Shown one piece after another: positions 1 through 37,734 of a DNA stretch of 37,734 bases. The notes under the pieces were generated by a model. The model saw only the letters and a program-made list of their open reading frames with translations. It was not told the DNA's origin and did no database searches. The stretch is from Lachnospiraceae bacterium (GTDB lineage Bacteria; Bacillota; Clostridia; Lachnospirales; Lachnospiraceae): NCBI GenBank assembly GCA_910575155.1, contig CAJTDX010000030.1:1-37734 (forward strand), written 5' to 3'. The position numbers and the translations under genes are program-made. Every line of letters starts with the position of its first letter. The first letter of the stretch is position 1.

Positions 1-783
1 AATCCTGCCTAAAACTATTATAAATCAAAACAGGAAGCTAAAACAGTAGTGGAGCCAGCCCCCTCCTATTTTCATTATAGGCTGTGATAACACTTCATGA
101 TTCGTTGAAAAGTCTATGCGATTACGCCATCTCAGACCCGAGTTTTCCAGTAGTCACTTCAATCCCTTCTACATTTTTGACTGCTTTACAGTAAACATAT
201 AAGACACAATCTACCATATATTTTATGCTAGATTTACCCAACAGCTAGTTTGAATGTTACTCATCTTATTGCCTTAACTGTTAGGATGAATATGATAATA
301 AAACTTATTTGACAGACTTATGCATTAATCAAAAGATGGGATAAAAACTATGCAAAAGAGAAAATGAAAGAAAAATGTTTTACATTTGTGTAAAATGCTG
401 ATTGAATTTACAAATATTTTCTGGTAATATTATACAAATAGTATTCTATGCTCAAAGAAAGAATATCAGGATACACCCATCTTAACCATAGTACAAAATA
501 CCTATGGAAAGAATCCAAATATAAAAATATTATATTGGTTGCAACAAAACAGTGTATAAATTTACATAAACAAATAAAGGCTCTAGCCGGCATGAATAAA
601 GAAATTGATAGTTCAAGTTGAAAATAACGACGATGATTGCGAGAGCGTGTTAATACGGAGTAATCGTCTTTCGTGTTTGGCGGGACACTACAAATGCCAG
701 TTGTTGTACTAAATTCTAGTCTATAAAAAAGGAATACTCTATATAATCAAGTTAACATTTGGGATAACTTTGAGATAAATTGG
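1..783. other. AT-rich non-coding region before the nucleotide cassette
   Basis: I see no convincing gene here. A 61-codon minus-strand frame at 408-593 has no ribosome binding site and reads like random AT-rich sequence. On the minus strand, a short open stretch ending in TAA at about 120-122 (tail KLGSEMA) may be the end of a decayed gene; I do not recognise it. Around 620-710 are short complementary pieces, for example GACGAT with ATCGTC and TACAA with TTGTA, that could fold into hairpins. A TATAAT at 742-747 is a plausible -10 box for the downstream genes, but I cannot point to a good -35 partner. Confidence 0.5.
742..747 (+). promoter_or_regulatory. candidate -10 box of the nucleotide cassette
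   Basis: A perfect TATAAT lies about 40 bases upstream of the first start codon of the five-gene cassette. No clear TTGACA-like -35 sits 16-18 bases upstream, so this is only a candidate. Confidence 0.35.
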
Positions 784-1341
784 GTGAAAACTATGAGGGA
801 AATTATAGCTGAAAATTATTTGTGTTTCTTAGCATTAATAGAAATGATAATAGAAGATGTAATAGGTAGAAATTGTATAGATCAATTTTATTTAGCGGAA
901 CATTTTGGCGTAACGGTTCCTGAAAATCACAAAATCAATGTTGACAATATTCAATACAGCAGTAAGGATAGAAACCTTGGGGTACATCTTGATGAAATAA
1001 AACTTAATACATTTTTTGAAACCACAGGTATTCCATTACGTGCAGATTATATTTATGTTAATCCTTTTGAAGAAAACAAAATAGACGATTTTAGATATCC
1101 TGCTCTACGGAACGGTAAATATATTGTTTATACATATAGCTACGGCGGATTATATGGGATACCTCAATCATATGATATTGGGCATGTTGCTCTATTAGAC
1201 GAAGTTATATCTGAAGATTGTGTTAGAATATATGATCCGGGGCCAAAGGGCTGTGGATATAAAGAAGTAAGCAGATTGAACTTATATGAGGCAATGAGGA
1301 TAATAAAAAGTGGTATATATATTTTTGAAATATGTATGTAA
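784..1341 (+). CDS. papain/C39-like cysteine peptidase-fold protein
   Basis: A 185-residue protein, first gene of the cassette. Near the N-terminus is NYLCFLALIE, followed by the short motif LAEHFGV. Toward the end come GHVALLDEV and YDPGPKGCG. This order (Cys in the first helix, then Gly-His, then an Asp in a DPG turn) is that of papain-like C39/BtrH-type folds, so Cys14, the His of GHVAL and the Asp of YDPG are a candidate triad. Such proteins cleave peptides or transfer acyl groups; the substrate here is unknown. It has no signal peptide and so is probably cytosolic. The start is GTG at 784 or ATG at 793, where GGGTG six or seven bases upstream could serve as a weak ribosome binding site. 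The stop is 21 bases before the next ORF and in the same frame. Fold assignment is moderate, function unknown. Confidence 0.6.
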   Translation: MKTMREIIAENYLCFLALIEMIIEDVIGRNCIDQFYLAEHFGVTVPENHKINVDNIQYSSKDRNLGVHLDEIKLNTFFETTGIPLRADYIYVNPFEENKIDDFRYPALRNGKYIVYTYSYGGLYGIPQSYDIGHVALLDEVISEDCVRIYDPGPKGCGYKEVSRLNLYEAMRIIKSGIYIFEICM

Positions 1342-1362
1342 TCATTAGAAAAATGTTCGTAT

Positions 1363-3117
1363 TTGGGGAAGAGGCGCAAATTTTTGAATAATTTAGTGAT
1401 AGATTCTCCCATTTTTTTACATTTTTTAAATAGAGAACTAAGGGAGACGGAGAATGTATGTTTTACTGATAGACAAATATTCAATTTTTTAATTGTTTCT
1501 TTACTTATGACAAATGAGTATGTTTATATTGGAGATGCAATCGTTTGGGAATGCCATGATGTTTTTCCAAAATCAATTGCACTATTGAGAAGAATGGAAG
1601 AGCTCGGATTGGCATATTTTGCCGGAACCGACATTGAGGTCAATTCATTTCTCTCTAAACGTAGGAGATTGTATTCACATGATAAAAAGAGATATCCGGT
1701 ATATTTTATTGATAATATTGTTGAACCACTTTGGGGTAAACATCATAAGAGAATCTACTTTGATACTACTGCAATTTTAGCAAGAAAGTTATTTGATATT
1801 GTTAACGGATTTGATGAGCAATGGAATGATGCATTTTCTAATAAAGACAAAGATGTAATTGCAAAAAGATTGGAATTTAGAAGAAAGAATAATATCGCAG
1901 TAACATACTCATTATTTAAATATGCAAAAATTAGGAACCAAAGCAAGTTAAACCTTAGAAGGAACATAATTACAAATTATAATCAACGATACATGGATGC
2001 ATTAAATGGAAAGATAATGACGGGGATACCTGGTTTGGAGTATTATGATTCTTTCCAAGATTCTGGATTCTTTTATGACTACGATTTGCATTTATACTTG
2101 TTGAATAAATTGGAAATTGTCGATAGAAATTGTTTTTTTGACGAGTCATCTAAATATAAGATTTTTGAGTTAAGAAAAACGCAGCACAAGATATATAAGG
2201 ATATCTTATTAGAAATCAAAAAGATTGCTAATGGGTTATATTGTGTTGAAGTTAATGGATATAATCATATCAATTTTCTAGATAAAAATATTTTAAAATT
2301 GCATACTAGTACGTGTATGCAAGAGAAACTCTATGCGCTTTGCCAGTTCTCACAAATGTTATGTAAAGAGAATAAATATTTTAAGGAGGGATATGAAAAA
2401 ATGTCAGATATAAATAGGAAAATACTATTACTTGCTGCTTCCCCACTAGAATACAAGATATTGAGAAAAGTAGTTAAGGAATATGGCATTGATTTTGAAG
2501 ATAAAAATCTAACTAAAAATGAAGACTTTTCCTATGCCGAATGTTATAGTGCACTACATTCTAAAATTTTCCTTGCAAGAACTGATATGGGAGCACTCAA
2601 TGCGTCAACCGTAATTGGCCAGCTAGCTGAAGAACTACAAACAACCTATATAATAATGGGTGGGATTTGCGCAGGAATGCGTCCCGATGAGCAACATATT
2701 GGAGACATAATAATTGCATCTCGAATGCACGATTATGATTTATCAAAGGAAACGGAGAATAGAAGGATATCAAGAGGTAACACAATGACTCCCAATAGAT
2801 ACTTATATGATAAGTTCCTGCTAGAGAGTTATGAAACTGAGTCAATGTCAGTTGATTCTGGGCTTTTTATTTCCTCAAATACTCTAGCAAATTCTCGTGA
2901 TTATGTAAATCAGGTACTGTCAGAATATCCAGATGCTAAAGGATATGAAATGGAAGGGTCTGGTCTCATGTATATATGCCAGTTATTCAAAGATAATTGG
3001 ATATTGGCTAAGGCAATTTGTGATTGGGGATATGATAAAACAGATAGTGATCAAGAATTAGCTGCTAGAAATAGCTACCAGTTTATTTTGAACACAATAG
3101 TTGAAAGGATAGGGTAA
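1363..3117 (+). CDS. unknown N-terminal domain fused to MTAN/PNP-type nucleoside phosphorylase
   Basis: A 584-residue ORF. Residues 1-346 match no domain I recognise: a soluble, charged region that may sense or bind a ligand. Residues 347-584 are a purine nucleoside phosphorylase/MTA-SAH nucleosidase domain. They show GGICAGMRP followed by IGDIIIA, then GYEMEGSGL with the ribose-binding Met and Glu at 530-531, then AICDWGYDKTDSD with the base-contacting Asp at 554. The family cleaves N-glycosidic bonds of nucleosides, with phosphate or water. The apparent start is TTG with no good ribosome binding site, in the same frame as the preceding gene. Residue 347 is an ATG with a strong AAGGAGGG site 11 bases upstream, so the phosphorylase domain may also be made alone. 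Six bases separate the stop from the uracil phosphoribosyltransferase gene, so the two are probably co-transcribed. Confidence 0.75.
   Translation: MGKRRKFLNNLVIDSPIFLHFLNRELRETENVCFTDRQIFNFLIVSLLMTNEYVYIGDAIVWECHDVFPKSIALLRRMEELGLAYFAGTDIEVNSFLSKRRRLYSHDKKRYPVYFIDNIVEPLWGKHHKRIYFDTTAILARKLFDIVNGFDEQWNDAFSNKDKDVIAKRLEFRRKNNIAVTYSLFKYAKIRNQSKLNLRRNIITNYNQRYMDALNGKIMTGIPGLEYYDSFQDSGFFYDYDLHLYLLNKLEIVDRNCFFDESSKYKIFELRKTQHKIYKDILLEIKKIANGLYCVEVNGYNHINFLDKNILKLHTSTCMQEKLYALCQFSQMLCKENKYFKEGYEKMSDINRKILLLAASPLEYKILRKVVKEYGIDFEDKNLTKNEDFSYAECYSALHSKIFLARTDMGALNASTVIGQLAEELQTTYIIMGGICAGMRPDEQHIGDIIIASRMHDYDLSKETENRRISRGNTMTPNRYLYDKFLLESYETESMSVDSGLFISSNTLANSRDYVNQVLSEYPDAKGYEMEGSGLMYICQLFKDNWILAKAICDWGYDKTDSDQELAARNSYQFILNTIVERIG
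2383..2403 (+). promoter_or_regulatory. internal ribosome binding site and start for the phosphorylase domain
   Basis: AAGGAGGG at 2383-2390 lies inside the 584-codon ORF. It is followed at 2401 by an in-frame ATG that begins exactly at the N-terminus of the phosphorylase domain (MSDINRKILLLAAS). This is the strongest Shine-Dalgarno sequence near the gene and suggests a separate 238-residue product or an ancestral gene boundary. Confidence 0.6.
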
Positions 3118-3123
3118 TTATTT

Positions 3124-3744
3124 ATGGTGATAAAAGTTTCAAATCCTGTTATAGAACATAATTTAACTCAATTTAGAGATAAGAATACTAGTTCATATAA
3201 TGCTCGAAAAAATGTTGAAAATATTTCATATGCCCTAGCAGGTGAAGTATCCAACTTACTCATGAGTAATCATGCTGATATTGAGACACCTCTTGGTAAG
3301 GCTGCAGGAACATTTATAAATGAAAAAATAGAGCTGGTACCAATCTTGAGAGCTGGACTTGCTATGCTTGGTTCTTTTGTTGAGTGTTTTCCTAATGCTC
3401 ATATTGGATTGGTTGCGTGCGAAAGACACCATGACCTTTCGGTAGGACTACTGTATGAGAAAATTAGTCGCTCTTTAAACGATAGAACTGTTATTATCCT
3501 AGATCCTATGTTGGCTACAGGTAATACCATTAACACGGTTATTAATTTACTTGAATCTCGCAATGCAAAAAAGATTATAGTCGTGTCAATTCTTGCCGTT
3601 CAAAGAGGCATTCATATGCTTCAGAATAGAGGGGATTATACAATAGTGACTGTACGAGATAATGAAGGATTAGATGAGAATAATTATATTTTTCCGGGTG
3701 TTGGCGATTCAGGAGATAGATTATATGGTAGTATTGAAGAATGA
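3124..3744 (+). CDS. upp: uracil phosphoribosyltransferase
   Basis: A 206-residue type I phosphoribosyltransferase, the usual length for bacterial Upp. It makes UMP from uracil and PRPP in the cytosol. The start shows the conserved early Upp pattern (NPVIEHNLTQFRD). The PRPP loop is DPMLATGNT at residues 127-135. The uracil-binding C-terminus is FPGVGDSGDRLYG, typical of Upp. The motif VPILRAGLAML matches the conserved PRPP-contacting stretch. It begins six bases after the phosphorylase-fusion stop, so it is likely translated from the same mRNA. Housekeeping upp genes usually sit with uracil permease or glyA. Here the neighbours are a phosphorylase, a Nudix protein and a deoxyribosyltransferase-like protein, so it is probably an accessory paralogue serving the cassette. 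The enzyme family is certain; the symbol reflects the family, not proof that this is the housekeeping copy. Confidence 0.9.
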   Translation: MVIKVSNPVIEHNLTQFRDKNTSSYNARKNVENISYALAGEVSNLLMSNHADIETPLGKAAGTFINEKIELVPILRAGLAMLGSFVECFPNAHIGLVACERHHDLSVGLLYEKISRSLNDRTVIILDPMLATGNTINTVINLLESRNAKKIIVVSILAVQRGIHMLQNRGDYTIVTVRDNEGLDENNYIFPGVGDSGDRLYGSIEE

Positions 3745-3783
3745 AGATTTTTATAGGATAGTATTTATATAGGAGGAGCGATC

Positions 3784-4389
3784 ATGGAAACCGTGTTGGC
3801 TGTGGACACATCAGAGGTACAAAAATATTTGAAAGACAAAAAATATTCTCTTCTTACGGAGAATAAGGATGATATTTTACAAACTATTTATAGTAATTAT
3901 AAATTCCTTATAAGAGAGGAAATTGAGGACGATTTAAATTATAGACAAATAATACCATATTGTCTTCTTAATTTTGGAGAAAAGTATATTCTTTTTGAGA
4001 GATTAAAAAAGCAATCAGAAATGCGACTGCATTTAAAGTTTTCTTTAGGAGCTGGTGGTCATATTAACGAACAGGATAATGCGAGTCGACCTTTTAAGAT
4101 TATAGAAAATTGCATTAAAAGAGAACTTGATGAGGAGATAATTGTAAATTATAATATATCTGAAAATATTACCTATATTGGAGCTATAAATGATGAAATG
4201 TCTGAGGTAAGCAAAAGCCATTTAGGGTTATTGTTTGAGATAAAATTAAAAGATAGTTGTTTCCAAGTTCGAGAAACCAATAAAATGACTGCACAATGGT
4301 TAACAGTTACAGATATATATTCAAAATATGACATTCTTGAAAATTGGTCTAAAATTACTCTTGATCAATATATTAACATTGTACAGTAG
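3784..4389 (+). CDS. Nudix-family hydrolase-like protein
   Basis: A 201-residue protein preceded by a strong AGGAGG site. It carries a Nudix box: GAGGHIN at residues 89-95 and RELDEE at 113-118, with Glu108 upstream. The family uses the Glu residues to bind Mg2+ and hydrolyses nucleoside diphosphates linked to another group. The loop between GG and RE is about seven residues longer than in the standard box, as in some phosphoesterase-type Nudix proteins. The N-terminal 75 residues are an extra region, and FGEKYILFER reads as the first strand of the fold. It lies between upp and a deoxyribosyltransferase-like gene, which suggests a nucleotide or nucleotide-sugar substrate. The actual substrate cannot be told from sequence. 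Confidence 0.8.
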   Translation: METVLAVDTSEVQKYLKDKKYSLLTENKDDILQTIYSNYKFLIREEIEDDLNYRQIIPYCLLNFGEKYILFERLKKQSEMRLHLKFSLGAGGHINEQDNASRPFKIIENCIKRELDEEIIVNYNISENITYIGAINDEMSEVSKSHLGLLFEIKLKDSCFQVRETNKMTAQWLTVTDIYSKYDILENWSKITLDQYINIVQ

Positions 4390-4446
4390 GAAAATGTCTT
4401 TAAAATAATTTCTATAAATGCTACAAGATTAAGAAAGGAGACTGTA

Positions 4447-5061
4447 ATGAATCTGAAAATTTATTTATCGGGCAGTATTAAGAAAGGAGACAAAGACGAA
4501 AGCAAGAAATCCTATTGGACGGATAATGATATTTCTATCCTTCGTAAGGTTCTTAGTCCTCGATATGATTTAACAATTTTAAACCCTGCTGTAAGAAGTG
4601 ATGATCTTTCGGATTTTAAGTCAACGTTTGGAAGGGATTTATTGCAAGTGTTTGCAAGTGACTTGATTATTGTAGATGCGAGAGATAAAAAAGGATTGGG
4701 AATAGGTTCTGAGATGACATTCGCAAAAGCTAATGGCATTCCGGTTATTTCTGTAACGCCTAAAAATAGCCAGTATAATAGAACCAATTTTGAGTATTTA
4801 GGACAAAAAATGGACAAATGGATACATCCTTTTATTGGTGGTTTAAGTGATTATATGCTTGAATCCGTTGAAGATGCGGCTAAGTTTATATTGAACAATT
4901 TTCCATTTAACAAATCAGAAATAAAAAATGTGGATTATCTTTATGAGGCAATGCAATATTATGTTGATACACAATTGAAAGCTGATGTGGAAATGTATAA
5001 TTTAGTCAAAGATGATGTGACTATAAATGAACGTATCGGTAAAATAAAAGAATTTTTGTGA
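4447..5061 (+). CDS. nucleoside 2-deoxyribosyltransferase-like protein
   Basis: A 204-residue protein with an AAGGAG site. It begins with IYLSGSI, as in the nucleoside 2-deoxyribosyltransferase/SLOG-like Rossmannoid superfamily. The stretch SDLIIVDARDKKGLGIGSEM ends in GIGSE, placing Glu89 where the nucleophilic Glu of deoxyribosyltransferases lies. FAKANGIPVISVTP follows as the next helix and strand. Family members swap bases on deoxynucleosides, hydrolyse deoxynucleoside monophosphates, or sense nucleotides. The C-terminal 50 residues are an acidic helical tail outside the core fold. It is the last gene of the cassette, with AT-rich DNA downstream. Fold is likely; whether it transfers, hydrolyses or only binds is open. 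Confidence 0.75.
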   Translation: MNLKIYLSGSIKKGDKDESKKSYWTDNDISILRKVLSPRYDLTILNPAVRSDDLSDFKSTFGRDLLQVFASDLIIVDARDKKGLGIGSEMTFAKANGIPVISVTPKNSQYNRTNFEYLGQKMDKWIHPFIGGLSDYMLESVEDAAKFILNNFPFNKSEIKNVDYLYEAMQYYVDTQLKADVEMYNLVKDDVTINERIGKIKEFL

Positions 5062-5525
5062 TTATATTACTTAAGAAAAGATTGGTATTAATGAATTATA
5101 TAACAAGAATACTTTATTACATTGAGCGAGTTGCTAAATAGAAATTTTATTCAAGGATTATATCATAACCCAAATATTATATAATTTTAAAGATTGTAAG
5201 TATATTTTCATATTCTACTATACAAGGGGCTGTCGCTTTAACGATTGAAAAATTGGAGGCGTCAGCTTCATTCTCTGATATTGTCAATATTGATTAACAC
5301 TTTTTCTTAAGGACATTCTTGTCTATGCTGTAGCGCCCAGGGAATTATAGTAGCTCTGGCGTTTAACCATAGACAGAGGTTCATCATTGGCAAATTAAAT
5401 CCTCCGATTATTCCAATAACCATTGTGTTGGTGCAAATGGGTGCATTTTCTATATACCAACCAACTATCATATGAAATTCTGCAAAATGAGGTGCATAGA
5501 CTCCAAGGTGTATCAACCGTGACGT
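5062..5525. other. intergenic junction between cassette and mobile block
   Basis: There is no convincing gene. The first 150 bases are very AT-rich like the cassette. Near 5224-5275, GGGGCTGTCGC and GGCGTCAGC are partly complementary and resemble an insertion-sequence end or a hairpin. A 56-base foldback follows at 5320-5375. Composition changes to GC-richer DNA at about 5530, where a broken gene begins. A 69-codon minus-strand frame (5307-5516) lacks recognisable motifs and is probably noise. Confidence 0.5.
5320..5375. repeat. 56-base foldback with two nested stems
   Basis: TGTCTATG (5320-5327) and CATAGACA (5368-5375) are perfect complements. Inside them, AGCGCCCAG and CTCTGGCGTT pair partly. 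The shape (two stems separated by small loops) recalls recombination sites or the subterminal hairpins of IS200/IS605-type elements. The sequence matches no site I know. Confidence 0.5.
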
Positions 5526-5846
5526 CTACACACAGTTGAAACATGCCCTCTTGAAAGAATCCGAAGCCTGCGATTTCTCCTTTTCCGCATATCCCATTGT
5601 GCCCACATCCTGCTTGGCAACCCATTCCCCGGTTTCCTTATCATAAACCGCCACCGTACAGTAAAGGTTCCCATCTATGCACTGGTGGCTCCTTTTCCAG
5701 CCGAACAGGCCGAACGTTTCGTCAAGGATGCGCTGGTCTACCCTTGCATCCTTATAAAGCAGCAGGCTAACCCCATTCTCTTTCACAATGGATACCCTGC
5801 ACTCAATTTCGTTTGCCTTCAAAAGCCGGATTGCATGATTTCCCAT
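5526..5846 (-). pseudogene. truncated Rad52-like (Sak3-type) annealing protein
   Basis: About 106 codons from an ATG at 5846 with AAGGA upstream. The sequence carries KDARVDQRILDE, IDGNLYCTVAV and EKEKSQASDSFKRACFN, the typical N-terminal half of Rad52/Sak3-like single-strand annealing proteins found next to YqaJ exonucleases in phages and conjugative elements. Full-length relatives run to about 200 residues or more, continuing with a GIGRELY-like stretch. Here the homology stops abruptly after RACFN and a TAG/TAA-type end follows, so the 3' half is gone. The break coincides with the shift in base composition to the AT-rich cassette, so it probably marks an insertion or deletion junction. The truncated product is unlikely to anneal DNA. 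Confidence 0.7.
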
Positions 5847-5887
5847 AGAACCATTCCTTTCCAAATGAAATAAAATAAGCAGACTCC

Positions 5888-6817
5888 CTATGCCGCCTTA
5901 ATCTGGAATCTGCGTGAGGACGTCACCTTTGCGTAATTCTGGTAGATTTCCGGCTGCTCCTGCTTCATCCGCTTCGCGTCAAGCCTTGTAGTGTCCACAT
6001 TGCTCCAAGATACCCTGTAATGCCCGTTTGTTGCCAGCTCGCTGTCCTGCATAAAAAGCTTGATTTCCTGTTCAATCTGCTTCTGCTCTGACTGCAGTTC
6101 CTCAATAAACCTAAGAATCTCTTCCCGGCGCGCCAGCCTGGCGTCAAAGCCCACAAGTTCAACCGCGCTTGCTTTTTTTGCGGTATGGAAATACTGTTCC
6201 AGGACCGAATCGTATATTTCGGAGCCGTCCGGGTCAGGGATTCGACCCGCTGCAATATGGTCATTCCAAAATTCCCCCTCCGCCTCAATTAACTGCTGTA
6301 TCAGGGCGTCATCCCATGTCAGCTTATGGTAAACAAACTCACGCCCCAAAATAACTGCCGCGATATACCAGGCGCGCTTTCCCGTAACCGCCATGTAATG
6401 ATAACACTGTATGGCGTAATGGGGCGGGATCTTGCCATCCGCCCATTTATCGGCATTGTAGGCGCTGGCTGTTTTACATTCCAGACCTGCGTCCTCTCCA
6501 ACCACCAGGCGGTCAACGTCCGCGATCATATACGGATGCCCCTTGCTGCGGTACATATAATTGCTGCGCCGCACCTTCAATCCGGTTGCTTCCATAAAAC
6601 GCACCGCTACATACTGTTCCAAATCATTCCCGATCCGGATGGCTTCGTTGTCCTTTTCTTCCACCCCATCCTTAGTCTTATCCCAGAACACCTTCATGGG
6701 GCTGCTGTATGGGTTCAGGCCACAGATTGCACCTGCATCTGAACCCCCAATCCCTGTCTTGCGGAGCTTCAGCCACTCTTCACGCGACATCCCCGCTGTC
6801 GGTATCTTCTCGTACAT
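5888..6817 (-). CDS. YqaJ-family exonuclease (lambda-exonuclease-like)
   Basis: A 309-residue protein of the YqaJ viral recombinase family, a PD-(D/E)XK exonuclease that resects double-strand ends for a partner annealing protein. Near the N-terminus is RKTGIGGSDAGAICG, the family signature. The nuclease motif follows as ADVDRLV (Asp) and GLECKT (Glu, Lys), with QCYHYMAV completing the site. The C-terminal third is helical and probably coiled. I start at 6817 because GGAGGG lies six bases upstream; a longer in-frame extension has no site. It lies next to the broken Rad52-like gene, its usual partner. A small hairpin (GTGCGT with ACGCAC, 6834-6849) precedes its ribosome binding site. Confidence 0.88.
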   Translation of the reverse strand: MYEKIPTAGMSREEWLKLRKTGIGGSDAGAICGLNPYSSPMKVFWDKTKDGVEEKDNEAIRIGNDLEQYVAVRFMEATGLKVRRSNYMYRSKGHPYMIADVDRLVVGEDAGLECKTASAYNADKWADGKIPPHYAIQCYHYMAVTGKRAWYIAAVILGREFVYHKLTWDDALIQQLIEAEGEFWNDHIAAGRIPDPDGSEIYDSVLEQYFHTAKKASAVELVGFDARLARREEILRFIEELQSEQKQIEQEIKLFMQDSELATNGHYRVSWSNVDTTRLDAKRMKQEQPEIYQNYAKVTSSRRFQIKAA

Positions 6818-6865
6818 AATTCCCTCCATTCCTGTGCGTTCCCACGCACTGTATGCAAAAAATAA

Positions 6866-6904
6866 TGGGGATGGCAAAACCTGTTGTAAGCTTCACCATC
6901 CCCA
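6866..6904 (-). terminator. intrinsic terminator after the DUF932 gene
   Basis: On the minus strand, TGGGGATGG and CCATCCCCA form a 9-bp stem followed by ATTATTTTTTG. It lies directly after the DUF932 stop and before yqaJ, and may act as an attenuator between the two. Confidence 0.7.
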
Positions 6905-6920
6905 GTCCCAGAACACGATA

Positions 6921-7853
6921 TCAGGCAGCGCACACCAACTGGTAAGCCCTGTCGATTAACGGATTTCCTTCCATTGTCTTTAAGAACAGGTTCTCCTTAT
7001 ACTTTGCCGTTTCCCGAAGCGGCTTTGCATGGGTCGCAAAATCGGACACCGCATTTACAAAACGGTAGCCGTTCTTCCCCACGCCCGCCAGGTCAGGGGC
7101 AAGGTAATAACGGTTCTTTAAATCCATGCGCAGCTTCTTCACGTTCCGTTCCGTGGTTTCGGTGGCGTCCGCGGCAATCGGGAGCAACAACTTAATGTAT
7201 TCCTCCACCGCCGCGTCGCTCACTTTCTTCCTGTCCAGTTTCTTTGACGCTTTGGAGAGCTCGTTCATATAGTTCTCCGCCATGAACAGCGTCATCCGTG
7301 CATCTTCCATCTTCGCCCCGATATCGCCCGTATGGTTTGCACACCAGATCCGGCTTGCATTGTCCAGAGCAAAGTTCAGCGTGTTCTGGCAGACCACGCG
7401 GACGGGCGTCATTGCCACTTTGATAGAGCCTGTCCCGTCGTGGGAGTTGCTGAACACCAGGTACGGCATAACCTTATCTTCTACAAGGCGGTACTGTTTG
7501 GGGAGCTTTGCCAGAATCCAGACTTTCCTTCCCTCTTTCAGCGACCCCGCCGTTTCATACTGGACGCCTTTCCCAAGAAGCTCGTCCGTAAACGCAAACG
7601 CGTCCCGGTTCTGCACAATCTGGTAACGCCCGGACACCACGCCCAACACTTTATGGTCCGAACTGCGGATGTTCGCGTAATAATCCTTTACAATATTCCC
7701 ATTTGCCGTAAAGATTTTTTCCTGTATGACATCCCAGTCCAACCCTGCCAGCCTCAGCGCGTCTTCTGATGTAGGCGCATCCTCTACCCTTGTCCCTAAC
7801 CCGTGCCATGGAGTTTCACGGACATAAAACATACTTTCCACTTCTGCTGCCAT
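6921..7853 (-). CDS. DUF932 phage/plasmid-like protein
   Basis: A 310-residue protein that reads as a full-length DUF932 (phage/plasmid-like, TIGR03299-type) member. Signature stretches are TPWHGLGTRV near the N-terminus, LGVVSGRYQIVQN, and VRVVCQNTLNFAL in the middle. Members are common in conjugative elements, plasmids and phages beside recombination genes, but their biochemical role is not established. Its ATG has AAGGAG upstream within the end of the preceding 54-codon gene, so the two are probably co-translated. An intrinsic terminator follows the stop. Confidence 0.85.
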   Translation of the reverse strand: MAAEVESMFYVRETPWHGLGTRVEDAPTSEDALRLAGLDWDVIQEKIFTANGNIVKDYYANIRSSDHKVLGVVSGRYQIVQNRDAFAFTDELLGKGVQYETAGSLKEGRKVWILAKLPKQYRLVEDKVMPYLVFSNSHDGTGSIKVAMTPVRVVCQNTLNFALDNASRIWCANHTGDIGAKMEDARMTLFMAENYMNELSKASKKLDRKKVSDAAVEEYIKLLLPIAADATETTERNVKKLRMDLKNRYYLAPDLAGVGKNGYRFVNAVSDFATHAKPLRETAKYKENLFLKTMEGNPLIDRAYQLVCAA

Positions 7854-7859
7854 AATACG

Positions 7860-8024
7860 TCACTCCTTCCTTTTTTCATTTGCATACTCAACAGCAATCC
7901 CAATCATACCTGCCACTGCCACAAACACAGTGGCGATTTCCTTTGCCATCCGACAGTTCCTTTCCCATCTGGCGTTATCCTGTACCGCCATGTCACTGCC
8001 GGAGGTTCGCATTTCAAATTCCAT
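7860..8024 (-). CDS. small 54-residue membrane protein of the mobile block
   Basis: ATG at 8024 is preceded by GGAGGG, and the ORF ends at TGA 7860-7862, six bases before the DUF932 start. The product has a hydrophilic first 30 residues and one probable membrane segment (ATVFVAVAGMIGIAVEYA), ending in EKRKE. No family is recognised. The strong ribosome binding site and close packing between neighbours make it likely to be real despite its size. Confidence 0.6.
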   Translation of the reverse strand: MEFEMRTSGSDMAVQDNARWERNCRMAKEIATVFVAVAGMIGIAVEYANEKRKE

Positions 8025-8039
8025 AAGGCCCTCCTTCCC

Positions 8040-8120
8040 TTACCAGCCAAGGACAACAGCCACTGACAGCAGCCCTTGCAGCACAATCTTGATAATAGAA
8101 ACGATTTGTTCCAGATGCAT
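8040..8120 (-). CDS. 26-residue hydrophobic peptide of the mobile block
   Basis: GGAGGAAAG lies just upstream of ATG 8120. The ORF encodes 26 residues, mostly hydrophobic (IVLQGLLSVAVVLGW at the C-terminus), so a single-pass membrane peptide. It ends 15 bases before the next small gene, which suggests one transcript for 8120 to 6921. Such tiny membrane peptides can be type I toxins or simply uncharacterised mobile-element genes; I cannot decide. Confidence 0.45.
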   Translation of the reverse strand: MHLEQIVSIIKIVLQGLLSVAVVLGW

Positions 8121-8236
8121 AATTCTTTCCTCCTTCCTTTGTGTGCGTAGTTTAACCAGGAAAATTTCGTTTTACGGCATTTGCCTGCCTGGCCCGGAAA
8201 CCACTGAATTTCTCAGGCTCTATGGCTCTGCCACAA

Positions 8237-8253
8237 AGAAATAATATATTTCT
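8237..8253. promoter_or_regulatory. palindrome between divergent genes
   Basis: AGAAAT-AATAT-ATTTCT is a perfect 6-bp palindrome with a 5-base spacer. It lies in the space between the minus-strand small genes and the plus-strand excisionase-like gene, so it could be an operator controlling both. No footprint-type evidence is available. Confidence 0.35.
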
Positions 8254-8320
8254 TTTTTACAGAAACAACCGAATAAGGCATAAGATAAACTGCCACAACA
8301 CAAAAAGGAGGTTTGCTGAA

Positions 8321-8497
8321 ATGCTAGAAGAATACCCAGATATCCTTACCCCGCAGGAAGCAATGGAAATTTTGGGGATTGGAAAGAATTTATTTTACAA
8401 GCTATTAAAAGATAAGACTATCCCGGCAAAACGTATTGGTGGAAAAGTTTGGAGGATTGCAAAAAAAGACCTCGTTTCCTATATTTCCACTAATTAG
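8321..8497 (+). CDS. excisionase-like helix-turn-helix protein
   Basis: A 58-residue protein with the HTH_17/MerR-like excisionase pattern: LTPQEAMEILGIGKNLFYKL, then a strand-like KRIGGKVWRIAKKDLVSYI. Such proteins bend DNA at attachment sites for excision or act as small regulators. I place the start at ATG 8321, which has AAAAAGGAGG nine bases upstream; a longer in-frame ORF lacks such a site. It is divergent from the YqaJ/DUF932 genes, and a bidirectional terminator follows. No intact integrase for it is in the window. Confidence 0.8.
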   Translation: MLEEYPDILTPQEAMEILGIGKNLFYKLLKDKTIPAKRIGGKVWRIAKKDLVSYISTN

Positions 8498-8617
8498 TGG
8501 ACGTTTAGAAGAATCAAATTTATTCTTTATTTTTTGATTTCCATAATGACAGATATTCCCTAAATCTACTGGTGTGGCAGCGGGAAACTTGGCGCATAAC
8601 TATGAACTGTATGTATC

Positions 8618-8663
8618 AAAAGGAAGATAGCGGCTTCATCTGACGGGCCTCTATCTTCCTTTT
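8618..8663. terminator. bidirectional intrinsic terminator
   Basis: AAAAGGAAGATAG (8618-8630) and CTATCTTCCTTTT (8651-8663) form a 13-bp stem with a 20-base loop, with A-rich and T-rich flanks. It lies between the convergent excisionase-like and radC genes and can serve both. Confidence 0.8.
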
Positions 8664-8756
8664 GCTTTTAAACTTCATTGAGAGCTTTTTTTCTCGCGGC
8701 ATCTTTTTCTATACAATTTGGAACAATGCCTGTCCTTGCATTACCCATATTACCTT

Positions 8757-9230
8757 CTATTTCTGCATTTTCCCATTCTCTGAGAAACTAAAATAGGAAT
8801 CCCTGCTTATAATAATATGGTCGCAGAAGATAATCCCCAGCAAATCCGCCGCTTCCTGTATCCTCCCTGTCACCCGGAAATCTTCTCCCGACGGCTGGAT
8901 GCGGCCGCCTGGATGGTTATGCACAGCCACAATATCCGAAGCCCCGCACAACAGCGCCCTCACAAATATCTCCCTCATGCCTGCCACTGTAGCCCGACAT
9001 GTTCCATGCGACACTTCAAAAAAGCCGATTGGATTACACCCTGCCGTCATGCAGATCAGGTACATATATTCTTCCGCCCTATCCGACAGACGGAACACAT
9101 CTTCCATGACCTTCACAATTTTCTCTGGGCTGTCCAGGCTGTCAATATTTGAATAATCTTTGGAAAATTCTTTTTCCAGGACATTCCTGCCATCCCCATC
9201 AAGGACAATTCCGTATTTCTGTATCTTCAT
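8757..9230 (-). CDS. radC: RadC-family JAB-domain protein
   Basis: A 157-residue protein with the MPN/JAMM metal site HNHPGG followed by PSGED, and an upstream Glu in GFFEVSHGT. This is the RadC family pattern. It lacks the N-terminal helix-hairpin-helix region of chromosomal RadC and is the short form seen in mobile elements. The role of RadC is unsettled: it was once linked to DNA repair and is frequent in conjugative elements and phages. The start is ATG 9230 with AAAGGTGG upstream; GTG at 9239 is possible. It sits 76 bases downstream of the DNA ligase gene on the same strand, so they may be co-transcribed and share the terminator at 8618-8663. Confidence 0.85.
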   Translation of the reverse strand: MKIQKYGIVLDGDGRNVLEKEFSKDYSNIDSLDSPEKIVKVMEDVFRLSDRAEEYMYLICMTAGCNPIGFFEVSHGTCRATVAGMREIFVRALLCGASDIVAVHNHPGGRIQPSGEDFRVTGRIQEAADLLGIIFCDHIIISRDSYFSFSENGKMQK

Positions 9231-9306
9231 CCCTGCCACCTTTTCCTTTTGCCCTGTTTCATCGCCGCAACCTCTGCATGTGTACCATCTCTTTTTCCCA
9301 CAAACC

Positions 9307-11352
9307 CTATGCCGGAATCCTGTCCAGAAATTCCTGTTCCGTAAGAACCGGTACGCCGAGCTCCTTCGCCTTTGCCAGCTTGCTGCCCGGCTTCTCCCCG
9401 CAGATAAGGTAATCCGTCTTTTTTGTTACAGAACTCCCGGCGGTTGCGCCGATACTCTTAAGCTTTTCATGGATAGTATTCCGGGTAAAATTCTCTAATT
9501 TCCCTGTCACCACAATGGTGCATCCTGCGAATGGACTGTCCTTTGCACTATTATTTTTCTTTGCCATAGTAATATCCTCCATCTTCTTAAAATGTACTTC
9601 TTCCTGCAATGTTTTCCAAAGTTTCAGGTTCCTGCCATCATGGAACCATTCCCAGATGTTCCGGCACATTGTTTCCCCAACCCCCGGAAGGGATGTAAAA
9701 TCGAAGCGGTTCACCGCTGCTTTCGTAAACTCCTGCAAATCACCCTGGAAATGCCGCTCCAATATCCTTCCTGCTGTCCTCCCAATCATCGGGATATCCA
9801 TTGCAACCACATATCTTGTAAATGTGGTATTGCGGCTTTTCTCAACAGAACCAATGATTTTCTGATAAGACTTCTCGCCAAAGCCTTCCATCTGCACAAT
9901 TTCATCCTTGTAACGGTCCAAATGGTAAAAATCACGGAATGTCTTTAAGAAGCCCATTTCCATAAACTTCTCAATCGTTGCCTCTGAAATCCCCGAAATA
10001 TCCATAGCTTTCTTTTCCGCAAAATGGATAAATTTGTGCAGGATTTGGCTGCTACAGTCCGGATTATCGCAATGCAGCGTTTCAACCAGTTTCCCCTTAT
10101 CCCCGGCTCTTGAAAAAATCCTTGTCGGTTTCCCACAACACGGGCAGGCTTCCGGAATCATATTTTTCTTATAATGACCTCGGTCAAGATTTTCCTCAAT
10201 ATGCGGGATGATCATGTTCCGCTTGGAAACGAGTACCCTGCAGCCGGGGAAAAGCTCCAGATCCCTGATGAATGACAGGTTATGCAGGCTCGCCCTTGAT
10301 ACAAAACAGCCGTCAATCTCCACTGTGTCAAAGACTGCCACAGGCGCAATTTCCCCGGAACGTCCCGGCTCCCATTCGATAGAGCGGAATACAGTTTCAA
10401 ATGTATCATCTTCAAATTTGAAGGCGATACCATCCTTGTAATGGTGTCCGGTTCTCCCACATCTCTTTGAATAAGAAAGGCTGTCATAACGGAACACCAT
10501 ACCATCAATCGGGATCTGCCCGTCCTCTGCAAGTACCTTTAAACATCCAATCCGGTCCTCAATCTCCCGGAGGGTTACATGTTCCGGCAGAAATGTAAAA
10601 GGACAGATAGCAAAACCAAGCTCCCCTGCCGCTTCCAGCAGCCTTCCCCGGCTGTCAGCGATTTTTCCGAAATCCTCCATCCCCTCTAAAATATTGAAGG
10701 CATAGAAATACACATGGCGTTCCTTACAGTCCGCCGGATTTAATAACCGGATTGAACCGGAAGCGAGGTTTCTTGCATTGCAGACTTCCTTATCGGCCTT
10801 CCCCAAAATTCTGCTCTTCATTTCCTCAAAATCATCCTTATGGATCAAGCCCTCGCCCGTGATAACGAGCCGCCCCTTACGCGGTATTCTTGTCGGCACA
10901 TTATAAAAAGCGGGGATATTGTGGGTGATTACCTCTCCAATATCCCCGTCCCCTCTTGTGGATGCCTCCACAAGATGACCGTTTTCATACACAAGCTTAA
11001 TTGTAAGCCCGTCCAGTTTCAGCATCAGCAATGCTGGTGCCTTCCCCGCCATCTGCAGCAGTTCCTCCGTCTGCTTCGTCTTGTCCAGGCTTAACAGCGG
11101 GATCGGATGTCTTACCTTCTCCAATTTGCTGACCGGAATAAAGCCGACGGTCTGCGTTGGTGAATTACTCAAGATAATGCCTGTCTTCTTTTCCAGCTTC
11201 TGCAATTCATCAAAAAGATGGTCATAGAGTGCATCCGGCACACTCGGTTTCGCTTTGTTGTAATACTCGTGGCGGTACTGGTTTAACTTTGCTACAAGCT
11301 CTGCAACCTTTTTTACATCTTCATCCTTTTGTTTTCTGTGAACTTTCTGCAT
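9307..11352 (-). CDS. ligA: NAD-dependent DNA ligase, mobile-element form
   Basis: A 681-residue enzyme that seals nicks with NAD+. Domain order is that of LigA: Ia domain with YRHEYYNKAKP, then the adenylation site KLDG (Lys about 112), then an OB fold, a four-Cys zinc finger (CPCCG ... CDNPDC), helix-hairpin-helix repeats (GFGEKSYQKI, LPGVGETM) and a C-terminal BRCT domain (GCTIVVTGKLENFT to the end). Length is close to chromosomal LigA. The context of radC and a recombination block suggests an accessory copy used in replication or repair of the element. I chose ATG 11352, ten bases after AAGGAG; GTG at 11361 is too close to that site. Its start overlaps the end of the upstream 104-codon gene by 32 bases, implying translational coupling. 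Confidence 0.9.
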   Translation of the reverse strand: MQKVHRKQKDEDVKKVAELVAKLNQYRHEYYNKAKPSVPDALYDHLFDELQKLEKKTGIILSNSPTQTVGFIPVSKLEKVRHPIPLLSLDKTKQTEELLQMAGKAPALLMLKLDGLTIKLVYENGHLVEASTRGDGDIGEVITHNIPAFYNVPTRIPRKGRLVITGEGLIHKDDFEEMKSRILGKADKEVCNARNLASGSIRLLNPADCKERHVYFYAFNILEGMEDFGKIADSRGRLLEAAGELGFAICPFTFLPEHVTLREIEDRIGCLKVLAEDGQIPIDGMVFRYDSLSYSKRCGRTGHHYKDGIAFKFEDDTFETVFRSIEWEPGRSGEIAPVAVFDTVEIDGCFVSRASLHNLSFIRDLELFPGCRVLVSKRNMIIPHIEENLDRGHYKKNMIPEACPCCGKPTRIFSRAGDKGKLVETLHCDNPDCSSQILHKFIHFAEKKAMDISGISEATIEKFMEMGFLKTFRDFYHLDRYKDEIVQMEGFGEKSYQKIIGSVEKSRNTTFTRYVVAMDIPMIGRTAGRILERHFQGDLQEFTKAAVNRFDFTSLPGVGETMCRNIWEWFHDGRNLKLWKTLQEEVHFKKMEDITMAKKNNSAKDSPFAGCTIVVTGKLENFTRNTIHEKLKSIGATAGSSVTKKTDYLICGEKPGSKLAKAKELGVPVLTEQEFLDRIPA

Positions 11353-11635
11353 TGTTTTCACGCTCCTTCCTTGATTTTTTTGTATTGTTTATTATGATTG
11401 CCTTTGGCACTTCCATGACTACGGCAGGGTAGCCGTTCAGGAGCATGCCAAAAGCATAATCATCAGCAGTTCTCTTACTTTCAAAATAGAGAGGTTCTTT
11501 TCCTGATTTCCAATAAAAACATTTTTCAGGATAATTCTCTATCTTGGTAACATAGGCAATCCCTTCCGCAAAGAGCAGCCCAATTGCCCATCGGCAGTCT
11601 ACTTTTGCTGTATTTTTGTGTATTCTTACAGACAT
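11321..11635 (-). CDS. hypothetical protein coupled to ligA
   Basis: A 104-residue protein with GGAGGATAA before its ATG. No domain is recognised. It has Trp, Tyr and Cys in a compact first 80 residues (for example CFYWKSGKEPLYF) and a lysine-rich, probably disordered tail (NNTKKSRKERENN). Its 3' end overlaps the ligA start by 32 bases, and it is the first gene of the 11635-8757 transcript. Upstream at 11670-11690, TTGTC and GACAA form an inverted repeat that could be an operator. It may be a ligA accessory, but that is only inferred from coupling. Confidence 0.6.
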   Translation of the reverse strand: MSVRIHKNTAKVDCRWAIGLLFAEGIAYVTKIENYPEKCFYWKSGKEPLYFESKRTADDYAFGMLLNGYPAVVMEVPKAIIINNTKKSRKERENNAESSQKTKG

Positions 11636-11777
11636 ATTTATCCTCCGTTTTCATAGATTTTTTCTTTCCTTGTCGCATTGTTTCTGACAATAACTTTAAT
11701 TACATTACCGTCCGAACTGCTATTTAAAGCATTTTAACTCTCCGAATTTCTTCTCTTTCTCCATTTTGAACGCAAAA

Positions 11778-11816
11778 TAAGGGTATTCCATCCAAAATAG
11801 AGATAGAATACCCTTA
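11778..11816 (-). terminator. hairpin after the Rpn-type gene
   Basis: TAAGGGTATTC and GAATACCCTTA form an 11-bp stem with a 17-base loop. It is 56 bases past the Rpn-type stop on the minus strand, followed by a short T-rich stretch, so a likely terminator. Confidence 0.65.
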
Positions 11817-11871
11817 CAACCATTACATTATTTATCATTTTTATATGGAATTATCACCAATCTTCGTAAAT

Positions 11872-12810
11872 CTACACAGTCTGCTTTCCGTACTGCTCTA
11901 AATAAGTGGCTGCCTGTTCTAAGGACAAACCTATCCATTCCTGCATCCTTTTCAAAATCGTTGCATCGTCAAGACCATCTTTTTTTCCCATTTTTATAAG
12001 CATCTTGGCTTCACCCTGACTTATTCCTTCGCGACGCAGTTTCTCTGATTCAGTCTCAATTACTGTTCCTCCCATAACACTCACCAACCTTTCTTCATTT
12101 TTATTCCCATTTGTGATATGCGTAATAATGGTGTTTACAAATCCCGTTAAGTCTAACAGTTCTTCATCGGACAGCTCCCCCGTCTTATATAAGCGGCTCA
12201 TTTCATCCCTGAAATATTCCAGGTCGTTTACCGCATTTTCTATATTTCCCTCAGATGCAATTTCCTTCTCGTACCTTGCAATATAAAACGGAATGTAAGG
12301 GAACAGCCGCTTTTCCACAATGTATTCCTTCGTAAATTCCTCAATGATTACGTTTTCTGATTCATATTTTACTTCCTGTCCGTCCGGAAACCGGAAAGTA
12401 ATCGTTGTGTTTTTCGGTGTCCTTTCCGTCCGCTTAACATAGATTACAGAAAACCTCGGCATGGGAATAGTCGCATGACCGATATCCCACGTTGCGGACT
12501 GTCTGGCAACAATGAAAGCATATTCTGCAATCCGGATCGCCATAGAACCGTCATCATAACTCTGGCACTCCAATAAATAAACTTCACTTCCAATTTTAAT
12601 CAGAAAATCTGAAATCTGCTCCTCTATTTCTTTGCTTCCGTCTGCCGTCTCGCTCTCAGTCAGGTATCCTTCTGACGGCAAAACCTCAACTTTCGCATCC
12701 AACGGATATTCTTTATCAAAAATATCATTGATTACGGATATAAACAATCTCTTGTGTTTACTCTTCATGGTCTTAAACACATTATCGTAATCAGGCGTCT
12801 TTTTCTGCAT
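11872..12810 (-). CDS. Rpn-family recombination-promoting nuclease / transposase-like PD-(D/E)XK protein
   Basis: A 312-residue protein of the Rpn/PDDEXK_2 family, frequent in multiple copies in Lachnospiraceae. The N-terminus DYDNVFKTMKSKHKRLF is typical. The nuclease core is visible as SDFLIKIGSEVYLLECQ, with Asp and then ECQ in place of ExK, followed by MAIRIAEYAF. The C-terminus has the helical region KLRREGISQGEAKMLIKMG and a short repeat-like tail common in this family. Such proteins nick DNA and raise RecA-independent recombination in E. coli; here the role is unproven. It lies 61 bases downstream of a small antitoxin-like gene, probably in one transcript. Confidence 0.8.
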   Translation of the reverse strand: MQKKTPDYDNVFKTMKSKHKRLFISVINDIFDKEYPLDAKVEVLPSEGYLTESETADGSKEIEEQISDFLIKIGSEVYLLECQSYDDGSMAIRIAEYAFIVARQSATWDIGHATIPMPRFSVIYVKRTERTPKNTTITFRFPDGQEVKYESENVIIEEFTKEYIVEKRLFPYIPFYIARYEKEIASEGNIENAVNDLEYFRDEMSRLYKTGELSDEELLDLTGFVNTIITHITNGNKNEERLVSVMGGTVIETESEKLRREGISQGEAKMLIKMGKKDGLDDATILKRMQEWIGLSLEQAATYLEQYGKQTV

Positions 12811-12871
12811 ATTCTTTTATCCTTTCGCAATATTTTCCAGCCTGACAGTAAGGAAATCAGTCAGACCTCCA

Positions 12872-13126
12872 TTATTTTTCTACTCCAAACATTTTTGCGA
12901 TTTCATCGTTGCTTTCATCTATATCATATCCCTCTGCAATAAGTCTCTGCCCTTTCAGACTACCCATCCTGCGTGGTTTGCTCTGGTGTTCAGACGAACT
13001 TCCGACACTCTCCTTATGATCCAATGGAAGCACAACCTGCTTTACCACTTCTAACAAAATCCGCATAATGTCATCGGATAACCCTTCTATGGTTTCCATA
13101 AATTCCATTTGTAATGTTGACATCAT
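12872..13126 (-). CDS. small antitoxin-like protein
   Basis: An 84-residue protein (or 83 from the second Met) with GAGGTGG upstream. Its arrangement is a helical N-terminal half, a polar linker (SSSEHQSKPRRMG) and a C-terminal SLKGQRLIAEGYDIDESNDE. That pattern resembles small antitoxins whose C-terminal tail, often LKGK followed by acidic residues and a D-E pair, covers a PIN toxin (DUF2281-like). No PIN gene is adjacent; the next gene is the Rpn-type nuclease. Either the toxin was lost or the pair with the nuclease is itself the unit. Family call is tentative. Confidence 0.5.
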   Translation of the reverse strand: MMSTLQMEFMETIEGLSDDIMRILLEVVKQVVLPLDHKESVGSSSEHQSKPRRMGSLKGQRLIAEGYDIDESNDEIAKMFGVEK

Positions 13127-13532
13127 ACCACCTCATTCCTGACTTTAATTTTTATGAATATGTCGAACCCAGCAGTTTCTATACATTAATAAACCATATT
13201 TTTCACCTATTTTCTAACAAGTAAAAATGTTTCCTCATTACAAATACCTTTTAAATCTACAACCTCATCATATCATATTCAGCATTTTCCCTCAACCGCA
13301 AAATTTCCTGCTGTCCCAAAACATTAGCGATGCCCTGCATCACCACAATGAATCAGCGAATTAAAATCCTTCCTGCAGATTTTTCATTCTGTGACACCGC
13401 TTTTCCCTTACACGAATTTTGGTTACTCGGTCTGTCTGTCCGCATAGTCCAATCAGGTTCAAATCGTCCATTCGCTCTCCATATATTGTATTTTTTATCC
13501 ATTCTTTATACCATATATGGTGCCATCATTAT
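13127..13532. other. intergenic scar beside the uvrB fragment
   Basis: I see no gene. Three short plus-strand frames overlap one another and lack ribosome binding sites. At 13408-13417 is TTACACGAAT, the same 10-mer (inverted) that clusters at 13942-14023 on the other side of the uvrB fragment. The rest of uvrB is not present here. Confidence 0.5.
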
Positions 13533-13889
13533 TTAATCGTTGTAGGACACAAAATACTCCACTGCATTCTCAGGGAACATCTCCTTGAATTCTCCATAAA
13601 GCTGCGCCGCAAGCGTCTTGTTGTGGGCGATAACCAGCGTTGGCTTCTGCAATTCCTGAATGACATTCGCCATCGTAAATGTCTTGCCGGAACCCGTAAC
13701 CCCTAGTAAAGTCTGGAATTGGTTGCCCTCTTTGAAGCCTTTGACCAGCTCGGCGATGGCCTGCGGCTGGTCGCCTGTGGGCTTGTAGGGGGCTTGTAAT
13801 TTAAAAGCCTGCCCCTCCTTTGGGCTGCTTTTATGAGCAAGTAGCTGACTATTGTCAGCGGATTGCGAATTTCCTCTCTTATCTGGCAT
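13533..13889 (-). pseudogene. uvrB: 5' fragment of uvrB
   Basis: A 118-codon ORF with TTGGAGG before its start. From residue 30 it reads as Uvr[18 protein letters not shown], the Walker [11 protein letters not shown], then [20 protein letters not shown] and AVEYFVSY. It stops one residue later, where UvrB continues DYYQPEAY, so about 540 codons are missing. UvrB is the damage-verification helicase of nucleotide excision repair; this fragment keeps Walker A but no helicase. The 29-residue N-terminal extension is unusual. The cut may mark a recombination or attachment junction. A second uvrB 5' fragment lies at 24620-24722. Confidence 0.85.
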
Positions 13890-13929
13890 ATGAAAACCTC
13901 CAATTTGTGACCGCGCAAAAAAGTTTGCC

Positions 13930-14023
13930 TATTCGCCCGAAATTCGTGTAATTTGATTTTCGATTCGTGTAAAATGGGCTTGCAAAGCTGGCGAATAAGC
14001 GTTAAAATAGCAATTACACGAAT
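13930..14023. repeat. cluster of ATTCGTGTAA motifs and an inverted repeat
   Basis: ATTCGTGTAA occurs at 13942-13951 and 13963-13972 and inverted at 14014-14023. A further inverted copy lies at 13408-13417. Within the cluster, TATTCGCC (13930-13937) and GGCGAATA (13990-13997) are complementary. All lie just upstream of the uvrB fragment start. Arm-type integrase sites or repressor operators are both possible readings. Confidence 0.5.
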
Positions 14024-14150
14024 GCAGGTCACATTACGCAGTAACCCTTTGGGAAAACCGTATTTTTGAAACGAAACAACACTGAATAACACCAACCAGT
14101 ACAGATAGCATTATCCAGTCATTTGGTTTTTCATTATAACATATAAATCA

Positions 14151-14194
14151 AAAAAAGCACAGACCAAAATCGAACTTTTGTTCTGTGCTTTTTT
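14151..14194 (-). terminator. conserved hairpin, copy A (after integrase remnant)
   Basis: GCACAGACCAAAA (14157-14169) and TTTTGTTCTGTGC (14176-14188) pair over 13 positions with one mismatch, flanked by A and T runs. It follows the integrase remnant stop on the minus strand. Near-identical hairpins occur at 30131-30174 and 33869-33911, each beside the shared stretch TTTTTCATTATA. Confidence 0.85.
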
Positions 14195-14249
14195 ATAAGA
14201 TTTGCTATACCATTGTCTTAATTTTATCCAAGAAACTCACTGATATTAT

Positions 14250-14654
14250 CTATATAATCATCTTCTGAAAATCTGTACCGCCTTCATTTTCTTCCTTTGG
14301 TACTACTTCATCAATAAATGACTGGAGATCATCTAAGCAGTCCTCTATAATTTCTGCTGTATCTCCATAAACATCTGTAGAACAGCAAATATAGTCCAAA
14401 TCCTGAAATGTGCCAGACCTCCTTCTGCGGTTCTTTTCATATACTTTTCTTTCTTCCAAAATTGTTTCAAACACATAATCCGGTATGGGTATGCTTCGAT
14501 AGCTGGACGGTGTTTTCGGTCCGATTTCCTGCTTTGTAAACATCTTAGCCGGAAAGTCACCGGCAGTCGTGTTTGGCTTCTTGCCTAACTGCCGCTGCAC
14601 CTTTAACGTCCGGTTGATATAATCTATGAACGTTAAAACCTGCTCCATATTCAA
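14250..14654 (-). pseudogene. tyrosine integrase remnant with internal deletion
   Basis: A 134-codon ORF made of two separate parts of a phage/ICE-type tyrosine recombinase. The first part matches the region before the active site (TLKVQRQLGKKPNTT, PIPDYVFETILEERK, FQDLDYICCS). It then jumps directly to the C-terminal TDVYGDTAEIIEDC, which carries the catalytic Tyr. The catalytic Arg, His-x-x-Arg and His/Trp segment between them is missing, and so is the N-terminal DNA-binding region. It cannot recombine DNA. It could be mistaken for a novel small protein. Related 3' remnants lie at 24723-24960 and 30205-30272. Confidence 0.75.
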
Positions 14655-14708
14655 TGCCTTTTGTGTATTAATGTTCCGGAGGTATCAAAATTCTCCATAA
14701 TAATATAC

Positions 14709-15487
14709 TCAACTTTCCCAGCGGATATTTTCAAATAAAACCTGTATAAATGCCGCCTGAGAGTTCATCCATTCAGTTACTTTACTTTTGATACAAGCTG
14801 TAAAATCCGCCGTCAAAATAGAAAGGTGTTCTACAAGCAGAGCCATAAGGCTCTGAAGTGATTAGATGCATGTCCCGGATATCTTCGCAGAACATGAAGA
14901 AACATTCAATTGACCACCGGTTTCCATATTATTCGAGATCTCTTAGTACATCGTTCGACAAATAACTGGATCAATCACGCAGAATGCTTTTCTGAGTGTG
15001 CAGGTCAAAAAACGTAGGCGTAGCGGGCTACGCTGAGGATTTTTCACCTGTGCAATCGGGAAAGCAGGCAAGTGGTTGGTGTAGTTATTTGCGCAACGAT
15101 GTACTAGTAACGGTTGCTCTTCTTTGCGGAAGAAAGCAGATTGAATCCAACCGGGACAAGGCTGTATCCATCAGGCCATCCAAGGGTAAGCATGGTAAAT
15201 CCCTTCTGGTATTTATGTTCCGCATGGTCATACACCCGTGCCAGCAGTTCCACTGCCTTGCTGCGGTTTCGCTTGACCACGGAATCATCCAGGACAAAAA
15301 CTGAAATACTTCATAAGCGGAAATACCGCAAGATTTCGATTAGCGCTTCTTCTTTGTATGGTTTTGATTTCGCTAATCTTACGATACCAAAGATTAGGTG
15401 CTGTTTTTATGTCAAGACACCAAATTTTATATTATTTTGCTTGTAAAGCGGGGCGTTTGCAACCGTTTTGCTGGTGGGAAAGTTGAG
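14709..15487 (-). mobile_element. shrunken IS4-like element split by a MITE
   Basis: CTCAACTTTCCCA at 14709-14721 and its complement TGGGAAAGTTGAG at 15475-15487 mark the ends. On the minus strand, pieces of a DDE transposase read in different frames: LDDSVVKRNRSKAVELLARV and GFTMLTLGWPDGYSLVPV (about 15300-15110), then YGNRWSIECFF (about 14930) and a C-terminal stretch ending ENIRWES. Frameshifts, internal loss (about 780 bp rather than about 1.5 kb) and the MITE insertion show that it is inactive. Clear target-site duplications were not seen. Confidence 0.7.
14947..15103. mobile_element. 157-bp foldback MITE, copy 1
   Basis: The ends are imperfect 21-bp inverted repeats: TACATCGTTCGACAAATAAC on the left against TACATCGTTGCGCAAATAAC on the right read in reverse complement. 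The inverted-repeat character continues inward, so the whole unit can fold into one long imperfect hairpin capped by GCGTAGC-GGG-CTACGC. It encodes nothing, interrupts the IS4-like transposase, and is identical at 156 of 157 positions to 24462-24618. Confidence 0.85.
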
Positions 15488-15504
15488 TTATAATTTTATA
15501 CTTT

Positions 15505-18500
15505 CTATTTCTTTTTAATTTTCATAGTCTTTTTATAGCCCGTATTGGTTTTGAACTTTTTCCTATATTTTTTCAAATGTTTAGATGGAACTTTAATTAC
15601 TGCTTTTTTTGAAATTCCTTTTATAGCATTTTCTTCAATATCAATAACACTACTTGCATTAATAGTTATTGTCTTTAATTTCTTACAACCGTAGAATGCA
15701 TTTTTTCCCAACTCCTCCATACTTTTAGGCAAGGTTATAGATGCAAGCTTTGTACATTTCCGGAATGAAGAACCCCCGATCAATTCCACATTCCTTCCAA
15801 ATTTCACAGATGTTATATTTCTACATCCATAGAATGCATAATTTTCTATGTTCTCTACATTATTTCCAATTGTCACTTTTCTTATCTTTGCATTCTTATA
15901 AAATGCTTTCACTCCAATTGAAGTAACCTTATAGGTAATTCCACCACTTTTTACGGTTGCAGGAATAACGACATTTGAGATATTTTTTTGGGATGTGCCG
16001 CTCAGTTCCAACTCATAATTCTCATCATCCGTAACTTCATAAATATAATTACCACTAATTAGCGTATCTCCTTTATCATAAACGCTTTCTTTACCTGCAC
16101 TGTATGGAAGAATTGTAAAACCAATGCTAATTGCATCTGTATAAATCCCCATACCCCGTATTATCACATAAGCTGTTCCCTCGTTTACATTATCTCTATA
16201 AGATACCTGGTAATCCCTTTCGGACATCAATGTTTTTCCATTCATGTTTACGCTAACAGAAGGACATTTGGGAGAACCGTCATAAGTAAAAATGGTCTCA
16301 TTTAACACAACCTCTGCTTTCTCCACAGATATTCCCGTAATCTGATAAGAAACTTCCTTTTTTCCTTTATAAATCCCTTTTCCTATTATTGTCACAACAG
16401 CTTCACCGGGATATATATTATTGCGATATTCCAAAATATAGTCCGTATTTTCATTTAGGAGATCCCCATTTTCATTTTTTACTGTGATATGCGGTCTCTT
16501 TGCTGTTCCATCTGCCTGAACAGATGTGTATGCAATATTTTCCTCACAGTCTTCCAGAGATTTTTTATATATCCAATAGCTTATGGTCTTCGTTCCTTTG
16601 TATGCACCTTTCCCTATTATTGTTACCGTGGCAGTTCCCTCTTCCACCGTATTTTCATAGGTAAGACTATAATCTGTTCCTTCTGTTAATTTATTTCCCT
16701 GATATTTCACTTCTACGTCCGGTTTCTTTTCACTTCCATCATACGATATACTGTCATATGCGAGATTTACCTCACAATCCTCTAATGAATTTTTATTTAT
16801 CTGATAATATAAAATTTTACTTCCTTTGTATCCATCTATTCCTGTTATTGTTACCTGTGCCTCTCCTTCTTCTATATTATTGCTATATGTAAGAATATAG
16901 TCCTCCCCCTCCGTCAATTCTTTCCCCTGGAATTTCACTTCTACGTCCGGTTTCTTTTCACTTCCATCATACTGAATATTTGTATAAGACAAATTTATTT
17001 CACAATCTGAAATTGGTGTATAAATAGTATAAGCTACGTTTTTGCTTCCTGTATAATTCCCACGACCTGTAACTGTAGCTACCGCCGTACCCTGCTCTAT
17101 ATTATCAGAATAAGAGACCTCATAATCATAACTCTGATATAAAGGAATCCTGCTTCCATCTATGTCATACATTACAGAAAAAGTCGGTTGTATAGCATTC
17201 CCCGTATAAATATACTGGTCATTGTCAAGTTGTATAAAACAATTCTCCAGATTATACCGTTTTTTGGCGTCCACATATATATAACCATTTTCTAACGCAA
17301 ATTCTTTTACGCAATCCGTTTTTCCATATATAATCGGAGAAGAATCTTTCGAATCTCCAAAGGTCTGTGCTGCAATTTTTGTTATTGTACCTGGTAATTC
17401 TATCCTTTGTAATATTAAATCATCTCCAAATGCCCTGTCCTGTATTTCTGACACACCTTCTTCCAGCACAATATTTTTCAAGTTGCTGCAGTGACCAAAT
17501 GTGCCTTCGGAAATAATGGATACACTTCCCGGTACCCTCACTTCCTCCAGACTGGAACAACTGTGATAAGCATGATCCCCTATTCTTGTTACAGATTCCG
17601 GAATTGTAATACTACGCAGCATTCCATTACTTGCAAATGCGGCTGCTCCAATCTCCTTTAAAGAATCTTTTGGATATTCAATTTCATCTACCAGACCAAA
17701 GTTATAAAAGCTATTACAACCGATTGAAGTAATTCCATCTTCAATTATGATTTTCGTTGTTTTGTTTCGAAAATTATACCATGGACTTCCACCCTGTTCA
17801 AAATCCGACATTTCCCCTATTCCTGAAATTGTCAATGTTCCATCTTCATCATATATCCATATTACATCGCCCTCATTCCCCTCTGCTCCACATGTTCCAT
17901 AGTCGTTGCTGGCTGGCTGAAAAATGTCATATGTCAGCTCTCTGTTCCCTGTATAGCATCCAAGCCCCATAATCATTATACTTGCCGTTCCACATTCTAT
18001 ATTATTAGAATATTCCAATTTAAAATCGCTTTCCGGATAGAGCGTAACGTCATTACCATCCATATGATAAATAATTTGGGGGACCGGCGTAACCTCCTGA
18101 CCGGTATATAGATATCTGTTACCCATCCGTATATCTGCATTTTCTAAATGATAAACATTCGCAACATCTACATATGCCCACTCATTTACATCTGCAAATT
18201 CCCTGGCATACTCTGTTTTACCATATACAACCAGAGAGCGAGATCCGGAAGCCTCAAAGGCATTTGCTGCAATTTTTGTTATTGTGCCTGGCAATTCTAT
18301 CCTTTGTAATATTAAATCACCCCCAAATGCTCCACTTCGTATTTCTGACACGCCTTCTTCCAGCACAATGTTTTTCAATTCGTAACATGCCCAAAATGTG
18401 TATTCTGAAATAGCGGATACACCTCCCGGTATCCTCACTTCCTCCAGAGCGCAACAAGCGTAATAAGCAGCAGTATCTATCATTGTTACAGATTCCGGAA

Positions 18501-18909
18501 TTGTAATATTACGCAACGCTCCATTATATGCAAATGCCCGATACCCAATATGTTTTAAGGAATCTTTTGGATATATAATTTTATCCACTAAGCCAAAGTT
18601 ACAAAAGCTATAACGGCCGATTGAAGTAATCCCATCTTCGATTATGATTTTCGTTGTTTTTGTTCGAAATTTGTACCATGGACTTTCATCCTGTTCAAAA
18701 TCCGCCATCTCCCCCATTCCTGAAATTGTCAATGTTCCCTCTCCATCATAGCTCCATTTGACATTCTCCTCATTCCCCTCTGCGCCACACGTACCGCCAC
18801 CCGTTTCTGCTGCCGCATCTGCCTTCATATAACCTGATGGCATTATGGAAAACATAAGTGCCACAGACAATAGCATTGATAAAATCCTTCTACCTTTCTG
18901 TTTTTTCAT
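15505..18909 (-). CDS. secreted BspA-like LRR protein with Ig-like repeats
   Basis: A 1134-residue secreted protein. The start is ATG 18909 after AAAGGAGA; upstream codons in frame belong to a Uma2 remnant. The signal peptide is MKKQKGRRILSMLLSVALMF with cleavage near KADAAA. Two LRR_5 blocks follow (repeats such as IIIEDGITSIG, NITIPESVT, KNIVLEEGVSEI), each ending in a YxxxDGSxxxLY-type Ig-like module. They are tandem copies of about 300 residues. Next come five related Ig-like modules of about 75 residues (SYDGSEKKPDVEVKYQG; GKGAYKGTKTISY), then a third LRR block and a basic tail ending KTMKIKKK. No LPXTG motif is seen. This family is secreted or surface-bound and mediates adhesion. The gene is probably monocistronic. 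Confidence 0.88.
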   Translation of the reverse strand: MKKQKGRRILSMLLSVALMFSIMPSGYMKADAAAETGGGTCGAEGNEENVKWSYDGEGTLTISGMGEMADFEQDESPWYKFRTKTTKIIIEDGITSIGRYSFCNFGLVDKIIYPKDSLKHIGYRAFAYNGALRNITIPESVTMIDTAAYYACCALEEVRIPGGVSAISEYTFWACYELKNIVLEEGVSEIRSGAFGGDLILQRIELPGTITKIAANAFEASGSRSLVVYGKTEYAREFADVNEWAYVDVANVYHLENADIRMGNRYLYTGQEVTPVPQIIYHMDGNDVTLYPESDFKLEYSNNIECGTASIMIMGLGCYTGNRELTYDIFQPASNDYGTCGAEGNEGDVIWIYDEDGTLTISGIGEMSDFEQGGSPWYNFRNKTTKIIIEDGITSIGCNSFYNFGLVDEIEYPKDSLKEIGAAAFASNGMLRSITIPESVTRIGDHAYHSCSSLEEVRVPGSVSIISEGTFGHCSNLKNIVLEEGVSEIQDRAFGDDLILQRIELPGTITKIAAQTFGDSKDSSPIIYGKTDCVKEFALENGYIYVDAKKRYNLENCFIQLDNDQYIYTGNAIQPTFSVMYDIDGSRIPLYQSYDYEVSYSDNIEQGTAVATVTGRGNYTGSKNVAYTIYTPISDCEINLSYTNIQYDGSEKKPDVEVKFQGKELTEGEDYILTYSNNIEEGEAQVTITGIDGYKGSKILYYQINKNSLEDCEVNLAYDSISYDGSEKKPDVEVKYQGNKLTEGTDYSLTYENTVEEGTATVTIIGKGAYKGTKTISYWIYKKSLEDCEENIAYTSVQADGTAKRPHITVKNENGDLLNENTDYILEYRNNIYPGEAVVTIIGKGIYKGKKEVSYQITGISVEKAEVVLNETIFTYDGSPKCPSVSVNMNGKTLMSERDYQVSYRDNVNEGTAYVIIRGMGIYTDAISIGFTILPYSAGKESVYDKGDTLISGNYIYEVTDDENYELELSGTSQKNISNVVIPATVKSGGITYKVTSIGVKAFYKNAKIRKVTIGNNVENIENYAFYGCRNITSVKFGRNVELIGGSSFRKCTKLASITLPKSMEELGKNAFYGCKKLKTITINASSVIDIEENAIKGISKKAVIKVPSKHLKKYRKKFKTNTGYKKTMKIKKK

Positions 18910-19149
18910 AAGAGTCTCCTTTCTGTTTTCTCTGCATAATTCCTTTTTTCTTGATCTTCTTTTATCAGCTGCTTCATCACGAATGCTTCCCGAAAGCTCC
19001 ATAAATATTGCCTAATGGATTCTGGAAAGCACTGCCTGGTTATAAACCAAACCCCCATCTATCCGTTCTGACCTGACATCCTCCGGAAAATTATAATAAT
19101 CGTCTTCCGTATAAAATTTTTCCTGTACCTGCGCCCTTGCCATTGACAT
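18910..19149 (-). pseudogene. Uma2-family endonuclease remnant with amber stop
   Basis: From ATG 19149 (GGAGG upstream) the frame reads YTEDDYYNFPEDVRSERIDG and then AVLSRIH before TAG. After the stop the same frame continues AIFMELSGSIRDE, which matches the Uma2 (DUF820) pattern SRIHQ-x-x-x-MELS. So the stop probably replaced a Gln codon (CAG to TAG). About 70 codons remain, and the catalytic C-terminal half is gone where the LRR protein gene begins. Confidence 0.7.
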
Positions 19150-19329
19150 AAGACAACCTCCCTTCCATCTTTACCTACTCTATCACACCTGTCGGCCAAA
19201 AAGCAAGATCATGGCTGTTCCTACAGCTTTGACGCTTAAATTTATACTTACACTCCAGAGTACATTAGATTCCATTTTTTATATTGCTTTATCAACACAA
19301 TCTTATTTAAGCCATAAAATCCCTGCATT

Positions 19330-19719
19330 CTGCTTTTGTGTCTTTATGTTTTCAACGGTCTCTTCACCACCGCCTTTCCCATGCTTTCATTACCTGCGCA
19401 ATCATATGCCCGATCTGTGTCAGGTAGTAATGGTTCTTTACCCCCTGGTATTTTTGCTGTACTGGTGTTCCAGGTGGTATCCTTGCCTTTTCTGCGTATT
19501 GAACCCTTCGTTTTCTATTTTCCAGCGCATCCTCCCACACTTCACCAGTTCCGTTATGTTTTTCCTTCTTATTGGCAGGTCTGTTATGAACCAGAACTGT
19601 TTCTTAACCTCCCAAAAGCCCCCTTTCTTCTTTCCCTTCTTATATATTCTTTTTCTTTCTTCCCCATATTCCGCCAGGTTTATTTTATGGCTGCTACAAT
19701 CTATTGGAATCGAAATCAT
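19330..19719 (-). pseudogene. degenerate DDE transposase 3' remnant
   Basis: The minus strand encodes INLAEYGEERKRIYKKGKKK, then FWFITDLPIRRKN, GRMRWKIENEGFNTQ and YHLEHQYSKN, the C-terminal signature of a DDE transposase family. The frame breaks at about 19438 and continues in another frame as VKNHYYLTQIGHMIAQVM. The N-terminal two-thirds are absent. The flanking 19720-19960 stretch holds an open frame (19728-19952) that I do not recognise and that lacks a ribosome binding site. Confidence 0.7.
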
Positions 19720-20125
19720 TTGCCGGGCTATGAAAGATATGAGGAATCAGACATTATAAAGAAGGTTTTCCCTGCCAATTCCTGTTCTTGCGGGGAAAAC
19801 TGCTGCATACGTGAAAAAACAGACCGTGCATCCCTGCCTTCGTTACCATGCCCCAGTAAAATATAGTCTGTTTCTTTCTTCATTTTGTTTTTCCATGCCA
19901 TCAATACCATCTTCGCACTGCTTTTAATTAATGATTGGCACTTAGCCATCATGCGTTATCGTTATTTTTAAAAATAGTATTACACATATAAAAAGACAAT
20001 TTTTTCTTGAGATGGACAAATTATGTCATTCCCGTTTGGTAATATAGAGATAGAAACAAGATGCCGAAATTGGCAGATCTTGCAGCCGCCACTGAAACAT
20101 ACGAGCCCGAACAGGAGGAAAAGAA

Positions 20126-21115
20126 ATGAATCTTAAAAAAAAATTATTTATTACTGCTGTAACTGTATTGGCATTGTCACTCCACGGATGCCGCCCAGAA
20201 CAGCCTGACACACGCCAGAACGAACCTGCAGAAGACATTCCTTCCCCAAATGCCTCTGCGAAAGATGATTCCGCAACAGATAATTCCTATCATACTGCCC
20301 CTGATGAAGATACCTCTGAGGAATCCAACGCACCCAAAAAAGATACAGAACAGACAGAACCTCCGGAAACGCGGGAAATAGAAACTGTAGAACCATATTC
20401 TATGGAGCAAAAATACGAAAAACTAACAACCGATAATCGTGAGGAAATAGAAGAAGCCTGTGCGCAGTATCTATACTGCGATTGGCTCACACCATCTAAC
20501 GAGATTTTTTCTGTCAGCGAATATGAAATTGACGGCAGGGGATACGGGATTTTGGAACCTGGACCAGAAATGTTTGACTGCATCAATACACTGGCTGATT
20601 TTACTTTTTATTATCTCGATGCGCCAGAGGAAATACATTCCTTATACATCAGATATTTCCGCGAAATTGGCGTAAGTTATTTGTCCATTGACGGCGGGGA
20701 GGAATATGCGGACAGGGATTGGGAAACAGTCGCACAGCTAGAACAGGAATTTGAAGATACCTATAATGCTAATATGGCCAATGCACAGCAATACGCTGCT
20801 CCTGTTCAAGTTTGCAGCCAGGATGCCGTATATCAGCAGGCAATACAGGACGCCGTCCAGAAACTTAAAAACGACTACTCCACTGCAACTGGTGCAATCG
20901 GTGTCCCCGGTGCGTTACAGGTTGGGCCTGGTTACCGTTATAATGCAAATAACCTTACTTATTATTATGACGCAAACTCATCCTGCCATATTTTAACGTT
21001 TTGCCTGAATGAAATTACGGTCAGTAATTTGCTCAACGCCTCTTATACCGTAAATGCCCAATACCAGGATTATGGCAATGGAACAATCATGAATATTAGC
21101 ATGAACATCCAATAA
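20126..21115 (+). CDS. lipoprotein heading a three-gene operon
   Basis: A 329-residue lipoprotein. The signal peptide ends in the lipobox LSLHGC, so Cys22 is the likely lipid anchor. Residues 25-95 are a Pro/Glu/Asp/Thr-rich linker typical of surface lipoproteins. The rest is an unrecognised acidic domain with conserved-looking aromatic stretches (DFTFYYLDAPEEIHSLYIRYF) and a C-terminal strand-rich region ending NISMNIQ. AGGAGG lies eight bases before the ATG. It is the first of three plus-strand genes and 149 bases upstream of the glycine-zipper gene. It may be the outer-face partner of the two following proteins; that is only inference. Confidence 0.8.
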   Translation: MNLKKKLFITAVTVLALSLHGCRPEQPDTRQNEPAEDIPSPNASAKDDSATDNSYHTAPDEDTSEESNAPKKDTEQTEPPETREIETVEPYSMEQKYEKLTTDNREEIEEACAQYLYCDWLTPSNEIFSVSEYEIDGRGYGILEPGPEMFDCINTLADFTFYYLDAPEEIHSLYIRYFREIGVSYLSIDGGEEYADRDWETVAQLEQEFEDTYNANMANAQQYAAPVQVCSQDAVYQQAIQDAVQKLKNDYSTATGAIGVPGALQVGPGYRYNANNLTYYYDANSSCHILTFCLNEITVSNLLNASYTVNAQYQDYGNGTIMNISMNIQ

Positions 21116-21264
21116 TGGAAGATATCGGCTGGCAGAACCCCTCCCAGACGCGGATGCCTGACCCATGATCAAAAACACCATTGGATTTACAATATCTTAC
21201 CTTTTAATGACAAACAGGCAAATTTTATTGACAAAACCAGGACACAGAAGGAAAGGAACTAAAA

Positions 21265-21723
21265 ATGTTTCAGAAAAAACAATCTTTACCAGACAAAACA
21301 TCACAACAGGCAATCAGGGTTTTGGAATCGGCAGCATCCCTGCTGAATTCCATTTCCCACAAACCGTCAGAATTGCAAAAACTCGATTCCATAGCTACCG
21401 GCTATTCTGCGTTATCTGCTTCTGCTGACAAATCCGTAGCTGCCGGGGTAGGAATGGCGGCATTCCTGGCAGCAGCGGCAGCGCCTTTTACATTAGGGAC
21501 ATCCCTGGCTGTCGGCGCTGCTGTAGCTGGCGCGGCAACCGCAAAGACACTGACACAAAAAAATACAAAAGCGGAAGGAATCATTTTATTATTAGAGGAG
21601 CAATGCCAGAATGCCGAAAACTACAGGGGCATGGATTACAACAAAATAGACCGTAACGGGCAGTCATTATTAAGCACTATTATAAACAATGCATCTTTGC
21701 TTATTTCACTCACCAGCCAATGA
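21265..21723 (+). CDS. small glycine-zipper hydrophobic protein
   Basis: A 152-residue protein with a GGAAAGGA site. Residues 1-55 are helical and polar. Residues 58-95 are an Ala/Gly-rich membrane-like hairpin (AAGVGMAAFLAAAAAPFTLG then LAVGAAVAGAATA). The C-terminal half is helical (AEGIILLLEEQCQN). No family is recognised. The hydrophobic glycine-zipper resembles segments that insert in membranes. It ends 19 bases before the next gene, so they are co-translated. It may be a partner or a protective factor for the large protein downstream, but this is untested. Confidence 0.65.
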   Translation: MFQKKQSLPDKTSQQAIRVLESAASLLNSISHKPSELQKLDSIATGYSALSASADKSVAAGVGMAAFLAAAAAPFTLGTSLAVGAAVAGAATAKTLTQKNTKAEGIILLLEEQCQNAENYRGMDYNKIDRNGQSLLSTIINNASLLISLTSQ

Positions 21724-21742
21724 TACGCATAAGGAGGAAAAT

Positions 21743-23692
21743 ATGACACAGGGAGAAATGATTGATATTTTGCGAAAATACTATGGGCAGATAAAAACTT
21801 CCTTTGAATTTCGTCTTGTTGGGGAAATCAAAGAAAAAGCCTTAAAAAACGCTTTGAAAATATATGCCCCGGGAGTAGATAAAAACACGATCGTCGGCCT
21901 TTATGACACGACTGTATTTGGAAGTGGGAAATTAGGATATCTGTTCACTACTGACAAAATCTACTATAAAGAAGACTTAGAAAAACCAAAAAAGTTATGG
22001 TATGAAGAAATTGAATCTCTCGAATTAAGCGAACCAAAACTGATTAATGACGCCTCAAGGGAACTAACATTCCACCTTATAGACGGAACTACCCTTACCT
22101 GGAGTACATGCTGTTTGAATAAAACGCCCTTATATGACTTTTTCCAGGAAGTATTGGACTTTTCCAGCAACGCAAATTCCCCTGATGGTTTGGCATATAA
22201 CTGCGATGATTACGACAGCAGCTATGACGATTATGATATTTATGAGGATGAACCTTCAAATCCAGCAGCGTTTTCCGGCGGATATGGAATAGGGAATTAC
22301 GGGAACGTAAATAAATCCTTTCACGAGGAAAAATTTCATGCACGGCAGGGCCATGGCTTTGCTGCAGAACGGGCAAATCATTTATATGATAAATTCTCAG
22401 GTAAAGATGCACATATATTAGGGGATAACAACCAAAAGAATGGGGCAGACAGGATAGTTGATGGGGTAGAATTGCAATCAAAATATTGCAAAACCGGAAG
22501 CAGATGCATCAACGAATGTTTTTCTGAAAAAGGGAAAGGTGAATTTCGTTATTACAAAAATGGAAAACCGATGCAGATAGAAGTCCCATCAGACAACTAT
22601 GATGCTGCTGTAGAGGCAATGGCCGAAAAAATCAGGCGCGGGCAGGTTGTAGGCGTGTCTGATCCCAAAGAAGCCAAAAACCTTGTCCGAAAAGGACATT
22701 TTACATATGAACAGGCGCGAAACATTGCAAAAGCAGGGACAGTAGAATCCTTAACATATGATTCCATAAACGGCACAATTATTGCTACATCTGCATTTGG
22801 CGTCAGTGCGGTCATTTCTTTTGCAACTTCCATTTGGAACGGGGAAGACTTTGAAATTGCTTTGCAAAATGCTGCATTTTCAGGCGTCAAAATTGGAGGG
22901 ACAGCTTTTATTACCTCTGTTTTAACAAGCCAGTTATCAAAAGCAGGATTAAACAGCGCTTTGGTCAACAGTTCTGAAACCGCCGTAAAGATGATGGGAA
23001 AAATGATGGGAAACAAATCCTATACTATACTTGCTAACGCGTTTAGAAACGGCAGCAATATTAGCGGTGCAGCGGCAATGCGCAGCGCTGCAAAAGTATT
23101 AAGAGGCAACGTAATAACCGCAGGGGTAACGGTTGCCATTTTATCCACTGTAGATATTGCTAATATATTCCAGGGACGAATTTCCGGAAAGCAGCTTTTT
23201 AAGAACCTCACAAACACAACTTCAACCGTTGCTGGAGGAGCTGCCGGCTGGTTGGGAGGTGCAGCTTTGGGTTCAGCAATACCCATTATTGGTACAGCTG
23301 TTGGCGCCATTGCCGGCGGTTTGATTGGCTCTGTTGCCGTCGGTACGGCTGCCGGGAAAGCGACAGATACTGTATTAGGGGCTTTTATAGAAGATGACGC
23401 AGAAGAAATGGTATCTATCATCCAAAAACAATTTGAAATATTGGCAGTCAATTACTTATTAAGCAGCAGGGAAGCTGAAAAATCCGCTGATGCCCTCCAG
23501 GAAAAATTAAATGGAAAAATATTAAAGAATATGTACGCCAGTGACAACAGGGAAGAATTTGCGCAAAACCTGTTATTGCCAATTGTTGAAAGCCAGACAA
23601 GCAGACGCAAAAAAATATTCACACCAGACGAAGAGGATATGACCCGCGCAATAACTACCCTATTAGAAGAGCTGGATGGAGCCATTGCTTAA
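21743..23692 (+). CDS. PH-like / nuclease-like / glycine-zipper protein
   Basis: A 649-residue protein; ATG 21743 follows AAGGAGGAAA. Residues about 35-130 look like a bacterial PH-like (YokE-type) domain (LGYLFTTDKIYYKED, LWYEEIESLEL). An Asp/Tyr-rich linker follows (DDYDSSYDDYDIYEDE). The middle domain begins GHGFAAERANHLYDKF and has NGADRIVDGVELQSKYC, an Asp then ELQSK pattern of the kind seen in PD-(D/E)XK nucleases; GHFTYEQARNIAKAGT ends it. After that come several glycine-zipper membrane stretches (GAAGWLGGAALGSAIPIIGT, AVGAIAGGLIGSVAVG) and a charged helical tail. I recognise no named family. The layout suggests a membrane-associated effector, possibly a toxin or defence nuclease. A strong terminator follows directly. 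Confidence 0.6.
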   Translation: MTQGEMIDILRKYYGQIKTSFEFRLVGEIKEKALKNALKIYAPGVDKNTIVGLYDTTVFGSGKLGYLFTTDKIYYKEDLEKPKKLWYEEIESLELSEPKLINDASRELTFHLIDGTTLTWSTCCLNKTPLYDFFQEVLDFSSNANSPDGLAYNCDDYDSSYDDYDIYEDEPSNPAAFSGGYGIGNYGNVNKSFHEEKFHARQGHGFAAERANHLYDKFSGKDAHILGDNNQKNGADRIVDGVELQSKYCKTGSRCINECFSEKGKGEFRYYKNGKPMQIEVPSDNYDAAVEAMAEKIRRGQVVGVSDPKEAKNLVRKGHFTYEQARNIAKAGTVESLTYDSINGTIIATSAFGVSAVISFATSIWNGEDFEIALQNAAFSGVKIGGTAFITSVLTSQLSKAGLNSALVNSSETAVKMMGKMMGNKSYTILANAFRNGSNISGAAAMRSAAKVLRGNVITAGVTVAILSTVDIANIFQGRISGKQLFKNLTNTTSTVAGGAAGWLGGAALGSAIPIIGTAVGAIAGGLIGSVAVGTAAGKATDTVLGAFIEDDAEEMVSIIQKQFEILAVNYLLSSREAEKSADALQEKLNGKILKNMYASDNREEFAQNLLLPIVESQTSRRKKIFTPDEEDMTRAITTLLEELDGAIA

Positions 23693-23711
23693 CCCATCTT
23701 CACAGCCATTT

Positions 23712-23745
23712 AGGATACCTTGAAACCATTCTGTCAAGGTATCCT
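23712..23745 (+). terminator. intrinsic terminator of the lipoprotein operon
   Basis: AGGATACCTTGA (23712-23723) and TCAAGGTATCCT (23734-23745) make a perfect 12-bp stem with a 10-base loop, followed by a T run. It ends the 20126-23692 transcript. Confidence 0.9.
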
Positions 23746-23768
23746 TTTTTCTTTTAAGTTCCATAGAC

Positions 23769-24119
23769 TTATTCCTTCTCGCCGTTTTCGCCCAAATGAA
23801 ACTTTCTTACAAAAATCCCTTCATAATCTTGTAATTCGTGAAACATACCATCTACAATTACCTTGTTACCCTCAATCCGGTATATCATTACAAATTTATG
23901 CTTCTCAAAACGGATTTTTCGGTATTCATATTTTGCAAGAATCGGATCAGCACATATTTTAAGCGAATCCGCAATAACCGACAGTCGCTTTCTTGTTTCT
24001 TTTGCATCTGCAAGAATTGACTTTGCCGCCTGTCTGTTTTTTAAGATTTCCAATGTATAATAAACAAACATATCAAGTCTGCGCTTTGCAGGCGGCATTA
24101 TAATCACCTTATAAGCCAT
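23769..24119 (-). CDS. RelE/ParE-type toxin
   Basis: A 116-residue protein with the RelE/ParE pattern: MPPAKRRLDMFVYYTLEI at the start, DSLKICADPILAKYEYRKI in the middle and FVMIYRIEGNKVIVDGMFHE at the end. RelE-fold toxins cleave ribosome-bound mRNA and ParE toxins poison gyrase; the sequence does not separate these. It overlaps the antitoxin gene by 11 bases, antitoxin first, the usual coupled order. Start is ATG 24119 with GGTG upstream. Confidence 0.8.
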   Translation of the reverse strand: MAYKVIIMPPAKRRLDMFVYYTLEILKNRQAAKSILADAKETRKRLSVIADSLKICADPILAKYEYRKIRFEKHKFVMIYRIEGNKVIVDGMFHELQDYEGIFVRKFHLGENGEKE

Positions 24120-24339
24120 ACTTTGCACCTATTTCCTCAACTGCTTTATCAAAATCTTCTCCCTCGCCACATTCATAACATACCCGCGACTGTGCAAGTT
24201 CTGATAAGAACTCGTTTCTGCTAAGTGGCTTATAAGGATTTTCATCACAAAAATTCAACAATAAAAACTGCTGTATCTCTTTCTGATGTTCTTCCGGAAT
24301 TGTAGATAATAATTCCAAATTTGCTTCCAGTGTACTCAT
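24109..24339 (-). CDS. antitoxin of the RelE/ParE pair
   Basis: A 76-residue acidic protein with GGAGGTGG before ATG 24339. N-terminal helix LEANLELLSTIPEEHQKEIQ is followed by LSRNEFLSELAQSR and an acidic tail (GEGEDFDKAVEEIG) likely to wrap the toxin. No clear DNA-binding fold is obvious, so autoregulation is uncertain. It is translated first and overlaps the toxin gene. Confidence 0.75.
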   Translation of the reverse strand: MSTLEANLELLSTIPEEHQKEIQQFLLLNFCDENPYKPLSRNEFLSELAQSRVCYECGEGEDFDKAVEEIGAKYGL

Positions 24340-24461
24340 AAAAACCACCTCCATCTTTCTTCTGATAATACTTAATATATTATAACAGAGATTGTCAATT
24401 CTTACATTAGAAATTTTTTAAAAACCGAATCTTGATTATTCTTCAATAATTCTTTATCTGG

Positions 24462-24618
24462 TACATCGTTCGACAAATAACTGGATCAATCACGCAGAAT
24501 GCTTTTCTGAGTGTGCAGGTCAAAAAACGTAGGCGTAGCGGGCTACGCTGAGGATTTTTCACCTGTGCAATCGGGAAAGCAGGCTAGTGGTTGGTGTAGT
24601 TATTTGCGCAACGATGTA
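24462..24618. mobile_element. 157-bp foldback MITE, copy 2
   Basis: The same length and terminal repeats as 14947-15103 with one difference (GGCAAG against GGCTAG). It sits directly beside a uvrB 5' fragment on its right and non-coding DNA on its left, with no continuation of uvrB. Near identity means both copies moved recently relative to the decayed genes around them. Confidence 0.85.
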
Positions 24619-24619
24619 C

Positions 24620-24722
24620 GAGTGTTATGTCTGGCATTGATTGCCTTCTGGAAGCCTTTCACAAGCGCTTCGATGGCCCGCGGCTGGTTGCCGATGGGCT
24701 TATATTCACTGTGTAATTTAAA
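24620..24722 (-). pseudogene. uvrB: short uvrB 5' fragment
   Basis: The minus strand reads FKLHSEYKPIGNQPRAIEAL then VKGFQKAIN, the first 30 or so residues of UvrB, before it runs into the MITE end at 24618. It is fused in frame to the end of an integrase remnant upstream. It is more diverged than the copy at 13533-13889 and starts like standard UvrB, so it is a separate capture. Confidence 0.75.
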
Positions 24723-24960
24723 GACATTCTGTGTAGTTTGCACAAACATCACCTCATCCATAAAATCTATTATCTCCGGTATGCAATCTTCTATAATCCC
24801 CTTATCGTCACCGTACACATCCATCGTAATGGTTTCTTATAATACTTCCAGTGAAAGCTCTTGCCTCCGGAGTCTGCCATAGCTGGAGCGGCAGATATCG
24901 TCTAAATCCTGAAACTCCCGCTGTACGGTCAGTATCCTTTTACATAATCGACATCTGAAT
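24723..24960 (-). pseudogene. tyrosine integrase 3' remnant
   Basis: On the minus strand, FQDLDDICRSSYGRLRR is followed after a frameshift by KSFHWKYYKK and then, after a deletion, ITMDVYGDDKGIIEDCIPEI. This is the same integrase family as 14250-14654, with the catalytic Tyr region retained and the Arg/His core lost. It runs straight into the uvrB fragment with no terminator between. Confidence 0.7.
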
Positions 24961-25002
24961 ATTTCAGATCATTGCGAGGGAGTATCCCATACCTTTCAGC
25001 AA

Positions 25003-25040
25003 AAAACAAGTGCCCTGCAACACCGCCGGACACTTGTTTT
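25003..25040 (-). terminator. terminator of the large adhesin gene
   Basis: AAAACAAGTG (25003-25012) and CACTTGTTTT (25031-25040) form a 10-bp stem. Read on the minus strand it follows the adhesin stop by three bases and ends in a T run. Confidence 0.85.
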
Positions 25041-25043
25041 CTT

Positions 25044-28000
25044 TTATTTTACAGTTACTTTAATTTTCTTAAATATACCGTTTTGTGCATACACATAGAT
25101 GAAACAGGTTCCTTTTGATTTTCCTTTGATGACGCCTTTCTTTGTTACAGTCGCCACTTTCTTGTTACTTGATTCGAAGCTCAATGCTCTGTGCTTTCTC
25201 AGCGGTTTCTTCTTCTTAATCTCTTTGGCGCTGACTTTAAAGGTCTTGCCTTTTTTGACGGTGGCTTTTGACTTTTTCAGTTTTATGGATTTTGAGTTTC
25301 CAAACTTGCCGCCCTCCGTAAAGACATGAATCATCTTGGAGGCAGAGATGGTAATCCTTTTGCCGTCAATCATTTTATAGGCGCGTATTAAATAACGGTA
25401 GGGCTTTCCTTTTTTCAACTTCGTCTGGGTATACGTCGTCTGGCTGCTCTTTTTTATGTTTTTTAACAGTTTAAGTTTTCCTTTTCCACAGCGTACGCCA
25501 TACACAAGATAACCGTCTGCTCCTTTTATCTTCTTCCACTTTAAAGTTACCTTTTTCGTTTGGGTCTTCACAGCCTTTGCCTGAAGCTTTGCAAATTCAG
25601 AGCCTTTGATATCGCTTTCTGAGTTAGAACCAGCAAAATTTCTGTCTGTAAGCAGCAGAGTTTCCGGATCTATCCCCAATTCCTCGGCAATGGTCTGAAT
25701 TTTTTCGGCTGTCTCTTTGCTTACGCCCAACTTTTCTGCGATATGATCAATCTGTTCCTGTTTATCAGCAGGCAGATTTGTCTCTTTTGTCAGAGCAGCA
25801 TAAGCGCTTTCTGCATCCGTTAATATTTTCAAAACAGCCTCGGGAACCAGTTTTTTCTGTATATCCGTCAGGGCATCGTAAGCGGCGCGCGCATCCTTGA
25901 TCTTTGCTGCGCATTCGTCTGTCTTTACGACTGTGCCAATAGCGTTTATTTTGTTTACAACGTTCTGTACAGCAGCTTGATCCAACTTCGTCTGATTGTC
26001 TTCATTCATGACATCGCCGTAGATTTTCTCTGCGTCCGTCAGCTTCTTAACCTCGGATGCATCAATCATTTCTTTCTGGCTGTCCGTCAGCTTATCATAA
26101 GCTTCTCTTGCATCTTCGATCAAGTCTTTTTTATGAATGACATTTTCTGGCGTTACTTCACCGATCGCGTCGATTTTATTCTTCACGTCATCTGTTACCA
26201 GTTTGTCAAAAGCAGTTTTAGATTCTTCCAGTTTCTTTTTGCTCTCCTCCGGCAGCATATCTTTCTGCGTTCCGCTTAAGTCGTCGTACGCTTCGCGCGC
26301 GTCTTCGATCTTCTGTCTTGTTTCCTCGTCATTTCTGACCGGGCCTGGGATGGCGTCGATTTTTTCTTTTGCTTTGTCCGCCGCTGCCTGATTGTGCCCG
26401 CCTGTCGCATTGTCGTAAATTTTTTCTGCGTCGGTCAGCTTCTTCTTTTCTTCCGGTTCAATCAGTTCTTTTTGCTCGTCCGTCAGTTTGTCGTACGCTT
26501 CCCTGGCGTCTTCGATCAGGTTTTTTTTGCTGATAACGTTTTCCGATGTTACCTCGCCGACCGCGTCAATTTTCTTTTTCACCTCGTCGACTACATTCCC
26601 ACCGTTTTCTAACAATTTTTGGTACTCTTCTTCTGCATTTTCGAGCTTTTTCTTACTGCTCTCAGGAACCATGTCTTTCTGTGTCGTCGTCAGTTTATCA
26701 TAGGATTCCCTTGCATCTTCGATCTTCTGTTTTGTATCTGCATTATTTTCGACCGGGTTCGGTATCGCGTCGATTTTCTCAACTACGTTGTCTGCCGCTG
26801 CCTGGTTGTGCCCGCCTGTCGCATTGTCGTAGATTTTTTCTGCGTCGGTCAGCTTCTTCTTTTCTTCCGGTGTGATATATTCTTTCTGTTTATCCGTCAG
26901 CTTGTCATATGCTTCTCTTGCATCGTCTATCAGGTCTTTTTTACTGACGGCGTTTTCAAGCGTCAATTCGCCAATGGCGTCAATTTTTTCCATTACTTCT
27001 CCCACCGCAAGCCTGTCGTATGTATTCTGGGCGTTTTCCAGTTTCTTTTTGCTACTTTCCGGTACCATATCTTTCTGGGTTCCGGTCAGGCTGTCATAAG
27101 CGTTTTTCGCATCTTCAATTTTTGTCCTGCAGTCCTCGTTTTTCTGTACTGGTTCTGGAATAGCGTCAATCTTTTCTACAACTTTGTCTGCCGCTTCTTT
27201 GTTTTTTCCATTTTGTGTCTGATCATAAATATATTCTGCGTCGGTCAGTTCTTTTTTCTCTTCCGGAGTTATCAGTTCTTTCTGGTCGTCCGTCAGCTTG
27301 TCATATGCATCCCTGGCGTCCTCGATCTCCTGCTTTTTGTCTGCGGCATTTTCAAGCGTCACTTCACCGATGGCGTCAATTTTATCTTTCACTTTGTCTG
27401 CCTGCAGATTATCATAAGCGTCCTTCGCATCTTCCAGTTTTTTCTTATCTTCTTCGGAAACCATATCTTTTTGGGTTCCAGTCAAGTTCTCATACGCTTC
27501 CTTCGCGTCCTCAATCTTCTTCCCGGTCTCCTCGTCTGACGTCACCGGACTTGGGATCTGCTCTATCTTTTCTTTCACTGCGTCTGCTGCCGCCTGGTTT
27601 TTCCCCCCAGTTGCGTCGTCATACATTTTCTCCGCATCCGTCAGCTTTTTCTTATCCTCCGGCGTAATTAATTCCTTCTGCTTATCCGTGAGGCTGTCGT
27701 ATGCCTTGCGGGCTTCCTCAATGAAATCTTTCTTATCAGATACGTTCTCAGGCGTCACCCCACCAATGGCTTCGATCTTCTCCTTCACTGCATCTGCTGC
27801 CAGCCTATCCGCTTCCTTCTGGCTCTCGTATTCCTCCTGGGCCTCTTCCAGTTTCTTCCTGGAATCTTCCGGCAACATGTCTTTCTGTGTTGTCGTGAGA
27901 CTGTCGTACGCTTCCTTCGCGTCCTCAATCTTCTTCCCGGTCTCCCCGTCTGGCGTCACCGGACCCGGGATCTGGTCAATCTTCTCCTTGACTGCGTCTG

Positions 28001-29930
28001 CTGCCGCCTGGTTCTTCCCTCCGGTTGCATCATCGTAAGCTTTTTCCGCATCTGTAAGTTTTTTCTTATCCTCCGGCGTGATTAATTTTTTCTGTTCCTC
28101 TGTAAGGCTGTCATACGCCTCGCGCGCTGACTCAATTTGCTCTTTTTTGCCAGATACGTTTCCTGCCGTCACCTCGCCAATCTCTTCAATCTGATTTTTT
28201 ACCTCCTGTGCCGCTTTCCAGTCGTCATATTTTTTCTTAGCAGACTCAAGATTCTGCCTCATTTCTGCCGAAACCCCGGCTTTTTCTTCTTCCGTTAAAG
28301 CATTATAAGCTTCCTGCGCAGCCTCCACCTTTTGCGCCCATTCCTGGGTGTATTCCGTTTCGGATGCAATTTCCTTAATTTTGTTTTCTACATCTTCTAT
28401 GACTGCTGATCCAGCGCCATCGGTATAGCCGCAGACGCTGCATACCTGTTTGTCAGCGCCTTCGCTTTCAAATATATGCGCCTCTGCCTGAGACTTGTTC
28501 GTTCCACATATACACTGATGCCAATGGGTATCCTTATCACTTTTCCAAACTGATTCTTCCAAAGCACAGTTGGTAGCCTCCTTCTCAGGCACCCGGTTAA
28601 TCTCCGTCCGATCATTATCTTCGGAAAACAGCTTGCCACAGCCATCCTCGCCCTCACACTGCCAGTATTCTCCTGTGCCTGGCTCCGTACAGGTCGCCGT
28701 CGACTCATGCTTTTTCCGTGTATGCGTATGCACATACGCGTTATCACGATCCCCGATAGCCACATATTTATAGCTATTCAAAGAAGTGCTTTTATCCCAA
28801 TCAACGGCTGAATCTGCGCTCTCGCCCACAACTACTTTATTTGTCTTTGTCGTTATATTTCCTTTGTATGCAGCAATGCCCCCCAGAAACTCGCCGCCCT
28901 GCACCGTAAGTGAACCCTCCCCGGTACTGCTCATCAGGGCATATTGGCTTCCCTCATACTTACCGCCCCGAACATCAATCGTGCCGTAGTTGACCCTGGC
29001 CGCGTTATTACCCTTAAACACACCTCCGGCAATTATAATCTTGCTTTTTTTATTGCCTGGATCCTTTCCTGAGCAGACTGCGCCTAATTTCTCTCCCGTA
29101 AAGGTTCCGCCGTAGATTTCTGTAGTTCCGGCATATCGATCCTCATTTCCCTGCGTATAAACTGCATATTCATTTGCCGATGCTGTTACTGTTCCGCCGG
29201 TTATCTTCAAATTTCCGAACCAATTCCAGACAACTCCCAGGTCCTGATTATTAACCGTATTCCCTTCAATGCGTCCGCCCTCTATGTTGACTTCCGCGGT
29301 AATCGGCATGGAATAACCCCGATCATCCGTCTGATACAGGGAGATAATCCCGCTATAGCACGTATTTTTCGTAATGACTGTGCCTTCCTTGATATTTAAA
29401 ACACCTTTGTCACAGACTGCAATGACGCCTTTATGTCCTGGCACTGCATTTCCTGTGGTACCAGACTCAAAGTTTTGAATGGTAGTTCCCGCGCCAAATT
29501 CCACTGTCCCACGAAACAACAGTGCGGAGTAGCTAAAGTACGTATTATCTCCGTCAAGCGTCACGTTTTCAAATACAGCGCTGGCTCCCTCTGCCACTTC
29601 AAGGGCGGTATTGCGCTCCGACGACCACTTAAGGACGCCGCCTCCAGTAAACTTCACATGCCCGGAAATAGTAAGCTTCCCCGATACTGTTACGTTCCCT
29701 GTTACAGTAATCACTTTAGGATCTGACTCTGTCCCTCCGGAAATCGTCATGGTTGATATCGCGCTGTCTTCATTCCATGTCTCGTTATCATTTGCCTGCG
29801 CTGCAGCCGAAAAGCCTTCCTGCGCCAAAACCCTGCCCGGAACACCCCCCTGCACCATTCCCACAGCCAACGCTGCTGAAAGTACCGCTGCCGTTATCTT
29901 TTGCAAAATTCTTCTCTTCTGTCTTTGCAT
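25044..29930 (-). CDS. large secreted repetitive adhesin-like protein
   Basis: About 1628 residues. ATG 29930 follows AGGAGG by nine bases and opens a signal peptide (MQRQKRRILQKITAAVLSAA, cleavage near VLAQE). ATGs at 29990 and 29996 are also near a GAGGAGG and would add 20-22 residues. Next is a right-handed beta-helix-like region (TISGHVKFTGGGVLKW, FENVTLDGDN), then a Cys/His-rich segment (TATCTEPGTGEYWQCEG; HWHQCICG), then 13 helical repeats of 60-70 residues in two alternating types (VKEKIDAIGEVTPENV; VVEKIDAIPGPV). The C-terminus holds a fibronectin-like domain (KKVTLKWKKIKGADGYLVYG) and a Big_2-like domain (SNKKVATVTKKGVIKGKSKG). No LPXTG was seen. Probably a surface or secreted adhesin; the ligand is unknown. 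Confidence 0.85.
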   Translation of the reverse strand: MQRQKRRILQKITAAVLSAALAVGMVQGGVPGRVLAQEGFSAAAQANDNETWNEDSAISTMTISGGTESDPKVITVTGNVTVSGKLTISGHVKFTGGGVLKWSSERNTALEVAEGASAVFENVTLDGDNTYFSYSALLFRGTVEFGAGTTIQNFESGTTGNAVPGHKGVIAVCDKGVLNIKEGTVITKNTCYSGIISLYQTDDRGYSMPITAEVNIEGGRIEGNTVNNQDLGVVWNWFGNLKITGGTVTASANEYAVYTQGNEDRYAGTTEIYGGTFTGEKLGAVCSGKDPGNKKSKIIIAGGVFKGNNAARVNYGTIDVRGGKYEGSQYALMSSTGEGSLTVQGGEFLGGIAAYKGNITTKTNKVVVGESADSAVDWDKSTSLNSYKYVAIGDRDNAYVHTHTRKKHESTATCTEPGTGEYWQCEGEDGCGKLFSEDNDRTEINRVPEKEATNCALEESVWKSDKDTHWHQCICGTNKSQAEAHIFESEGADKQVCSVCGYTDGAGSAVIEDVENKIKEIASETEYTQEWAQKVEAAQEAYNALTEEEKAGVSAEMRQNLESAKKKYDDWKAAQEVKNQIEEIGEVTAGNVSGKKEQIESAREAYDSLTEEQKKLITPEDKKKLTDAEKAYDDATGGKNQAAADAVKEKIDQIPGPVTPDGETGKKIEDAKEAYDSLTTTQKDMLPEDSRKKLEEAQEEYESQKEADRLAADAVKEKIEAIGGVTPENVSDKKDFIEEARKAYDSLTDKQKELITPEDKKKLTDAEKMYDDATGGKNQAAADAVKEKIEQIPSPVTSDEETGKKIEDAKEAYENLTGTQKDMVSEEDKKKLEDAKDAYDNLQADKVKDKIDAIGEVTLENAADKKQEIEDARDAYDKLTDDQKELITPEEKKELTDAEYIYDQTQNGKNKEAADKVVEKIDAIPEPVQKNEDCRTKIEDAKNAYDSLTGTQKDMVPESSKKKLENAQNTYDRLAVGEVMEKIDAIGELTLENAVSKKDLIDDAREAYDKLTDKQKEYITPEEKKKLTDAEKIYDNATGGHNQAAADNVVEKIDAIPNPVENNADTKQKIEDARESYDKLTTTQKDMVPESSKKKLENAEEEYQKLLENGGNVVDEVKKKIDAVGEVTSENVISKKNLIEDAREAYDKLTDEQKELIEPEEKKKLTDAEKIYDNATGGHNQAAADKAKEKIDAIPGPVRNDEETRQKIEDAREAYDDLSGTQKDMLPEESKKKLEESKTAFDKLVTDDVKNKIDAIGEVTPENVIHKKDLIEDAREAYDKLTDSQKEMIDASEVKKLTDAEKIYGDVMNEDNQTKLDQAAVQNVVNKINAIGTVVKTDECAAKIKDARAAYDALTDIQKKLVPEAVLKILTDAESAYAALTKETNLPADKQEQIDHIAEKLGVSKETAEKIQTIAEELGIDPETLLLTDRNFAGSNSESDIKGSEFAKLQAKAVKTQTKKVTLKWKKIKGADGYLVYGVRCGKGKLKLLKNIKKSSQTTYTQTKLKKGKPYRYLIRAYKMIDGKRITISASKMIHVFTEGGKFGNSKSIKLKKSKATVKKGKTFKVSAKEIKKKKPLRKHRALSFESSNKKVATVTKKGVIKGKSKGTCFIYVYAQNGIFKKIKVTVK
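25790..28410 (-). repeat. 13 tandem helical repeats of two alternating types
   Basis: Within the adhesin, units of about 60-75 residues alternate between an A type (IGEVTPENV, then KLTDKQKELITPEE) and a B type (IPGPV, then LTGTQKDMVPE). One more diverged unit leads, followed by six A-B pairs. The DNA repeats at about 0.4 kb per pair and is therefore prone to copy-number change. Confidence 0.85.
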
Positions 29931-30032
29931 TTTGCCATTCCTCCTGTACTTCTGCGATGCTTTTCCATACCTCGCTAAATACTCCATCATTTTCATGTCC
30001 TCCTCTTGCATGTTAAACTTTTACATCGCATA

Positions 30033-30061
30033 AGTATATCATGTTTAAATCTGCAAACATG
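30033..30061 (-). promoter_or_regulatory. adhesin promoter with inverted-repeat operator
   Basis: On the minus strand CATGTTT-N8-AAACATG (30061-30040) lies directly before TATACT (30038-30033), a -10-like box. The palindrome therefore fills the -10/-35 spacer, a typical place for a regulator. The adhesin ribosome binding sites lie downstream. Confidence 0.45.
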
Positions 30062-30130
30062 TTTTTGGGATAATCTGCATTTTTTATGGGATTGATTGCA
30101 AATTTGATTTTTCATTATAACACATAAGTC

Positions 30131-30174
30131 AAAAAAGCACAGAACAAAACCAAACTTTTGTTCTGTGCTTTTTT
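30131..30174 (-). terminator. conserved hairpin, copy B
   Basis: GCACAGAACAAAA and TTTTGTTCTGTGC make a perfect 13-bp stem with loop CCAAAC, flanked by A and T runs. It follows a short integrase remnant and precedes the adhesin promoter, next to TTTTTCATTATAACACATAA. Confidence 0.85.
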
Positions 30175-30204
30175 ATGATATTTGAGTAGGTCAGTATCTT
30201 AGTT

Positions 30205-30272
30205 TCATGCAAAAAATGGCTGGAGATCGTCGAAACAGTTCTCAATGATTTCGGCAGTATCCCCGTAAACAC
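30205..30272 (-). pseudogene. integrase C-terminal scrap
   Basis: The minus strand reads VYGDTAEIIENCFDDLQPFF before a stop. Over the first 17 residues it agrees with the tail of the integrase remnant at 14250-14654 except for ENCF in place of EDCL, then diverges. Only about 22 codons remain, directly before hairpin copy B. Confidence 0.65.
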
Positions 30273-30303
30273 GCTCTAGGACGATGATTGCTGTTAATCT
30301 TTA

Positions 30304-31890
30304 TCACAAATTAGCAAAGGTTATCGTTTCTTTTTCCAATTCTGCCGCAACTTTATGATTGATGTCCATGCGGTTTGTAATTTCCGACATATCTGTTACC
30401 AGATTCTGAGCGCTGCCTGCGACGCCGGAAATACCGGAAACTCCCTCGTCAATTGCTTTTGTAATCGTTTCTATGGATATCACAATTTCTGCCATAGAGG
30501 ACTTCAAACGGTCGGTGTTGGCGTTAAACGCATCCATAGCCTGGCGGATATAGGCAGCGTCGTTTTGGTATTGTTCTCCGCAGGCAACGAAAGAAACAAA
30601 TTCTTTTAAAATAGACTCCTCAATATAATTTACAAGATTTTGGGAACTTTCCGAGAGGTTGTATACGGCATGGGTTACAGTCGTATTAACTTTTTGAATA
30701 CGGTTTGCGGTTTCGCTGCTGGAAGCCGCAAGCTGACGAATTTCTTCTGCAACAACGGCGAAACCTTTTCCTGCTTCCCCGGCTCTTGCCGCTTCCACAG
30801 AGGCATTTAAGGCAATCAGGTTCGTCTGCGAAGAAATTTCCAGAATATCATGTGTAAGGCTGTTTACCTGATCCACGCTGCTGCTTCCTTCAATTGCTTC
30901 ATTCAAAACATCTAAAATTTCTTTTATTTTGCTGTTGGTATTATTGAGGCTTGCCTGTGCGGTTTGCCCCATTTCCTCAGCCCGCGTATTCATTGCGCTG
31001 CTGTAGGAGGTAATTTTTGCGCATTCCTCAGCCATACTTTCTGCATCCTGCTGAACATTTTTGGCATTTTGGTTGATATTGGAAGTATTGTTTGCTACTT
31101 CCTGAATGGCTGCTGAAAGTTCTTCGGCAAGAGCGGACAAATCCACAGCGCTTTTATTAGAAGTACGCGTCCGTGACAAGACTTCATCAACCACATTGCT
31201 GATACGTCCGGAACATCCCCGAAGTATTTCCAGAATATTCTTAATCGGTTTGACGACGGATCTTAAGATCAGGGAAATCGTAATGAATACAAGTATTATA
31301 CAGGCAAGCGTGGATACACTGTTCGTAATCATAGAACTTAAGTAAACAGAAGATAGCTGCTCTCTTGCCTGAGTTGTACGGCTGCTGATGGAACTGTCCA
31401 AAACAGCGATATCATTCTCAACCGCGGTATTGAAAGCCGCTACATCGCCATTGGCACAGGCATAAGCGTCCTGTGTTTTGCCGGATGCACTGGCACATAC
31501 GAGAAAAATAAGAGCGTGTTTTAACGAATCACAGTCAGAACGCAGGGCATTATACGTCTCTCTGTCATCATTGGTAATATAGATTTCATATTTCGTCAGC
31601 ATGTCGTCCAAATTTTTTTCTTCTTCTTTTATATCGTGAACAAGAGTAATCATTGTACTATAATCTGTAGCTACAATATGGGATAACGCCAATTTATGTA
31701 TATTCATAACGGACTGGCGGAGTTTTTCCAGCTGCGTTTTTCCTTCCATATAATTGTCCGCAATATTGGCGGCGTTGTCATTGACGTTTTTGATATTGGA
31801 AACTGCAAGGAGATTTGATATAAGCGCTACCATTCCAAGCAGGGCAATGGGTAAAATTAAACGATATTTGATGTTCCATTTTTTCTTCAT
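30304..31890 (-). CDS. methyl-accepting chemotaxis protein
   Basis: A 528-residue chemoreceptor. ATG 31890 has GGAGGA upstream. It has a first membrane segment ([20 protein letters not shown]), then a 4-helix-bundle-type periplasmic-side sensor of about 160 residues ([20 protein letters not shown]) and a second membrane segment ([16 protein letters not shown]). A degenerate HAMP-like region ([16 protein letters not shown]) follows, then a long signalling coiled coil. The hairpin tip is [20 protein letters not shown] and [15 protein letters not shown], which binds CheW and CheA. The upstream gene is a sugar-binding lipoprotein 36 bases away, so the receptor probably reads that protein. No transporter permease is nearby. 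Confidence 0.9.
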
Positions 31891-31926
31891 AATCCCTGTA
31901 TCCTCCAAACAAAATAGATGTATTCT

Positions 31927-33216
31927 TTATGGTGCGGTAATCCCTTCCACCATTGTATCAAGCTGTTCCTGCAAATTTTTACCTCCCGGATTTCCGGCGG
32001 CCATGTTTGTTGCAAATGTTGATACCGGATCCCAGAAGCTGCCGCTGATACGCTGCAGACAGGAAAATTCCGACTGTTCCATCAAAGCGGTAATAGCAGG
32101 GGAATCCTGTACGCTGGCAGACGCCGCGGCGTTTGTGTTTGCGGGACCCTGACCGCGCATTTCAAAACGAAGCTGCTGGTTTTCTTCATTGGAAATCCAT
32201 TCCGCCAGTCGGGACGCCCACTCATATTGTTTCGAATAAGCGTTAACTCCAATTAATTTATAACCGGAAAAAGAAGTCATTTGTATTTGCCTGTTTGCGC
32301 AGGTGTATGTAGGAAGTTTGGCAGCGCCATAATTCTCTCCCAGGGTATCGTTCATGGCAACCGCATTCCATACGCCGCTGATTCCGGCAATTACAGAGCC
32401 ATCCTGTATTCCTGCAAGAAAGCCGGACTCTTCTGTGCTCAGAAAAGCAGGGCTGCCGGCGATCGAGAGCATGGCGTTGGCAACGTCCACCCCTTTGATC
32501 TCTCCGTCTGTTCCGTTCCAGGTGCAGTAATTCGTAATTCCGTCATCATTTAGTCCGACTTCCAGTCCGGTATTGCCAAAGAAAGCGTATACATACCATG
32601 CGGAAGACCAGTCCATCGTAACTTTTTTTTGGTTTTGCGCGGCAATCTGCAGTATGCGGTCAAAGGTTTTTACATCTTCCTCATTGAAATATCGCTTATT
32701 ATAATAAAGGAAATAGCCGTTGTCCGCCGTTAAAGGATATGCGTACAGAACATCTGCAACAGAAGCGGCTTCTACGGCGCCTGGCATATTTTCTGATTTG
32801 ATCTGGTCCGCATCTTCAATCGGTTCTAAAGCGCCTGCCGCTACAAGGGCATTCAACTGATCATCGGCAAACGCAAAGACATCGGCTCCGGCTTCTAAAT
32901 CTGCCATTAAAGCGTCTTTGCAGCCGGCTTCGCTTTGGGCGGCGTATGTGATATTAAAATTTGCCTGTCCTTTATATTCTTCCTCAAAACTTTCAATAAT
33001 TTGCTGCAAAAGCGCCTCGTCTTCTTCGGCGCCCCAAACGACCAGTTCCACATCCTTATCTTTTTGCAGCGTTTCTTCCTCACCGATATTTTTATTACCT
33101 TTTTGTAATCCGGTGTCAGAATCTGCAATCTTGTCTTCTTCTCTTGCTCCGGCACATCCGTACAACACAGCAGCCATTAAAATGATTACCAAAAACATGC
33201 CTGATTTTTTGCTCAT
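31927..33216 (-). CDS. carbohydrate-type substrate-binding lipoprotein
   Basis: A 429-residue ABC-type extracellular substrate-binding protein. The signal peptide ends in lipobox VLYGC (Cys22 region), so it is membrane-anchored. A polar linker follows, then VELVVWGAEEDEALLQQIIE, the start of a maltose-binding-like fold, and DVFAFADDQLNALVAAGALE, DNGYFLYYNKRYF, GISGVWNAVAMND. The family binds sugars or oligosaccharides. There is no permease or ATPase gene beside it. It forms an operon with the chemoreceptor, so it may act only in sensing. ATG 33216 has GAGAGG nine bases upstream. A structured leader RNA precedes it. Confidence 0.88.
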   Translation of the reverse strand: MSKKSGMFLVIILMAAVLYGCAGAREEDKIADSDTGLQKGNKNIGEEETLQKDKDVELVVWGAEEDEALLQQIIESFEEEYKGQANFNITYAAQSEAGCKDALMADLEAGADVFAFADDQLNALVAAGALEPIEDADQIKSENMPGAVEAASVADVLYAYPLTADNGYFLYYNKRYFNEEDVKTFDRILQIAAQNQKKVTMDWSSAWYVYAFFGNTGLEVGLNDDGITNYCTWNGTDGEIKGVDVANAMLSIAGSPAFLSTEESGFLAGIQDGSVIAGISGVWNAVAMNDTLGENYGAAKLPTYTCANRQIQMTSFSGYKLIGVNAYSKQYEWASRLAEWISNEENQQLRFEMRGQGPANTNAAASASVQDSPAITALMEQSEFSCLQRISGSFWDPVSTFATNMAAGNPGGKNLQEQLDTMVEGITAP

Positions 33217-33253
33217 AATGTTCCAACCTCTCATTCTGTGTTTTTTATTAGCG

Positions 33254-33403
33254 CTCCATCCGGTAATGAATTATAATTTCGGCTGCATGGTTTGTGCCAG
33301 CGCCGGATAAAATCTCAACGTGATGCAGCGGCATCATAGAAATTATAACGGCGCAGCGGTGCAAAGCAGGCAGTTCACAACGAACAGTTCCAGCCGGATG
33401 GAG
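33254..33403 (-). ncRNA. structured leader RNA upstream of the sugar-binding lipoprotein/chemoreceptor operon
   Basis: In the 5' leader, two pairs of perfect 10-base complements are nested. The outer pair is CTCCATCCGG (33254-33263) with CCGGATGGAG (33394-33403). The inner pair is TTATAATTTC (33271-33280) with GAAATTATAA (33339-33348). Inside sits a hairpin GATGC-AGCG-GCATC (33322-33335), all read on the plus strand. A -10 box (TATAAT, 33408-33413, minus strand) would start transcription near 33401, so the RNA would begin at the outer stem. I recognise no known riboswitch class. It may be a riboswitch, an antiterminator or a stability element. Confidence 0.6.
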
Positions 33404-33407
33404 TAAT

Positions 33408-33434
33408 ATTATAAGCGAAATGCTCATAAGACAA
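33408..33434 (-). promoter_or_regulatory. proximal promoter of the lipoprotein/chemoreceptor operon
   Basis: On the minus strand TTGTCT (33434-33429) and TATAAT (33413-33408) are separated by 15 bases, shorter than usual. The predicted start falls at the beginning of the structured leader. Confidence 0.45.
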
Positions 33435-33522
33435 TATTAGAATTTATTTTCTTGATTATATGCGGCAGTTTTTTACGTGTATTATGAATTAATCCCTCAG
33501 ATTATTTTCTGTCTCTGATGAT

Positions 33523-33551
33523 ATTATATCGACTTACCAATTTTTATTCAA
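33523..33551 (-). promoter_or_regulatory. distal sigma-A promoter of the operon
   Basis: TTGAAT (33551-33546) and TATAAT (33528-33523) on the minus strand with a 17-base spacer. This is the best-matching promoter in the region, about 310 bases before the lipoprotein start. Confidence 0.7.
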
Positions 33552-33761
33552 TATTTTTTCTGTTTCAATTTTTAATCAACACAACTTTCCAAACAGATGT
33601 TTTTATACAAAACCTGTATTTAAAGCTTTGCCGCAGACTGTTCAGATCCATGTCCCATACATCATCACAGAATTTGTCTATTCCATAACAGACTTTTCCG
33701 AACCTGCACGTCTAAATATAAATTCTGCCTTATCTGTTACACAAATCTGGAAAACTTCTCA

Positions 33762-33868
33762 CAGTATTTTTGGGGAAAACCATATTTTTGAAACGAAAAT
33801 GGCTCCATCATACCAGCCAAGGCAGACAATATTATACAGTCGCTGGCTTTTTCATTATAGCACATATG
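33762..33868 (-). repeat. copy D of the uvrB-upstream-like module
   Basis: The stretch GGGAAAACCATATTTTTGAA, then a CCAGC/GCTGG inverted repeat, then TTTTTCATTATAGCACATA matches 14050-14147 in order and spacing with substitutions. There it precedes a uvrB fragment; here no uvrB follows. It is followed by hairpin copy D. Confidence 0.65.
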
Positions 33869-33911
33869 AAAAAAGTACAGAGCAAAACCAAACTTTTGTG
33901 CTGTACTTTTT
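33869..33911 (-). terminator. conserved hairpin, copy D
   Basis: GTACAGAGCAAAA and TTTTGTGCTGTAC pair with one mismatch. Compared with the copies at 14 and 30 kb, the second base pair has changed from C-G to T-A on both sides, a compensatory change. It follows the Ig-like gene fragment and probably terminates it. Confidence 0.8.
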
Positions 33912-34500
33912 ATGAACTTCCATACACTCCATAACAATTATAAATTGTGATTGTAAAAGTTTTCGTTACTGTCCCTTTATAGTTCCCATTTCCTGTGATG
34001 ACTGTTTTCGCTGTCCCTGCATTCCTGTTATTCTGATAAGCGACCGTGTAATCTGTCCCCGCTTTTAAAACAGTGGCTCCGTCTTTCACGGTAACTGCTG
34101 GCTTTTTGACTGTTCCATCATATGCGTAGGCGGTTTTGCTTATGGTTATCGCGCATTTAGACAATTCTTTTGCGCCTGGCTCCTGCTTATCCACCTCTGT
34201 AATGGTAAAAGTTTTTGTAACTGTTCCTGTATAATTCCCTATTCCGGAAACAATTACTTTTGCCGTTCCTGCATTGACGTTATCCTGATAAGTAACGGTA
34301 TAATCTATATCCTCTTTCAAAATTTCACCTGTATATTCTACGGTAACAGTTGGTGTTTTGGCTTCTCCATCATAAATATAGAGCGTTTGGCTTATGATTA
34401 CATCCTTATCAGAAAGTATTTTCTGTGATGATATTCCTGTGGAATTTAGTTTCTCATTTCTTCCTTTATTTTCCTCAATACTATCATCTCTCAGCAGTCT
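33910..34500 (-). pseudogene. 5'-truncated Ig-like surface protein fragment
   Basis: The frame is open for 197 codons with no ATG start near its 5' limit (TAA at 34501-34503). It holds two complete Ig-like modules of about 85 residues: SQTLYIYDGEAKTPTVTVEY to IGNYTGTVTKTFTI, then SKTAYAYDGTVKKPAVTVKD to NYKGTVTKTFTI. They resemble the modules of the LRR protein at 15505-18909 but are not close copies. The signal peptide and front end are missing. A terminator hairpin overlaps its end. Confidence 0.7.
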
Positions 34501-34558
34501 TTACAATGCTAATTGCATATTTTTATTAACCTACGGATATAATTGGAACTGTAAAATT

Positions 34559-34583
34559 ATAGTATAAAATCTTATGATACTAT
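34559..34583 (+). promoter_or_regulatory. inverted-repeat operator before the XRE regulator
   Basis: ATAGTAT (34559-34565) and ATACTAT (34577-34583) are complementary with an 11-base spacer and end three bases before the GGAGG site of the regulator gene. An autoregulatory operator is likely. Confidence 0.5.
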
Positions 34584-34595
34584 GGAGGTTCTCTT

Positions 34596-34886
34596 ATGGT
34601 TCGTGGTCTTGGTGAAAAATTACAGTCGCAGCGCATGATGCATAAACTCTCACAAAAAGAAACCGCATCTATGCTTGGCGTGTCCCCTGCCGTCATTTCC
34701 AATTATGAAAACGGTGAACGCACGCCAAGCGTTGAAATGCTTATGTCACTGGCTGGTCTATACCACTGCTCCACTGATTATCTCCTTGGCCTGAGCAAAG
34801 ACACCAATGACAGACTGCTTGACTGCTCCATGCTTTCGGATAAGCAGATGGTTCTTTTAGAAAGTTTCCTCAACTCTCTCGGGTAA
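34596..34886 (+). CDS. XRE-family helix-turn-helix regulator
   Basis: A 96-residue regulator. The HTH is at residues 6-65: LGEKLQSQRMMHKLSQKETA, then MLGVSPAVISNYENGERTPS as the recognition part, then LAGLYHCSTDYLLGLS, the usual end of the domain. A short C-terminal helix may dimerise. GGAGG lies seven bases before the ATG. An inverted repeat at 34559-34583 suggests self-control. It converges with a minus-strand coiled-coil gene, overlapping by 30 bases. Targets are unknown; the nearest broken genes are a surface protein fragment and an acyltransferase. Confidence 0.85.
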   Translation: MVRGLGEKLQSQRMMHKLSQKETASMLGVSPAVISNYENGERTPSVEMLMSLAGLYHCSTDYLLGLSKDTNDRLLDCSMLSDKQMVLLESFLNSLG

Positions 34887-35072
34887 ACCGCTTAACATTC
34901 CCTGCATTCCTTTTAATGTCCTGCGCAGGGCTTTCACTGCGTAAAGTGTGTTGCGCTCTTCCTTTGCCAGCTCTAAGTTCTCTTCCAGTAATAAGGTTAT
35001 GCCTGCAGCTTCATTCAGCAGTTCCCTGAACTCCCCCATCCTGCTTTCCATGCCGTCCACTTTCTCTTTCAT
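34857..35072 (-). CDS. small coiled-coil protein
   Basis: A 71-residue protein with AAAGGAG before its ATG. It is almost fully helical and charged (ESRMGEFRELLNEAAGITLL, LAKEERNTLYAVKALRRTL), so probably a coiled coil. No family is recognised. Its 3' end overlaps the convergent XRE gene by 30 bases, which could allow antisense interplay. The good ribosome binding site and lack of a longer competing frame support it as a real gene. Confidence 0.55.
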   Translation of the reverse strand: MKEKVDGMESRMGEFRELLNEAAGITLLLEENLELAKEERNTLYAVKALRRTLKGMQGMLSGLPERVEETF

Positions 35073-35421
35073 TGCTTTTTCTCCTTTCCTATATTTTATT
35101 GGAATGGAATTGTAACGCTGTGGGATCTGGTGTCAAGACAGGATTTGGATTTTCACATTTTTCATAGGATACTGCACTTTAGAAAACACACTCTGTTCCA
35201 GATGCGCCATTGCTTGTCTTTGATCTAATATTTATTGTGGCAATCCATTTTTGTAATTTTTACCGTATCCCCTATTTTGTATTCAGCCGCATTTTGTACC
35301 ACACACATTCTTTTTAAACTTCACAATCAGAAACTCTATTGGAATATGTCAGCGATGATAATCTGAAAGTCGATGGAAAAGAGATCTCATTGATTGCCTG
35401 GACGAATAGTAGTCATACCTG
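35073..35421. other. intergenic region with no clear gene
   Basis: I see no gene and no clear terminator. On the minus strand a 30-codon open stretch (YKIGDTVKITKMDCHNKY) ends at a stop near 35230 and might be the scrap of a surface protein, but this is weak. Confidence 0.4.
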
Positions 35422-36190
35422 CTATACAATATATTTCCTCAGTATGGGGATCTTTTGCATAAGTTCCGATGCTGCAAGAGAAAGCCCAAATGCAAGTATC
35501 CAAAATAATAAAATCCCACCATATCCAACTCTCAACGGCGTAATATGAAATAATTTATAAAAAACATTCAAAAAGAATGTATGTACAAGATAAATTCCAA
35601 AACATACATTTCTTTTTGCCGAAAGGCCAGTATTCCCTTTCTTCAAATTTCTGAATGTTAAGAATAAGAATGCTGAAGCTGCGGCAGTAACCGGTGAATT
35701 ATATTGTACTTCCATCTCCAGTCCCATTACTCGGTTCAGAATTATAATACATTCCAGAATGGCAAGCAGGCCTGCACACCATCTCCAATTACATGTACCA
35801 TACTGATGTAAATAAAACCCTAACACATAATAAAACAAATAAACACATGACAACTGATAAACAATTCCTATATATATTCCAAATATACGTTCTGTAAATG
35901 GAAATAGAATATGAAAAAGGAAACCGAGAATCAAACCATATTCTACAAAACGCTTTCCACTCACATCATTCACGACAGACTTTATAAAAGGTGTAAGCAG
36001 ATAAATTCCTACAAGCTCATACAGATACCACATACTTTCCCATGTATTTCCAGAAAGTGTCAGGAAAAAACCCCGTATCACCATCATCCAGCAAAAACTA
36101 CCTTCCTGTGCAATTAACTCCATGACCGCATATGGAACACCAAACAAGAGGCTGTAAAAAATCTTGTGTCTATGGATTTTAGACTTTCCT
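35422..36190 (-). pseudogene. acyltransferase family 3 gene cut by IS256
   Basis: About 255 codons of the C-terminal part of an acyltransferase_3 (OafA/WecH-like) membrane protein, which O-acetylates surface sugars. Seven or eight hydrophobic helices are visible (LYELVGIYLLTPFIKSVV, YQLSCVYLFYYVLGFYLH, NVCFGIYLVHTFFLNVFYKL, LFWILAFGLSLAASELMQ). WYLYELVGIYLLTPFIK is typical of the family. The frame is open back to the IS end at about 36191, where it breaks, so the N-terminal catalytic half lies beyond the element, outside the window if still present. Confidence 0.8.
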
Positions 36191-36424
36191 GATAAGAATT
36201 AGATATGTAAGAGGTTTTTGTCGGTTTTATGTTTTTGGGACTGTCGAATTATTTCTTCTATTTATAGTATAACCATTCAGACGAAACCTATACATTTTTT
36301 TCGTTTTTTTATATGGCAAACAGGCATTTTATTATTGCCCTTTCCGTGGGCTCTGCCCACACCCGGCCTCCGGAATAAGGTTGGGATTTTCTGGCAATAA
36401 TATAAATGCCGATGGAATAAGGCT

Positions 36425-36456
36425 GGGATGGCAGGGTTTTCAAATGTTGCCATCCC
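36425..36456 (-). terminator. terminator of the IS256 transposase gene
   Basis: GGGATGGCA (36425-36433) and TGCCATCCC (36448-36456) form a 9-bp stem eight bases past the transposase stop on the minus strand. Confidence 0.6.
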
Positions 36457-36463
36457 GGTCTTT

Positions 36464-37678
36464 TTACAGATATTCCGTGAGACGTTCCCCATATAGGACA
36501 ATCAGCTGGTTCAAGACCTGATCCCAGTTCCGGTATCTCTGGGTCCATTTCTTTGTTACATTCTGGCTCGCCAGGTACAGCATTTTCTCCAAGGACGTGT
36601 CACTGGGAAATACGTTTTTTGTCTTGGTCACTTTACGGTACTGGCGGTTCAGCCCTTCTATGATGTTCGTGGTGTACATGATCCGGCGGATGTCATCCGG
36701 GAACTGGAAGAAAGAGCTGACATCTTCCCAATTGTTTTCCCAGTTGCTGATGGCGTAAGGGTATTTCTTTCCCCACATCTCTTTTATGTTTTCCAGCTCT
36801 GAAAGGGCGGCCGACTCGTTCGGGGCATTGTAGACGGCTTTAAAATCAGAGGCAAATTTCTTCAGGTCTTTGTAACTGACATATTTGAATGAGTTGCGCA
36901 GCATGTGGATGACGCACCTTTGTATCTCCGCTTTGGGGAATACCGCCTGTATTGCCTCTTTAAACCCTGGCAGCCCGTCCACGCAGAAAAACAGCACATC
37001 TTTCACTCCGCGGTTATGCAGGTCGTTCAGCATTCCCAGCCAGAACTTGCTCGTTTCGTTTGCCCCGACAGTAATGCTCAGTATCTCCTTGTAACCCTCT
37101 GCCGTCACACCCAGCACAACATAGGCTGCACGGCTTACTATCCTCCCATCCTCCCGGACTTTGTAATGGATGCAGTCCATGAATACAAACGGGTATACCG
37201 GGTTCAGGGGGCGTGACTGCCATTCTTTGACCTGGGGGAGGATTTTGTCTGTGATCTTGCTGACCATTTCTGCAGACAGTTCGATTCCATACAGGTCATT
37301 CAGCTGGTCGTGGATGTCCCTGGTGCTCATCCCCCGCGCATACAGGGAGATCACCTTTTCTTCAATCCCGGATATGTCGCGCTGGTATTTTGGTATCAGC
37401 TTTGGCTCAAACTCCCCATTCCGGTCCCTAGGCACGTCAATCTGGAACTCCCCATACTGGCTCTTGAGGTTCTTTGGGGAATGCCCATTGCGTTTGTTGT
37501 CTGTCTGTAAATCCCCCTTACGGTTTTTCTCATAACCGAGGGTGGCGTCCAGCTCTGCCTCCATGAGTTCCTGCAAGATGTCTTTGAAACTGTCCCGAAG
37601 GAGGGCATAGACATCGGTGACGCTGCTTAAGTTGTTTTCTGAGATAATCTGTCGAATTTGTTCCTTTGCTACTGGCAT
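36464..37678 (-). CDS. IS256-family (mutator-type) transposase
   Basis: A 404-residue DDE transposase, full length for IS256. ATG 37678 follows AAGGAG. The catalytic residues are visible: Asp in FVFMDCIHYKV, Asp in LFFCVDGLPGFKEAI, Glu in TTNIIEGLNRQYRKVTKTKN. VIHMLRNSFKYVSYKD is the characteristic helix between the second Asp and the Glu. The N-terminal GYEKNRKGDLQTDNKRNGHS is typical. No frameshift is seen, so it is probably active. It moves the element by a circular intermediate, as known for the family. Confidence 0.95.
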   Translation of the reverse strand: MPVAKEQIRQIISENNLSSVTDVYALLRDSFKDILQELMEAELDATLGYEKNRKGDLQTDNKRNGHSPKNLKSQYGEFQIDVPRDRNGEFEPKLIPKYQRDISGIEEKVISLYARGMSTRDIHDQLNDLYGIELSAEMVSKITDKILPQVKEWQSRPLNPVYPFVFMDCIHYKVREDGRIVSRAAYVVLGVTAEGYKEILSITVGANETSKFWLGMLNDLHNRGVKDVLFFCVDGLPGFKEAIQAVFPKAEIQRCVIHMLRNSFKYVSYKDLKKFASDFKAVYNAPNESAALSELENIKEMWGKKYPYAISNWENNWEDVSSFFQFPDDIRRIMYTTNIIEGLNRQYRKVTKTKNVFPSDTSLEKMLYLASQNVTKKWTQRYRNWDQVLNQLIVLYGERLTEYL

Positions 37679-37734
37679 AAAAACACTCCTTTTCGATAAG
37701 AATTTCCATATCCTAATTCTTACCAAAAAGGAGC

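Follow-up and report, generated by a model that had tools for sequence, protein, structure and literature searches.

Among described immune systems, Detocs, which we take to be the same as PDC-M60, has a PNP/MTAN-fold domain as the C-terminal part of a longer protein (as in L118, on an Agrobacterium tumefaciens plasmid), and NACHT-PNP (L116, on a Pantoea agglomerans plasmid) carries its phosphorylase at the N-terminus. A tabulated passage of PMC10952713 names (d)ATP as what PNP effectors degrade, and Kongming, whose second messenger is dITP, illustrates how a non-standard nucleotide can serve as an immune signal (passage of PMC12948488). Here we describe a block of five genes near one end of a 37,734-nucleotide contig from a Lachnospiraceae bacterium (the whole contig is referred to as the window), in which a phosphorylase domain is fused to a new N-terminal domain and accompanied by further nucleotide enzymes. 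Among the papers listed in our literature searches none describes this gene set, nor do the passages of PMC13092281, PMC10952713, PMC9966839 and PMC12948488.

Five genes conserved as one block

The features of the window discussed below are as follows.

4..117 (no strand): contig-end repeat, shared with the end of contig C19 at 98% identity; marks an assembly break to the left of the cassette
784..1341 (+): P1, 185 aa, possible C39/papain-like cysteine peptidase-fold protein
1363..3117 (+): P2, 584 aa, new N-terminal domain fused to an MTAN/phosphorylase domain
1384..2400 (+): P2 N-terminal domain, new, with a motif and invariant residues
2416..3114 (+): P2 MTAN/phosphorylase domain; E363, E531, D554, R471 and K550 invariant in 12 aligned P2 rows
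3124..3744 (+): P3, uracil phosphoribosyltransferase (UPRTase 7.4e-50; PDB 1o5o 1.7e-36)
3784..4389 (+): P4, TM1382-type Nudix protein (RELDEE box; PDB 3e57_A 1e-23)
4447..5061 (+): P5, nucleoside deoxyribosyltransferase (NDT)-like protein (weak Nuc_deoxyrib_tr match; Glu89 in 3/3 aligned rows)
5529..11361 (-): neighbouring block with YqaJ, DUF932, RadC and NAD-dependent DNA ligase
8222 (+): HTH gene within the neighbouring block, from the ORF list

The five same-strand ORFs proposed in an earlier note on this DNA are all in the ORF list, and the gaps between them, put there at 6 to 57 bases, measure 21, 6, 39 and 57 bases with the annotated starts. Comparison with L024 (Bacterium D16-51) places the likely start of P2 at TTG 1384 (577 aa), nine bases after GGGGAAGAGG, which would widen the first gap to 42 bases, and that of P1 probably at ATG 793, since the homologous block begins there. 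Between the window and L024, gene order is kept over 793-5053 at 75% DNA identity, with similarity confined to this block and none outside it, and dN/dS is 0.06-0.11 in all five genes, ratios that are rough because dS is 1.3-2.0. The five genes are real, co-conserved and under purifying selection. In L024, genes for Tn7-type transposition (TnsA, a Mu-type transposase, a TniB-like ATPase and TnsD/TniQ) are found ~2.4 kb away from the block, and an IS110 transposase lies in between. The cassette is a discrete, nucleotide-centred and apparently horizontally moved unit. It is more AT-rich than the mobile block next door, as had been claimed (GC 31.7% at 784-5061 vs 47.9% at 5521-11361), but the low GC content extends beyond the cassette on both sides (31.8% at 1-783 and 32.2% at 5062-5520). 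The neighbouring block gave no match to the same-genus genome G176 in a search that had no positive control and is uninformative, and promoter and terminator prediction gave 32 and 2 sites, the same as in shuffles (32.0 and 2.3).

The assignment of P3 as Upp was borne out by a full-length UPRT match (PF14681), and in NCBIfam P3 scores 187.1 bits with NF001097 (above 114) and 185.7 bits with TIGR01091 (below 208.35). Because the genome has a second, better-scoring Upp on contig C19 (3.8e-78) and full-length P2 occurs in only 2/397 family genomes, we rejected a housekeeping pyrimidine salvage operon, the conserved setting that the earlier note had weighed against its own reading. For P4 the Pfam NUDIX match (PF00293, E 0.073) stays below the cut-off at 13.5 vs 21.1 bits; what secures the Nudix assignment is TM1382 (3e57_A), which we take to have a Nudix fold and which is homologous over the full length (residues 4-199). 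In P5, proposed to be deoxyribosyltransferase-like, Glu89, presumably the catalytic residue, is present; PF05014 reaches only 17 bits against a gathering threshold of 28.8 (E 0.0069). Relatives of P5 were found in 0/198 other family genomes searched besides the two P2 carriers, and only these 198 negatives are informative because the two positives are the sources of the P5 profile. P5 and DUF7768 each resemble PF05014 weakly; their union as one family was not supported (hhalign probability 1.4, E 0.035). P1 has no Pfam, PADLOC, NCBIfam or PDB match, and its sole homologue found is that of L024 (76% over residues 4-182); the suggested C39-like peptidase rests on Cys14, His134 and Asp151, assigned by eye and kept in both copies, with no profile match for Peptidase C39. 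Neither P1 nor P5 was found on plasmids at 0.01.

A phosphorylase domain fused to a new N-terminal domain

The fusion in P2 of an uncharacterised domain to an MTAN-type phosphorylase was confirmed, with PNP_UDP_1 matching residues 353-567 (9.5e-13) and the fold matching 5cce (E 7.9e-16, TM 0.85 by target). The N-terminal domain is new, being covered by neither Pfam, where nothing scored better than E 0.019, nor the PDB fold search, where a known fold was rejected (best Foldseek E 0.26; 0/54 matches at 0.001). It is marked by the motif [IV][YF]LHF[LF][ND]RE and by R24, E25, E63, Y104, R110, Y111, Y114 and F115, invariant in 13/13 rows. P2 represents a protein family with an uncovered N-terminal domain, known from five phyla but uncommon in all the sets searched (13 loci plus Rhizobium etli plasmid pA). 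A phage origin was rejected: phage records yielded no P2 match at 1e-5, and viral contigs contained neither P2 (searched with two peptide patterns) nor P5.

In the phosphorylase domain, the catalytic triad E363, E531 and D554 is intact in the window and invariant in the 12 aligned P2 rows. R471 and K550 are each present in 12/12 P2, 9/10 effector-type and 0/12 housekeeping MtnN domains, where the effector-type labels were assigned by hand, in 6/10 rows after their motif residues had been seen. By architecture only L116, L117 (near-copies of each other), L118 and L012 are effector-like; L012, whose receiver domain was judged by eye, is without R471. In both trees a housekeeping MtnN clade (100/99) leaves out the P2 rows, and P2 joins the NACHT-type rows on a branch supported at 99/97 with all rows and 89/87 without long-branch rows, with Detocs-type rows on the opposite side. 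The MtnN equivalog NF004079 reaches 56.9 bits on P2 against a cut-off of 169 (NCBIfam). As judged from these sequences, the P2 domain is not part of the housekeeping MtnN clade, and it has marker residues in common with most of the Detocs- and NACHT-type domains examined; P2 is similar to parts of known antiviral proteins and is probably a nucleotide-cleaving enzyme. PADLOC matches were rejected as proof of defence and are uninformative for P2, because an ordinary MtnN (L119) matches the same profiles, at 2.3e-15 for the effector profile and 1.9e-11 for PDC-M60C.

Partner genes and possible roles

The partners of P2 differ among loci, but most come from one pool of NDT-like proteins, phosphoribosyltransferases (PRTases), Nudix proteins, kinases and FAD enzymes. 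These changing, mostly nucleotide-related partners therefore form a natural variant set for finding a common substrate. In the alphaproteobacterium L034 (type D) the operon seemingly comprises two genes, P2 and a HARE-HTH-Nudix-like protein whose Nudix-like half is homologous to P4. FAD, DUF7768 and P2 genes occur together in four loci from three phyla; DUF7768, being frequent in viral contigs (64/198 pattern matches confirmed), is not specific. Operon GC departs from the surroundings in L034 and L035 (46% vs 63-66%), L033 (56% vs 67%) and L031 (31% vs 36-46%), hardly in L030 (60% vs 64%) and not in L029 (67% vs 66%).

We tentatively favour, at a little under an even chance, the view that the cassette has moved horizontally and works by attacking or editing nucleotides, most likely as an anti-phage system. 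The phosphorylase domain would cut the base off a 5'-phosphorylated nucleotide, not off methylthioadenosine, a substrate suggested by the Arg and Lys of P2 that are absent in MtnN and present in most effector-type relatives. The new domain, alone or with partners, may sense infection or an unusual nucleotide and turn the nucleosidase on. The nucleotide pool would be shaped jointly by Nudix (triphosphate to monophosphate), by the NDT-like protein, which would remove or exchange bases, and by Upp (uracil to UMP), so that the pool is drained or a non-standard nucleotide arises as signal or poison. No killing domain besides P2 is recognisable among the cassette proteins. The earlier proposal of a defence or nucleotide-modification system is partly supported: the discrete, apparently mobile and nucleotide-centred character stands, but defence-like neighbours occur at three loci only, in hand-chosen flanks without a control set; ten flank proteins of L034-L036 gave no match to a defence family, nor did 6/10 of those chosen at other loci. 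A more specific version, which we think unlikely, is a new class of nucleotide immunity in which lineage-swapped partners (NDT-like, PRTase, Nudix, and FAD or kinase) make or expose a non-standard nucleotide, which the N-terminal domain senses so that the attached nucleosidase destroys the infected cell's nucleotide pool.

Salvage or synthesis of a modified nucleoside (a nutrient, tRNA or DNA precursor, signal or natural product) is possible rather than probable, and it is a serious rival because a transporter and two kinases occur in the Catenibacillus operon (type B), which comprises an AAA_28-like kinase, a Vut_1 transporter (2.9e-24), a purine-type PRTase, an NDT-like protein, P2 and an adenylate-kinase-like kinase. 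In such a pathway bases would be exchanged or freed by NDT-like and MTAN proteins and modified by the FAD enzyme, while PRTase and kinases would assemble the nucleotide and Nudix would trim its phosphates, consistent with the recurring FAD-DUF7768-P2 set, with the full-length UPRT homology of the window Upp and with a Streptomyces scopuliridis plasmid on which a FAD relative shares one operon with hpt, Nudix, HAD phosphatase and MFS genes. However, types A, C and D have no transporter among their observed operon genes, the apparent two genes of type D are too few for a pathway, the PRTase is of uracil type in one operon and purine type in another, and the position of the phosphorylase domain outside housekeeping MtnN also argues against it. 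Improbable in our view is pool cleaning or detoxification, whereby Nudix and NDT-like proteins would break down nucleotides that are damaged, phage-modified or antibiotic, MTAN would free the base and Upp would recover uracil; the predicted Nudix, NDT-like, nucleosidase and UPRT activities could link up into a closed path by which an odd nucleotide becomes UMP, and the mobile distribution fits, but the new P2 domain, P1 and the HARE-HTH and FAD partners are left unexplained. Passenger or decaying metabolic genes, taken up by mobile elements and devoid of joint function, are very improbable: the cassette does have a contig-end repeat on one side and a mobile-type block on the other, partners vary, P2 of L027 has an internal stop and the FAD gene of L028 is only a remnant, but all five genes have low dN/dS, P4 and P5 counterparts adjoin P2 in other lineages and the FAD-DUF7768-P2 triad spans three phyla.

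If the anti-phage reading holds, the cassette extends the nucleosidase effectors by a new domain; a metabolic role would instead point to an unknown modified nucleotide with genes that travel from one bacterium to another.

Comparison with known systems

Housekeeping MtnN shares fold and catalytic residues with P2 but forms a separate clade, has no N-terminal domain and lacks both Arg471 and Lys550 in 12/12. P4 has a full-length homologue in TM1382 (PDB 3e57), a Thermotoga Nudix protein whose entry is listed as uncharacterised, and we know of no link between TM1382 and P2. As regards CBASS, the five cassette proteins contain no CD-NTase match. With Kongming the cassette may share the idea of a non-standard nucleotide signal, but the component families of that system are absent from the Pfam matches of the five proteins. 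The NACHT-PNP phosphorylase falls on the P2 side of the tree but is N-terminal in its protein, and P2 has no NACHT match. Detocs resembles P2 in domain order; the L118 domain, from a plasmid PDC-M60A/B/C locus, has Arg at column 471, Detocs/PDC-M60 has Lys at column 550, and the PDC-M60C profile matches P2, solely through the PNP domain. Detocs/PDC-M60 relies on a sensor kinase (A) and a receiver (B), whereas the five cassette proteins have no kinase, receiver, M60A or M60B match; the N-terminal domain of P2 is unrelated to that of Detocs, its phosphorylase lies across the tree, and the cassette carries extra nucleotide enzymes.

One five-gene unit in two genomes

ORF calling confirmed the five + strand genes of the cassette, P1–P5 (784-5061), at the coordinates proposed in the earlier note. 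Pfam matches were clear for P3 (Upp, 7.4e-50) and for the phosphorylase half of P2 (9.5e-13), and lay below the respective cut-offs for P4 and for P5, the nucleoside deoxyribosyltransferase-like (NDT-like) protein; P4 can be assigned as Nudix because it matches TM1382 over its full length (PDB 3e57_A, 1e-23). P1 had no Pfam match and, in every search made, no match beyond the Bacterium D16-51 locus (L024); its proposed C39-like label found no search match, consisting of Cys14, His134 and Asp151 picked by eye. The reported AT-richness relative to the mobile block holds (31.7% GC versus 47.9% at 5521-11361), but both cassette flanks are AT-rich too.

L024 carries the same five genes in identical order. 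BLASTN aligned the two loci as a single block (793-5053 of the window with 9398-13659, 75% identity), with nothing further matching outside it, and P1–P5 are 71–81% identical to their L024 counterparts. From P1 to P5, dN/dS was 0.073, 0.077, 0.099, 0.114 and 0.059, ratios that are rough because dS is 1.3–2.0. The five cassette genes are one unit, whose surroundings are:

Window, left of the cassette: contig-end repeat
Window, other side of the cassette, opposite strand: YqaJ, DUF932, RadC and DNA ligase genes
L024, before the block: TnsA, Mu-type transposase (TnsB by place), TniB-like ATPase (TnsC by place) and TnsD/TniQ, which ends 2.4 kb ahead of the block, with an IS110 transposase in between

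Elsewhere in the window we observed:

13533-13889, minus strand: short helicase-like ORF (ResIII, 4.7e-14) that ends early, which we take to resemble the start of UvrB
15505-19002, minus strand: 1165-aa protein in which leucine-rich-repeat-like and repeated domains were seen by eye
25044-30011, minus strand: 1655-aa protein, by eye rich in similar repeats
36464-37726: Mutator-family transposase, where the contig ends on the right

Distribution and operon partners of P2

Full-length relatives of P2 (584 aa, a new N-terminal domain followed by an MTAN/phosphorylase domain) occurred in 2 of 397 family genomes, its own and that of Catenibacillus scindens (G067, locus L031), with 15 more matching in the phosphorylase half only; the N-terminal domain alone matched one of 398 phylum genomes and one of 392 order genomes, both the window's own. 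Of 46 pattern matches in a scan of species genomes, 13 were confirmed as P2 loci, a lower bound since the scan requires short conserved peptides; an additional relative lies on R. etli plasmid pA. P1 and P4 each matched only their own genome among 200 family genomes. The P5 profile matched two of 200, both sources of profile rows, so that the finding is the lack of a P5 relative in the 198 others. P2 is, we conclude firmly, a new, rare and apparently mobile protein family, mostly found beside nucleotide enzymes.

Operon types at the 14 P2 loci (L026 and L027, 99.7% identical, counted once)
Type A: window and L024
Type B, L031: AAA_28-like kinase, Vut_1 transporter, purine-type PRTase, NDT-like protein (34% identity to P5), P2, adenylate-kinase-like kinase
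Type C, L025, L029, L030 and L033 (three phyla): FAD oxidoreductase, DUF7768, P2
Type C, L032: locus starts within the FAD gene; DUF7768 present
Type C, L028: FAD tail only, stops ahead of the tail; no DUF7768
Type D, L034, L035 and L036: HARE-HTH + Nudix-like protein, then P2
L019: P2, flavoprotein piece (by eye), HD phosphohydrolase, DNA methylase
L026/L027: no partner of these kinds at the locus

At 11 of the 14 loci a tool result showed an intact, open gene for a partner of one of these kinds; the others comprise a remnant (L028), a partner seen by eye (L019) and one with none. Neighbours differ between loci, most of them drawn from a common pool of nucleotide enzymes. Type C rows, L028 included, are not confined to one side of the P2 tree, along which the type C label changes four times (three forced by well-supported branches), so partners must have been swapped or lost. 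Among type D partners, a Nudix box is present only in that of L034, to which those of L035 and L036 are related by sequence. P4 is homologous to the L034 partner (residues 2-197, 24%, E 6e-10 when the two sequences were compared directly; hhalign 85%, E 6e-6), a connection between the Lachnospiraceae-type cassette and the alphaproteobacterial pair.

In L027, the P2 relative (9875-11701) has one internal stop, at a place where its near-copy L026 is open. In L034, a tRNA-Leu gene (11881-11965) lies ~40 bases past the two-gene HARE-HTH-Nudix/P2 unit; such a gene is a typical site of integration. Viral contigs often carry DUF7768 relatives (64 loci, L048-L111).

The phosphorylase domain of P2

The AlphaFold model of P2 has a mean pLDDT of 83.6, with block values of 81–96 across residues 11-250 of the N-terminal domain, which on its own matched nothing in the PDB at 0.001 (best 0.26). 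The C-terminal half is an MTAN domain (5cce, E 7.9e-16; 4l0m, 9.4e-26 by sequence). PNP_UDP_1 was the sole Pfam match common to 12 P2 members; NUP matched likewise in the phosphorylase half, and otherwise there were single-member matches only, at E 0.019 or worse.

Catalytic E363, E531 and D554 are invariant in all 12 P2 rows. R471 and K550 each occur in 12/12 P2 rows, none of 12 housekeeping (MtnN) rows and 9/10 effector-type rows (Detocs/PDC-M60 or NACHT kind), six of the latter having been seen in the motif table before labels were given, L116 and L117 being near-copies and L012 lacking R471. This pair separates P2 from housekeeping domains. Judging by MTAN structures, R471 would contact the 5′ end of the substrate. 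With a PDC-M60A/B/C locus (L118; 0, 5.5e-69, 3.6e-180), a NACHT fusion (L116) and mtnN beside dgt and btuF (L119, L121) as references, housekeeping domains formed a clade with 100/99 support in both trees, with P2 outside. A branch joined P2 to the NACHT-type rows, its support falling from 99/97 to 89/87 when six rows (four long, two near-copies) were omitted from the second tree; Detocs-type rows did not group with P2. The L118 genes (3-4265) lie on an Agrobacterium plasmid, and adjoining genes are annotated as an ABC-three-component system.

Possible roles in defence or nucleotide metabolism

A role in defence is partly supported, and we put it forward tentatively, as a little short of an even call. 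Counted in its favour are the mobile contexts of P2 loci, foreign GC in L031, L033, L034 and L035 (not in L029 and hardly in L030), the effector-like phosphorylase domain and the two-gene form D. Defence-like neighbours were found at three loci, among flanks picked by hand without a control set:

L030: N6-methylase, adjoining
L029: mad3-like ATPase and integrase, nearby
L019: methylase and HD

Flank proteins picked from other P2 loci gave PADLOC matches in 4 of 10, and ten from L034-L036 gave zero defence families in Pfam.

The competing explanation, synthesis or salvage of a modified nucleotide in metabolism, we consider a serious possibility, though a less likely one. It is favoured by the transporter and kinases of the type B operon and by plasmid relatives of the FAD oxidoreductase. 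One, in Streptomyces scopuliridis (L045:6298-10798, no P2 annotated), lies in a co-directional hpt, FAD oxidoreductase, Nudix, HAD phosphatase and MFS operon that looks like one for nucleotide modification or export. Another, on Rhizobium johnstonii pRlX4 (L046:5259-9087), accompanies a Nucleotidyltransferase-family protein and a gene judged by eye to be thymidylate-kinase-like, with acyl-homoserine-lactone synthase genes close by; this relative occurs in 15 Rhizobium plasmid records, with context viewed in two (L046, L047).

The defence and metabolic readings may be joined if the partners make a non-standard nucleotide that serves immunity. A recent machine-learning survey (PMC13092281) also includes a purine phosphorylase domain in its set of nucleotide-modifying defence parts, which are predictions yet untested, and Kongming (PMC12948488) is a precedent for a non-standard nucleotide in immunity.
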